Part shown: positions 1 through 64,000 of the stretch, piece after piece | Layout: each line of letters begins with the position of its first letter | Numbering within the stretch: position 1 is the stretch's first letter | Source: Isoetes taiwanensis | Lineage: Eukaryota > Streptophyta > Lycopodiopsida > Isoetales > Isoetaceae | DNA length: 64,000 nt | Assembly: GCA_021234155.1 (NCBI GenBank) | Contig: JAJEKV010000098.1 | Coordinates: 1,619,248-1,683,247, forward strand | Reading direction: 5' to 3' | Made by a program: the position numbers and the translations under genes | The notes under the pieces: model-generated | Told to the model about the DNA's origin: nothing | Database searches by the model: none | Seen by the model: the letters and a program-made list of their open reading frames with translations, nothing else

Positions 1-199
1 ACACTAATGAAGAAGGACATGCAGCTTGCCAGCTACATCAAAGGTGAGCCTTATTAATTTCGTAAATGATAAAATTTTGTTTAATACAAAGTGTTTTAGA
101 GTAAATTATAAGTGTATAAAGTTACTTAATTAAGTTGAGTTAGTAAGTTTTAGCTTTTGTTTTAGTCAAAACAGACATCCTAGGCCAATTCGAGAGGAT

Positions 200-479
200 G
201 TCTCACACGTCGCGCCAGGACCGAAAATGAAAAGTTCATTATTGGTCTGGGCGCAACGTGTGAGACCATGCTGTGAGACCATGCCCCAAAAGTGCTCAAA
301 ACTGCTCCAAATCGACCAAATAAGGGGTCAATCCTGCCTAACTCGACGAATCTAGCAGCATTAGACCCTTATATCACGCAAATTGGACAAGTTTAACCCA
401 TTTAGAGCCAATGTCTCACACGTTGCTCTAGGACCGAAAATGAAAAGTTCATTATTGGTCTGGGCGCAATGTGTGAGAC
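200..479. repeat. Duplicated 67-bp hairpin (two direct copies)
   Basis: Positions 200-266 and 413-479 are near-identical direct copies 213 bp apart. Each copy is itself an imperfect inverted repeat: a left arm beginning GTCTCACACGT, a loop of about 21 bases, and a right arm ending ACGTGTGAGAC, with roughly 20 of 23 arm bases pairing. The arms of the second copy carry C-to-T type changes. It could be a pair of foldback elements or part of an LTR. No coding sequence is associated with it. Confidence 0.75.
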
Positions 480-1199
480 CTCCAAACTTTGAACCTCCAT
501 AACTTGAGTTACAGAGCTCCAAATTGCCTGAAATTTGTTGCAATAGGACCGTTAGACAGCCTAGAATCCATTTATGACCTCAAATTAGGCTAGAAATGTC
601 AAACCTCAGCTCAAAATGACCAAAATTGCTCAAACCCTTGAATTGTTTTCCCAAACTGTGGTTTGTTTGTAAATAGAAGCATATCCCATTAGTACCTCGC
701 AAGTATTGCTCTCGGCTCGAAGCTATGCCTTACTCCTAGATAGAAGTGCCCAAGAACACCCCTTTGTTATAGTCATCTAGACCTCAGCATAGCAACCCAA
801 GTCCAACTGTTGGTACATCACCTCTGCTCATGCCAAAGGCATAAACCTTGACCTAATTCTGTGTCCTTCTAATAGAGTTTGACTTATATAGCCGCCACAT
901 TGACACTCCCTATTGCCAGGATACCTAGAAATTAGGAGCTAGAGTCTAGAGCTGCCCAAGTCACTCCATGTGTAGAGATTGGACTCCCCCAAACCAACTT
1001 TGCTAGGACCTTAGAGTATGCCTCAAACATCATGGAGGTTTTGCAAAACAACCCTCATTTCATGCCATACCACACGTCCTAATGTCCATAGACTTGGAGA
1101 TTATAGATATGTCTCGGTAATCTTTGCTCGAGCCATCTTGCTTGCTTATAGAGCCCAAAATGTTGTAGGAGAGCCCTTCAAGTAGACCCTTAGACTCTA

Positions 1200-4100
1200 G
1201 AATATCTGGCGTTGCTTTTCGGAAGGGCGGGGCGAGCCACGAGAAGAGCTAGAGGCGCAACTCCTTGAAGACATCAAGGTCCCAACCGATGTACGCATGA
1301 TAAGGAGAGGAGACCGAAAAAGGCAGACCCAAGAGAGGGAAGCACAACGACAAACACCTCAATCGACAAACGAGTAGAACGGGACACCACCGGCCTATCA
1401 TCAATCTTCATCAAATGGGAAGACTATTTGGTAACCAACGACATCAAGAATCTTCTAGATGTCAACCTCCCGGCTACCACGTCCACGAGCTCACATCAGA
1501 AAGAGGATCTCGACGCCTTCACCAACTCGACGTACATGAGTTTCAAATAGAAGAACGCAAGGCAGCAAAATACAGGTGCAGGAAGACGTTAGACATCGAT
1601 GCCGCGTTAGCATCACGAGCTAGGGCCAGAGGGCATAATCTTCCGTCGAGGAGAGAAGTCATGGCGACACAGGAGCATATAGAAACCGGAGGGAAGACCA
1701 CCACGACCTTGCAGCCCAGCAGCTCAAGCGAATGTCATGCAACGTCAACAAAAGGAGCAACCAAGCTAGGCAACCACAAAGCACCTAAGGCTAACTCTCA
1801 GTAGACGAAGCTTCGCCTCCTTGCACCAGCAGGAGAACTTTCATTGGTTCCAAAAAGTAGGAGACCATGAGGGGGAGGAGACGCATATCAGGGAAGGAAC
1901 ATCTCCAACTTGAAGGCCTATATCAACATTAGGGGCAAGATCAAGGAGGAGAATATTCCGCTCGAACAAGAATTCCGGATCCAGAAACACCTAGAAACCA
2001 AAGGAAGGACGACTTTACTACGTCAGCCAAGGAGTGCGAGACTCGAATGGATAGGACCCAAAGGACGGAGGGGACGACCTAGCCAGCAGGTACAAATCAC
2101 GCAAAGGCAACCAGAAGGAACTATGATAGGTGCAATGGCGATGACCACACTTCCAAGCACAGGAGAGGCACCTCGGAATGAAGCAAAGCCCAAGCAACAG
2201 GAGTCCCACTCAGAAATTCAACCTGCGGAGGAATGACAATGCCTGCCTACCGACCAAGATCTCAGAGCTTCGAAGACATTCAAGAATGCCCGACTGCAGC
2301 AGCCAGGTGATCCTACTCAAGCGATCAATGGCACTGCACATTGGCAACCTTGCAACGACACACTGCATATAGGGACGTTGAGCAGTCACCGCATTCCTTA
2401 CGACAGACATGCACATTAAGGAGGAGCATCTTTTTCAAGGGATCACATCGACGAACACTCTTCGCAACTTGGAGTGACGAGCTCGGATCAGACATGAAGC
2501 TCAACAATAGTAGCAGCATCTCAAAGGAATCCTGGAGTCAACCAGAACGAAGAAGAGGCAGCAAAACCGAAGAATCAAACACCTTAGGAGGAGGGGAAAC
2601 CCTAAAGGAGTATAAACATTTAAGTAGACCTTCGTAATTGTTTTTGAAAAGTGGATGAATTAAAATCCCAATGTAAATGCGTATATGTCTATTGTATATC
2701 TCGGGCGTTCACAGATATAGTGGGGAAACATGAGTTTAGAGTCATGTTTTACGGATTTAGCGCTTAGATCCGGAAGCTCCTTCACTTCGACTACCAAATG
2801 AGGAAGCAAGGAAGCACAACTATAGCCCAAGATAAAAAATGGAAGAGCAAGTACGAGGGAGAAACGACCAGAGCCCAAGCAGACCTTCGACTCCAAACAC
2901 TTCGGGAAGTGCCCTCAAGTAGAAGACCACTCGTCCACCCAATGTCAGAATAAGAGACAACACCGGTCATGTCAAGATCATCAGCGCTGCACCAGGACAT
3001 CGTCAGGATGCAACACTACATCTTGTGGCAGCAGCAACAATTGACGAACTTATGACACGAGTGGCCTCAACAATAGAAGGAGGAACGACCCGACACCAAC
3101 AAGCCAACTAAGAAGGCAACATCTCGACGACCATAATTCCACCTTGTGGTAATATAGGGTGATGCGCTATGACACGTGTATTAGATGGAGATACACTTAC
3201 GAAAGGCACTGCGACGAGGAGATATGCCTTCAACAACTAGGTGATGGCTTCCTCAGGTACTCCTACCAGTAATTAGAAGAAAAGAAGCCGATCGTATCTC
3301 CGACACGTGGGACATCAAACACCCAAGGTAGAAGCATTCGACACCTTAACGACAAGGATAGCAACTGAAGCACCTTCGGCAAAAAGAGAGTTCAAGATAA
3401 TAGCCAGGCTATTCAACGACAAGAGTATATCTAAGGCAGGTACTTCTTCAACTCAAGGGTCAAGCTGCGCAGATATAAGGATCCATCATCCCGACAATAT
3501 AGCCAGCAGGGAGGAGAGCCATGATGCTTTACTTGACAGAGAGACCGACATGCATAGAGGGACAAAGGTCAGGAACTGAAAGCTGGAGAAGTGCTAGCAA
3601 CCTTCTTCCACGAGCTCCCTACAGGCAACAGGAGGATCAAAAATGACGAGCACAATCAAAGCCACCGGAAGGTACCTCAAGTCAAGAAGACTAAAGATAG
3701 CACCGCGGCAACGGACAACGTTCAAGCCATGTGGCCCGAGGGGATCAAGCAAGGAAGATTGGAAGCTTCGATGGAGAAGCAATCAGGTGAGGCGAGGCGA
3801 AGCCGATAACTTGCGCGTGGACTTGCATGCAACTTGGTGAACCAAGGATGGGCGATTCAAAGAACAAGCAGAAGAGAACAACTCGGAGGAGTATAGCCAA
3901 AGGAAGCGCCGCCGACCTCAAAGAGGCGCCTCAAATAGCTTCAAGTATCATGAAGGGGAACAATTACCGAGAAACGGGATCAGGAAGCGACCGAAATGTC
4001 GAAGCATCAACGACCAGCACACCTTTAGTTAGAATGTGATGCAAAGCGTGTTGTGCCATAGCCGACAAACATCGGAGGGCCCAAGTTTATCAACAAGTTA

Positions 4101-4700
4101 CCCCGGAGTACGAGCTGACGTACAAATAGGAGGATATAGATCATCAACACCATTGCACCGGGAGGAACACCGATGACATTGCCAAGGAGTAGGCGTGCAA
4201 CTCGAAGGGAGGCACAAGGGGGACCTAATAGCTCTAGTAGTAATTGTAATTATGTAAGTTATATGCTTTGCATATATAGTTCCCTTGTTATTCCTTCCCT
4301 CCCATAGCGTAACAGATCAAAGGAAGAGATGTCAGGCAATTTGCAGGGGTGAAGCAATCAACATCCTCAACACTCTTCGAGCAACACAATAACGACAAGA
4401 GGACTTGACGTATGAGACGTCGATGGAGTCGGAGAAACAATATCGGATACAGAGTCGTTAGCTGCAAAGACAAAGAGTTCAAGATGAAAGATCTTTTTCA
4501 ACGGCGCCACCTTCAGGCTTTTGAAAAGCGGCATGGAAGATTCAAGTAATCAACTACGCCATCAAAGCCTCCAGCCTCTACATCAAAGAGGAGCCACCGT
4601 CAAGGAGACTGAAGTATCGAGCGACTCGGAAGAACGTTACCTTGCTACTTCAAGCAGGCAATGAGTGGATGAGCTTCTAGCAAGCTCAAGCATCTAAGGC
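1200..4700. other. Decayed coding-like tract, family not recognised
   Basis: This 3.5-kb stretch is purine-rich and richer in G+C than its flanks. It reads as short open segments interrupted by stops in all frames, for example at 1415-1804, 1910-2236, 3307-3579 and 3827-4039 on the plus strand. I could not find a protease, reverse transcriptase, integrase or zinc knuckle. The composition and the long LTR-like DNA that follows suggest the interior of an old LTR retrotransposon read on the plus strand. That is an inference from context only. Confidence 0.3.
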
Positions 4701-6792
4701 CATGGGGCCTAGTACGTTAAATGTATGGACGGTAACATCCATATTGGGATTAGAAGGCATTTCCAAATATCCTCGTTGGAAGGATTGCCCCAAGATTGGG
4801 CTAAGCGTCAAGGATTGGGAAGGAAATGCATAGGAGTAACTAAAATTATACACGATTGCTAACAGACATCCAACATATTGAAACCACTTGGTGAGATTGA
4901 TCACCTTGCTAAGAAGGAATTATTACTAGGATAGTTGTTGACCATGTATAAATCTAGTACCTCCAAAAGAATAATCCAACCAAAAGAAAAGAAGTAATCT
5001 AACAAGTCCGGCCAACTTGTTACGATGACATCAATTCGATTGGTAGGAATGTTCCAAGAGTTTAAATAGCTAAGAAAGGGGGAATCTCTAGAATATAAAA
5101 GAATAGTACATGTAAGGTACATCTAAAATAAGAATTATAGTAATCAAATAGTCTTTTGAGACAAAAGGAATTGTCGTCATGACAAAACCTTGTGGTTTAG
5201 AATCGTTCTAACTAAGTAGGTAACTATATTGAAATAAATGATAACATAATATGTGCATCCATCTTAGATGGTTATATATGTTAGCTAAGGCTAGTAAAGT
5301 AATGCGCTAAGTAAGAAGCGTATAACCTCTTAAGGGGAGAGAATAGATATGACGTTGTGTACAACGTCATTGAAGGGGTGCAGGACCATTTTCTTTTCGA
5401 AGAAAGTGGGAGGGCTCAATCTTATGATTGAACGTACTTGCATCGAATTGACCGACCCGTAGAATAGAGTTCACTCCGGCAATGGCCGAAGCGAATAGAG
5501 CGTAAAATAGATAGATACCTTAGGCTCAGGAGGCATTCAACGTGCGAGACTGACGTAGTAGCTATCTACACCAATGAAGTGGAGCAAAAGTATGGGAGCA
5601 ATGCAACGACCAAGTCATCTCCAAATTACTCGACGCCGGCTCAATGGGTGGATGCGTTCTAGCCTTAGGTAAGGCGTGCGCATGTATCATAAGCTTTAAT
5701 GCGTCTTATTGATAAGTTAAATATAGATCCTAATAACTGCATAGAATTTGGTGTACGTATATGTATCATAGGGAAATAAGTTAAATAACAACGATAATGT
5801 GAGGTAGCATGTTAATTAATCCTTCGCAAGGATGCAATTCCTTCCAAGGATAGCTATATGACCTCGGGGTCCTTATAAATATAAATAGAAAATAGAATTC
5901 AGATATACTTAAGTGCATCTTAGGGATATACTTCCAAGGGTAATGCAGGACCCAAGGAAGAGAATAAGAAGCACATCTAATTCTTGTGTATGATAATTAA
6001 AACCTTGTCTATGATACAATAGGTCTAAATCAGGGTTATTGTTTAAATAATCGCGATCTAAAAGTCGTTAAATATTGCAAAGCTTAGAGTAAATATAATT
6101 GTACTATCGGAAGTAATGTATCCGATACTATGATAATGTTAATTCATAAATATTACCTTAGGGTAATTATGTTAATCACATGCATTAAAGGAGCCAGCAA
6201 AAATCGGCTCAGGCATGTCAATTTGTGTTTAGATTAGTTTCATGTGTAGTTAAGATTAATCTACGCATGCAACCTATGCCAGGTATGGGTTGCATGCGTA
6301 TTTCAAATGATGATGGGACCACTACGGTGATCTCTGGGGCGTGGTGTAATGTCAATGTAGGCATGACCCAGCGGTTTTTCGCTTTGGATGAGTGGAAGGT
6401 AGATTAAAAGTCTACTTGGTCCCCGAAGTAGACGACCTCGAAGATAAGAGGTCATTGGGAATGCATTGATAGGAAAAGCACCTCTAGCCCCATATATGCA
6501 TTGATAGGAGGAATCGTCCTTCACGCCCCATATACGGGGAAGGACCTATCCTCCACGTTGGGCAACTAAAGGTGTAGGCATGGCGGCATATAGGCATTAT
6601 AGGCTGTCTCCCGCAACCCGCGATGGAAGAAGCATCCTCTTCCTCCGCCGGGAGATTAGCCAAGCGATGCATTCATGTAGATAGGTGGGGTGGTCACTAT
6701 ATAACCAAAATTTTATTAATAATTAAAATGGTACTAACGTAGTGTCGACCTGCAAGCCAATAGAGCGCTCCGGAGGGCAAGAAGGTCGAGCT

Positions 6793-7240
6793 ACGAAGAC
6801 TTGCAACACAAATTTTGTTATAATGTGTTGCAAGGGATGAAGAGTACCTTAGAATTGTAAATTTTGTATGAAATTGATAAACTTTGATAAACTTAAATGT
6901 TGTATTAAGTAAGGTTAATAATTACCTTGCGTGGATTAAGTTATGAAGTGATAAGTTAATTGGATAATGAAATAGTACAGTAATGTCGTAAACATTACCT
7001 TAGAGTAATTCTAATAATTAAGATAGTAAGTGTGTTATTATAGATATTGTAAAATTAATGCAGGATTTTAAGGTGCGAAGACTTGCAACACAAATTTTGT
7101 TGGAATGTGTTGCAAGGAATGAAGAGTACCTTAAATAATAATTGTATATGAAAGTGTTAAATTATGATAAACTAAATGTTGTGATAACGGAGACTAATAA
7201 GTACCTTGTTTTAATAGAAGTTACGAATTGACAAGTTATT
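6793..7240 (+). repeat. Diverged tandem repeat, period about 281 bp
   Basis: A block starting CGAAGACTTGCAACAC at about 6795 recurs at about 7076 with the same following text (ACAAATTTTGTT, a TGTGTTGCAAG motif, then AAGAGTACCTTA). A weaker match to the ATTACCTTA part occurs near 6150. These look like internal LTR duplications or a short satellite inside the LTR-like tract. Confidence 0.6.
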
Positions 7241-7702
7241 TGATAATGTAATGGCGTAATAATGATTTAAAAATATTACCTTAAGGTAATCTTAATAAAT
7301 GTGTAAGTATTATAGTAGTATATTGTATGCATCAGGTTGATTGCAGGTTAGGAAGATTCCAAGGTGGGGAGACCCACGATGCTGCGGACAGTATCATTTC
7401 AAGGTGGGCAGAATGTGACGTTCCAGCACAGTATACGGTCCCAGGACGTATACTGTACTGCCTTATCACGCGTACACGCCACTCCGACTGACGTGTAGCC
7501 AGGTGGGTAGCCCCTAGGGGGCAACTTGCAAGGTATGTGCATTTATTAATGTGCACATTTACCAATGTGCACATTTAGTAAGGTGCACACCTTTCCATGT
7601 AGATACCTTTATGCCACCTAGCCATTAAAGGCAAGTGGGCCATTCCCAATTATCCCACATGCCTAAAGGGATAATTGGAAACCCTAGCCCTAACCCCTTG
7701 TC

Positions 7703-7710
7703 TATTTAAG
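7703..7710 (+). promoter_or_regulatory. TATA-like box of the LTR-like segment
   Basis: TATTTAAG lies about 30 bp upstream of a segment conserved between this site and the inverted copy at 31588-31788. The placement is typical of the U3/R boundary of a plant LTR. No transcription start evidence is available. Confidence 0.4.
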
Positions 7711-8977
7711 TAGGAGAAACCCTAACTTTCCCATTTTCGTCCATAGGGTTCTAGAGCTCTGTTTTGGCTGCTCCAGGAGTCAAAACCGCCTCCCAGACTC
7801 TGTCTAAGCGAATTGCACCATTAGTTCTCCTTGATTCAAGCGTTTCAGCAGGATGGTCGAGCTCAGAGCAGGAGGAGCGAGCCAAGGATCAGGTATTTGG
7901 TCAATTGAATAGCCTAAACCGTCTTCTAGTCATTGTATCAGTAGCTTTAGCCTATTAAATTGCCCTTAGCAGCCATCTAGATCTCTAGATACCGGACTCT
8001 AACTAAAGAACCTAACTCTATGATATAGATTAGATCTAGTTCTTTAGTTCTTCTGTGATGTATATGGATGGTGTATCTCTGTGAACTCCTTGTATTGGGA
8101 AGGGGGGTAGAGACCTAAAGCTTGGTAGTAGATGCTCCTAGAGTAGCCTCTCTAGCTGCTTTGTAAATTCGGCACAGTGTACAAGAACCACACACGGTTG
8201 TGGGTGAGGGGCCGGGCCCGGCTTATAAGGAGGTTAGGTGTTCGACTCTTGAACGATCCCTCCGGTGTGTAAGGCCTGGGGGATCATTGTGACTAGGTCT
8301 AATGGCTTGCCACCGAAAGTGCGGGCAAGGCATGGGCTCGACTGCAGTGGAGTGGTGTACACTTTCCCAGTGGGTTCGGTCGAATAAGGGCGGTGGCCCT
8401 CTAGTCACCTTGAGTCAGCATGTAGACCTGCGGAGGGAGTGATCCCTACACGCCCCATCGGAACTGGGGAGATGCAACCCGGGAATAGCCCCTTTGGCTA
8501 TGCATCCGTGGGCTACTGGTCAGTCCCAACACTTTTCAGCCTACTACGCAAAGTGTGTGGGGGGGCGGATGGAGTGGACAACCCTAAGCCATGTTCTTAT
8601 GCCGACCAAATCCATTGCCATGAATTGCATGCGCAATGAACTCGGAGACCCAAGCCGCCGGGTCATCCCCTTGAGTCCGAGCCTTGGGTAGGATTCCCTA
8701 TGTGAGTCTTGCTGATCTTTGTCTATCGGGATATGTGGTGAACCATCCTTCGTGATGGTCTTATGATGTTGATGTATGTACTCTTGACATGTATATTACG
8801 CTTCAGCAGACTAGGTAGGCCACGAGGGAGGCAGGTAAAGGACCCCTTCATTCTTCCCACTGGAACTCTTCAAGGTTGCAGTGATACGTGGAGGGCCCTA
8901 TATTAGCATGGAGCTGGTATGGGGGGTGAACTCCTGTTTGTATACGGTGAGTGCACCGTATATGAGTAGGGGACGTC

Positions 8978-10841
8978 ACACTATATGCTGCATAGCTTTC
9001 TTTAAGAAAGTCCATGTAATAGAGTCATAAGCTCTTTTAAAGTCCAATTTAAGCAGCATGCATCCTTGTTTAGAGAGTCTATTTCAGTGAATAGCTTCAC
9101 TGGCTGCTATGTAATTATCTAAGATAAATCTGCCCGATAGAAACCCTGACTGACAATTACTCACAGTATGGTGCAAATGCATGAGAATCCGGATTGAGAG
9201 AATTTTGGCAATAATTTTATAGGTAGTGTTGGTTAAGGATATAGGGCGCCAGCCATTTAGTTTACTCGGATTTTTAGTTTTGGGAATCATAGTGATAAGG
9301 CTGGAGTTGAAGGAGGGGTACAGAGATGCAGCGTCCCAAGCACCTTTCACAAAGTTCATGAAGTCCTCTTTCATAACTATCCAGAAGGTTAGAAAGAACT
9401 CTGGTGGGAGTCCATCAGGCCCTGGGCTCTTGCCTTTCTCCATGCTTTTTAGAACATGCAATATTTCTTTTTCATCAGGGTATTCATCACTTCTTTTCTC
9501 CATAGGCTTGGAAGCTGGGATATTCTTGAAGAATTTATCTAGCTCCTCCTCTTTCCGAGTATTGTAATTTTTATCCCTGAACATATTACCATATTGATGA
9601 AGGAACTCTGTTTTGATATTCTGTTCATCCTCAGTTTTCACCCCATTTTCCTGCTCTAAGACTGTAATAGTGTTGTTGATCAGCTTATTTTTAGCTACTC
9701 TGAAAAAATATTTAGAGCTGCCTTGATCCATCTTATTATAATGTCTGATTTTAGCTCTCAGAGCCATACTCTTTGCTTCCTTTTCCTCTATAGTCTTGAT
9801 GTTGCTCTCTAACAGGACTTCCTGTTTATGGAGATCAGCACATAATGGATTGGCAATTAGCTTCTGCCTGACATCTTTCATATCCTTAAGCAGATTATTC
9901 TTTTCCTCTCTGCTCAGTCTTTGTCTTATCTTTCTCCATTCTTTAATCCAATTCTTATAAGCTTTAAGTTTACCACTGAAAGGTTTCATCGACTGATGAC
10001 TGCCTATTGCTGGTTGGGCAAGATAAAATTGTCTAAAGTCATGACAGAAGATATCGTTGTTCAGCAGAGAACAATTAAATTTAAAGGGGGAGTTGGAAGG
10101 TTTAGATTTGGAGTGAAGGTCAACGGTTCCAGAATTTGAGGAAAGTGGTCAGAAAGAATGTTCCCTTCATCTCCAGTGACAATACAATTGTGAACACTAG
10201 AAATATTGGGGTTGGTAATATAGAATCTATCCAATGTGCAATAAGTTCTCTCAGACCCTGTTCTTTTGTTGGGTGTATTTGGCATTGGCTGAAGGGATGT
10301 AAGTCAACCCTGTAGCTTGCATCAATTCTTCCCATTCCAGTCTTTCATTCCTAGATATGTTGATTCTATTACCAAGCTTAAGGTCCCATTGGGGGGTGTT
10401 ATTGAGGTCTCCTCACATGATCCAGTCTTTAGTGGATGTTTGACCGAGGATCCAGTTTTTTATTTCCTTCCAAATAGGGGCTCTTTCATTTGGTTTAGTA
10501 GGGGCGTAAACATTGATTATCCCAAGGGTATGACCTTGCATGTTAATAGTAACACAATGCCACCTGTTAGAGGGGCTACAATAAGAGGACACCACATTTA
10601 GAGTGGTCCAAATCATAGCCAAACCCCCTTTGGTTCCATCAGCAGTTATATAAGCAGAACCAACCCCTTTTTTTAACCATCCTCCTAAATTGGAAGCCTC
10701 AAAAAGAGGGAGGTGATGTTCCTGAATCACTAGGAGGTATGCATTGTATTCCCTTGCCAGGGCAATAGATCTCCTTCTCTTTATAGGGCCTTTAATTCCC
10801 CTAACATTCCATGTAACAATCTTCGTTTCGAGATGCTGCAT
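8978..10841 (-). pseudogene. LINE ORF2: APE endonuclease and truncated reverse transcriptase
   Basis: ORF2 starts at 10841. The N-terminal APE-type endonuclease shows WNVRGI, QEHH (metal-binding Glu), NVYAP, GDLNN and SDHFP in the right order (10841 to about 10140). A TGA stop sits just before GDLNN at about 10414, and frameshifts follow. The reverse transcriptase resumes at 9989-9084 with SPGPDGLPPEFF and RPISLTNTTYKIIAK. A stop at about 9083 is followed by motif A (LDFKRAYD, about 9010-9050). The frame and the match end at about 8978. This ORF would nick target DNA and copy the element's RNA at the nick, but it is clearly dead. Confidence 0.85.
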
Positions 10842-10943
10842 AGGAGGTCAGGAGGGACAATCTTAACAGGATTTATATTTCATGGTATTGGATGCTGGTC
10901 CACTGAAATTTGGATCTTTTAGGCATGTCTTCCTTTGCTTTTT

Positions 10944-12953
10944 TTATCTCTTGTTAGGGGTAAGACCTGACTTGGTTTTATCTAGGTAAGCTCCAAGAAC
11001 TTCAAAATCTCTCGGGGTGATATCATTATACTCATTGTCAGACATTCCTATCTCATCCTCCATGTGAACCCAGAATTTTGACAAGATTGGAGTGCAGGGC
11101 TCTCCCTCCATATTGGAAACACAAGAACTAGGTGATAATTTATTCAAATCAGATAAGGTTTGATTACTTACCTGGATTAAAGCATCTTTACCATCCATTT
11201 GGTCTCCTTTTGTTTCTGTTGTAGGTACATGCAGGAATTCCTCCAAGGCATCAGCAACAAATCGCTCTACTGCTGCAGCATATCTACCATCATCTTTGCA
11301 TTGTATGAAAGCTTGAAGGAAGGAAATGTCATCCTCAGCTTGCTCTTGATCTTGCTGCAGGGGAGGTTTAGGATCTGGGGTGGGCATGCATGTGGGAGGG
11401 TTGCAGTTTGTGGTTAGAGTTGGCTGTATGGATGTGGTGGCTACAGACCGAGATGCAATATCTGAAGACTGTGCTGGAGAGGATTTAGACCCTCCTTGAG
11501 ATCTCCCTTTACTGCTTGCCTCCTTCAATTGTTTGTCCAGGTCATTGGCCTCTGTGTTAGCTATGGCATCTTTTGCTTGTATTGTTTCCTGCATTTCTAG
11601 GTTTTCTTGTGTTCCCTCCATGTTGAGGATCTGGAATCTATTCCATGTATCATAGACGTCCCAGTTGACTGTGTCCTGCATTTGTTCCTCTTCTTTGTCT
11701 GGTATTTCTTTATGTGCGGGTTCTTCCAGATTCTGTTGAGCTTGTTCCATTGATTGCCATGGATCTCTCTTCCGTTTGAGACTGATGCTGTTTCTCCGAG
11801 GTGTCTAGTATTTGAGCTCCCTGTATGTAGATCCTGTTGGGGGGGCTATCCTTGTTAAATTTTGCAAGTTGTTGTTGTTTCGCGAAGGAGACTTCTTTAT
11901 TCTGTACCTTGCTGACCTGAGTCATTGTTTTCTTCCCTTTCTTTTTATCCTCAAAAGCCTGCAAGATCCTCTGTGATAGGTCCCAGTTTGCTTGTCTTAT
12001 CCTCTCTCTGTTTTGTCTTTTTCTCTGTAATTTTTTAAGGTTTTCTCTGTTTCCTGTGCTCTGATGTGTTCCATGTGTACCATATGTCGAGAATCCCTTT
12101 CTTGAATTACTGTAGTATCCTGCTTCATCTGGATTCCATTTTCTGTCGCCGTTTGTAGCCTGTTCAACCTGACATTCCTTTCCGTGTTCCTCCGGGGTGT
12201 GTCTGGGGATGCATCTACCACCACCATGGAACTTCTTCCCGCATATACCACAGTCCGGGGGGAGGCCACTCAAGTTCAACTGCAAAACCCGCTTAGTTTC
12301 AAACAGATCAAAGAAAGTCACCTCTCTTGGGATAGGCTTGAGAAGGTCAAGTTGGATGTAGACAATAGGAGGTCGGTCTGGGCGGAAGGTTGCAGATATG
12401 AATTGGCCGATGGAATTGAAGATTGCCTTGAAGCATTCTTCACCCCAGTAGACTGGATTAAGTCCATGGGGTTGCAGAAAAACTGTGACTGGGAGGGATT
12501 TGAGGGAGAAGGGGATGAAATGGTAATCCCATTTTTGAAACTTGATTTGATACCCTCTGTGAATGATTCGGCTCCTTTGCAGCAGATCAAGAGCAGCTTC
12601 CTGGGACGTTAGTTCGATCAGGAAGAAGGGTGATTGTAACCAATGCATGGAAGCGATTTGAATGTTTCGGTTGAGCATGCAGATTTGTTTAGCCATTTCA
12701 TTAAGATTAAAACCTTCTTTTTCCACCCATCCTATTACTGCATTTTTTTCCAGAGTATGCAGTTTATCTCGAACGGATTGGTGAAATCATCATCGGGCGC
12801 ATACAAGAATTTATGTTGTCGAAGGATGTTCATCCATTCGTTGGAGAAGATTGGTGCAGCCGGTCTAGGTAGTTCCGGTTCTTCTTCACGAAGCAAGTTA
12901 TCCCATTCTGGGATACCTTGGTTTTGGATCATCCAAGCAGTGAAGGCCGCCAT
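10944..12953 (-). pseudogene. LINE ORF1 protein, frameshifted (RNA-binding, zinc knuckle)
   Basis: The reading frame starts at the ATG at 12953 and continues in three overlapping frames (12953-12735, 12726-11710, 11750-10944). It must therefore have at least two frameshifts, near 12780 and 11740. The central part has the order seen in plant L1 ORF1 proteins: a DUF4283-like region (about 12720-12330), then a CX2CX4HX4C zinc knuckle near 12206-12250. The C-terminal third is a long acidic, glutamine-rich tail ending in a TPNKR motif. In the family, ORF1 binds the element's RNA. Assignment rests on the zinc knuckle and on position directly before a LINE ORF2. Confidence 0.75.
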
Positions 12954-13249
12954 ATCGAAGCTCCTGAATTGGATGAATTCGTCCTTTGATTTTGGATGGC
13001 CCGTTGTTTATAAGGCAGCCGGAATCACTTTGGGAGAATGATGAGAGATGGGTACCGAGGGTACGGCCATTGGTCAGGAAGTTAAATAGGTCTGCGAGAA
13101 GGACAAAAAAAATCTGTGGGGCGACGGGATGGGCAACTGATGATGTGACTGATCGAGGGAATCGGGATAGGAAAATGGAATCGATCCAAGAATGGGAAGA
13201 GAAGTGACAGTCTATGATCTGATAGGACCTTACCTGGGGTTTTTCGAAA

Positions 13250-13985
13250 CCCTAGTTAGCGGCTGCTTGAGCCCAATCCACTATTTCCTCATTGTCCAAC
13301 TAGATAAAGTTCAAACAGTCTTCACCTCCTCCCCTCCATCCCCCTCCCCCCTTCCCCTTCCCAAAAGATAAACATCCATGCTTGCCCCTTACATCAAATA
13401 GCCCACCAAGTTGCCAAGCTTATCACCCACAATTGGATTATCGACACCCACAACTGGATTATCAGAGGACATCTCTAGCATAGGATTATCAGCTCTCAAC
13501 CTGGATTATTAGCTCCCAGCCTAGATTATCAACATTCGAGGTTGAATCTGGGGCTCAAAGATGCACACTTCCATAGAACCAAAGCAGGAAATCTGGTTAT
13601 GAAGTTCGTATGTGCTTGTTATGTTCTATCACAGGGTTTGAATTGAGGGCCACGATTGCTTAAATTAGAGAGCTTGCCGGTTAAGAATGAGACAACCATA
13701 AACCATAATATGATTCAAGAGGAAGAGTCACTCTCATCCATCTAGAATCCTTCTCTTGCTCCAATAAGGTTTGTTGTAGATAGTTCTACAAGTTTTTTTA
13801 TTAAAGTTTGGATTGGGGTTTTAGTATTTAGGGGTTTGTGGTAATGGTTTGATATATTTAGATTTTGTTTTTTTTTTTTTGTTTTCTTAGTCGTGGCCCT
13901 CAGGGCCTGCGATTCATGCATCTGCCCTCATGATCAGAGAGCAACTTTCACCAGTTGCTCACATGGTATTCCAAAGTAGGATTTC
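13250..13985. other. Noncoding gap with GGATTATC mini-repeats
   Basis: No gene is seen. Between about 13430 and 13540 the motif GGATTATC(A/G) recurs four or five times at irregular spacing. A T-tract at 13867-13882 is followed by TTTTCTTAG, which could be a 3' splice site leading into the Rep-like gene downstream, but no upstream exon could be recognised. Confidence 0.35.
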
Positions 13986-15613
13986 TTGTTTCCTTTTCCA
14001 CAGGATCGATTGTGTATAAGATGCCATCTTGTAGACCATCTAGCGCATCTAGTAGTGATGATAGCGACCTCTAGACCTCCCATAAGTATCTATGCTTCGT
14101 TGCAACTATCTGTTGTCATGTTTTTGAGAAGGCTGGCTAGAGGGGCATCCGGCAGGGGCAGTGTTGATGCAGAGGGTCGTCCTCCTCAGAGCAGCTCTGT
14201 TGCAGAGTGCATGGCTCTATGGGAAGGGTTCATGCTTGTTGATGACGAGAATTTCCATGGTAGCACGTTTGTGGAGCAACCAAAACCTCTTGTCCCAGAT
14301 GCAACCTATGGCAAGAGAGAGGAGAAAGGAAGTGGGGAGAAAGCATGGAGAATGATTAATGGCGGTTTGTGGAGCCATTACATCTGTTTGAGAACAGAGG
14401 GCAAGGGAAGCAGAATTTTGCAGGGAAGAAACCTCAGTTGGCCAAGAAGATGGTGGTAAGGAGAAGCAAAAATAAGAGGGCAAGGATGAGCTACTGGCAA
14501 GCCTTAGATGAGCCTAGCCCACTTGATGTAAGTGTGACAATTAGTGTAGGTGGATTGGATGTTTGGGAGGAATTATACGTAGCTATTTGCAAGTTCTTGG
14601 ATGAAGAATGCATTTGTGGGGTCGTCAGCCAGGAATGTGGCTTTGAGTTGAACCACTTGCATATTCAATGCGTCTTCAAAGTTGATGTGAGCAACCTGAC
14701 CAATCTAACCAACATTGAATGTCAAGCTCAAGAAGTACTGTAGTTGGGACAACCACAAACCTGCAGGGGAAATTATTGTATGCAAAGCTTTGATGGACCA
14801 AAGCTTCTTTATTATGAAGGTATGATCGGTTATTGCATCAAGGATTTGGGGAAGATGCATTTTAGACAACGTATAAAGAAAGTCTGGGGACATCAAGTTT
14901 TGTTTGACATTAGACAATAGAAATCTATGAGTCAGGGCATGCCGCTTCGTTTTTTGCCATGGGAAAATGCAGATCAATGCATCATTGGAGCAAGGAGTTA
15001 CAACAATATTGAGGACACAAAATTTGTTCTCAGTAGTGCATTGGCATTGCCAATGAAATTTGCGTTGATATCGCAGCTGGCGTGGAAGCAGCTTGAAGGC
15101 TTACATTGAATCCAAGAAGTGCCTCTATTCGAGATGTAAGGTCAATTATTTTTGGATGCCTCCAGGAATTGTGCTTCTGAAGAAGGTGGGAAAAATGAGA
15201 CAACATTTTTGGGATGAGATGTAGAACGGTGGCCAAGAGACAGATGATGATGAGCAATTGACAGCCTTTGAAGAATTCGATGCCCCACCAGACACCCCAT
15301 TGAGCCTTGGCCAAAATTTATTATTCCGCTACACATAGGCGATGAAAGTCTTGATGTGAATTAGGTACTGCTGTTTACTTATCCCGTCATCAACATAGAT
15401 AGTGATTCGGAAGTTGAACTGCCACAAGATGTGTGTAGCTGTAATGTGAATACCACTGTTGGTAAAAAATTAGAACACTTCCATGTCCTTGTCGATGTTG
15501 ACCTACTCTCCAAGGAGGTTCTAACAACAATTAGAGATGTGAAGGAGAGTTTGTGCAACAACCTACAGAAGATGAAGGATGCTTTAGAATGCCTTAAGAT
15601 GCGATATCATTGA
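13986..15613 (+). pseudogene. HUH endonuclease (Rep-like) gene, multiply frameshifted
   Basis: Overlapping open segments (13986-14459, 14369-14743, then pieces to 15613) read as one decayed protein. At about 14650-14670 it has HLHIQC, matching the metal-binding HxH motif of HUH endonucleases. About 58 codons later, at 14826-14845, comes GYCIKD, matching the YxxK(D/E) motif that carries the nicking tyrosine. Further on are a tryptophan-rich KVNYFWMPPG segment (about 15150), an acidic DDDEQLTAFEEFD stretch (about 15250) and a short coiled-coil-like tail ending at 15613. HUH Reps cut single-stranded DNA for rolling-circle type mobility. The layout fits eukaryotic Rep-type transposons (Replitron-like) better than Helitrons because no helicase follows. 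Stops and frameshifts occur near 14743, 14930, 15108 and 15228. Confidence 0.6.
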
Positions 15614-16176
15614 GGCAGAGACATTCTTTTCGTGGACATATGAACCTGCTCAGAGGAGTTCTCATCCGGCATGTGAATGCTCTAGATCGCATGGCAATTA
15701 AGCATCCTATAACTATGAAAGCATGAAGACATATGAATTGTACAGGTGTTTCTACTGTTGAAATATGGTTCTCTTAGCATTTATAAGAAGTCTCCCGCAT
15801 GTCCTTCCTTGTTTTGTTGGTTTTGGCATGCGAAATACACGTTGTAATCCTTGCTGTCAATGTAATATATACATGGGTCTCTTTTGTCTACTCTCTGGTA
15901 TCCGTAGCTTGGAGCGATACAGAGTATATATTTCTGAATTACATGGTTTATTATTGAATGCTTTTTTCTTCAATGGTTGGAAATAAAAAAACCAAAAAAT
16001 TGCACTTCCTAACACAGACATAAACACAAAGCGAGATTCCCTTGACGCACCCCTGAAAGTATTTCTTCCGGATCAAGGGCGATCGAACGGAGACGATTGT
16101 GCCAAGTCAAGAATCCAGCAAAAGGCACGCGAGAGCCGTCCATTTGAAAAGAGAGCATTTCCCACCATTCCAGACA

Positions 16177-16185
16177 CTATAAATA
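16177..16185 (+). promoter_or_regulatory. TATA box of the histone H3 gene
   Basis: CTATAAATA lies 88 bp upstream of the H3 start codon, followed by a pyrimidine-rich leader (CTTTCTATCTCTG and similar). This is a standard plant core promoter layout. I could not find an exact copy of the plant histone octamer upstream. Confidence 0.7.
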
Positions 16186-16263
16186 ACCCTAATTCTGCAG
16201 CCCTTTCTATCTCTGTAATCCGCTTCTTCTATTTCAATCTGTGGCTCTAATCCGGCTCTCTAA

Positions 16264-16683
<420 letters not shown>

Positions 16684-17001
16684 GATCTGAATTTTTACCC
16701 TCCTTTCTAAAATGGTGTATTTATACACCACCCAATGACGGATGTCTATAAGCTCTGAGATGAGTAGTGTGGTTTCTGTATTTTATTTTTTAAATTTGCA
16801 TTAGACTCCTAATTTCTAAATGGGTTTCATCTTAACCTTGTCAATGTCGAAGTAGCTTCTTGGTATATGCATTATCACTGGTTTATTTATCTTTACTTGT
16901 TATTTGAACCGTATATACCCCTTAACCCATGTATAAGGTATAAGGGTCCCTGTGTGGTCAGAAAATTAGCTTTGTAATACTTCCATTTTCACGAAGAGGG
17001 C

Positions 17002-18583
17002 ATGGCGGTTCCGACTTGGGCTGTCAATACCTATCTGAATGGGATTAATAGAAACCCCTCTTTGAGCTGTGGGTCGATTTGTTCTTGCAATTTGATAATA
17101 AAGTCTGATAATAAAGTCTGCGTATCCCTTGCCCCTTTGGGCTTCAGAGAAACAGGAAATAAACGGACTGTTTGGAGGGGGAAGTCATCTGTTACTCGGG
17201 CTGCATTAGTAAATGTTGCTGTTGTGGAGGCTACGAGACAGGATTTGCCTCCTTTGAAGGCTGAACTTCTCGTAAGTATTATTCATCCAAATTGACAGAT
17301 TCGTATCTACTATTAAGAAGACTCTTTCTTTTGCACAAAAAACCTTAGCGACTGTTTTGGATAAATCGTTGCATAGGCATCTAAGAGCTTACGCGTTTTA
17401 AAAAAATTGACTTGTTCCAGAGTGTGGTGGCAGGCCTTGATCGAGGCCTTCTTGCCAAGGAGGAGAATGTGAAGGCAGCAGATGAGGCTGCTCAGAAGCT
17501 TGAATCTGCAGGGGATGCTGTTCAATTTCCAGAAGACTTGGATAAGCTACAAGGCCGATGGAGACTTGTGTACAGTAGTGCCTTTGCTTCAGGAAACCTT
17601 GGCGGTAGTAGGCCAGGTCCATCAACAAATCGTTTTCCACTTTCTCTTGGTCAGGTAAATGTTTAGCACTGTGGCTAAGATCAGTTCTGCAATATACGAT
17701 CATGATGCATAATTGTCTTCTTTGACTTGTATGTTGTGGTAGGTTTACCAAGATATTGATGTTGTAAGCAAGGAATTTGACAACGTTGTAGATCTACGTA
17801 TTGCAACTCCTTGGCCTCTTCCACCACTTGAAGTTAATGCTAGACTGGCTCATACCTTCGAAACCAAGGGTAAGATATGCAATCCCTGTTTTTTGTGCAC
17901 TATGTAGTTCTTTGAACATGATCCTCTGGGGCTAATGATGATCATCCAAGTATATTCGACAGCGATGAAGATGCATGTAAATCATATTCTTTACTTATGC
18001 ATATTGCAACTCTCATGGTCTTTCCAGTAATTGAAGTCACTGCCTAATTTTGAGACCAAGATTAAATTGTACAATTCCAAAAGCTTTGTTGTTCTTTGCT
18101 GCATCATATTGGTATATTATTATAACATTGATGCATGTTGCAACTTTTACTGCCTCTTCCAGTAATTGAAGTCACTGCCTAGTTTTGAGACAGAGTAAAT
18201 TGTACAATTCCAAAAGCTTTGTTGTTCTTTGCTGCATCATATTGGTATATTAAATAATTCAACCAGCAGAGCTTTCTTTGCAGAGAGCCAAGTTGACGAT
18301 GCATTTTAATCTTCTGGGTTATACTTTTGTCATGTAATCCTCTGCTAAAATGTGTGCAGGCATATCAAGTATTAAGATTATCTTTGAGAAGACAACTATA
18401 AAGGCTGCTGGAGCTTTATCATCATTATCATTGCCTCCACTTGATCTTCCTCGGCTGCCAGACTTCCTAAGGCAGTCATCAGGCAGAACTGGATTTGGAG
18501 AGTTTGAAGTTACGTACATGGACTCTAATTTTCGGATAACCCGGGGTGATAGGGGAGAGCTTCGAGTCTTTGTTAGATCTTGA
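17002..18583 (+). CDS. FBN6: Plastid-lipid-associated protein / fibrillin (FBN6-like), four exons
   Basis: Exons at 17002-17271, 17421-17654, 17743-17869 and 18360-18583 join in frame through GT..AG introns (phases 0, 0, 1) to give 284 residues. The first 65 or so residues are rich in Ser, Arg and hydroxylated residues, as in a chloroplast transit peptide. The rest is a PAP/fibrillin lipocalin-like domain: DKLQGRWRLVYSSAFAS with LGGSRPG (exon 2), QVYQDIDVVSKEFDN (exon 3), then a C-terminal ITRGDRGELRVFV (exon 4). These motifs resemble what I recall of the FBN6 subgroup, so the symbol is a family-level assignment. Fibrillins sit on plastoglobules and thylakoids and act in plastid lipid and photosystem maintenance. 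No stops or splice-site damage are seen. It lies about 320 bp downstream of H3 on the same strand. Confidence 0.9.
18010..18260 (+). repeat. Tandem duplication inside fibrillin intron 3
   Basis: A segment of about 115 bp starting CCAGTAATTGAAGTCACTGC occurs at 18024 and again at 18159, a period of 135 bp, with few differences. It is confined to the intron between exons 3 and 4 and leaves both splice sites intact. Confidence 0.85.
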
Positions 18584-19985
18584 GGTTTGCATCAATTAAC
18601 CTGCATGTATTAATACAAATTTGATTGCCATTTTGGTTTGATAAATGTGTTTTGACTTGCGAATGTATGATTCTACTGTATAGGCACTTAACAAACAGTG
18701 TCCTTTGTTGCTCAATTAACACACCAAATTTTGTTTTCAAGTATTGCTTGCCTGACTGACCGAGTTGTTTGCAGCAATGGTTGGTTTTCTTAATTCAAGC
18801 CATTGATGTTAAAGGGCGTTGCCTTTACCATATAAAATGTATATGTTCTTTTATTGGTTTCTTTGTTGTTTGAAAGATAAAGCTTCAATTCAAGAAGACA
18901 GAAATTCCAGATGATGCTTTAGTATAACATCTCCATGTCCAAAACAAGTGACGAGGATAATCATGCTACGTAATTGAATGCCGAAACGAAAATAATACAA
19001 TGCCGAATTTTATGCATTGTGACAATTTTAGAATCTCAAGTAGCCACCTCATGTCACTATATCATTATACAAGAATTTAGCGCTGGGCTTTTGTTGGGGT
19101 GTGTATATAAGTACATTGTGTCCAACGGAGAAAATAGTGTTCCGGGGGGGGTATATGCATAGTATGATATGATAATGATTTTGCGTGCCCCTGGGAATTG
19201 AACCAAGGTTGTTCCATGGGGACGTTGCCCACGGTGTAGAGGGAGCATCGGTGCCTGTAGGGGACCGGTGCTCCATCTACATCGTCGGCGTTGAGTTTTG
19301 TTTTTTTTTTTAGCGGGGGTTGCCTAACCCCCCCTGCCTGGTACAATTCTAGCTATGCTGCGTGTCGTGCCACGTCACCCAAAATCAATTTGGGCCGTCA
19401 GATTCTCTAATTCCGGGAATCAGATGCGGCCGGAAATTAGAAAACTCTAAAATTCTCTGCCCGGTGCCTTTTCAACTTCGGCTATGGCGGTCCGGATGGC
19501 GACGCCAGTTTCTCTTTCTTGCTATGGCGGTGGCATAGCTCTTGAGCTCGCGGCATCAGCCTTGAGGTACATAGGTTTTAAACCCTATGTTTTTTCCTAC
19601 ATTCGGTTGAGCTGCTCATTGCGGCAAACTCGTCCGGATGCATCTTCTTAGGCGAAGGGGCTCTCTATTGACTGATCGGCCGGGACTAAGCGGGACCTCG
19701 GCGGCTATCCGGCGGCATCTTGGCTAGGTTTGGGGATCATTTATTTGTAGGGATAGGTCGCGGGACATTCGGGCTTAGTTTTGACTGCGGGACCTCCATT
19801 TCGGCCAGGTTTTGGCTTGGGTCTCACTCATCTCACTCATTTGCAACATCGGGTTCTCTACCTTTTTTTACAAGTTTACATCATTTCCAGAGGCTTAAAC
19901 TCATATTTTCCTTTATGGTCAAAGCTAATGCGTAATTACATACTACATGGGTAACATAACATGGGAATTTATTGAAGTTTGCTTC
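18584..19985. other. Intergenic DNA with a tRNA-like B-box
   Basis: No gene was recognised. On the minus strand at about 19190-19208 the text GGTTCAATTCCCAGG matches the RNA polymerase III B-box, with a possible A-box about 30 bases before it. An A-rich tract (T-run on plus) at 19301-19311 lies on the upstream side of the B-box, which is wrong for a SINE tail. I record it as SINE-like at most. Confidence 0.3.
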
Positions 19986-21467
19986 TTTTCGGGATGTGAA
20001 TACCGGTATTCAAGTCGATACCTAAAAGAGGCGTGTTTGCTTGGAATATAATGATGGGTCAGCGAGGGTATGGGTGTTTGAATCAAGCCCTTAGCATGTT
20101 TAGGAAATGCTGAAAGAAGAGGGCATTGTTCCGCACAAATTTACCTTAATAGGGGTAATAAAAATCTGCGGTAGTTTAGGATGTTTTGAGCCCGGAAAGT
20201 TTGTACATGCTCACATATCTAAAGGTGAATTTGAGTCGGATGTTTGTAATGGGCGAGGCAATCCTTAGCATGTATGGTAAGTGTGGAAGTTTGGAAGATG
20301 CTTGCCAGGGCATTTAGTAAAATTGAGATTGTAGAGAGATGTGGTAGTTTGGACTACCTTGATTGCAAAGATATGTAGAAAGCGGGCATAAAATGGAGGC
20401 CTTTCAAGCTTTCCAAGAAATGAAACAAGGAGGATCAAGCCCAAACAAGATCACATTCCTTACCATCTTTGAGATAATGCGCTACAATTCACCTTATATT
20501 GCATGTGTGGTGGTTTGCGCTTGTATTTTAAACAGAGAATTTAGCTTGGATCTTGCACTTGAATGCATGTATAGTATGGCGGATGTGGCGATTGTAAAAG
20601 ATGCTTATGATGTTTTTTATTAGAATTCCTAAGGTGCTTATGATGTTTTTATTAGAATTCACGTAATCACACGGACGGATATAATTGTTGCTAATGTGCG
20701 AGAATGGGCAAGCAAAAGGGTGCTCTTACTCTTTTCCACTTGATGCAACTTGGATAATATTACGTCAAATTGTCAAATAATGTTACTTTTATGGCCATTC
20801 GGATGCATGTTCTAACATGGAATGTTTAGCCAATGGGTAATTAGTACATGCTTATATTAGAAAATGAGGAACCGAATGTGACACTTTGCTATATGTAATG
20901 CCCGGTTAACATGTATGGAAAGTGTGGAAATTAATGAATGCATGTTGGATATTTAATAGAATGTTGGAGCAGAATGTCATGTCATGGACTTCAATAATTG
21001 CAAGGTGTATCTTGGAAAATGGACATGCCAAAGCTTCTCTGCAATGCTTTTAGAAATATGCAGATGGGTAGTCGAGATAGATGGGTAGTCGACACGATAA
21101 GGTCACATTTATACACGTTCTTCGCATATGTTATCATTCTCTACCAGAAGGTAAATTTGTGCATGCTTCTATAGTAGGGTTTGGATGTCAATCGACTTGT
21201 TGGTTCGTGCATATGGCTCATATGGGGTATTGCCACACGGCAATATAGATTATATTCACATGTTGTTATTTTTGATAAGGAGCCGAGAAAATCAAACTCT
21301 TTTGAGTTTCCTTCTCTACTTAAGTCATTCTCAATAGCCTTAAAATTTCATAACTATCTATTTTGATAAGGGTCATAAACTCCCCTAAAAAGAGTTGTTC
21401 TTTTTGTTTATCTCTCAAAAATAAATACAATACAATACTTTCAATCAAAAAAAAAAAAAAAAAAAAA
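19985..21467 (+). pseudogene. PPR-repeat pseudogene, probable processed retrocopy
   Basis: Decayed plant pentatricopeptide (PLS-type) repeats can be read in shifting frames. Examples are FAWNIMM near 20040, MYGKCGSLEDA near 20270, YVESGHKMEAFQAFQEMKQ at 20371-20430, and WTSIIARCILENGHAKA near 20980. PPR proteins bind organelle RNA. The region has many stops. It ends with AATAAA at 21420-21425 and a 21-base A tract at 21447-21467, about 20 bases further on. No introns interrupt the repeats. That combination suggests reverse transcription of a polyadenylated mRNA by a LINE. The 5' end is uncertain. Confidence 0.7.
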
Positions 21468-22080
21468 GGGTTCTAATGGTTGTGCCCCATGGGACAACCC
21501 TTTCTACCACCATGTACATGTTGTTAGTAATGTGTCAAGTATTATCTTGGGCGTCACATATGCGCAGATCGAACGCCAGGTTCAGGAGGCCTTATGTCGG
21601 CAACCGAAGATTCGAGGGAGGCTAATCTTTGCCTCTAGTATGGAGGAGCTGGTCATATTGCTCGTGGATGTCAGTTTAAGCCCAATTCAATCAGACAACT
21701 TCAGAGACCAAAGAACAACAATTCTCATCATAAAATTTATGTTAACGCGTCTACAATGTACCAATTCGAGAGAATTCGAAGTAGCGACAACTAATTTTTG
21801 TTGTTGTTGTGGTTGGAAATTTAACAAATATAACTAATTTATGGCAAATTTTTTTGTCTTTCTACCAATCTAGTTTGTATTCTAATTAGTCTATTATTTT
21901 TCTGCATTTCTTGCCCATTTTCTTCAAATTTTCCCTCCTTGTTGCTTTCTCCGGTGTCCATTTTTTCAAATCACTAAAAATCCTAAAAACTTGATTATTA
22001 TAAAAACCCAACTACTATCCTTCTTCCCAACCCTGCAGTTCTGCTAGTTTTTTTTTTTTTGTGGAGGGAGAATTACGCAC
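21468..22080. other. Noncoding gap after the PPR retrocopy
   Basis: No gene is seen. An inverted repeat GGTTGTGCCCCATGGGACAACC-like hairpin (with one bulged base) lies at about 21478-21499, directly after the A tract. Poly-pyrimidine runs lie at 21850-22060. Confidence 0.3.
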
Positions 22081-22082
22081 CT

Positions 22083-23316
22083 TGGTCATGGGAGGAGCTC
22101 CTTGTAGACGACGTTGGTTGTAGTGTTTGTCTTATTGTCTTCTAGGAGAATTAGGACGTCTTCTCTTTTTCGTATTCGGGTGAGTGTTGTGTAAAGTTGT
22201 CCGTGGGGAAAGACTTCACTGCGTAAGTCAATGACAATCTTGTCGAGTGTGAGTCCCAGACAACTGTTGAATGTTGTTGAATACGCGGGTCGCAGTGGAA
22301 GTTGGCGTCGGTGGCATGTCCATGGCCATTTTTCTGGGTGAATGTTGTCTTTTTGTTGTGGGTCCCCTGTGAGTAATTTTACTTGCACGAATCTGTTATG
22401 TAATGAGGTTACGATGACCTTAGCATTTTTAACGAGGCCTCGTCACGCCGAAGCGCCTTTGTGATGTGGCATATCGTATTGGGCTTTAGTCGAAGCTCGT
22501 GTTGTGGCAATGATGGGTCTCTGTAACCGTTTAAAAAGTCTGTTGTTGCCATTGGGTGGTCGTCTACGGTTTGGTCGTTTTCTATTAGTCTGTCCACGCT
22601 GTAATAGGGTTTGTCTGGATCTGAGAGAAGTTGTATGACTGTGTCGTTGAATTCGTCGACAGTGATGTTTTTAGGAATAAAATTCCTCTATTTTCACACG
22701 CTTCCGGGTCTTTGACGATTTGTTTGTTGTATAGAAAATCAACTGCTTCTTGTGGGTTTGTGGTGGTTTTGAATAATGTCAATGGCACGTTTTCCAGTAG
22801 AGTTCCTTCTCCGACTGCATCGACGAAAGACACGAGCTCGGGATCTCCGACATTTCTAATTGGTTCATTGAGTTCAAGAACTTCGAAGTGGTTTGATAAG
22901 TGCGACGATATTATGGAAGCATTTATTGTCGCTGTCTTGCTTGCTTTTTTGACGATTGGTGCAACTTGTCTGAAGTCTCCTGCTGCTATAAATAGTTTTC
23001 CTCCAAAGGGTGCATTCGTTCCTGTTATCTTTTTAAGCAGCACGTCAACTGCCTCTATGACTGCGCGGTTAACCATGGGAAACTCATCCCATATAATGGC
23101 AGTTGCTTGACTTATTAGGCGTGCCCTTGGGGAATGTGGATCGAGTAGCGAATGGAGATTAATATTGTTCTCAATGACAGGGATTTGAAATAAGGAGTGT
23201 GCAGTTCTACCACCAGGGTAGAGACATGAAGCAAGTCCAGTAGTAGCACATGGGAGGACAATGTTTCTTGATCCTCGTATTCGAAGGCATAGAACAAGGT
23301 TTAAAATGAAATACAC
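22083..23316 (-). pseudogene. Helitron-type PIF1 helicase remnant, no Walker A
   Basis: Read on the minus strand from 23316, the protein has the PIF1/Helitron helicase order: ATTGLASCLYPGGRTAHS, motif II WDEFPM, GGKLFIAAGDFRQ, then LNEPIRN (to about 22860). After a frameshift near 22670 there is a linker (22620-22409) and the C-terminal motifs FNSCLGLTLDKIVIDLR and QLYTTLTRIRKREDV (22290-22090). Helitron helicases unwind DNA for rolling-circle transposition. The nucleotide-binding Walker A that should precede ATTGLAS is absent and no Rep domain is visible upstream, so this is a 5'-truncated, frameshifted fragment. No Helitron terminus (CTRR with hairpin) was identified. Confidence 0.85.
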
Positions 23317-24530
23317 TTATTTAAGAAGTGCGTTTGAAAGATTCCTTTGAAAATTTTTGAAAGTTCAAAAAAGAGGCAAAAAAGGGAGCAGGAAAGATTG
23401 TTGAACACTTGGCGGTCAATAAATCCCATAAAAAGTAGCACTTTTATAGAAATGTGTTGGGAAAAAAAAATAAAAAAAAATAAAATCAAAAGAGACTGTT
23501 TTGAGGAGGTTAACGCAAATATTAAAGAACCAACAAATTAATTGTTGTTAAAAAGGAAGCATATGCAGTGTGTCCTTTTGTACAAAAAATCTGCAAATGC
23601 CTTTAAAGTGCAATTTACAAAAAGTAAAAAATAAAGTATGTGGAAAAGAAGTGGTAGTTGCTGTAATTAGACATTGCTGGAGACAGAATAAGAGAATCCA
23701 TTTTAACTTTCTTAGTGGCATTAATGCGAACATTAGAGAACATAAATTACAGTTCCTCGTACAAATCTATACCGACATTTTAAAATTGAAACATGTCGGT
23801 AGATAATTTATCTGACGGAGGTTCCTCCCGATCTCTGGGGCTCCCATCTCCCTTTTGCTTGCGTTTCTTGTGATGCCAATGAGCACGAGACACCGCCGAT
23901 TCTAATGGTACTTGAACCGGCCGCTTGGGGGGCTCTACCTCCATCGGTTCGAGGTCTACAAACTCCACCCCCTCGTCTTTTCTTCCCGTAATAGGAGGCT
24001 GGATTTCAGTGTAGGTGCCTTTGACATCCCTAAAGACCATTTTTTGCTCCTAACTCCTCATTTTCATCCGGAAAGGACTCCTGGGGAGTTTATTCGAGTT
24101 CGATGAAGCCGATTTTGTGCGGGTCAATGTTAATCGACACCACGTTCGCCCGCTTTTAAGAGCGCATATAGCTGTGGTCCCGGTTCCCGAAAAAGCATCC
24201 AAAACCCGGTCAGTGGAAGCGTGAAAACCATTGTATCATTGTTAATTAGCCTTTGGGGTTTACGGTAGTGAGACACCACAACGCCTTTGCCTCTGCGGGG
24301 TCTCTAAACTACGTAAGGCGGCGGGAATTGGAATGCATTGCACGGTGGGGTCTTCTCACCTTGAGTGTTAAAGTGCACCATGGTCTTCTTGGTGTGGGTA
24401 TTGTAGTAGCCTATGTGAAAATGTTCGGCGGTGACTAACCGTGGACCACCACCATGACCTTTAACGTTTGTCTTGACCTTAGAGAGAAAAGAAAAGGTAA
24501 GTCGAAAAGTACACGACCAAGGGACTCTTT

Positions 24531-24625
24531 GTATAAATTTATCTGTGAGGTCTCCTCATATAAATTTATACCATGGGTTCCCTTTGTATAAATTTATACA
24601 AAGAAGGACATAGTATAAATTTGTG
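24531..24625. repeat. Palindrome cluster in the last intron of the methyltransferase gene
   Basis: Four copies or near-copies of the TATAAATTTATA core start at 24531, 24558, 24585 and 24611, spaced 27, 27 and 26 bp. The copy at 24585-24600 is a perfect palindrome with TG/CA ends in place of GG/CC. All lie in the intron between exons 6 and 7. Confidence 0.9.
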
Positions 24626-25712
24626 CAGCAAAATCTTTTTAAAATACAAAAAGCAAGCGACTTCGAGGCTTACCAGATGCAATTTTCAAAGCCGGGCGTT
24701 GCGGACCAATGAAACGGGTTTTAACACGGACATCGTTTGAAGGTTGGAGTGAAAGATTATGAGTCTCCAATTTGCCCGGACAGCGTGATGTCCTTTTAGA
24801 CCATCCAAAATGCTTTTACTTGCACATGAGTAAAGGCTTCATCATCAAAAACACTGTCCTTGATCTTAAAACCATAGGGAATGTCTGCTATGCACAATGT
24901 AAAGTTCTGCTTATCCAACAGTGTCCCTAGTTTGGTGCAGTCACCATGTACAACTTTGTACAAGCAGTCCTGGCCATATGTTGTAAATCTTTCGTAGCCA
25001 CCCTCGAGCGCTTTTCCACTACACGCTTGCTTACGTTTCGATGGCTTTTTTTAATCTTTGCCTTTCCTCTTTTGCCCTTTGAACTAGATTCAAGAAGCCT
25101 GCTGGCAGACCTTTCTTCTTGTTCTGTAAGAAAGGAGTAAGGCAGAGGCACAAAAGCACAAAAGCACAAAGCAGTTCTTCTTACAAACTCACCCAGCCAC
25201 TAAAGTTGACAGCATGTTCTCGTATTATACTGTCTATTGTACATGTCGGGTAAAGAAGTTTGCACTCCTCCCAGTCTTCTAAATTTAGTTGCTTCATTAA
25301 CTCCGACTGGCATGTGACAATGTCCTTTTGACTGCAACCAAGAAGAGAGTTAGAGATGGATTGAGTACAGTGCATAGTAAAGTCTCCTTACGTCTTTGCT
25401 TCCTTAGCCATTTCGTCGAGAGTAAATTCTTTGGCAACAACTTTTTCAAGAAGCCGCACAAATATTTCTTTGCTCTTCAGACCCTGTAATTGTGTCCATG
25501 GCACTATGCTCATGTTTTTTTGTTTGGACTCAGAAACTTTTTTTGATTTTGTGCCAGCGCTGCTGGATTGGTCTTTAAGTTCACCATCTTCGAACATGCA
25601 GAAGATTCTTTCTTGCAGATCCCACACCTGTTAAAAATTGAGGACCGTTAACTCAGCAGCTTAATGGCTAAGGCCAGTTGTGAAACAACTAAATCTAGGC
25701 AGGCGAGGCCAC

Positions 25713-25838
25713 GGTATAAATTTATCCCGTTCATGCCCGCGGTATAAATTTATACCGTAGTGGGCTGAGGTTCTAAACGTCATCGTTTTAGAATGGTATA
25801 AATTTATACCGAGTCCTGGTCCGGTATAAATTTATACA
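25713..25838. repeat. Palindrome cluster in intron 3 of the methyltransferase gene
   Basis: Copies of GGTATAAATTTATACC start at 25713 (one end degenerate), 25741 and 25795 (both perfect) and 25823 (last base pair changed). A further perfect copy is at 26176-26191 in the same intron, beyond the MITE. The MITE target site (ACAG) overlaps the end of the 25823 copy. Confidence 0.95.
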
Positions 25839-25839
25839 G

Positions 25840-26160
25840 GGGCATAAGCATGCTACACCCTATAAAAAAAAGTACCATTTAGGAACCATAAAACTACCTA
25901 AAAAGGTATCCAACACTGGGTACTGGGTAATTTTATAATATCTCAATAACTACAAATGTTAAATTGAATGCATTCATTTTGACCTCCAATAGTATTGTCT
26001 CTATCTTAACCTTGAACATTGATATGCTTTTGACATTTTATATTGAAGTTTTGAATTAGTTTTGACCAAAAGAACAAGAAAATAGTACCCAATCCAAAAG
26101 TACCTAGTGCAGGTACTTTGGCAGGTTCCAAAAATGGCAGGGTGTAGCATGCATATGCCC
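25840..26160. mobile_element. MITE copy 1, 321 bp, 4-bp target duplication ACAG
   Basis: Terminal inverted repeats of about 21 bp start GGGCATAAGCATGCTACACC on the left and are mirrored on the right, ending ATGCCC, with one mismatch. The flanking target duplication is ACAG (25836-25839 and 26161-26164). The interior is AT-rich with no frame and contains AACACTGGGTACTGGG, shared with the copy at 30287-30592. It lies in intron 3 of the methyltransferase gene. Confidence 0.88.
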
Positions 26161-27875
26161 ACAGTGGCATTGCCCGGTATAAATTTATACCGATACAGGA
26201 CGCGGTAGAAATGTCTTTTAATGCACATATTCTGGTAAACATTGTAAGAAACTTAAACACAAAGGAGAAAATACTTACTTGGCCATCTCTGAACACAAGT
26301 TGAAAGTAGTTGTCATATTGCTTTACCGCCATCATAGGCTTCTTATCAGAGTCATAACTTAGACAGCATTCTGTCACACAAGCCTCCCGAAGTTCTTGGA
26401 GCTTGTTCTTTTGCTTCTTAAAGTCATCTCCATGCAACTGCTTGAACTCAATGTATTCTCTGTGCATGAAGCGAATTTTGTCTATGAGGCTCATCTTCAA
26501 CCTGAAGTCATTGTCCAGGTTGTGACTTACAGCTATGACTTTGGCCTCCTCATCTGTCAACCCGACATATATATGGGCTTCCACACTCTTCCAAACCTCA
26601 TTCCTGCTCTCTTCCTTAGACAATTCTTTCCTAGCTTTATAACTATGTGTTCCGCCGAGAACGTAGTAGGTATAGTCCTCAAAATCGGCCTTCCTGTAAT
26701 CCCTGAGCTCTTGGACCTGTTCTCTGTTAACCATGACAACCAGAGGAGACACATGGGCATGTGGATTTCTTCTCATTCTTTGCTTTAGTATGCCCACATG
26801 TGCTGCGTACAACTTCCGAACTTGAAGCACCCTGACCCCGTCTTCATTCTTTGGCGGTCGCTTGATAGTGCTTAAGGATAAGGAGATTGTTTGTTTTAAG
26901 AGCTTTGTTTCATTCACACGTTTCAAAATTGCTCTTGATTTAGGGTTTCATGACAATATCGGCCCCTGGCGCCTTTTGTAGTGCTTCTGCTGATTCTCCA
27001 ATGGTCAATGCTTTGGTCTTTCTCGATTTTTTCGGTGGCTCTGTGGTGGTGACCAAAGCTTGCCTTTTTCCTCTTCCTTTAACCACAACCTCCTCTTCCT
27101 CTTCCTCTTCTTCTTCCTCCTCTTTGTCTTTGTCTACCTCTTCATTTGTACGTGGGTACCAGTACCCCTTCACAAGAACTTTTTCAGCACAAAGAATAAC
27201 GGAGGATAAAATGTCTACTAAGTCCGGCAGTCAGGCAATCTCAGTTAGCGTTCAGTGTGTATAAATTTATACGAGAAAGCAACAAACAAAAGAAAAGAGA
27301 TCATAATACTTACGTAACCAAGTTTGTTGTTCTCGGAAATATACTCATATACATCTTTTGGCTTGCACATGCTTATTCTAAACATTATGGTGCTCAGGAT
27401 GTACTCAACAGCCCCGTCGTCATTAATGCAAGTCATAATGATTTCATCGTCATTTTGTGAGGCCACCAAACTCGTCATTTCTCCAGCCGGGTAATAATCC
27501 TTAGCCTTATACTTACCCCTTCCTGTCTTGTTGCAAAGGTAAAGGTAGGAATCAGTGGGGTAGCGTTCCCTAGTGCCCCTGTGAGTGTACCATGTCACAT
27601 CTCTGAGTTCGTAGGATTGTGGCTTTGGAGCTGAAGGCTGACCTTTGAGTTTAAGTGTTATCTTTTGGCTGAAAACGCAAGAAAATCAGGCTTAAACACC
27701 GTCAGAAAAGGCTTTAACACTACTTTCTTTTGTAATTTTGTACTAAATATGTGGTCTTTGAGAAGCTATTCTAGGTGTTACTGTACAGCTTTTTCCGGTG
27801 CTCTAACTCTAAAAACACTGTAAATTTATGGAAACTGTGTAATTTTCTACAAATTTTTAAAGATCTGGCCTTTTC

Positions 27876-28137
27876 GGTATAAATTTATACCGAAAGAGGT
27901 CTCCACGGTATAAATTTATACCGCAGAGTAATCCGCGGTATAAATTTATAAAAAGGGATTGTCGGTATAAATTTATACCAGTTCGTCATCCTCCTCGGTA
28001 TAAATTTATACCGAGAAGAACACACACGGTATGAATTTATACCGGGAGACGTCCTGCGGTATATCTTTAAGCTGTTTATGTTCAGACTCGGTATAAATTT
28101 ATACCAATGGGGTTCAGCCACTGTATAAATTTATGCC
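27876..28137. repeat. Nine-unit palindrome array in intron 1, step about 31 bp
   Basis: Units of the 16-bp palindrome GGTATAAATTTATACC start at 27876, 27907, 27937, 27964, 27997, 28028, 28058, 28090 and 28122, with steps of 31, 30, 27, 33, 31, 30, 32 and 32 bp. Five are perfect and the others carry one to several changes. The bases between units (about 11-17) are unrelated to each other. The step is close to three turns of B-DNA, so bound proteins would lie on one face. The array sits wholly within intron 1, between the donor at 28213 and the acceptor at 27669. Confidence 0.95.
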
Positions 28138-28456
28138 GAGAGAGCACGACCTAGAGAAAGTTTAAACTACTAAAAGAAACCTAAACTTGAAATGGTACGG
28201 GTTAGAAACTTACGTGGCCATGTCCGTATGAAGATCCTTATAGCTCTTTGGAAGTCATAAAAGGGGCAAGTATATAAAGGCGGATCATGAAGCGCCGAGC
28301 CAAGCGGCGATATCTGAGATAATGAGTCGCCTCGCCTCCATTAAGTACTACTGCCAATTCCTCTTTCGTATAGTTTCTGTCCACAAGTTTTTATATACAG
28401 CGTTCTAAAGTTTTCGTATGATATTATACCCTCCTTGTTTGCTTTCAATGTCTTGT

Positions 28457-28641
28457 TGTATAAATTTATAAACTTCGTATAAATTTATACCACTCTTTGT
28501 CTCTTGTGCTTCTGCTCGGTATAAATTTATACCCTCCTTGTTTGCTTTCACTGTGCAACTGTATAAATTTATATGCTTTACTATATAAATTTATACCACT
28601 CTTTGTCTGTCGTTGTTACGCTTTCGGTATAAATTTATGCC
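28457..28641. promoter_or_regulatory. Palindrome cluster between the divergent methyltransferase and transposase-like genes
   Basis: Six copies of the palindrome core start at 28457, 28475, 28518 (perfect), 28560, 28581 and 28626. They lie in the 790-bp region between the minus-strand start codon at 28221 and the plus-strand start at 29009. The position suggests operators or origin-like sites shared by both genes. Open frames here that repeat YKFIP are by-products of the palindrome, not proteins. Confidence 0.75.
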
Positions 28642-29008
28642 GTCTGGCTAGCGACCTCATATGGCGGAGGAAGAGAGCGTCCAGAGCCACCCGTCGCTTC
28701 GCCCGGCTACCTCCTCCCATGGTTTTCACACCAATGGTTGCTTTCGCCAGAAACCGACTTTCGACTTTTCGAGCCCGACCCTCCGATTGCGGCACATCGC
28801 TACCACCGCCAATGCGGTTCACGCCACCACCTCCGGCTCACGTTGCCGTTTACCACCATCCATGCATTTCACTCCTCCGAACCACTGAGACAACAAGGCT
28901 ACCAGTCCTCCACCCCGTCGTTTTTACTCGGTAGAGCCCGGACTCCCTCCTCCTGTTCATTTTAGTAAAGTCTCCTTTGTTCAGCCTAGACAGCCCACAC
29001 GGTCGCAA

Positions 29009-31513
29009 ATGACTCCATCACCATCCATTGCACTACAGGATGCCACTTTTAGTGAAAGCAGTCAGCACCATGCTACTCCTGTGTTTTATGAGACTTCTGG
29101 AGCTACTCAACTACGTCATCCGCCTCGACTTCTTTTTCCAAGGGAAAAGCAAACTTCTTCCACACAGGATCAACACACGCCTAATCTCACAACATCGACA
29201 AGTACAACGTCCATTCCTACAATGTCAGATGAAGAAACACCTCAAGTTGATCTCTCAGACGAGGACCTACCAAAGCCACAAGACTCTATGTTCGAATTCA
29301 AAGCTCATGCAAGTAAGAATCTTAAGCGAAACTTACACAAGAAAGCATGTACATCCCAAAGAAGAAAGAAACTTATGGACGAGGCTCACTTGAGGACAAC
29401 ACATACAAAGCACTGTTGTTCTCAACGTTGTTTGCTTAAGATTGGACTAAAGGATTTGAGGTTGATTCGTGATAGTTACAGTTCAATGACTCTGCTAGAC
29501 CAAAGGGGCTACTTGGCCTTCAATATTAGGCCAGATTATGGTGAGAAGTTTACTTACACAGCTGGTGGCCACACCGTCTGTCAAACAACCTTTAAATTGA
29601 TTCATGCCTTAGGCAGCAGACGACTTGACCGCCTGAAGAAAAGGCTTGACAAGAATCCAGGCATTAATGACTACGGCCACTCAGGAGGTATATCCAGAGT
29701 TCATGCCCTTCAATGTGTTTCCTGGATGGAAGGTTTCTTTAAGGAGTCTTGCGAAAAACTCCCTAACAGCCCTATGTACCACTTGAGTGACAACTTCACG
29801 AAACGTGAAGTCTACGATAATTATAAGGACATGTGTGTTGAGGCTGGAGAACGCCATGTCTGCTACTCTTACTTTACTGTGCTCTGGAAAAAAGAGTTTT
29901 CTCGCGTGTCCATTCCTAGAAAGCATCGGATGTCTGTTTGTGCTACATGCTCTGAATTAAAAGCTTGGAGACAAAATGCAAGGACACTTCACACTAAAAG
30001 TAAGCTTCCAAAATGTGTTCTTGCCTAGTTCTACTTAAAAGTAGGTTCTTTCCTAAACACGTTTTCATTTCAGATGCATTGAAAGAGAAATTGAACAAGC
30101 ACAGAGAACAACAATCTTTGGAAAGGAGAAAATTGACAAAACATAGGAAGAAAGCACTGGAACAACCACACAACTACATATCGGTTGTTATTGATGGAAT
30201 GGACCAGAAGAAGACCACCCTACCACATTTTGTCAATGTGTCTAAGGATGCTGCTGAAGAAGATTTCATACACCTACATGTTGTTGGGGTGAAAGCATGC
30301 TAGGGTGTACCATCTAAAGTTAACTACCCAAAAAAGTACCCAACACTGGGTACTGGGAACTTGCATAAATGTCTCAATAAACAATAAGTTTGAGAGTTGA
30401 TTTCATTGATTTTAGTCTCTAATAGTATTGTTATCCTCTAATACTATAGATTGACATGTTATTGACCTTCAATTCAAAAGTTTGGAATTGATTTTAATGC
30501 AAAGAAAAAACAAAAAGTACCAGTTTTAAAAGTACCCAGTGAAGGTACTTTTGAGGGTTCCAAAAGTGGTACACCGTAACATGCTTTCACCCGTTGGTGC
30601 TATGGTATTTAATGGAAAACTATCTTGCAAGGCATTTTTGAACTATCCAAACATTCATGCTGATCCAAATCTCACTATCACAATATTGAATAAGCTTCTT
30701 TCCAATCTAGAACTTATACCACCGGTTCTATATCTTCATCTAGACAACACGACAAGGGAAAATAAGAATCAGGCGTTGTTTGCTTACTGTGCTATGTTAG
30801 TAGAGAAACAAATCTTCAAGAAGGTGAATATTGGTTTCCTGCTTGTTGGTCATACACACGATCAAATTGATCAGATGTTCAGTAGGTTCTCTAAACGTCT
30901 TGCTCGAAAAAAAAGCTCTCGACCTACCAAGCAATGATTGAGGTTATCCAAGATTCCTACAATCCTCGGCGGACACATCGAAGTTATTGGAAGAAACTTA
31001 TGATTTCAAGGAATGGATTTTTCGGAGAGATCAACTGGGTCACTGTGCTATTGAACCCTTGAGAAACATTACATTTCAGCATCAGATCAAAATTTCACTT
31101 GTAGATGGCAAGGCCATCTTACAAGGAAAGAAATATGCCACATCCTTGCAAGTGGCGGGGGCCAAGATGTATTCAATTCATTCGCACCATCCCCAATACT
31201 AGTTCCATTATCTCTGCAGAGCAAATGCCTCTAAAAAGCTTGAAAGAAATCACAAAGAGTAAAAAGGAGGGAAAACCATTTGACTCAAACAAATCATTGG
31301 ATTATATTGAGACAAGTATTCAGTCGTTGCTCTAACCACTTTGGGGAGGCAGATGCTTTATGGTGGCCTCCGTTTTTTTCTCGGCAACGTGACATGTTGC
31401 AAGCTTCATTACAAGGTCGAAGAACAGTTACATTCAACTGGCCATCTAGGCAAACTCTCCCTGTGCAAGTTGAGAATCAAGAGGAACATGTAGAGGATCG
31501 AGAATGCTTATAA
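29009..31513 (+). pseudogene. DUF7869-like, DDE/RNase-H-type transposase-like gene, interrupted by a MITE
   Basis: Exon 1 (29009-29998) and exon 2 (from 30073) join across a 74-bp GT..AG intron. A Ser/Thr-rich N-terminus is followed by a basic Cys/His region, then SIPRKHRMSVCATC near 29910. Exon 2 has VVIDGMDQKKTTLP (30185-30225) and, after the MITE at 30287-30592, LHLDNTTRENKNQ (about 30730-30770) and VGHTHDQIDQMFS (about 30845-30885). These three acidic blocks are the hallmark of the DUF7869 family and resemble a DDD/E catalytic triad, so I infer a transposase. Removing the MITE and one 4-bp duplicate restores the frame exactly. Other frameshifts occur near 30910, 30975, 31195 and 31335. 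It is divergent from the ParB-methyltransferase gene. Confidence 0.65.
30287..30592. mobile_element. MITE copy 2, 306 bp, 4-bp target duplication GTTG, within an exon
   Basis: The termini GGGTGAAAGCATG and CATGCTTTCACCC are perfect 13-bp inverted repeats, and the match continues imperfectly to about 25 bp. The flanks carry GTTG on both sides (30283-30286 and 30593-30596). The interior shares AACACTGGGTACTGGGAA-like text and repeated AGTACC/GGTACT units with the copy at 25840-26160. It splits the transposase-like gene between the first and second acidic motifs. No frame is present inside. Confidence 0.92.
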
Positions 31514-31587
31514 AGACTGGCTTGTGCTCTCTTCGCATCCACAGTACAACCAATCTCGGTTCTATTGTGACGCTATTGTTTGCATGC

Positions 31588-31788
31588 AATGACTAGAAGA
31601 CAGTTTAGGCTATTCAATTGACCAAATACCGCTCTGAGCTCGACCATCCTGCTGAAACGCTTGAATCAAGGAGAACTAATGGTGCAATTCGCTTAGACAG
31701 AGTCTGGGAGGCGGTTTTGACTCCTGGAGCAGCCAAAACAGAGCTCTAGAACCCTATGGACGAAAATGGGCAAGTTAGGGTTTCTCCT
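31588..31788 (-). mobile_element. Inverted fragment of the LTR-like segment at 7712-7935
   Basis: Reverse-complementing this stretch gives near-identity to 7712-7935, apart from a deletion of about 22 bp. Matching starts near the conserved TCTAGTCATTG (31588 side) and breaks off sharply at 31788, one base before a GGGTAAAAGCATG motif. It is a promoter-proximal LTR piece in the opposite orientation. Confidence 0.85.
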
Positions 31789-31850
31789 GGGTAAAAGCAT
31801 GAAAGGGTGTCTATAAATGTAGCCCTTTTTGTACATATACATATGTACCG
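31789..31850 (+). mobile_element. Possible terminus of a larger transposon related to the MITEs
   Basis: GGGTAAAAGCATGAAAGGGT begins exactly where homology to the LTR fragment ends. It resembles the MITE termini (GGGTGAAAGCATG and GGGCATAAGCATG). An 18-bp near-palindrome with GTACATAT/ATATGTAC arms lies at 31831-31848. I did not find the partner terminus, so this is a candidate left end only. Confidence 0.35.
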
Positions 31851-32040
31851 AATGCACATTTTGGAATAAGCGTCATCATGACCAGCTAGTAACCGCCATG
31901 ATTAATGGCTATCCACTACTCCGAACCCGCAATTATCGGATTTTGAAATTCTTTTTCCCAAATTCTTTCTTGGTTTGCCTCTCGTTCACTATCCGCCCGC
32001 CTTCTCTGCTTGAATTCCGATCACGAATTCTTCATCTAGC

Positions 32041-32880
32041 TATGGCCCCAAAACGCCCCAGATGAGTGCTTGCTCATCACCACAACCAAAGCAAGATGCC
32101 GGTGCTTCCGGGAAAGGGAATTTTACCTCAAGGAGTTTACGTTTGGGTTACGAGGTGATCAAAGCCAAAGACCTCCGTGATAAACATGCGAGAGGCCCAC
32201 ATACCCAACCTAGAGATGGTTATGAGCGAGGTATGGGGTGAAGCTCAAAAAGCAGGACGAGGATTCAAGGAAGGGAGAATCGAGCGCATGGAAAAGATGT
32301 TTTTTTTAAATATTATGAATTGGTTTATGGCAAGAAGCGGGTTACAAACCATTATATTTCAACCTATTTTGCGGAGCATTTGCTCTTCACTTGAAGGGAC
32401 GGCTTGTTGATTGGATGGGCGTGACTAGGACCACCAAAGATCTTGCCAAAACCCTCATTTCAGAGGGCGTTCGAGAGGACCCTACAACGGGTAAATCCTC
32501 AACTATCAAACGGGACATGCATTATTGCGTGAGAATATTAGAGCCACAGGTTATTCTAGATCGGATGTTGACACAAAAGCAGTTACTTAAGCATGGGTTG
32601 GAGGAGAAAACTAACCTATTGAATGAAATAGAAGCTTTGGAAGAAAAAAGGAGGGATGCATTGAAGGTCATCGGCGGATTGAGGGGTAGAAAGGATATGC
32701 TATCCAGAAGATCTGCAGCCAGAGAATCTGCCAGAAAATAGATGAGACAAAAAAGGAATTTGACAAATTGTCCAGGGATCTATTTGGAAATCAAGTTATG
32801 TTTGGAGTGTTGAAGTACAAGTTGGAAGACTTGGTTATGAGTAGACATGATAAAGAACAAGACACTCTTCTAAGCTAGAA
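32041..32880 (+). pseudogene. Unrecognised decayed coding segment with coiled-coil tail
   Basis: Frames at 32041-32270, 32300-32395 and 32391-32741 can be read as one protein with a few frameshifts. It has a Ser/Gln-rich start, a YYELVYGKKRVTNHYIS block near 32310, LVDWMGVTRTTKDLAKTLIS near 32400, then a Lys/Glu/Leu-rich coiled-coil-like region to about 32880. Regular codon-like structure with only small breaks suggests a real former gene, probably transposon-borne. I do not recognise the family. Confidence 0.4.
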
Positions 32881-33309
32881 ATTGGTTTTGAGGGAAGCAA
32901 CTAAAGACATTGAAAGACATGAAATCTCAATTGAACAAGCAAAGGGAAAAACTTAATTGCATTGAATTGGTTCAACAAAGGCATTCCACAGATTTTGGAT
33001 TTCATGGGGAGAGCAGGACCTATTGTTTACTTTTAGAGGCCCTACCTTAGGAGCTACTTCTATAAGCGATTCATCACATTGAGTTCATGTACATTTGTGG
33101 CCAAGGCTTTGGCAAAACTGGTTTGTTGTTGCTAGCTCCATGCAGAGATGCTTATTGCCTCTTACGCTTGTGTTATCTCTGGTCCATGAAAAGGCGTAAT
33201 TGCATAAAAGGTTGCATCTGGGATGAGGGCATTAATTGACTTGGTTTCCTCGCGGTGAAGGTATGCATTGCTCTCAACTAATTTAAACTTATATTTCTCT
33301 TCATTCATA

Positions 33310-33765
33310 TTTGTTATTTAATGACCATAGTTCTACATGTATGGCTTTGGTGCATTGCTATTCCTTGTACATGTATAACTTTTAGTGTACGTCCTGTAAG
33401 AGAGGTACATAGGCATATATTTGCTTGTTTATTGATGCTTTTTATTTTTGAGCTTGAATTTGCGGTTGTATCGGTTGTACATGTCTCTAATGGGTCTACA
33501 TGCAAATAGATGTACATGCATTTATCTTTAGAGTGCATCGTAGATGGATTCATAAGTATGTGCATTTTTACATATATGTGCTTTTTTGGGCATAGATCTA
33601 CATTCCCTAACTGGATACACAGGTACATCACAGGTACATCTCGGGTACATTGAGGTACCTCTATGTACATTGAGGAACATGTACATGTACATTGGCTATA
33701 GTTAAATGTAGTTACATTACATTTGGTACATTTATGTACATGAAATGTACATGCTTGCGAGAATG
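33310..33765. repeat. TGTACA/GTACAT repeat cluster
   Basis: About fifteen copies of the palindrome-like GTACAT or TGTACA lie in 450 bp, densest at 33620-33755. Related clusters are at 31831, 48146-48208 and 50190-50360. They look like transposon subterminal repeats or a short microsatellite, and open frames in this region are by-products. Confidence 0.7.
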
Positions 33766-33842
33766 TAAAAAATATTTCTCATTGGATTCTTGTTTTTCAT
33801 GTTCTTTTATGTCTATTGAAATTTAGATCATTTGTTTGTTTG

Positions 33843-34680
33843 CAGGATGAGGTCATTCCTATCCCGGCAGCGACTTTTAATGGCTGATGTTCTTGAGCCA
33901 TCGCAGATCGACTCTCTTTCTGATTTTCTCGAGCATAATAAGGGCCGAATGTAGACCCTCAACCTTCCGGCTCCGGATCACCAATGACATTGACGGTTTG
34001 GCCCGGGGACCAGAACCATAGCAGTGCCTCCTCGAACATGGCAAAGTGAAGTTGAGGAAATTGAGAGGATGGCACTTGAGAAAGCTAAAGCGCTTGCAGG
34101 TGCGAGCCTTCAATGGCTAGCTTTGCAATGAAACTCTTTCATCACCAAGTGCTAAATTAGTAATTGGAGAAGCTAAGAAAGATTAAACCGTCCCCGGCAT
34201 CATCTGCGGGGTCGATTCTACGGACTGTTATAGAAAGAAGCTACAAAGGACAGAGATCATTTTTTAACCCGAGGAGATACGAGGGAAGAGGGTGAGTTGG
34301 TAGTTGAGTCCACTCCAAAGAGGAGGCAAAGAATCTTTGGTGATGGCACTCCAAAGCGAAAAAAATAGGCAAAATCTCCGGCAACAAAAAAAATGTCCTA
34401 TAAAAAGAAAATCTCAGGCAAAAAGTGCCACCACCACCTAGAAAGAGGTATGCCCAAGATGAACTAATTTTGTTAAACATCTGTTCAGATTTATGTAATT
34501 AACCACATTTTTTTTGTACATAGGACACGATCACGCCGTAGTGAAGGAAGCCGATCTGATCCTTACGAGTCGGAACAGGAAGAGGATCTACAAGCAAATA
34601 TTGATGTGATAACAAATAAAGGTCGGGCTGAGTCCTCGAAGATCTTTGAAGCGGTGATGAATTTACAAGGTGAGTAATAT
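33843..34680 (+). pseudogene. Unrecognised decayed coding segments downstream of the TGTACA cluster
   Basis: A possible acceptor (TGTTTGCAG at 33837-33845) precedes a frame with DVLEPSQIDSLSDFLEHN (33880-33935). Then come WQSEVEEIERMALEKAKALAG (34040-34100) and, after noncoding DNA, RSRRSEGSRSDPYESEQEED (34530-34590) ending near 34675. Charged, low-complexity content suggests the middle of the same multi-exon gene as 32041-32880. No domain was recognised. Confidence 0.35.
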
Positions 34681-34739
34681 ACAATTGATTACAACAATAG
34701 ATATATTCTTTTTGCTAATGTTGTTGTTTTCCTTATGCA

Positions 34740-36250
34740 GTTTAGTGAACCGGCGAAAAGGTTGGTTCCATTCCTCCTTATAGGGAATTTGTCCTCTAAG
34801 CACGCACCCTCTATATCTTTCAAAGTGATGTTGTTGAGTTCTGTTTGGAAGGTGGACTTGACCTCTAAGATGGTAGATGTCTATGGGAGGTAGGCTAGCA
34901 TTTCAACATATTTATGTTATTTCATTCCCTAAGTCTTTCGGCTTATGTATTAATATGTAATGCGGATTTGTGTGCGGTACCTTTGTACTTGATCTTCCAT
35001 CGATTGGAAACACAAGTTTTTCACGGTTTATTAGGACACCTTCGAAATTTTGTGAATTCCCTCAAGAGCGAGGGAGGGGGAGGCGGTACCTGAGGGAGAA
35101 CACAAACATAAAGGAAGGGCTGGATGGCATTTTGATGGCAAGATGCCAATAAATATTTGTTCCAATGCGCAGGGGCCAAATGTGGCATTGGCAATACTTG
35201 CGGCGCTTCTTGGTGGGTGAAAAGCTCTTTTCCATCTATAGCTAGCCCAAGTATGAGATCCTCTCTCTGTCCAAAGGCTATGTACCCGATGCTAAAGTGG
35301 TCAGTAAAGTATGAGTTTGTTTTGTTTTTATGATTTGATTATTCTCATATTGCAATTTCTTATGCTTGATTTATTCTCACATTGCAATTTTGCGGGTTTC
35401 ATAAGCTTGTGATCAATAACATGATGCTTTCGGATCCAATGGCTTAAACCATGGAAGAACTTTGATGCTCGTGTTACGTCCTAAAATGCGAAACTAGTAC
35501 CGGCAACCCTTGCATGTGCACAAATTCATAGATGCCGTGGTTGATGCCGCCAAGTCTCCATTTTGTAAGTAGAACATGTTATTTTCCTATTAGTTATTTG
35601 TTGGTATAGTCCTCTAATACTTGTGCACCATGCGGATGACACCCGATTGGTTTCGATGCACATACCAAGTCGGAGGGATCATCTAATGGAGGCATTAATT
35701 GTAGAAAGCGAGATGAATATACTGCGATTGTTCCTACGGGGTAGATAGTCCCTTTGACTTGTTTGTAAATTACAGTTTTGTATGAGCCATGCTCAGAACT
35801 TCTTTGTACTCAATAAAGTAATGAAAAATTAATTTATTTGTCTCACTTACACACAATGCAAATAACAATGGAGTGTAATTATCAATGTGTTTTCTCAATT
35901 GTGTGCGAAATGTAATTATAAATTGTGATTCTCAAGTGTTTTCTTTTATTGTGGTGAATCATCTAATTCGGGGAAAGCTCATTATCTTTGACTTAAAATT
36001 GCGTATTTGGGCAAGATTGTGCACAAGAATGAAAATATTAACTCAAGATACCAACATCGGAAAGATGAGCTTCAATTTAATATAGGAAACATGTTTTTTT
36101 TACCGCAGGCGGGGTTAGCATCACTGCTAGCATTTGTAAGAAGGGTTTGATATTTGCCATCGGGTCTTCACTCACTTCTAAAAATCTTCAAACAAACTGT
36201 GAAAACATATTTGTGATGCTTTTTTCCATAAAGTCAAGTTTGTTTCACGG
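34740..36250. other. Mostly noncoding, scattered gene-like scraps
   Basis: Short plausible exon scraps occur (for example VPFLLIGNLSSKHAPSISFK near 34765-34825), separated by T-rich, intron-like DNA. No continuous gene model could be built and no family was recognised. Confidence 0.25.
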
Positions 36251-36252
36251 CC

Positions 36253-36728
36253 GTGAGCGGTGTTGGACTCCGCCACACAAACACCCCGAGAACCTCAAAG
36301 GGGTTGTTTAGAAAACCATTAGTCAGGTATGGAAAAGAGTACCCGAGTACTATGGACATGGAGTTCCCCGATCGGCTTCACAGAAAAGATACAAATCCAC
36401 TTTTGAACTCCCTTGGAAGCTACATATGTCCTTTTCTCTTGACAATCGGTTATTAGGTAGACCGATTGCTTGTCATGGAGCTCAATCCATGGCTTAATGG
36501 ATTCAAAATGGTCAAGATGGTATAGTTTATGTGAAAGAGCATCCAATGACTACGCAACGTGATGGCATATGGAGTTGTGTGAACAGATTTTCTTTGGCAA
36601 ACTATGGCAAAGGTCTTTCTGCTGCCCTAAATTTAGTCAATATCACGGAAAGCAAGGAATGGAACCGCCATCATGTTATTGGCCTCGGCTGGCCCATTGT
36701 TGGTGCCGGCACTTTGATCGATGTATAA
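36253..36728 (+). pseudogene. Unrecognised coding remnant ending at 36728
   Basis: Frames at 36253-36456 and 36531-36728 appear to be one exon with a frameshift near 36460-36520. The second part contains MTTQRDGIWSCVNRFSLANY and WNRHHVIGLGWPIVGAGTLI before the stop. It could be the 3' end of the gene that begins at about 32041. No family was recognised. Confidence 0.35.
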
Positions 36729-36739
36729 ATTCAAATCAC

Positions 36740-37720
36740 AACCACCCCAATACCGGGTCACATGTTGTTTTTAGTGTGGTTTTTGCTAAAAACAACATCA
36801 AAAAACTACGTGTTGTTTTTGTCCGATTTTTGCCAGAAATGGCGGTAGTTTTTAGCCAAATTTTTTATACATGTAGTTTTTTTTTGTTAAAAGTCTACAC
36901 GTAGAGTTTTGTCAAAATTATCTACATCGTAGGAATTACACGTGTGTCTACATGTTGTTTTTTGTGAAGTAGATGTGGTTTTCAAGTGTTGTTTTTTCTA
37001 AAATAGACATGTGGTTCTTAATAAAACCTAAAAGGTCCACATGTAGTTTTTTAACTATTGTTTTGTATGAAAAAAAAAAAACTACGATAGAATTTTGTCC
37101 GATTTTGCTAGAAACTACACGTAGTTTTCTTTTTTGTTTTTTTTCTTTTAACTATGTTTGTTTTCTAAATTATTTTTCTTAAAAAATGGATTTTTTCTAG
37201 GAAGAATGTGGTTTTTGTAAACGTATTTGTTTCTAAGTATTTGTTTTCTTTGATAAAATGATATATGTGTGTTTTAAGAAGAAGAATGTGGTTTTTTTTT
37301 AACTCATTTGTTTCTAAGTGTTTTTTTTTTCTAACAAAATGATGAGGTGCTTTTAAAAAAAATGTGGTTTTTTTTAATATTGTGGCCTCTAAAGTTGTTG
37401 TTTTTTTAAAAAAATGATATATTTTTTTAACTATGTTCATTTTCTAAGTGTTGTTTTCCTAGAAAACAGATATGTGGTTTTAAAATAAGCTACATTTGTT
37501 TTCAAGTATTATTTTTTCTCATGAAGAATTTTGATATATAGGTTTATATAAAATCAACATGTGGTTGTTTTTAAAATAAAGCAATTTCAAGAAATTAATT
37601 TGTTTTTTGCTTAGGAACAAAAAGCAATATACAAGTGTTATTTTTGTTTGTTTTTTCTTCTAAAAACAAAGACGTGGGTTTGGAACTGAAGATCTAAAAA
37701 CCATTGAAAAATATACACCT
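36740..37720 (+). repeat. T-rich GTGTGGTTTTT low-complexity block
   Basis: Irregular tandem units such as TGTGGTTTTT, TGTAGTTTTT and AAGTGTTGTTTT fill about 1 kb. The same vocabulary appears reverse-complemented at 46610-47340. Frames here are artefacts of composition. Confidence 0.7.
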
Positions 37721-40190
37721 TTATTTTTCAAGATTGCGATTTACAATTCACAATCAAAACAAAAAGATATTTTCACACCTGACTCCAAACACTCCAAACT
37801 CAGTGCAAAAATAACAAAGAGTCACTTATTGGATCCTTCTAAAGGAGCTCTGCAAAAGCACATAAGGTTGCTCGAGAAAAAATCAAAAGAAAAAAAAAAA
37901 AAAAGGGAAAAGGATACGATTATAAGGAAGGCATCAAATATAGCAGATTGCTTTTGCTACTTTTTCTTTGTGAAAAATACCTTGGACCTTTGGTGTTTCT
38001 GCTTGCCGATTTCTACTTGGCTTGCCGATTCTTGGTTTGTTTTCGATTCTGTCTTGCTTCTTAGCTTCTTGGCTTGGTTCGATTTTTTGGCTTTGTCTTG
38101 ATATAAGCCCAAAGATTGCTCACCGTCAACGATTATTACTTATATAAACCAATGAATGATTCTGATCTAAATGCGGTAGCCATAGCCTTGAAGGGGGCGA
38201 GGCGGCCCAGGGGAAGGCCGGCTATGAGCACAAAGCGATTTGGTACAGGACAAGCCAAGTGATCGTTCAAAGCCCGAAAGGGTGGAGCCATATTACTAGT
38301 ATGAGAAAGCTACTTACGATTGGCTCTCATTCTCTTTTGCACATAAGATAATAATATCATGTCTCATATATATGGAAAGAATCAATTGCCATGAAGAAAA
38401 TAGAATGAGCTAAGAATCTTCTTCTTGGGTACATTATGTCTTCAACAGCAAAGACAGCCGTAACATGTGATCCGTTTCACAATTATATAGTTTAAGAGTG
38501 CGAAGTCTTATACCTCAAGGTGGGCTTGGCAAGATGATTGCTGCCCAAAACCCGATATGGTAATATATCCGCTTTTTTTGCTCGGGAGGCCAAGGCACGG
38601 AAGCTGATAGGGCAAAATCGCCGATCTGGCGACATCGAGGGCGTCGACACCCATAGGAGGTGTGCATAAATCGGCCCCATAGAACCGAGCCGCGATAAAT
38701 CGGCAGTGGTGGGGTTTTCTTCATCTCTGTAATTACAGCCCATGAGATCGCCCTGAAGGATTCTTCCAAGCCCGGATATTGAAAACCCCGATTAAGGTAG
38801 TATTTAAAGACCTGTTCATTATCTAGTCAGCGTAGAACTCGATATATTGATCATGCGAAAGCGAGATCCACTAAGTTTTTACTAACCATCTGTTGGTCTT
38901 TGGGTACTAGAACATGGTGGGAGAGAGATTGAAGGGAGACAAGTTAGGAATTGCAAAGAATTAACATGAGATTCCGGCTCCTTTTCTTTCACAAGAGCAT
39001 CACCAGATCATGTGAAGCTTGGCCGGCATAAGCCCGGAATGAAGGCAGAGACTAGCGGTGTGGCCTTGACCCAGTAGGCGAGGGCGCCATAGCCCCCACC
39101 TCCCTCTGATTTGGAGGCGGGGAGAGTGCCATAGGGGCGGCTCTTACCTTTGATTTGCCCAGGTATAGAGGTAAGGCAGGAAGAAATGCTTGAGAAAGCT
39201 GAAGGGAAAGCTCGCTGAGGACCAAATACATGACAAGAAATACACGGGATCCACCATCCCAGGGGCGTTTATATCACCGCCAAATCACGGACCCTCCCAA
39301 TTTCCGAACCTTTGATGGGGCATTTTTTTCATCCATATAATTATTTTCAATTTTGAACTTATGATAAATGTTCCACTACTTTTTGATTTTTCATATATGG
39401 GTTTTTTTCCCGACCATATGGCTATAGCCAAAATATATGGTTATAGCCAAATATTGGACTTATTTTACACCATTTTTTCTTGGTTGTATAAAGCTCCAAG
39501 AAGTCGCCCCACTTTTTAATTCTCAATGAGTGCTAGAAAATTTTGAGGACAACTCCCGTTTGAAATTGGAAAAATCTCCCGGCCAAAGATAATTTCTACA
39601 AAGCAACCATTCCTACACACGTGGGATCTCAAAGTCATTAGGCTCATAAGGCATCAACTCAAATTTTAAGAATCTTATAGGGCGTCCTTTGTCGTGAGGG
39701 AAAAGCTTGAAAAAAAGTATAGAATGGATTTGCGAGGGAGTTCATTGCACCAAAGGTATGTCAACTCTTTTATGCTCAGATGAATACTTTGAATTGTACA
39801 CCTCTTTGAATTGTACCTAGTGTATTTTTAATTTTTCAATGTTGGTAAACGTAAAAAATGTCGAAGATGACATCATGGGATTAGGTTATTTTAGAAAAAA
39901 CTACTGAATAAGTTATTTTATTTATGGACACTCTTTGCATTTTCACAAACAATTGAGGATCTACATAAGATTGGATGCTCATTGGTAGAAGACCACTGAA
40001 TGGTCATGAAAAATCGCCTTTCTCGATGAATCACATGAAGAAGCCAAGTTGGGCCTAGTGGTGCTTTATCCCTCTCAATGTGAGAGTGATTCCAGAGTTT
40101 CAAATTCACCTACCAAATGAAAGCGGAATCTTGTTATACAAACAAACGGGTGGGAATTTAATAGCCACACTTACCTAGGCACCAAGGAAT
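37721..40190. other. Noncoding, nothing recognised
   Basis: I see no gene. Small frames on both strands (for example 37829-38101 plus, 38515-38769 minus) lack recognisable domains. A pair of GGCTATAGCC/GGTTATAGCC repeats lies at about 39418-39455. Confidence 0.3.
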
Positions 40191-40194
40191 TTTG

Positions 40195-41645
40195 GCGCGA
40201 TGTCACCTGAGGCACCAACATGCCACCCTAGGCTCAAACATGCCAAAAGGTGGCTCAAACATGCCAAGTGGCTCCAAACATGCCCGCGTGGGCTCCCAGC
40301 ATGCCACCTAGGCTCCAGCATGCAGTGGCTCCAAACAGCTACCACTTGGCTCAAACATGCCAAGGTAGCTCAAACATGCCACCCTAGGCTCCAAACATGC
40401 AAAGAGTGGCTCAAAACATACCACCACAGGTAGCCGGGTAGCTCAAACATGCCACCTTGAGATTCCCAGCTTTATGCCGCGCGAGGCTTCACATGCCAAG
40501 GTGGTGCAAACATGCGGAGCTCCAGCATGCCGGCAGTTCCGCATGCCAAGAGTGGCTCCAGCATGCCACCACCTAGCACCAACACACAGGCTCCAAACAT
40601 TGCCAAGGTAGCTCAAACATGTCGTGGTAGCTCCAAACATTACCCGCGCGAGCTCCAAACACCACCTAGCTCTAACATGCCAAGGTGGCTCAAACATGCC
40701 CGTGGCTCCCCAACATGCCACCTCGAAAAACATGCCACCCTGGGGTCCAACACAAGGTGGCTCAAACATCCCACTAGGTCCAAACATGTCCAAGGTGGCT
40801 CCAAACATGCCACCTTGGGTCCAAATGCCACCTAGGGCTCCAACATGCCAAGGTGGAGCAACCATACCACCTAGGCCCCAACAAGCCAAGGTGGCTCCAA
40901 CACCACCTAGGGCTCCAAATGCCAAGGTGGCTCAAACATACCACCAGGGGCCCTAACATGCCAAGGTGGCTCCAACATGCCATATATGGGCTCCAACATG
41001 CCACCTAGGCTCCAACATGCCACCCCAGGCTCCAACATGCCATGGTGGAAGCAAAGAGTTACGTGGGCTCCCCATGCCCCCTAGGAAACCAACATGCCAA
41101 GGTGGCTCAAACATGCCACCTAGGCACAACATGCCACCTAGGCTCTAACATGCCACCCCCTAGGCTCAAACACATGCCGCAGGAGGGTTCCAACATGCCA
41201 CCTAGGCTCCAACATGCCAAGGTTCAAACAGCTCTTCCCGTGGGCTCCCAATATGCCACTGGGCTCAACATGCCAAGGTGGTCAAACATTCCACTGGGGC
41301 TCAAAACATGCCAAGGTGGCCCAAAACATGCCACTTGGCGGTCCAGCATGCCGGTGGCTCCAGCCCATACCACCTAGGCCCTACAAGCAAGGTGGCTCCA
41401 ACATGCCACCTAGGCTCCAACATGCCAAGGTGGCTCAAACATTAGCCTAGGGCCCATGCCAAGGTGGTCCAACATGCCATATGGGCTCCAACATGCCACC
41501 CCCGGCTCCGGCATGCACCAAGGTGTCAAACATGTCTCAAGATGGCTCAAGCGTGCCATGTGGGCTCCAACATGCCACCTAGGCTCCAACATGCCATAGT
41601 GGCTCAAACAGCGTCTCCGCGTGGGCTCCCAACATGCTTTCGGGA
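40195..41645. repeat. Minisatellite of CATGCC units, about 1.45 kb
   Basis: A dense array of units of about 20-22 bp alternates two forms: CATGCCAAGGTGGCTCAAA and CATGCCACCTAGGCTCCAA. Dozens of units are present, many with one to three changes or a few bases lost. The units carry short palindromes (CCTAGG) and mutually complementary parts (CCAAGGTGG and CCACCTTGG), so single strands could fold. Long repetitive frames on both strands are artefacts. Confidence 0.95.
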
Positions 41646-44600
41646 AGCGTTACAAGGCTGCGGAATGGAGTGCGACTTAGATCATATGCGTCGAGAATGG
41701 TAGAAATTACCCTAGGGACCAAGTTACACGATCATTTTTTAGTAGCGAGAAAGAGCAAGAACCTCTGCATGGCGGCGTGGCGACCACCTGCTTAGGCCAA
41801 TTGACTGCAGTGTGTTGGGGGCCAGAGCTACTTTAAGCTTCTTGGAAGGGGGTGGTCTTACACTTCACACCAAGCAGTCACGAGGGTAATGTCGTTTGAT
41901 CCATTGGCGGTCAGTTCATAGTTCAGTGGGGAGAATTGCGAGTCCGTGGCGGGGGCCTTGAGAGGACCTTTGAGGCCCGGCCTTGGGAAGGTTTTAAGGG
42001 TCCGTCTTTTGGCATCAACCCCTCCCTCTACGTCATGACATTGTATGCAAGATCTCCGGCAATCAATTAGATATGGCCTCCCCAAAACAAACCCTATTGT
42101 TGCTAGGTTATTGAAGGGGTAGTTTTAGTGGGTTACACATAGAAGGCCATGATTGAAACAGTGAAAAGCAAGCAATTTATCGGCTGAATGGGGTTGGTTA
42201 TCTTCCTCAGTGGCAATAGAAATCAAGAGCGTCTTTTCTGATAGCAAAATTATTTGGGATCATTTAGGCCGCCTATAGATCAAACTCTGTTATTTTCACT
42301 TGCCATGGCTCAAGCATGTATGTTTAGAAAGATGCACTTGGTTATCCTAAAGTTTTATTCATGTTTGGCCTCAAAAAAGTAAACCCTATGTGTACCTAGG
42401 TTATTTGTGGGGGTTTACCTTCGAAGGAAGAGTGGTCATTTCTTGGATTCTTAGGTGCACTTTTCTGAGATATGTATCTTGAGGGCAAAATAACAATATA
42501 ACGGTTTGAATTGTATGGCCATCACGTGAATGATCCCAGGCTGGCCTGCTTCTTTGCTGCTTCTTGACTTCCCAATTGCCACCTTTGGGGATGAAAATAA
42601 ACTTATTCCATCAATTCCCTGACCGCCGTGTTTTCAGCTGCCGGCTACCGACTATGTCCAGAATTACAGCCAGACTAAACTTCGACCTCCTGCGTAACTT
42701 CCCTTCGTAACCTAGCAACACCTGCAAGGTTTATGTTTGGGAGGCCACTCCCCATGGTCGATCCGGGATCTTGCACAATGTCGCCAGTCACCGTGGAGGG
42801 CATTTTTGACACCAGAAGATGGGACCCTTAAAGAGCCTTCTTCAAGCAGTTCGGCCCCAAAGTCCTCTTCCGGCCCCCGCCATGGATGGGCTGGCAACTC
42901 TCCACTCTAGAGGCGTGGAATTGGCTCCGCCCAATGGACTCAAAACCATTGAAAATTTTCCGCCAAAGCACTACGCCAATGGCCTCTGCTAGTTTTGCCT
43001 TGAGCAAGAATACCTGAAGTAAATGTATGAGTGACCAAGATCTTTTTTCTTGAGAGTTCATAAATACACAGAATATAAAACAAGTGTAGTACGTGACGCC
43101 GCACTACTACTTTGTCCAGAATGATGTCTCAATGCTAGTTTTGACATGCCTTTTTGATCTCACGGGCATTTGTTGAGGATGGCTCCAAAATTCCCTTTGC
43201 AATCACGGACCATAAACACATCCTAAGGATTTTTGAGGCAAAAACGTAATTGGATCAATATGTGCTCCCCACCAAAATAAAATGAATTAGGGAAAGAGAC
43301 ATCACCAAGAGTATTAAGGGTCATCAACGCATCTTCAACTTTTTTCTCGCTTTTGGCCCAGCGTTCATAAGCCCCGCCCCCAAGTCTTGCTGCATATTGT
43401 AGAGATTTATTTGAAGTCGATTTACATTAATTTTCCTTTGAGCATTCTGGTTTGGCCTTCAAGAAGACTAATCAGATGCAATGTTAACCATGTCTTGGCT
43501 ACTTTAATCAATTTTTAACCTAAAAGGTTTTATGCATGCCCTAAATCGATATCCGTATGAGGAAGGTTTTCAAACTTATTTAGCCCTAACTTATTTCAAA
43601 GATGTTCTACAAGTATTTTACTAAACCATAAAATACAAAACATTGCATGCACATAACAAATTCTATGTCTCTAGAGATGCCAAATTGTCCCCGACCGCCT
43701 TTAGGAACTCTAGCAAGATTATAAAATTGTCAAATTCTTGTATGAATATAGTATTGTAAGTCCATTGGGTAGATTCCATGTCCCATAAACGTGTAAATAT
43801 GGAGTTAAGCGTTAGCTCAAACCTACAATACTAGCTAGGGATGGAAATTAATCCCCCCCAGGGAATTAAATCAGTTTAATTAAATCTTGCCATGATTTGG
43901 CGGCATTTCACATGTCTTCTAACAACTTGTTGAAACATGTGCATGGACCAAGTAACTCAAGGGGCTCGAGTCAAGAACCAAGTAAGGACTTTCATTTGAA
44001 GCATCACAAGAAAAGGATTCAAAGTAAAAAAGTCAAAGGCACACAAGAAGGAGGGCAAGGTCAACCCAAAAAGCTTCATGGCAATATCCAAAGATGGAAG
44101 AGACCCTTTAGGAAGTAAGATGTTCACTCAAGTTCAAATTCTTGGGCATGATTGATATATTGAGCACCCTTTGTCTCCACTTGCCTCACCTCTCATCTCC
44201 ACTACTATACAAACCCCAAAACGGTTCAAACTCTTTTCCTAGTCAAAAAATCCTCAACACATCCATGATACACCCCTCCATTCACTTGAGACAATTTAAA
44301 AACTGGGTACAAGAATTGACCTACCAATGGTCCAGATGACACATTTTTCTTTTCTCTCTAAGTCAAAGGGGGAGAGAAAATGAGCCTACATTTTCAATAT
44401 CAAGTTGCTTTAAAGTAAAAGATAAGCCCAAAATGGTTAAAAAACAATTGGCAATAAATTTGCATTAGATGGACTTGGCATTACAAAAATCATGTCATGT
44501 CATCATCCACCTCACCCAAAGTTTGCCACCCTTATCACACACCATATTCCTTTTTCATCTCACAAAGTTTTGACTAGAGGAAAAGTTTTGCCAAGTCATC

Positions 44601-46190
44601 CCATGTCATGTTTGATTGCCTACCATACCATATGCTTACCACATGTCCAAATGTCAAAACCATTCCATTCAAAAAACAATCAAATCGTCCCTTCCAAAAA
44701 AAGATCCTTCCATAGGGGCAGGCATCAAAAGATTCCATGTGGCACAAAAAGATTCCCAAATAGACCATGTTTTGGCCCTATAGTTTGAATTCTAGGGAAG
44801 AGTGCCCTATGGTTGGAAGGTGCTAACACTTAATTTTTTCTATGCACCCTCGCTTCTTCTAAGTCTCATTTCCACCCAATCCCTATGTGCCACGTTACAC
44901 AGTATCATTTTGCGAAAAAAGGCCTCGTGGGATATCTCTTTCTCTACTTGAAATTCTCTAACCTAAAGGGCACAGGCCAAGATCCAGACCTTTCCAGTGA
45001 GATGCTGCCTCGACAATCATGAGCCCAGCATCCCTTTTTGTACTCTTGTGCCTCAAGAAACATCATAACACATGCGTAAAAAGTTTTTCAAACAAATCAA
45101 ACCTAGATGCCAAGAATGTGCTGGAAATGAGAAAACAAAAAGGGGAAACATTTTTGAAACAAGGGGCGGCTTCCGTGCGAAAGATCTCGATTGCGGATCA
45201 GCCATCCGGGAGGCGATTTATGAAAGCATAAAGTTAAGAATGACCGCCTTTGCATGAAATATTCCTATTTATTTGATGCAAAATACTTGAATGTGTACCT
45301 TCATTTGATTATTTTTATCCTGTGCCCAAGACTCGAGCTTTGGGAATTTATGTTCCTATTCTATGTGATGATTCAATGAAAGAAAATTCGAACTTGGTAA
45401 GCATTGTCCTCATATTTGATAACCTAAAAGCATAATATTGGAGTAAATTAATGATCTCAATTCAATTAGCGCAGTCTAGGTGTAGATGATTGCTTCACAA
45501 GCCAAATATTAGCAAAAGAAAAAACAATCAAGCACTGCCTTACTCAGAGAAATATTCCATTTATTCACCATAGAGTTAAAGTTGCTATTTCTTATCAAAA
45601 ATCTTTATAAAGAAAAAAAAAAGGATCGATCTCAAAAAAGGACTCTATGCACCTACTGCAGGTAGTCATCGTAAATCATTTCAATTGACAAAACTTGAAA
45701 AGGTATTATGTTCATACACTTGCAAAAAAGCTTCCCGAGGGTTGGGATATTGACCAAAAATTGACCCGGGTCGGGTTTGATCAATTGCACAAGTTTGTCC
45801 AAGGATTTTCTAGCAGACTTTCATAGGCAGATCAAGTACCTTACCTAGTATCCAACAAAATTGATTTAATCAAAAAAGCTCAAGGAACCACACATGGAAA
45901 GTATTTTCTTTGTGGCATGTCTTTTTTACTCGCTCAGTGAAGTTAATCTATTATGGCCATTTGAGTAATAATTTTTTTTGCAAAGATTCTCTCGCAGTAG
46001 TGGTTGCTATATAGCAACCTGGAGGTTCTACACCATTGAGGTTGAAGGTTTGCCAGAATACCTTCAACATTAAATAATACATCATTAGATGCAGTCGAGG
46101 AGCTTTGTGAAACATCAAATTTCATCTAAAATATAATGTTAAATCAAATGTTATAACTAAAAATTGTAATAAAGCACCTAGAAAAAGCAC
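41646..46190. other. Noncoding, nothing recognised
   Basis: No gene with a recognisable domain. A small frame at 43897-44118 is lysine-rich, without family features. A perfect 18-bp palindrome GGTTGCTATATAGCAACC lies at 46002-46019. Confidence 0.3.
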
Positions 46191-46560
46191 CATCGACGAC
46201 GATTAGAGTGGATGCAAATATCCGATGAATAGTCCACGAAAATCGATGATATATCGGACGTTATATCTGACGATTGGCGCGCATTATTGATTACGACATA
46301 TTCGGCATATTCCGACGCCAAATTCCCCGGGCAATTATGGCCGATACATATTTGACGATATCCCCGACGATTATGTGACGCTAACCGGACGAATCGTCCG
46401 GGAAAAGCATCAAAATAGTAATCGCCGTACGCTCGGCTACATGCCTCAGAGGCAAAAAATCTCTAGACGCCTCGACGATTTTTCCGACAAAAAATGCTCT
46501 TTATTCTCTTATATAGGGTTGGATCTAACTGTGGAGGTAATTTTTCACGAATGTAAAAAC
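46190..46560. other. CG-dinucleotide-rich patch with CGATAT-type repeats
   Basis: Short motifs such as CGATGATATATCGG, CGACGAT and GATATCCCCGACGA recur irregularly. CpG is far more frequent than in the flanks. It resembles a decayed simple repeat or the remains of an unmethylated insertion. No gene is seen. Confidence 0.35.
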
Positions 46561-46609
46561 AATACGATACATTCCCAAAGTTGAGCACACAAACAATATT
46601 CGAATGGTG

Positions 46610-47340
46610 GTGGAGCTTTGCTTAAGAAATATCCTAAAAAACCATACTTCCTTAAAATAGTCACAGAAAAAACTACGCCACTTCAGAAAATCACACTTAC
46701 GTAAAAAAAAAAGCTACTTAAAACTACACCTACTTAAAAACCACACATCAAAACCATACTTACTTTTAAAAATAGCTACTTAAAACTATACCTAGTTATA
46801 TAAACCACCACCAAAAAATCATATTTCCTAAAAAAATAGCTTCTTAAACACTACACACCTAGTTATAAACTACACCACTTGAAAAACCATACTTCATTAA
46901 AAACACCACTTAAAACTACAATCTGCTTATAAACCACACTTCAAAAACCATACTTCTTTAAAAAAATAGCTATTTAAAAACTACACCCACTTATAAACGA
47001 CACCTCAAAAAACAACACCTCGATTAAAAAAATCATACCACTTCAGAAAACCATACTTCCTTAAAACAACCACTTAAAAACTATACCTCCTTATAAAACC
47101 ACACTTCAAAAAAAACTATACTTCCATAAAAAAACGACTCTTAAAACTACACCTAGTTATAAACTACACCTCAAAAACAACACCTTCTTAAAACAACCCC
47201 TCAAAAATAAGCAACACTTCTTTAAAAAAAATGACACCAAAAAAAAGACCACACCTTCAAAACAAAACTATAGCTTAGAAAAAAACTACACCTGCCTCCT
47301 TAATAAACCACACCTCCACATAACCACATGTAGATTTTTT
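46610..47340 (-). repeat. A-rich AAACCACAC/AAACTACACC low-complexity block
   Basis: Irregular units such as AAAACTACACCTA, AAACCACACTTC and AAACCATACTTCC repeat over about 730 bp. Read on the minus strand it matches the style of 36740-37720 (GTGTGGTTTTT, GTGTAGTTTT). The two blocks are inverted relative to each other. Confidence 0.75.
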
Positions 47341-47519
47341 TGGAACAACGACATGTTGTCTTTTGTTCTTGTTGTTTTAGGTGTGGTCCCGAGGGATAAG
47401 GTGGTAGTGAATGTTATGAATATATGTATCAAAAGTTTTTGTTCATTACTTGAGTACTCGTTTCATCGTCTTTCTTATTGGTACAATTATGAGTGTATAC
47501 ATAATTAAGTGATCTTCAT

Positions 47520-47950
47520 TTGCTTTGTAGATGAATGGTGAAACACAAAAGACTATTAAGAAACTAAGAGATAGAGGGATCCACAAGAACCCGGAGGTAA
47601 TACAAACCAACACAATGTTGCCAAGTACATAGGGTTGGGGACCCGACTCGCCTCTATCTTTGCTGTTCGAACTTTGGGAAAAGGTTGAGCAAATTGAAAT
47701 TATGAGGAACGAGCAACCATGAAAGGTATATTGGCAGCAAATCACTTGTTGCACAACCCTTGGGGGAAGGCACGTGTCCTGGAAGATGCAGGCCATGTAG
47801 GATGGAAAGGTTTGCCAGTGGCACGTGCTATAGAAACCGCATGGACTCGCTTTTAGAGGATATCTCTTAGAAGCCTCTCGGACTGGAAGACATGATGCAA
47901 TAGTCATAAGATGTCGGGGCTCCCCTAACGACATTTTGAAGCTTGGTCAT
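47520..47950 (+). pseudogene. Unrecognised decayed coding remnant
   Basis: A possible acceptor (CTTTGTAG at 47523-47530) precedes MNGETQKTIKKLRDRGIHKN, then frames broken by stops every 30-50 codons, including ARVLEDAGHVGWKGLPVARA near 47770-47830. Looks like a decayed transposon exon. No family was recognised. Confidence 0.3.
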
Positions 47951-48145
47951 GAATTATGAGCCATGCTCATTTTTGGGTGTGTTGTATTTATGTCCACAAT
48001 ATAAATATATCAACCATTTGTACATGAAAACCTGTCCATTTCTTATCTTTGCCATGAAACCATTTTTAATGTTTATGCAATTCAACTTTCTTGTGTTCAA
48101 TTCTAATCAACTTACACTTAACAAATTTTTATAATATTTTCGGAA

Positions 48146-48208
48146 TGTACATAGAGATGTACATAAGATGTACATTGTTGTACATCTTATGTACATTGAT
48201 GTACATAA
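48146..48208. repeat. TGTACA cluster containing an 18-bp perfect inverted repeat
   Basis: The arms ATGTACATAAGATGTACA (48157-48174) and its exact reverse complement (48179-48196) are separated by 4 bases. Extra GTACAT units lie on both sides. The same units occur at 33310-33765 and 50190-50360. Confidence 0.9.
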
Positions 48209-48483
48209 TGTGCTCCGGAAGTAGTCCGGTTCTTCGGGTTCTTATAACAAAGTATTACAATATTTTGGGGAAATTACTCGATCCGACTTAGTCCATGTCA
48301 TCTACAATTCGCCGGAAGTTGTGATAACAATGTCTCATGGACTTCATCGGCAGGAGGAAATCTTTGTGCTTACCCCCCGGCCGTGTTTTACTTTCTTGAG
48401 TGGGATTGAACCCCAATCACGGTCTCGCAGTACCAAAACATTCTTAGTAGGAAGCGGTTTATACTTATTGTGGCAGCCGGGGA

Positions 48484-50203
48484 TTAGTTCATAATATTGT
48501 CCTTCAATGACACTAGTGCCGGTGAGTATTCATTTCCATAGTCATCAATTGAATCTTCTTCCAATGCATGCTTTTCCCTTGGTGCACATGAGAACATAGT
48601 ATGAAACACCTTCCACATTGTTCTTTTGCCGCAAAGACACAAATACATCTCGAAAACATCGATTGTCATCTAAAACGTGCCGTCCTACGCGATACAAAAC
48701 ATCCACATCATTTTCAGCAACACAAGAGGCAATATGATCCATGGGCTCCAAAACTTTTAGAGACCATTCTCCACAATGTTTAATGTTCTCACAATTCCAA
48801 CCAATTGAAGTTAATGCAAGCATCACAAAAGCACGAGAGTGGAATGCATATAGCAACTTTGTTGGATCTGCTGGGTTTATAGTTGACACGTAATGTATCT
48901 AGCCGTGGAGTACCGTAAAGTCTTGCAATTGAATGCTTGCTGCCTGTTCACATCACATTTTTCCAACCTCCCAAACACCCTTTCACAATCCGATTCCTTG
49001 CTCTAAAACCGCCTGGCGCCGCCAGACTAATCAGCGGCATGCCATTTTGTTTACTCTGCCGCTCTCAAGCCACAACTTTGCTATACCGGCCTCGCCATCA
49101 TGTGTGCCTTCCCATGGCGAGGATCCAAAGAAATTCCATATCACTGAATTTTATTTTCAACATGGTATCTCACGATTCTATACCATGCGCGGCAGATTTG
49201 AATTGAGATGCACAACCATCCGAAACCCACACATAATGAAGGTTTATGTGTCCACCTCCATTATTCTTAAGGCACCCCAAATGTAATTTAAAACCATGTT
49301 GCACAAAATGAGTGTCATGCTTCAATCATCTGAAACATAGAAATGAGCATTTTTTTTTTTTTAAATACCTTCTATTTTCATCATTGAAATATGGACCAAA
49401 AATACTAATTTGATCTGTGGATTCCAATGCTCGGATTGCACTTACGCCCTCGGTTTCAATGTGTAGTTTTCGCAAAGTCAACAACGCAGAAACACACTAT
49501 TATCAGGGAGTTTCTCAACACATCTTTTAAACTGTTTTGCTCACCCGATTGTCAGGCCCAAGTTATGATCTGCCAAACTTAGCAAGTTGATTTTTCATGT
49601 TCTTTAACAAAGCAGATCTTTGTCATTACGATCAACTAATCTAAGCCTTTCGGATGTACCTTTTGGATGGCTCATTGACATATGCATATACTTGCCGTCC
49701 ACACCGAATTCCATCTTCCTCGTTTGGACACGATGTCTAATTTCTTCACTCCACATTCATCACATTAGCCCTTTGATGCATTTTAGTTTTATGCCATTCA
49801 TCCGTCACATATTTCACCAAACCCATTGACCTCCACAAGATACTAACATTATCAAGTCTTCTTGTTTTGCTTGACATACTCCATTGTTTTGTCGGGATAC
49901 TGTACACCGGCAGTTGCAAGTGCAATTAACATGTAGGGATCTCCTCATATCATTGAAGGCCTTTCTGCACAGATCTGCTTGCTCATGTTTGACACAACAA
50001 CATGTGTTTCTCTCCTTCAACTTCCTTTTTATACAATCAGGTTTTGATATCCGAACCGTCGAAGGCTTATTTTTGGTATCAGGATTTTGATATACAAAAC
50101 TCATGATAAAACTCGGTTGCAATAACAAAAGCATTAAAGACCATGTTAGCAAAATGATGTGAAACCAGATGCCAAAAGAGTATTGAACTATACTATTGTA
50201 CAA
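48484..50203 (-). pseudogene. Unrecognised decayed multi-part gene, Cys-rich
   Basis: Minus-strand segments look like former exons. One (50100-49820) contains RNTCCCVKHEQADLCRKAFN-like text followed by a CTCNCRC cluster and ends KQEDLIMLVSC. Another (48889-48545) contains ADPTKLLYAFHSRAF and SVAENDV-like text, and a final piece runs to 48484. The Cys/His pattern suggests a zinc-binding transposase-type protein, but I cannot name the family. Segments between are broken. Confidence 0.35.
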
Positions 50204-50360
50204 TTAATGTATGTTCTATGTACATAAAATGTCCATCCAACGGTTAATCGATACATTCGCGTACATCTAATGTACATCTAATGTACATCGGTACATCTAA
50301 TGTACGACCAACGGTTCCAGCAACATCCAATGTACATCCAATGTACATCTAATTAATGTT
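50190..50360. repeat. GTACATCTAAT tandem-like cluster
   Basis: Units such as GTACATCTAAT and GTACATCCAAT repeat about eight times, with an isolated copy further on near 50530. It is the third large TGTACA cluster in the window. Confidence 0.8.
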
Positions 50361-50683
50361 CCAATATTAGTACTTCACATTAATGTTACAATATTAGTAC
50401 AACTAATGTGTACATATGTCCGATTTGTTTGGCTTCATGCGAAAAGTACACTAAAATGCAAAAATGATGTAATTTTGATATTCAAGTACATGTAAAATCT
50501 CATTTGCATGGACATGTAAGTGTTAATGGATGTACATCTAAAAAGTACCTAATAGCACATCCTTTAAGATTTACGCTACTATGTAAACAATGTATAAATG
50601 TAAACAATGTAAAATCTGATACATTTCATGAAAACCATGTGTATTCATTAACGTGGGTCCTTTCGAACTAGAACTAGAATGTA

Positions 50684-50689
<6 letters not shown>

Positions 50690-50738
<49 letters not shown>
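50690..50738. repeat. (TA)n microsatellite
   Basis: An uninterrupted alternating TA tract of about 48 bp. Confidence 0.98.
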
Positions 50739-50739
<1 letters not shown>

Positions 50740-50769
50740 AGTGTTTGTAATATGAGGGATTTGATAAAG

Positions 50770-51670
50770 CCCAAAGATTCTATGAAGATTCTCTAAAATT
50801 CTATCAAGATTCCCTTAGATTCTCAAAACTTTTAGGAAGATTCCCTAGATTCCCCAAAGATTCTCTTGAGATTCTTAGATTCTCCTAGATTTCCAAAGGT
50901 TTTCTTAGATTCTTAATGTTCTACAAAGATTCCCCTAGATTCTTAAGATTCTATGGAGATTCCCTAGATTTTATTAAGATTCCCAAAAGATTCTCTAAAG
51001 ATACCCCTAGATTCCAAAAAAATATTAAACATTCTTCTAGATTCTCCAAGATTCTATCAAGATTCTCCTAGATTCTCAGATATTTCATTAAGATTCCCAT
51101 TGATTCTTTAAAGATTTTATGAAGATTCCTTTAGATTCTTATAGACTCCCAAAGATTCATTCGAGACTCCCTAAGATTCTCTAAAAGATTCCCCGAGATT
51201 CCAAAAAAGAATACCCAAGATTCCTCTAGATTCTCCAAGATTTGTATCAAGATTCTCCCAGATTCTCTAAGATTCCATTAAGATTCTTCTAGGTTCTTAA
51301 AGATTTTATCAAGATTCCCTTAGATTCCCAAAGAAGCGCTTGAGATTCCTATAGATTCTCTTGAGATTCATCTAGTTCCCATAGATTCTATGAAGATTCC
51401 CTAGACTCCCCCAAGATTCCATCAAGTTTCCTCTCCAAAAGGTTCTTAAAGATTTTATCAGGATTCTATTAGATTCTTTTACATTCTCAAAGATGCTCTC
51501 TTGAGATTCCCATAGATTCTCTGAGATTCCCATAGATTCTCTAAGATTCCCATGATATTCCCTCGATTCCCTAAGATCCTATAAAAGATTCTCCTAGATT
51601 CCCTCAACTTACCATAGATTCCTTGAAACTCAGCGTTCCAAAAGATTCTTAATGTTCGATCATGTTGGCT
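50770..51670. repeat. AGATTCCC/TAGATTCT minisatellite, about 0.9 kb
   Basis: Irregular units of about 11-25 bp built from AGATTC(T/C)C and CCTAGATTCT fill the tract. The order of units is variable and there is no fixed longer period. Frames here are artefacts. Confidence 0.9.
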
Positions 51671-52243
51671 CCAACTGCGACAAAATAGTGTCAAAGGACC
51701 ACTCATTGGAAAGCTCTCGTAAATGAGAGGAATCTAGTGGCATGGGCCCCATCTTCATCCAGACCCCTCTACCACAAGCTACGTTTGCTTTTAAAGGCTA
51801 TTAAATTTAAAAGGAAGCTTCCTAGAATGTGCAATAATAAATGCTTTGCCACCTCATTACATTTTTTTATTAATGAGGATGCCACCTCACCTCCTTTAAA
51901 AAAAAAAAACTAATTTAATATTAAAAGTTAATGGCTAGGATTGATGCTCACCTTTTGATCCTAACGGTTAAAATTTGCCACACCAAATTCACTTTTTGGC
52001 ACCTTCTTGCACCTTCCTTATATAGAAATCAAGGGCTGGGATTTCGCCTTCCCTTTTGATCCAACGGTTCGCGAGATGGGGTGCATGCCCCATGCATCAG
52101 ACATCATGCATGCCCCATCAAAATCCAGGGCTTAAGCTTCACGCCCACCTCACCAACTTTTTTTATCCAAGGGCCAAGATCAAAACTTTTATATCCGATA
52201 TGCCATTTTGTAACTACCCCCATGAGTTTCTATATACATATTA

Positions 52244-52245
<2 letters not shown>
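51671..52245. other. Noncoding gap
   Basis: No gene. The text around 51840-52150 has repeated phrases (for example GCCACCTCA, CATGCATGCCCCAT) but no clear repeat unit. Confidence 0.3.
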
Positions 52246-52298
<53 letters not shown>

Positions 52299-52300
52299 AT

Positions 52301-55064
52301 ACCACGTGTCTTCTCTTGTCATGTATTCTCTTTTATTACTATGTCTAATTACAGCAAGGTAAACACCCTAATATAGATATGGTTCATTTTCCTTGTTGCC
52401 CGAATTAAGGATGGGGCTATGTAGGTTTGGGAATACTACCATTCGAAATCGGCCCACATAAAATAGCAGATCTAGTTACTAAAATAGCCACAAGATCTTA
52501 ACCATAGTCAAATTTTACCTTGAAAAACATTAGATCTGTTGTATACTGTATTTGATCCATTAAGTGCTTATTTGGGAAGGTACTATCATTTTCTATTCTA
52601 TAAATTTAAACTATGTGTCTAATTGTCATCAATAGGGATACTTACAATAGTGTAAACACCCTAATATAGAGTTGGTTCACCTTCCTTTTTGCCTTAGAAA
52701 CTTACTGGCTGGGAATACTAACTTGGAAGATGCAAATTATCGTATATCATTAACTAGTGATAGCACATAATGTAGTTATCTCTTGTATGACTATTATATT
52801 GTTAGTGGGTCAAACATCTCAAGAGTATAGTAAATAAGTGCCCTTTGGTTGATCTATTGTGAATACATGGACATATATCTTAATAAATAAAATTGGCTTT
52901 AGGTAATAATTGTATGAAATGGGATAAAACTTGAGGTCTAATGTTACCTATGGTATCAGGTAAGCTAAACATAAGGTGGTTTGAACCATAGATACGATTT
53001 AATATTGAGTTTGTTTCTTAAAAGTGATACCATAGTGAAATCTGACATATGGTATAGTTGTATAGGGAATATTTCGTGCAAATGTAGGTAATTACAGGTA
53101 AAATTAGGTCTAAACCCTAAATATCGTCGATTGTAGGTACTACTACCACGATGGTCATTGCGGCTAGTGCAAATCCCACGGCCAAGGCAAACATTTGGAA
53201 TCTTACGACATATAGTTGTATAATCCACATTACGGTTATGATTGTGAATCAAGGGTTACATTATTTGCATGCAAATCAATGGATAAGAGGCAATGTAATA
53301 TTATAAGGCCAATGGTTTGGGTTAAGACTCGAGATCAGCTAAGCATCATGTTTTAAGATTATATATTTACTTAATACTTACGATAATCATGGTTAACATT
53401 TGTATAAATATAATAGTTCCGTGGCTTGTATCTCTTAGTGTTTGCAAATATGGCGGCGGGGAAGGTTCAGGAACAAGGGACATACGAGGAAACAAGCTCA
53501 TTGAGCTACTCGGAAGTCCGGAATCGAAGCATCCTAACCCTCACCCCACCAAAGCTCAAGCGCTTGAGCTTTGTAGAATACATAGGATTGATCCCAATAA
53601 AAAGTCTTTGGTACCAGCATTACAAGGTTTATCCTCGCTCTTAATTGTGCAAATGCCCTCAAAGCAAGGGAAAATGGGGGACAAAAAATGTTGAAAATGT
53701 TGAAGTTGTTGGGACTCCATTAATGAAGACTTGAAGTTTTCGATGACGACCCTCTGACTTAATGGGGTTGATTTATAAGCCCTTGTGTTTATTGATTTTG
53801 AAGAACTAGCATCAATTTATGGCATCAATATTGTAAGTAGTCTAGAATCTTAACCGGTTTAGGATTTCAAGGTCTTGCTCTATTTGATCTAATTTGCAAA
53901 GTCATAAATAACCATATATGATTTTCTCTGTTTGCATTAGGACATATAATAGATTTCAGCTATGTAGATCTGTATATACTGGTTCTGTTGTAATATTAAA
54001 GTTGGTAAGCATGGAATTAAGGATGGAATATATTCTATGTAGGTTATTAATACTAGGGGCATAGCTAATAAGATCAACATGGTTGTGATTTGTTTTATCA
54101 AAGTTGTGGACATGGTGCGTACCATTGGATTTAAGCGTGATTTATTAGAGATGAAATAGCATATTTTCTTGGTTATTAGTAAATTTTTAGCAGTTCTAGT
54201 CACTTAAATAACCACATAGATCTTAACCATAGTCAAATTTTACCTTGAAAAACATTAGATCACGTTGTATTTGCATTGGATCCATTTAGTGCCTATCGGT
54301 AGGTACCATCATTTTTTACGTAAATTTAAACTATGTTCCTAATATGTCTGTCATTTCATATATCTTGGCAAAGATTAGCATTCTGATGTAGTCTTGTGCT
54401 AAAATCACGGTTGTGTAAGGTATTTGATCATGTTGATCCCTTGGAAATCTGAAATAATTTTCTGTATTGGTTATTTATGGGTAAAGGGCTGAAAATGCCA
54501 AGTGTGTTTATTGCTTACCTGCTAGTCAATTTCAGAATTACCCAGTAGGCTAATCTCTGATTTGTTTGACTGCAGGTAACCAAACACACTTCTCCCATGC
54601 ATTTGCATTTGAGTGTGGTTGAGACTTGTCTTGAAGACTGAAGATCTTTTAATTTTGACATTATATTGTAACTTGTTGTATTTGCCAAAGAAACAAAAGG
54701 TAAATCTCTTTACTATTTAAGGTCATTCTGTCTTGCAACGATTGGGAGCATTATGGACCACTACTTTTGTAAGGTTGTATGATTTCTTATGAATAACTTT
54801 TCATGGATCTTTTTATATCCCTGATTTATCGATGTACTTGCTCATTTAATTTTTCCTTCTTTTTGGTTTTAATCAAGTTTAAAGCATTATTCTACTATCT
54901 TTTTTTCATTAGCTTTCATTAGCTTTAATTTTTTCTAGAACTGGTCAATGAAATTCGAGGTCTCTTTAAGCCTCCCCGTTAGGGGTCAGATAAGTCCATT
55001 AATCTTTTAAGGTTAATTGGATGTCTTTTCTAATTAGAGGATTAGTTTAGGCTAGGCTATATAT
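52301..55064 (+). repeat. Direct repeat 1 (pseudo-LTR) of the Penelope-like element
   Basis: Starts ACCACGTGTCTTCTC directly after a (TA)n tract and ends at GGCTAGGCTATATAT. Collinear with 59091-61848. It differs from repeat 2 mainly between about 52400 and 54330, where small replacements cluster at sites that are CTG or CAG in repeat 2. From about 54330 to the end the two are nearly identical. Confidence 0.95.
53449..53780 (+). pseudogene. Broken copy of the small AT-hook/SAP-like frame in repeat 1
   Basis: Collinear with the intact 111-codon frame at 60226-60561 but shifted between frames several times, so no protein of that length can be made. Most differences from the intact copy fall at CAG or CTG trinucleotides. 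Confidence 0.85.
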
Positions 55065-55182
55065 TACACCACTTCTGGTCACCAGTATAACTGGTGTGGG
55101 CTTAAGGAGACTCTCGAATTAAGTAATTTAAATGTATACATAAATGTTATGTCTTTTACTAACTGTTGTACCTTATTTTTAG

Positions 55183-58100
55183 GAAGGGAATTCTCTCCCA
55201 AGCAATCAACATACAAGCTTTCAAAATCAGCTGGGTAATCGTCCAGGATGGTATCCAGAACTCAAACAGTTTGGTTATGAAGCTGCTGGCATTGTGGCCC
55301 CGAATAAAGCTGTGCAAACAATCTTGGGATGCATTGTTCAAAAAAGCCTGCATGGGGTATTTATCTTCAATGAAAGTGCGCTGATTGATGGTGATATTTC
55401 TGTCATACTGTTTATGGGATTTGATAATATGTTGGAAATGGTTAGTAGCTTCAAGTTTGCAGATTTTGAGCAGTGTAAAAGAATCATTGAGGAAGCATAT
55501 ATAAAGTTACCTGCTGAACATATTGCTGCTGATAGCAAAGACCTCACTGATCTGCTTGCCTTTATTAAAGGTCTCACTAACCTTGAAAGCAGGAACTCCT
55601 TAAAAATCTCCTTTCCTCCCAATGATAAAGCTGTAAGCAAGGCCAAGAAGGATGATCCTAAAACTGATACCTTGAATAACTGTCTCTTTGACATTGATAT
55701 GATTCCTGAAGATAACTTGGTGAATGAGGCAGATGCTGAACCAGTTACTGATGTGGAAACTTTGGAAGAGAAAACAAGAAAGGAGCTACTGAGGTATAAT
55801 ATTAAAGAACTCAATCTCTTTAATTGTGGAGCCTTTCCTATTATGTCCAGCAGGAATGTAGAAATCCATGGAGAACAGTTTAAGCAAACTTTATGGAATA
55901 GCAGAAATTTAGGTGTTCTTGCTCCTATTAGCAAGAATTCATTGATCAAAATGGCACGCCTTGAAGCTAACGAAGTCTCTAAGGCTGAGATTGATGCTCT
56001 CAACTTTGTCAAACATATTAGAAGGATTGATTATGATTTCCCCTTTGACTTGGATTTTCTGGGCAGAACTTGTGATATTGGCACAGGTTACTTCATAGGG
56101 CAAAAGGGGCATATGGCCAAAACTGATGAGAGAAGAATTGACTTCTACTTAAAGAGGATATGGAGAACATATTGCCCTTTTGTTAAGTGCAATTGTGACA
56201 AATTGACTGATAGGAAATGTCCTGATAATATTACATGGGTGGATCAGCTTTTTTGGCATATGTTGAACAATCTGGAGGTTATTTGGCCTGATAAATCTGT
56301 GGCATATAGATTTGCTGAATTTTGTGCATTTCTGTCCTCTGATAGAATCAGAACAGTGGTACTGGATTATATTGGTTACCTTGCTGTCAGGAAAGTCATG
56401 TTTGACATGACTCACAAGTATGCTGAAAATGCCAACTGTAACTTCAAGAAAGAGTTCGGAAATTACAGAATAATTGATATCATTGAGAAGACAATCAAGC
56501 CTATCTCGTTTCTCTATGACCACCAGCATGATAACAGCAGTTATGGTTATGCTCCAACAAGTAAGAAGAGAAATCAGCCCAGCACTGCATCTGCTGTTGG
56601 GATCCTACGTCCACCTAAATTGACTGCTAGAAGTGGTAATAATTCTGTGATCCGTCCAGTACAAAAACAAGGTATCTATATATTTGTCGTTCTGATTGTG
56701 ATTTTTTGCTTGATCTGACTGATAATGCATCTGCATATCTCAAAACTTTGGCCACAGTGCCTTACTTATATTGGGATTTATCCCATCTTACTATTTATTC
56801 TTTATCTGATTGGCAATACTTTTTTCTGAAACAGCATAAAAAAAGGGTTATCATCACCAGGCCTGATGGAAGACTTCAACTGAAAGTTTTCAAGGAAAAA
56901 CAAGTAAAAAAGTTTGTCCATTTTACTTACTTCTCTAAGATAGTGGATAAAATATCTTTTAGCAGTACATTCAAAAGCGTACTTTGTCGATACTTTGGTA
57001 ATACAGGTTATGATATATGGGAAAACACTGTTTTTGGTTGGAGGTATCCACCCAATTTAAAAACTATGCTTTATAAGCCCAGGGCTAATTTTGCTGAGGC
57101 AAATTTTGTCAAATGTCCCTGCTCTAATCCAAGTTTACAGAAATACATTGACCAAAGTATTGGGCATATTAGGACCACTGATTTAAGTTTAATTCATAGT
57201 AAGGCTCTAAAAAATTGGGTTTCTCTTGGTCTTAATTATATTCCAGATCGACCATTCAATCTTGCTGAATTTAAGGATGAAATGGAAATTACTATACAGC
57301 AGTTCTTTAATGTGCATAGATTTTCCTTATTGGATGAGGATAAAGGGAGAATTGAGGAATGTATGATGGTCCTAAGAAAAGAAACAAAATGGCAGGCTAA
57401 AGCTTATATTGAGAAAAATATTGACTCTAAGAAAAAATTCCAAGTTACAGATGCAAAAGTTACACGGAATATTGAGTGGTTGATTGAGAATTTTTACATT
57501 TCAGGAATAGATAAAGCAGCTAATAATCCTTCTTTCATATGCCCTTGTCATATTAGAGATGAGGCTACCAAAAGACTTAATGATGGAGATTTTATGGCAT
57601 GCAATATGGACAGTGATCAGCTTGTCAGACAAATTGAACTAGACCTGATAAACATCATAGGGGACAATGCTTTAAGTAGCAAGGAACTGCCCTATCTTTT
57701 AGGGATTTTCAAAGCGCATAAATTAGAATATAGATGGATATCCAATGCGCATGATACAATCTTTTCAGTAGCTGCATCTATAGTCGCAGCAGGATTAAAT
57801 CACTTGCAAGAGATATGGCCTCTTATTTGTTTTGAAAAATGCAAAGCTGCAAATATGTTTATGAGGAACAGGATTAAAGCATCATGGTTTGTTACCTCAG
57901 TTTATGAGGTGGTATGTAACCTACCTACTAGAATCAATGATGTTTTCGTAGCGGACATAACTAAATGTTATGAAAACATCCCGCTTGAAGGGGATGAAGG
58001 TATTTGTCATGTTATGGAACAAGTTATTAAACTGACCTGGAATTTCAAAAGAAAAGAAAACAAGAAATATGAAATGTGGTATCGAATCAAGGATAACCTT

Positions 58101-58943
58101 GCAATTAGTATGGAATGGAAGAAAAAGGCACCAGAAAGTGATTCATGGAAAATGCTTGATATGGAACTTTTTATCAAAATGAATAATTGGCTTCTGAGCA
58201 ATTGTTATTTGAAGATGTATAATGGAATATGGAAGCAGATTCGTGGTATCCCAATGGGTTTTGCCTCAAGTCCAGGATGGTGTAATATCTACTTGGGATG
58301 GTTTGAGTTGAAATTTATTACAAACCTAATTGGCTTAGGCAAATTGCAAGAGGCTGCAGCTTTCAGTGATACATATAGGTACATGGATGATATTCTGGGA
58401 ATTAATAATCCATACATCAGGAAATGTTTGGGATTACTGCAGAATGGCAATATGGATACCAATACAGTAAGTATATACAATCTGAAGCAGCTTGGCATCA
58501 AGGATGACACTGAGTATTGCACAAAAAATAAGGAACAAGGCCTTGGAGCCAATTTTTTGAATATGAGCATCAAAATAGATGCTCCACATCTGGGCTTTTA
58601 TTCTACATGTAGATATGACAAAAGAACTAAGTTACCATTTGTAGCTTCAGGATTTATACACGCTAGCAGCTGTCGTCCATATTTAATGGCATGCAATATT
58701 ATAATATCTCAGGTTCAGCCATACCTATATGTTCATTCTAATCCAGTTGCAGCTGCATTGGATATTCTGGATCTCATTAACATATTCATATCCAAGGGTT
58801 TTAAAAGCAAGGATATTTGGCATAAAGTACTCAAAGTACTACATGAAGAAACATTTCCTGGGCTCAAATACGACATCAGCATTGTCATCTTTGAACTTAA
58901 AAAGCAAAGGTATGCTCTTTCATTATTACTGTTTTCTGACTAA
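55183..58943 (+). CDS. Penelope-like reverse transcriptase, two exons joined by an 86-bp intron
   Basis: An acceptor (TTTTTAG at 55182) opens exon A (55183-56671). A GT..AG intron (56672-56757) joins it in frame to exon B (56758-58943), giving about 1,224 codons with no stop. The region before the polymerase has CPC-type cysteines and a DKA block (IDKAANNPSF, about 57504-57535), the position of the Penelope DKG motif. Then come FKAHKLEYRWIS (about 57703-57740), motif A ADITKCYENIP (57946-57980), motif B IRGIPMGFASSPGW (58238-58280) and motif C YRYMDDILG (58374-58400). It would copy element RNA into DNA. Retained introns are a known oddity of Penelope-like elements. No C-terminal GIY-YIG is present. 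Exon A's upstream partner may be the small AT-hook/SAP-like frame in the repeat. Confidence 0.85.
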
Positions 58944-58957
58944 TATCTTAGTTGGCA

Positions 58958-58987
58958 GAGGGTCCCTTTGTAACAAAAGGGACCCTC
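58958..58987 (+). terminator. 12-bp stem-loop just after the reverse transcriptase stop
   Basis: GAGGGTCCCTTT (58958-58969) pairs perfectly with AAAGGGACCCTC (58976-58987) across a 6-base loop, starting 15 bp after the TAA. As RNA it would be a very stable hairpin at the start of the 3' UTR. Function unknown; it may protect or mark the transcript. Calling it a terminator is only by position. Confidence 0.5.
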
Positions 58988-59038
58988 CAGCCCTTTTTGT
59001 TTACATAGGGACTTAATCTGCCTTCCGGTAGGAGGAAG

Positions 59039-59090
<52 letters not shown>

Positions 59091-59093
<3 letters not shown>

Positions 59094-61845
59094 ACGTGTC
59101 TTCTCTTGTCATGTATTCTCTTTTATTACTATGGCTACTTACAGCAAGGTAAACACCCTAATATAGATATGGTTCATTTTCCTTGTTGCCTGAGGGGCTT
59201 ACTGGCTGGGAATACTACCATTCGAGCAGTCTGGCCACATAAAATAGCAGATCTAGTTACTAAAATAGCCACAAGATCTTAACCATAGTCAAATTTTACC
59301 TTGAAAAACATTAGATCTGTTGTATACTGTATTTGATCCATTAAGTGCTTATTTGGGAAGGTACTATCATTTTCTATTCTATAAATTTAAACTATGTGTC
59401 TAATTGTCATCAATAGGGATACTTACAATAGTGTAAACACCCTAATATAGAGTTGGTTCACCTTCCTTTTTGCCTTAGAAACTTACTGGCTGGGAATACT
59501 AACTTGGAAGATGCAAATTATCGTATATCATTAACTAGTGATAGCACATAATGTAGTTATCTCTTGTATGACTATTATATTGTTAAGGGTCAAACATCTC
59601 AAGAGTATAGTAAATAAGTGCCACTGGTTGATCTATTGTGAATACATGGACATATATCTTAATAAATAAAATTGGCTTAGGTAATAATTATGAAATGGGA
59701 TAAAACTTGAGGTCTAATGTTACCTATGGTATCTGGGTAAGCTAAACATAAGGTGGTTTGAACCATAGATACGACGAATATTGAGTTTGTTTCTTAAAAA
59801 GTGATACCAGTAGTGAAATACAGCATATGGTATAGTTGTATAAGGGAATATTCTCGTGCAAATGTCGTGGTACAGTAAAATTCGTCTAAACCCTAAATAT
59901 CTGTCGGACTGTAGTACTACTACCCGCGATGGTCATTGCGGCTAGTGCAAATCCTTACGGCCAAGGCAAACAAGCTGGATACTGACATATAGTTGTATAA
60001 TCCCTGTTACGGTTATGATTGTGAATCAAGGGTTCTGTTATTTGCATGCAAATCCTGACCGATAAGAGGCACAGGTAATATTATAAGGCCAATGGCTGGG
60101 TTAAGACTCAGATCAGCTAAGCATCATGTTTTCGTTATATATTTACTTAATACTTCTGATAATCATGGTTAACATTTGTATAAATATAATAGTTCCGTGG
60201 CTTGTATCTCTTAGTGTTTGCAAATATGGCAGGGCGTCCAGAAGGTTCCCAGAACAAGGGACATACCAGAAGCAAGCTCATTGAGCTACTCAGAAGGTCT
60301 GGAATCGAGCATCCTAACCCACAGCCCACCAAAGCTCAACTGCTTGAGCTTTGTAGAATACATAGGATTGATCCCAATAAAGAAAGTGCTGGTACCAGCA
60401 TTACAAGGTTTATCCCTGCTCTCCAGAATTGTGCAAATGCCCTCAAAGCAAGGGAAAATGCAGACAAAAATGTTGAAAATGTTGAAGTTGTTGCTGACTC
60501 CATTAATGAAGACTTCGAAGTTTCTGATGACGACCTACAGCTTAATCAGGTTGATTTATAAGCCCTTGTGTTTATTGATTTTGAAGAACTAGCATCAATT
60601 TATGGCATCAATATTGTAAGTAGTCTAGAATCTTAACCGGTTTAGGATTTCAAGGTCTTGCTCTATTTGATCTAATTTGCAAAGTCATAAATAACCATAT
60701 ATGATTTTCTCTGTTTGCATTAGGACATATAATAGATTTCAGCTATGTAGATCTGTATATACTGGTTCTGTTGTAATATTAAAGTTGGTAAGCATGGAAT
60801 TAAGGATGGAATATATTCTATGTAGGTTATTAATACTAGGGGCATAGCTAATAAGATCAACATGGTTGTGACTGTTTTATCAAGCTGTGGACATGGTCTG
60901 TACCATTGGATTTAAACTGTGATTTATTAGAGATGAAATAGCATATTTTCTTGGTTATTAGTAAATTTTTAGCAGTTCTAGTCACTTAAATAACCACATA
61001 GATCTTAACCATAGTCAAATTTTACCTTGAAAAACATTAGATCTGTTGTATACTGCATTGGATCCATTTAGTGCCTATCTGGTAAGGTACCATCATTTTT
61101 TCTGTAAATTTAAACTATGTTCCTAATATGTCTGTCATTTCATATATCTTGGCAAAGATTAGCATTCTGCTGTAGTCTTGTGCTAAAATCACGGTTGTGT
61201 AAGGTATTTGATCATGTTGATCCCTTGGAAATCTGAAATAATTTTCTGTATTGGTTATTTATGGGTAAAGGGCTGAAAATGCCAAGTGTGTTTATTGCTT
61301 ACCTGCTAGTCAATTTCAGAATTACCCAGTAGGCTAATCTCTGATTTGTTTGACTGCAGGTAACCAAACACACTTCTCCCATGCATTTGCATTTGAGTGT
61401 GGTTGAGACTTGTCTTGAAGACTGAAGATCTTTTAATTTTGACATTATATTGTAACTTGTTGTATTTGCCAAAGAAACAAAAGGTAAATCTCTTTACTAT
61501 TTAAGGTCATTCTGTCTTGCAACGATTGGGAGCATTATGGACCACTACTTTTGTAAGGTTGTATGATTTCTTATGAATAACTTTTCATGGATCTTTTTAT
61601 ATCCCTGATTTATCGATGTACTTGCTCATTTAATTTTTCCTTCTTTTTGGTTTTAATCAAGTTTAAAGCATTATTCTACTATCTTTTTTTCATTAGCTTT
61701 CATTAGCTTTAATTTTTTCTAGAACTGGTCAATGAAATTCGAGGTCTCTTTAAGCCTCCCCGTTAGGGGTCAGATAAGTCCATTAATCTTTTAAGGTTAA
61801 TTGGATGTCTTTTCTAATTAGAGGATTAGTTTAGGCTAGGCTATA

Positions 61846-61848
<3 letters not shown>
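59091..61848 (+). repeat. Direct repeat 2 (pseudo-LTR) of the Penelope-like element
   Basis: Collinear with 52301-55064, preceded by a (TA)n tract (59040-59090) and followed by another (61842-61861). It carries the intact version of the small frame at 60226-60561. Confidence 0.95.
60226..60561 (+). CDS. 111-residue AT-hook/SAP-like protein in the repeat
   Basis: The frame starts MAGRPEGSQNK, which resembles an AT-hook (GRPxGS). Then SKLIELLRRSGI and PTKAQLLELCRIHRI have the hydrophobic spacing of a SAP-type helix pair, and an acidic tail ends QLNQVDL. Both features suggest DNA binding. A CAG/GT donor-like site at 60549-60550 in phase 0 matches the phase of the acceptor before the reverse-transcriptase exon. 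In repeat 1 the equivalent could therefore be the first exon of the polymerase gene. Functional role is inferred. Confidence 0.6.
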   Translation: MAGRPEGSQNKGHTRSKLIELLRRSGIEHPNPQPTKAQLLELCRIHRIDPNKESAGTSITRFIPALQNCANALKARENADKNVENVEVVADSINEDFEVSDDDLQLNQVDL

Positions 61849-61861
<13 letters not shown>

Positions 61862-61878
<17 letters not shown>

Positions 61879-64000
61879 GAGGGCAAGGTTGGTTTTATAT
61901 TTCATTTATAGAAAATACATAAATATCTTTGCTAATAAAAGCAAAGTAAAGCAAAAAGTAAAACTACTATAATAATATAGTAGGTATGGTCCCAAGACCA
62001 ATTGCATCAGAATTGAGCGTAATATCAAAATCTAAATATGTAGATATGAAGATATTTATATGTCTTTGTCGCTGTTATGAAGCCAAAAAGTTATCTCTGT
62101 CAGAAATAAGTCGCACTTCTGTTACCAGGGACATCATACCAAATCCAGTATATCTTGCATTGTGAAGTCCGGGACGTCCCTCTTTCCAAACATCTTGAGC
62201 ATGAAGTCCAGATCTTCTACAGTGTAATTTGTGAAATCAAGAAGAACCAGAACATGAGCTTGTCTTTTTTGCTGCCACTTATGAAATAAATTCTCAAAGT
62301 ACGGTTTGAGATTATTAAACCTCCACACCTCCCTGTTTTTGAGAATCCTTTTGATAGCTTTTGCATGAACGAGTTCTCTTCTCAATTGTTTAAACATGTC
62401 TTCTGTTCAAACTTGGACAACCGGTGTGAGAATTCTTCATCCTCATATTGTGCCACTCCCATCATTCTTTTCTCCACTCCTTGTGCTATTGAGTCTCCTC
62501 ATTTTTCTCTGTGTAAGACATCATCAAAGGCATTTAAGTTAGTAAGAAAGAAATCAAAAGCGCCATGGAATCTACCAATTTTATCCCATGATCCGTCATA
62601 ATTCTTTCCTCTAACTATTTTTTATGGGACCCTTCACAGATCTCGTAATTAAATATATGAATTCTTTTTGACCCAAATCAATGATGGATTCTTTCCCTCT
62701 ATCTGAATTCGGTTTCTATGTTTCCACAAAATCCAACATGCCAATTCGAGGTGTGTTGAATCGCTATTAGTATCCATGGCCGAGAATGTTATTTTCGTAA
62801 TGGACCCCTGGTTTATTTGTCTTTGCCCAACTCCAAAACTCGAAAGTCTCGGCATGTAAAGACATGATTAGAAGTTTCTCTTTGGCCACAATGTAAAGGG
62901 CAAAGAGGTGAAACCTACATTGTCAAATTTAAGCCCCCTTTTCTCATTGGTTTGCAAGCTCGATGCAATAAAAGCCACTGAATGTTTTCGGTTTATTGGC
63001 AGAATACATTTTCCAACTTTTGCATTAATTTTGGCAAAAGTTTTTTCATCCACGGTGCCACATTGCATTTTGCTTTGGATGGCTTGTGTACAATTATCTG
63101 CTTATACACCTCCTTTCTTGAAAGTATATTTCCTTCCCCGCAGTGTCCATTGGTTATAATTTTTCTTGAAATCATCTCGTGAGGCAACTATATCCATAAC
63201 TTTCCTATAGATCTCCTTATCAACTTTGTGATCCTTTGGTTTTTCGGGCTGCAATTTCCTCCCAAGTTTTCCATCTGACCGGTACCCTTAGATCCCCAAA
63301 TTTCACGAGACACGCATCATGCCATTGCATATACTTACGTGGATGTTTGAAAGCAAGACACCCTTCTTCCTCATTGCAAAGATCCAGGATGCCAAAAGAA
63401 ATTGTTTTCCAAACACCTTGCATCAATAATTGGTGGCTTATAACATAGACTAACCTCATTCCAAGCTTCAAAGATCCTCTTCAATGTTTTAGATGTTCCT
63501 GATCCTGCTTTAATCTTGAAGAAAACAGAATCCGGCAATTGGTGTGTAATTGTAGGACTTCCCACAATCTTAGATTTTTGAAGCCAGTATTTAATTAACC
63601 TCAGAGCTGGTGATGGTCTTTCACAATAGATGGCACTCCACACCAATTTAGCTGACAATACCTGTGCCTGAATAAATAAATCCTTACACCCTAAACCACC
63701 ATTCTTTTTATCCTTGACTAAATCAGACCAAGCCACCTTATGACTGCCCTGCCAGATGAACTTCCTGATAGCTGTTTCAATCTTGTTATAGGAACCCTTG
63801 TCACCAATAATTGCTGAAGAGAAATACACATGTGTACTACCAATCACTGCATTTGCAATTTCTACTCTTCCAGCTAATGATAATGTCCCTGGATACTTAT
63901 TAAGCTTCTGTTTTATTCTTGAGACAATTGGCTCCCATACACCTGGCAGATTTTTATTAAGAGCCAAAGGAATTCCCAAAATGGTGATAACTGTATTCTT
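61862..64000 (-). mobile_element. Second L1-type LINE, 3' half, runs off the window end
   Basis: On the minus strand the element enters at 64000 within the C-terminal half of ORF2 and ends at a poly(A) tail (T run at 61862-61878). The tail abuts the (TA)n tract that ends the Penelope-like element, so the LINE inserted there later. The 3' UTR is about 250 bp. Confidence 0.85.
62134..63979 (-). pseudogene. LINE ORF2 C-terminal region, frameshifted
   Basis: The first segment (63979-63371) has the plant LINE connection region after the polymerase: IPLALNKN, KLNKYPGTLSLAGRVEIAN and FIWQGSHKVAWSDLVKDKK. Further segments in shifted frames (63471-63220, 63187-62993, 62855-62649, 62397-62134) continue the protein. 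They contain the HPRKYMQWHDACL block and a late CWILWKHRNRIQIEGKNPSL typical of the zf-RVT tail. At least four frameshifts or stops are present. It is a different copy from the LINE at 8978-13230, of the same general type. Confidence 0.8.

Follow-up and report, generated by a model that had tools for sequence, protein, structure and literature searches.

Our analysis of the Isoetes taiwanensis genome revealed a gene that encodes a ParB-like domain and an N6/N4 DNA methyltransferase, sits in a multicopy DNA transposon and carries arrays of short palindromes in its introns and upstream region. It occupies positions 23783-28221(-) of the window, the 64,000-nucleotide stretch of contig JAJEKV010000098.1 that was analyzed, and has seven exons and six introns (Table 1). 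Judging from its sequence, it is probably an accessory gene of the transposon, coding for a sequence-specific DNA methyltransferase that would bind the element's own parS-like sites and counter silencing.

Table 1. Features of the transposon and its ParB-methyltransferase gene (positions in the window).
Feature	Position	Strand	Remarks
Transposon body in the window	23293..31495		Right end missing; copies run past 31495 to the right repeat
Left terminal inverted repeat	23293..23322	+	Copy homology starts at 23289-23293; matches the right end of complete copies
Degenerate palindrome, 1 site	23758..23773		3 mismatches; just past the coding region
Exon 7 (methyltransferase, SAM-binding motif)	23783..24477	-	FSGTGTT in the window, FSGSGTT in L016; window copy broken
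Intron 6 palindromes, 2 sites	24557..24600
Exon 6 (methyltransferase, catalytic motif DIPYG)	24674..25123	-	Window copy broken
Exon 5	25193..25331	-
Exon 4	25392..25627	-
Intron 3 palindromes, 5 sites	25713..26191		MITE-like insertion in between
Exon 3 (acidic linker, ParB-like domain, start of helical region)	26279..27224	-	One frame-shifting indel relative to L016
Intron 2 palindrome, 1 site	27258..27273
Exon 2 (N-terminal region)	27314..27668	-
Intron 1 palindrome array, 8 sites	27876..28137		Mostly ~30 bp apart
Exon 1 (start codon)	28214..28221	-	ParB-methyltransferase gene
Upstream palindrome cluster, 6 sites	28457..28641
Divergent DUF7869 gene (presumed transposase)	29009..31495	+	Interrupted, truncated; PF25273, E=6.6e-38 on 30539-30937

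All coding segments claimed in the initial annotation were recovered, in the stated order and on the stated strand, together with the six introns, and in a related genome copy, L016, the same seven-exon chain forms an uninterrupted frame of 932 aa, with a non-consensus intron-5 acceptor. In the window, a single open exon piece (26290-26926, minus strand) holds both GGTHSYKA and GLTDEEA, followed downstream by DIPYG and then FSGTGTT. The estimate of about six lesions proved too low: relative to L016, the window copy has 22 frame-shifting indels, 21 of them in exons 6-7, as well as an altered intron-2 acceptor. Stops are present in many genome copies. The gene is not a product of chance, since the ParB exon has at least 150 genomic matches (scoring covered 150 of 3,169 candidates) and pN/pS between its copies is as low as 0.035-0.071, depending on the group. 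Purifying selection thus acts strongly on this exon across two long-diverged subfamilies. The pN/pS values of the DUF7869 gene (0.48-0.65) are inflated by frameshifts and were set aside.

The joined L016 protein matches the N6_N4_Mtase family (PF01555) with E=3.3e-15 and 57.1 bits against a curated cut-off of 26.7, as the methyltransferase assignment had predicted. DIPYG precedes FSGSGTT in both L016 and L029; we take them to be motif IV (D-x-P-Y) and motif I (F-x-G-x-G-T-T), respectively. Catalytic motif IV is retained in both protein clades discussed below, and the Adiantum proteins P0002 and P0003 deviate at motif I. Among PDB chains, CcrM (6pbd) is the closest in sequence, and assignment to the beta class of DNA methyltransferases by homology is firm. 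By the usual rule, a motif IV that starts with D makes N6-adenine the most likely target. PF01555 and the placement of motif IV before motif I are common to this protein, CcrM and other beta-class N6-adenine methyltransferases; unlike in CcrM, the fused ParB module is proposed here to provide target recognition.

The ParB-like part was compared with profiles and folds. Six of the 22 family members matched the PHROG ParB-like partition family 1033 (best 4.7e-6), and 13 matched DUF6551 below its cut-off (best 0.0055). In fold searches ParB-type proteins ranked high, the repressor KorB being among the matches; phage ParB-like proteins were also high in the BFVD ranking, none of them at E<=0.001. 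AlphaFold gave a mean pLDDT of 37.9 on near-identical copies. The profile of alignment A1 retrieved no ParB entry from the PDB sequences at E up to 10, where it matched sigma factors (mostly over the acidic linker), RsrI methylase and DHFR-TS. A putative ParB/sulfiredoxin-type domain is supported by the phage ParB profiles and the fold-search ranking. The proposed fusion stands with respect to PF01555 and, through PHROG 1033 and the fold ranking, to a probable ParB-like domain, whereas PF02195, the Pfam family named for it, was absent among the matches of all 22 members at E<=1.

That the gene travels in a mobile element was borne out by 30-bp inverted ends, 4-bp target duplications and multiple copies that also contain a divergent DUF7869 gene. 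Both ends were located in 8 of 20 copies, and the duplication was exact in seven of these and had one mismatch in the other. The element is larger than first stated, extending from 23293 to at least 31495. A PIF1 helicase ORF (22585-23316) was considered as part of it and ruled out, since homology to the copies stops at 23289-23293. The DUF7869 gene differs between the two protein clades, and a relative of it was found at clade II locus L031 (E=1.4e-43); the literature matches listed included no publication on DUF7869. The Sola superfamily is defined by terminal inverted repeats and a 4-bp target site duplication. Both are present here, and by its ends and duplication the element is a Sola-like DNA transposon, its transposase being presumed from DUF7869.

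Of the origin proposed initially, from a prokaryotic gene that acquired introns, the introns stand; the prokaryotic source is only plausible, as no relative was confirmed in IMG/VR or phage records. Two short peptide patterns run against IMG/VR hit 100 times, with none of the hits confirmed, and tblastn of the ParB region of clade II locus L037 found nothing at E<=1 among 50,697 phage records. Together with the BFVD result, these searches lend no support to a viral origin. Protein relatives among the matches listed came from two Adiantum ferns only.

The palindrome array is new here, being absent from the initial annotation. The window contains 23 palindromes GGTATAAATTTATACC, all non-exonic and confined to the stretch across the ParB-methyltransferase gene; positions 28642-31495 contain none. 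Genome-wide, the exact 16-mer occurs 7,218 times against ~1 expected, and the reversed control 0 times. A different 16-bp palindrome, TGTATTCCGGAATACA, accompanies a second clade of the protein within this genome. Among the loci sampled, all 24 of clade I carried GGTATAAATTTATACC only and all nine of clade II TGTATTCCGGAATACA only. Sites are retained in introns that are otherwise unalignable between subfamilies, and in clade I conservation is limited to an 18-bp palindrome. Repeat calling identified a 30-31 bp tandem repeat in part of intron 1, and in clade II spacings of 40-43 bp make up 47 of the 56 close ones. Helical phasing of the sites was considered and rejected: in clade I phasing is apparent among the 449 close spacings but absent from their 52 distinct values, and is explained by shared ancestry; in clade II the 12 distinct spacings gave p~0.01 at 10.5 bp, a signal accounted for by tandem duplication. 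Since the palindrome in the element's own non-coding DNA differs between protein lineages, it suggests an element that may recognize and chemically mark itself.

Repeated in the gene's upstream region and introns, the 16-18 bp palindrome would be recognized by the ParB module, as we infer from its location, its conservation and its co-divergence with the protein. The methyltransferase, given its class by homology, would mark bases within and around the arrays. The mark or the bound protein might then oppose host silencing in trans at all copies sharing the site, by analogy with VANC anti-silencing proteins, and a lineage-specific palindrome would spare host genes and other transposons. Bacterial ParB slides as a CTP clamp. 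Tentatively, one can imagine a eukaryotic counterpart of parS marking, in which the methyltransferase of each lineage loads at arrays of a private 16-18 bp palindrome, possibly slides as a CTP clamp, writes 6mA (or 4mC) in trans and shields the element from cytosine-methylation silencing, with specificity diversifying as between parS and NBS.

The same recognition and marking could also serve a self-limiting regulator that keeps expression down or couples the timing of transposition to replication, the way Dam methylation does in IS10. With 14 of the 23 window sites upstream or in intron 1, the layout is that of an autoregulator, and KorB among the fold matches is a repressor; the other nine sites, however, are found further downstream, within later introns or near the 3' end. 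Repression and anti-silencing are inseparable from sequence and their odds overlap; we consider the regulator rather improbable. It is less probable still that the palindromes are read by the element's transposase and the ParB-methyltransferase acts elsewhere. Subterminal repeats are read in this way in some DNA transposons, the sites are numerous and repeated, and because the clades differ in the DUF7869 gene as well, the site could just as well have diverged together with the transposase. Yet it is the ParB-methyltransferase gene and the region upstream of it that carry the sites, not the termini; the adjoining 28642-31495 is free of them, and no site overlaps DUF7869 coding either in the 17 clade I sequences, out of 21, in which such coding was detected or in nine clade II loci, most of which cover the gene only partly.

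Two further explanations appear very unlikely. The arrays might be mutational by-products, intron slippage repeats with no protein reader, and the tandem repeat in intron 1 and the 40-43 bp spacings of clade II speak for this; but clade I conserves the 18-bp palindrome alone, the sites survive in otherwise unalignable introns, the site type follows the protein clade at every locus sampled, and the exact sequence recurs 7,218 times. The gene might instead be a mere remnant, a methyltransferase captured from bacteria or phage and now decaying without function, in line with the indels of the window copy and the stops in many others. Against such decay stand the purifying selection on the ParB exon in both subfamilies, the open 932-aa copy and the intact motif IV of both clades.

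Whether 6mA or 4mC has genuine functions in plants is disputed. By offering a candidate writer, candidate sites and at least 150 matched ParB-exon copies within a single genome, this family opens site-specific 6mA or 4mC in a plant to direct testing. If true, self-marking against silencing would mean that transposons have met the challenge answered by VANC proteins a second time and by unrelated means, and that a ParB-type recognition module is employed in eukaryotes, with naturally occurring variants of its specificity.

The initial annotation had taken this type of gene for undescribed. It is already known from eukaryotic transposons, since the brown-algal Sola1-1_Ec32 of Ectocarpus carries a ParB-DNA methyltransferase accessory protein, according to the algal passages of PMC12477816, which also cite green and red algal transposons of this kind; the article's reference entries include Iyer 2011 and Petroll 2025, and its authors suggest that such proteins bind and modify the sequence of the element itself. 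No land-plant case was found among the literature matches listed, mostly from non-subscription journals. One protein with ParB-like and N4C/N6A-type methyltransferase parts, on the strand opposite to the transposase, is the layout common to both, with the ParB domain here being putative and the DUF7869 gene presumed to be the transposase. The present family differs in its land-plant host, its high copy number and its candidate cognate palindromes that differ by protein clade; the algal passages of PMC12477816 mention no such sites.

No MULE family was among the Pfam matches of the gene pieces scanned, and the element has a 4-bp duplication and DUF7869, unlike VANDAL. VANC is a MULE-borne protein without a methyltransferase. 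According to PMC5735166, VANC from Arabidopsis VANDAL has its target motifs arrayed in the introns and remaining non-coding DNA of its own family; the motifs co-evolve with the protein, which causes loss of DNA methylation. The likeness thus lies in a transposon-encoded protein, motif arrays in its own non-coding DNA and co-divergence, with no homology implied; VANC removes methylation, whereas the protein described here is predicted to add a mark. Bacterial ParB-parS and Noc-NBS, as presented in PMC7383237, use 16-bp palindromic sites, and related proteins have different palindromes. The site length and the change of palindrome between related proteins are shared with these systems, as is, on a weak model, a putative ParB/Srx-type fold. 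Here no partition ATPase was noticed in the element, and the module belongs to a eukaryotic transposon and is fused to a methyltransferase.

The initial annotation had proposed minus-strand coding pieces separated by six introns, and both were recovered, with seven coding pieces in all. In locus L016 of the same genome, the equivalent seven pieces join into an open frame of 932 amino acids, with a non-consensus acceptor at intron 5. The window copy is broken by 22 frame-shifting indels relative to L016, of which one lies in exon 3 (the ParB exon), six lie in exon 6 and the remaining 15 in exon 7; part of these could be assembly errors.

Features of the window (strand in brackets)
Feature	Position	Remarks
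LINE-like ORFs	9084-12726 (-)	by eye; one DUF4283 protein (2.4e-9)
Histone H3 ORF	16273-16683 (+)	136 aa, uninterrupted
PIF1-like helicase remnant	22086-23316 (-)	immediately beyond the left end of the transposon; PF05970, 8.2e-41 on 22585-23316
Transposon	23293-31495	
ParB-methyltransferase gene	23783-28221 (-)	
Motif 1 sites	23758-28641	all window sites
MITE-like insertion	25846-26160	intron 3; absent from copies whose alignment crosses this point
MITE-like insertion, related	30288-30592	inside the DUF7869 gene; likewise absent; inverted ends of the pair ~22 and ~26 bp
Minisatellite	40231-41610	unit near GCTCCAACATGCCAAGGTG; periods ~19 and ~38 bp
Two adjoining long ORFs	55294-58943 (+)	474 and 745 aa; Penelope-type by eye only; weak reverse transcriptase match in the 745-aa ORF, below cut-off (PF00078, 0.0018)
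Two related short ORFs	53389-53694 and 60202-60561 (+)	flank the Penelope-like ORFs; common HPNP.PTKAQ..ELCRIHRIDPNK

The gene lies in a transposon, whose limits were derived from the 20 top-ranked of 150 listed genome matches, each taken as a 9.9-kb stretch. In copies whose stretch includes the left end, similarity to the window starts sharply at 23289-23293, with a terminal repeat; on the right, other copies extend beyond 31495 up to the matching repeat. Both ends were located in eight of the 20 copies, 8.2-9.3 kb long counting later insertions, and the 4-bp target duplication was exact in seven of them and had one mismatch in the eighth. A target duplication of 4 bp is a trait of Sola transposons. 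The divergent plus-strand gene of the element, the presumed transposase, carries DUF7869. The same layout was found in L031, a locus of the more distant clade II.

Half of the 20 copies (L018-L021, L023-L028) form subfamily B of clade I. Their ParB exon is 78-81% identical to the window in DNA, while the encoded protein is 92-93% identical to L016 in all ten and 92-94% identical to the window in the five compared. Between subfamilies A and B, pS of this exon is 0.87 (dS being too high for correction) and pN is 0.048; over five groupings pN/pS is 0.035-0.071, and pairwise omega within A ranges from 0.034 to 0.389. Constraint is lower outside the ParB exon: pN/pS reaches 0.28-0.41 in exon 2. For the methyltransferase exons, A copies compared with one another give 0.07-0.09 and comparisons of A with B give 0.17-0.18; values are higher among B copies (0.33-0.51, raised by frameshifts) and for the broken window copy (0.35-0.48). 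The DUF7869 gene, by comparison, is 88-96% identical to the window in nine of the ten B copies (it was not detected in the fetched stretch of L018) and 92-98% in the five A copies where the match was long; this comparison excludes the short matches of L012 and a single short one of L026. Since the ParB exon of the B copies is so much less similar to the window than their DUF7869 gene, the two halves differ in history, a pattern that suggests exchange of the ParB-methyltransferase half. L022 has the opposite pattern (ParB exon 90%, DUF7869 part 83%).

The non-coding parts of the element contain a 16-bp palindrome, GGTATAAATTTATACC (motif 1), with 23 window sites at up to three mismatches (0.44 expected, shuffle maximum 3), all outside the exons; a 14-mer search with two mismatches gave three matches in the remainder of the window, none palindromic. 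The exact 16-mer occurs at 7,218 places in the genome, membership in ParB-methyltransferase elements being seen for part of them, against about one predicted from window composition and none for the reversed string. Motif 1 is present in all 24 of the clade I loci sampled (L009-L028 and the lower-identity L038-L041), with 6-36 sites each. The 21 clade I sequences compared for overlap contain 472 sites; ten of these overlap detected ParB-methyltransferase coding pieces, including one at the stop codon of L016, and none overlaps the DUF7869 coding sequence, detected in 17 of the 21. The conserved unit over 580 sites, three of them the non-palindromic matches from the right part of the window, is CGGTATAAATTTATACCG, with at most 0.18 bits beyond it; as the inner 14 positions served for site selection, only the outer positions of this profile are unbiased. 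After masking of the sites, the A copy L016 showed no similarity in introns 1 and 3 to any of the nine B copies compared (all but L018), which contain 20-32 sites each; the masked upstream regions retained partial similarity (70-77%) in five of the nine.

Clade II was sampled as nine copies (L029-L037, stretches of 3.7-8 kb) among the matches listed with an Adiantum relative as query, and its ParB region is 51-54% identical to that of L016. These loci carry a different palindrome, TGTATTCCGGAATACA (motif 2), and its variants, at 5-17 sites per locus. Motif 1 is absent from all nine fetched stretches and motif 2 from all 24 sampled clade I loci, a contrast that amounts to one single split. All 99 motif 2 sites lie outside detected exons and DUF7869-gene pieces, under an overlap rule slightly narrower than that for clade I. 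Both motifs are 16 bp long with a common outer GTAT...ATAC. Additional palindrome variants GTGTATTCGAATACAC and near-palindromes TATTCCAGAATA were observed in L036 and L037, possibly specific to sub-lineages.

Proteins of the ParB-methyltransferase type have already been described for algal transposons (PMC12477816; for the green and red algal cases that paper refers to Iyer 2011 and Petroll 2025). The description there of Sola1-1_Ec32 from Ectocarpus agrees with our element in three features, the inverted ends, the 4-bp duplication and the opposite-strand ParB-methyltransferase gene. In the literature searched we found neither a land-plant case nor a report of cognate palindromes; the protein relatives among the matches listed, from Adiantum nelumboides and A. 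capillus-veneris, are named hypothetical or uncharacterized.

What we infer most strongly is that the protein recognises its own element. In bacteria, the parS sequence TGTTTCACGTGAAACA and the site of Noc, TATTTCCCGGGAAATA, are likewise 16-bp palindromes (PMC7383237), a likeness that is a lead rather than a proof. Such recognition might serve self-repression or replication timing, possible roles whose first two steps would be common with those of anti-silencing. We favour an anti-silencing role by analogy with the VANC proteins of Arabidopsis VANDAL transposons: according to PMC5735166, VANC binds motifs that form arrays in non-coding regions of its own elements, introns among them, and causes loss of DNA methylation, and VANC and its motifs evolve together. 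The layout of the ParB-methyltransferase element is similar, but the protein is different.

Follow-up and report, generated by a model that had tools for sequence, protein, structure and literature searches.

At the locus: a DNA transposon with two divergent genes

The window, i.e. the whole 64-kb stretch of Isoetes taiwanensis DNA analysed here, contains an 8.2-kb segment in which a gene for a predicted ParB-fold DNA methyltransferase is arranged head-to-head with a DUF7869 transposase-like gene (Table 1). By its terminal inverted repeats (TIRs) and fixed-length TSDs this element is a TIR DNA transposon. The window copy retains the left TIR only; its homology to other copies begins at 23288-23293 in four of the five copies compared (L006 matches only from 27267) and ends at 31495 in all five. 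Both TIRs are present in 13 copies, with a perfect 4-bp TSD in 11 of them (L038 fits 5 bp and L007 has none), and the inverted ends are 31-34 bp long in L004, L005 and L007. The first-pass annotation, which described the methyltransferase gene and the palindromes considered below, overlooked this transposon context, including the DUF7869 partner, the TIRs and the 4-bp TSDs. No relatives beyond this genome were confirmed in viral_contigs or genome_contigs, a search that is uninformative on other eukaryotes, as these collections cover viruses and prokaryotes; among the matches listed from the open-access PMC literature, we recognised no description of a ParB-methyltransferase or DUF7869 transposon.

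Table 1. Features of the transposon copy, in window coordinates
Feature	Position	Strand	Basis or remark
DNA transposon, class A copy	23293..31495	.	left end intact, right end missing; copy comparison and left TIR
Left terminal inverted repeat, AACAAGGTTTAAAATGAAA...	23293..23322	+	same ends in 13 two-ended copies
Predicted ParB-fold/methyltransferase gene	23780..28221	-	exon boundaries from GT-AG sites and copy L009
Predicted methyltransferase region, including introns	24050..25630	-	motif IV ADIPYGF; motif I DAFSGTGTT
Palindrome group, methyltransferase intron	24557..24600	.	site scan of window
Palindrome group, intron 3	25713..26191	.	site scan and copy comparison
Predicted ParB/Srx-fold domain exon	26270..26947	-	structure model, pLDDT 79.5
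Lone site, intron 2	27258..27273	.	site scan
N-terminal domain P_e1 exon	27314..27668	-	fastest diverging domain between classes
Main array, intron 1	27876..28137	.	spacing 27-33 or 62 bp
Intergenic array, in the promoter region shared by the divergent genes	28457..28641	.	site scan
DUF7869 transposase-like gene	28889..31495	+	PF25273, E 7.1e-38; head-to-head partner in complete copies

Both genes are damaged in the window copy. The frame of the methyltransferase gene is lost between the linker and the ParB exon parts and again just past methyltransferase motif I, and the gene for DUF7869 (PF25273), a domain of unknown function and a putative transposase, is interrupted by an insertion at 30288-30592. 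The joined exon translations of copy L009 match PF01555 with E 2.9e-11, the best stretch being the motif I end, while motif IV was identified by eye; the gene is thereby predicted to encode an N6/N4 DNA methyltransferase domain. The preceding domain is predicted to possess the ParB/Srx fold, an assignment given by VIA-align fold comparison alone, in which the model scores highest against ParB, Noc, PadC and KorB (Z 7.7-9.8; best match 7bnk_B, Z 9.8, rmsd 2.5, 96 residues) and sulfiredoxin follows with Z 6.7-7.6. Foldseek with the same model returned nothing at E <=0.001 (best match sulfiredoxin, E 0.0031), and profile searches of Pfam and the PDB gave no ParB family by sequence. The candidates from these sequence searches, DUF6551 (E 0.002-0.02) and other rows, were all weak and were set aside together with an IgA-protease domain match (best E 0.00024, under its cut-off where shown). 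The GGTHS motif of the domain resembles sulfiredoxin as much as ParB. Past residue 150 the model has helices that align only loosely (rmsd 6.3-6.5), and the structure comparison revealed no clear HTH of the kind that reads parS. The gene had originally been described as a fusion of ParB and methyltransferase, and the structural model for the former and PF01555 for the latter support this description. The N-terminal domain P_e1 lacks a confident fold in its AlphaFold model (pLDDT 67); Pfam gave no family at a useful E-value and PDB sequences none below E 1, and structural matches to the DNMT1 RFTS or to PH-like domains (Z <=5.5) were rejected as too weak.

Palindromes in the non-coding parts of the element and its relatives

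The 16-mer palindrome GGTATAAATTTATACC is present in the window in nine perfect copies, every one of them where the first-pass annotation had placed it, and in 14 near copies with 1-3 mismatches (about 15 had been claimed), i.e. 23 sites versus a mean of 0.44 and a maximum of 3 in shuffled controls. All 23 are located inside the transposon and, as the first-pass annotation had noticed, there are none elsewhere in the 64 kb. The claim that they fall within 4.1 kb stands for 22 of them (24557-28641), but not for the site at 23758 (three mismatches), which belongs to the same transposon. Once ORF tails are trimmed back to the splice limits that GT-AG sites and copy L009 suggest, 0/23 cores overlap coding matches, in agreement with the earlier statement that no definable coding exon is touched. 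The palindromes flank the DUF7869 gene as well as the methyltransferase gene; the group in intron 3 is interrupted by a ~320-bp insertion (25840-26160). The window has no matches to Rfam families at gathering thresholds.

The genome-wide count proposed in the first-pass annotation yielded 7,218 exact copies of GGTATAAATTTATACC in 1.66 Gb and none of the reversed control, and the eight clusters examined, among at least 10 listed, all reside in this element, which we call class A, or in its short derivatives. In divergent relatives from this genome, the equivalent positions are taken by TATGAATTCATA, GTGTATTCCGGAATACAC or CTATGCGCGCATAG (2,585 exact copies of GTGTATTCCGGAATACAC and 1,551 of CTATGCGCGCATAG). 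The perfect palindromes span 12-18 bp, and all four classes share the frame TATNNN|NNNATA, with constant TAT arms and a class-specific central hexamer; class A and class B sites are one base apart in each half-site, the central CpG of class C is often lost (retained in 49/91 sites), and the central hexamer of class D lacks adenine. All 23 loci with a match to the ParB domain contain at least three cores of their own class, with up to one mismatch allowed; W, L001 and L002 were found via the palindrome, and the other 20 via protein searches that disregarded it. The association of palindrome and gene is true of every ParB-bearing locus sampled, with relatives bearing palindromes of their own, and we saw neither scatter of the 16-mer without enrichment at these genes nor intact homologues devoid of sites. 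Locus L030 has sites, and no ParB gene was detected in its 5.4 kb. Three loci represented by transposase exons only (L020, L024 and L029) have 0 sites; they may be truncated.

Across 20 loci, none of 340 sites overlaps a coding match, though coding matches fill 57.6 of the 110.1 kb of span. Divergence is lower at site columns than in spacers in 28/28 pairs of eight class A copies (pairs that share copies), and in 168/168 comparisons with a third copy used to define the sites (pooled 12.8% vs 37.8%). The array in intron 1 and the intergenic stretch varies from 12 to 24 sites between copies. Adjacent sites are spaced near 21, 28-33, 41-42, 52 and 62-63 bp in class A, 41-42 in class C and 40-42 in class D, with a resultant length at 10.5 bp of 0.76 (C), 0.49 (A) and 0.59 (D), and periods of 11.1 bp and 8.9 bp fit slightly better for A and better for D, respectively; these figures are descriptive only, because the copies are related. 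Imperfect class A sites are mostly altered on one side only (107 single mismatches), and 11 of the 65 with two mismatches are symmetric (about 2% estimated for random pairs), an excess that may reflect one inherited variant; this pattern neither requires nor rules out a reading as hairpin or RNA.

Candidate readers of the palindromes

Because related families differ in the palindromes at corresponding places, each family seems to tag its own DNA for a protein that it encodes. We give an even chance to the interpretation that the palindromes are lineage-specific target sites of a protein encoded by the element, most likely the ParB-fold methyltransferase. A dimer of this protein would be expected on the sites of the common frame, the central hexamer serving as each lineage's own address, and the bound protein would sit on the DNA or methylate it (6mA or 4mC) at the introns and the shared promoter of the element. 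Since the class D centre has no adenine, the mark would be either 6mA in the TAT arms or 4mC. The family could thereby regulate or de-silence its own copies only, short non-autonomous ones included. We infer the binding protein, the methylation and the anti-silencing or autoregulation alike, and the reader could also be the transposase or the N-terminal domain of the ParB-methyltransferase, which diverges rapidly and some of whose versions, only ~30% identical, still accompany one and the same class A site. More tentatively, we propose self-addressing, whereby the ParB-fold methyltransferase might load on lineage-private palindromes, mark or coat its own copies and so escape host silencing, with the code switched at least three times in one genome; that the mark is bacterial-type methylation of the transposon's own copies is part of this joint reading and equally tentative.

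The palindrome class follows the phylogeny of both genes, so the transposase is a candidate reader as well, and it is conceivable, if rather unlikely, that the arrays are internal sites of the DUF7869 protein required in cis for excision or for transposase expression. This would suit the ten short two-ended copies examined, each of which retains 6-10 sites (L003-L005, L007, L032-L036 and L038), the adjacency of one array to the transposase gene, and the divergence between classes of the N-terminal part of the transposase too (mean identity A-B 0.41, A-C 0.26). However, the sites are internal rather than subterminal, many lie within introns of the other gene, and the loci with transposase only have none, albeit with the possible truncation mentioned above. 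We consider it improbable that the sites serve a host transcription factor or form a series of palindromic TATA boxes in a bidirectional promoter: while the class A palindrome includes TATAAA on both strands and the arrays occupy the shared promoter region and the first intron, class C (TATTCCGGAATA) and class D (TATGCGCGCATA) lack TATAAA and yet are found at the same positions, and lineage-private codes are not what a host factor predicts.

A mechanistic version of self-recognition by the ParB-methyltransferase is parS-like loading, in which the palindromes would be the loading points of the ParB fold, a clamp gated by nucleotide that would spread from them over the element. Bacterial ParB proteins and their kin lead the VIA-align matches and the sites are of parS-like length, but we find this version quite doubtful: sulfiredoxin ranks high and tops the Foldseek list, the GGTHS motif is as close to sulfiredoxin as to ParB, and the helices where an HTH might lie align only loosely; we know of no eukaryotic precedent for such clamp loading. 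Least probable is minisatellite-like, passive tandem duplication without function, which would account for the quasi-regular spacing and the variable array size, but not for palindromes so much better kept than their spacers, nor for the presence of the same code in several separate non-coding blocks and in none of the coding matches.

Relation to known systems

VANA is the transposase of VANDAL elements. Among these elements, VANDAL21 and VANDAL6 are reported to exhibit sequence-specific anti-silencing in Arabidopsis (Hosaka 2017, PMC5735166; Sasaki 2023, PMC10398659). The VANC21 and VANB21 genes have VANC motifs of 8-9 bases in their introns, and VANA21 has them upstream, the word "palindrome" being absent from the main text (PMC5735166). 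Family-specific motif arrays in non-coding parts of the element are present here too. In the best reading, the Isoetes system may work by analogy with the anti-silencing of VANDAL by VANC, but with different, enzymatic machinery. Both have an accessory gene on the transposon, motif arrays in introns and upstream non-coding DNA that are mostly non-exonic, and target switching, with different motifs in related families. On the other hand, the Isoetes sites are perfect palindromes of 12-18 bp, their function is predicted, and the element combines a DUF7869 partner with an accessory protein that has a ParB-like fold, by model, and a predicted DNA methyltransferase.

Bacterial ParB-parS systems (Noc, KorB) resemble the element in the modelled fold and in palindromes of ~16 bp near the gene, and differ from this eukaryotic transposon with its methyltransferase fusion and many sites per element. 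The beta-class N6/N4 methyltransferases (MboII, CcrM, RsrI) share with the predicted enzyme the PF01555 and PDB sequence matches, mainly at the motif I end, and the order of motif IV before motif I; unlike them, it forms the rear part of a fusion that starts with an unrecognised N-terminal domain and a modelled ParB-fold domain. TET/JBP fungal DNA transposons likewise encode a DNA-modifying enzyme beside the transposase, which there is a dioxygenase rather than a methyltransferase, and the part of the text covered describes no target-site arrays (PMC12730594).

If self-addressing is true, Isoetes would present the second case, after VANC, of transposons evolving private DNA addresses. With four variants of the code provided by nature at equivalent positions, the correspondence of protein and site can be tested directly, and the putative methyltransferase leads to a clear prediction of eukaryotic 6mA or 4mC, a disputed topic, at thousands of defined sites. 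To our knowledge, no earlier private-address transposon has a candidate DNA-modifying enzyme within the same protein, and such proteins could serve as sequence-specific tools for epigenome editing.

Palindromes and the transposon that carries them

In a pattern search of the window, the 16-bp palindrome GGTATAAATTTATACC has 23 matches at up to three mismatches (shuffle mean 0.44). The nine perfect copies described in the first-pass annotation were all found at their coordinates, and the array it reported is real, with 23 members at this threshold in place of its approximate 24. The genome-wide count that it had proposed gave 7,218 exact copies in 1.658 Gb, against 0 for the reversed 16-mer and about one expected by chance according to our estimate from base composition.

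The ~10-kb stretches taken from eight of the 10 clusters listed (loci L001-L008 of the same genome; listed clusters C5 and C14 lie outside this sample) all contain the same transposon or short derivatives of it. Exons of both genes are present in L001, L002 and L006; L003, L004, L005 and L007 are non-autonomous copies of 2.2-3.4 kb with both ends, and the left end is present in L008. The long copies L009, L011 and L012 are full-length (8.7-8.9 kb). The element ends in AACAAGGTTTAAAATGAAACGCACT, and 11 of the 13 two-ended copies are flanked by a perfect 4-bp target duplication. Since sequence similarity to each of the five compared copies ends at 31495, the window copy has lost its right end. 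Its two MITE-like insertions (Table) have inverted ends resembling AGGGTGTAGCATGC and a common inner repeat. Among eight left ends fetched, L031 and L037 lack a right end in the adjoining 2.6 kb and carry two and zero palindrome sites, respectively, at up to two mismatches.

Much of the transposase half of L011 is 95-97% identical to the window copy, versus 73-75% for the methyltransferase half, a mosaic that suggests recombination between subfamilies. The class A copy L037 looks as if inserted into a class D element: two class D cores, one exact and the other degenerate, lie directly beside its left end (21-73). At its left end the window copy may have inserted into helicase-bearing sequence. 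Outside the element, L007 (7920-8200) carries another array, made of six GGAATATTCC palindromes, some of them 24 bp from the next.

Features of the window and palindrome classes
Feature	Window position	Sequence or evidence	Remarks
Transposon copy	23293-31495	homology to compared copies	class A
MITE-like insertion, ~305-320 bp	25840-26160	absent from L009	
MITE-like insertion, ~305-320 bp	30288-30592	absent from L009	interrupts transposase gene
PIF1-like helicase ORFs	22088-23316	PF05970, E 8e-41	abut element's left end; possibly a Helitron
ORF	20363-20623		presumably resembles plant PPR repeat protein, which would point to a land plant as host
Class A		TATAAATTTATA	also L019, L022, L023
Class B		TATGAATTCATA	L015, L021 and, weakly, L030, in each case alongside A-like sites
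Class C		TATTCCGGAATA	L013, L014, L016, L025, L028, L040, L041, L044
Class D		TATGCGCGCATA	L017, L018, L026, L027

The minus-strand gene encodes, in order, the N-terminal domain P_e1, an acidic linker, a ParB-fold domain and a methyltransferase; the plus-strand gene is DUF7869 (PF25273, E 7.1e-38). Both are broken in the window copy. The methyltransferase matches PF01555 (E 2.9e-11, joined L009 exons) mainly over the motif I end, and motif IV (window ADIPYGF, L009 ADIPHGF) precedes motif I (window DAFSGTGTT, L009 DAFSGSGTT). Sequence profiles did not detect the ParB domain; its predicted structure (pLDDT 79.5) resembles ParB, Noc, PadC and KorB with Z of 7.7-9.8 and sulfiredoxins with Z of 6.7-7.6, and Foldseek returned no match for the model at E <=0.001. 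For the transposase exon, genome searches gave 5,311 first-look candidates, with 111 matches reported; for the ParB exon the figures were 3,229 and 151.

Lineage-specific palindromes

Repeated palindromes of any sequence were sought in L013-L018 (six loci chosen from a DUF7869 search), L019-L030 (a further twelve) and L039-L044 (six obtained with PF01555). Four classes were found (Table), in all of which TAT and ATA flank the dyad at a distance of three bases. The scan detected no array in L020, L024, L029 and L042. L039 and L043 lack a repeated perfect palindrome but contain 3 and 9 class C cores, respectively, when one mismatch is allowed. After permutation of bases inside 50-bp blocks (L001-L018 and the window, 20 shuffles each), no palindrome core exceeded two copies. 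GTGTATTCCGGAATACAC and CTATGCGCGCATAG occur exactly 2,585 and 1,551 times in the genome, their reversed controls 0 times.

The suspected tie between palindrome and gene extends to other copies: all 23 loci with a ParB-domain hit, 20 chosen by protein and three (window, L001, L002) via the palindrome, contain at least three cores of their own class. These loci have no cores of other classes (one mismatch allowed) except for the A/B overlap, where a one-mismatch core can count for both, and a class C cluster in L001. The latter (9119-9624, near the locus end) adjoins the class A element, includes a 34-bp perfect palindrome and is probably a neighbouring class C derivative. Loci with only transposase exons (L020, L024, L029) have 0 sites; L042, with no ParB detected, has one class C core, and L030 has sites with no ParB detected in the 5.4 kb fetched. 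The innermost base pair of class C, a central CpG, is its most variable position (40 mismatches, nine loci), as expected if 5mC methylation were followed by deamination.

Location and conservation of the sites

As the first-pass annotation had held for the window, the sites avoid coding exons: none of 340 within the coding span of 20 loci overlaps a coding match, these matches making up 57.6 of 110.1 kb (12-bp cores, up to one mismatch; ORF tails past inferred splice sites trimmed beforehand; L006, L022, L030 and short copies left out). They lie in the introns of the methyltransferase gene and between the two genes.

From intron 1 to the transposase start, site columns are less divergent than inter-site sequence in 28 of 28 pairs among eight class A copies (6.2% versus 16.8% for the window and L009). 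Because sites had been chosen by motif likeness, the comparison was repeated using one copy to define the sites and two others to measure divergence; sites were less divergent in 168 of 168 comparisons (pooled, 12.8% versus 37.8%), which, like the 28 pairs, draw on overlapping sets of copies and are not independent. Each of the ten short copies with two ends retains 6-10 sites, which would accordingly be either useful in trans-mobilised copies or passively inherited. That the palindromes are passive repeats altogether we consider very improbable.

Candidate readers of the palindromes

The palindrome classes group together in the trees of both genes, so that phylogeny alone gives no choice of reader. 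When class A is compared with class B, P_e1 is on average 23% identical and ParB 57%; the transposase averages 41% in its N-terminal part and 74% in the DUF7869 core. Change is thus fastest in P_e1 and the transposase N-terminus, which makes these two the best candidates for specificity; the P_e1 remnants of L004 and L008, both class A, are only ~30% identical to the window's and count against a simple P_e1 code. Binding by the DUF7869 transposase ranks second among the explanations, and we regard it as unlikely. Recognition by a host factor appears less likely still, and a parS-like clamp version of the ParB-methyltransferase reading ranks just after it; as this version overlaps the favoured reading, our estimates do not sum to one.

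Ranked first, at about an even chance, is putative self-recognition, in which the element's ParB-methyltransferase would recognise its own palindromes, in the service of anti-silencing or autoregulation. In VANC systems, motif arrays occupy introns of VANC21 and VANB21 and the region upstream of VANA21, mainly outside exons (PMC5735166), and the motif differs between related families (PMC5735166, PMC10398659). This layout is closely like that of the Isoetes element, which is why self-recognition by the ParB-methyltransferase is favoured. Among the matches listed from the open-access literature, no article could be recognised as an account of such an element. In kind, the system would be a variant of TE-encoded self-recognition; its molecules, its palindromic code and the switching of that code within a fixed frame are new to us.
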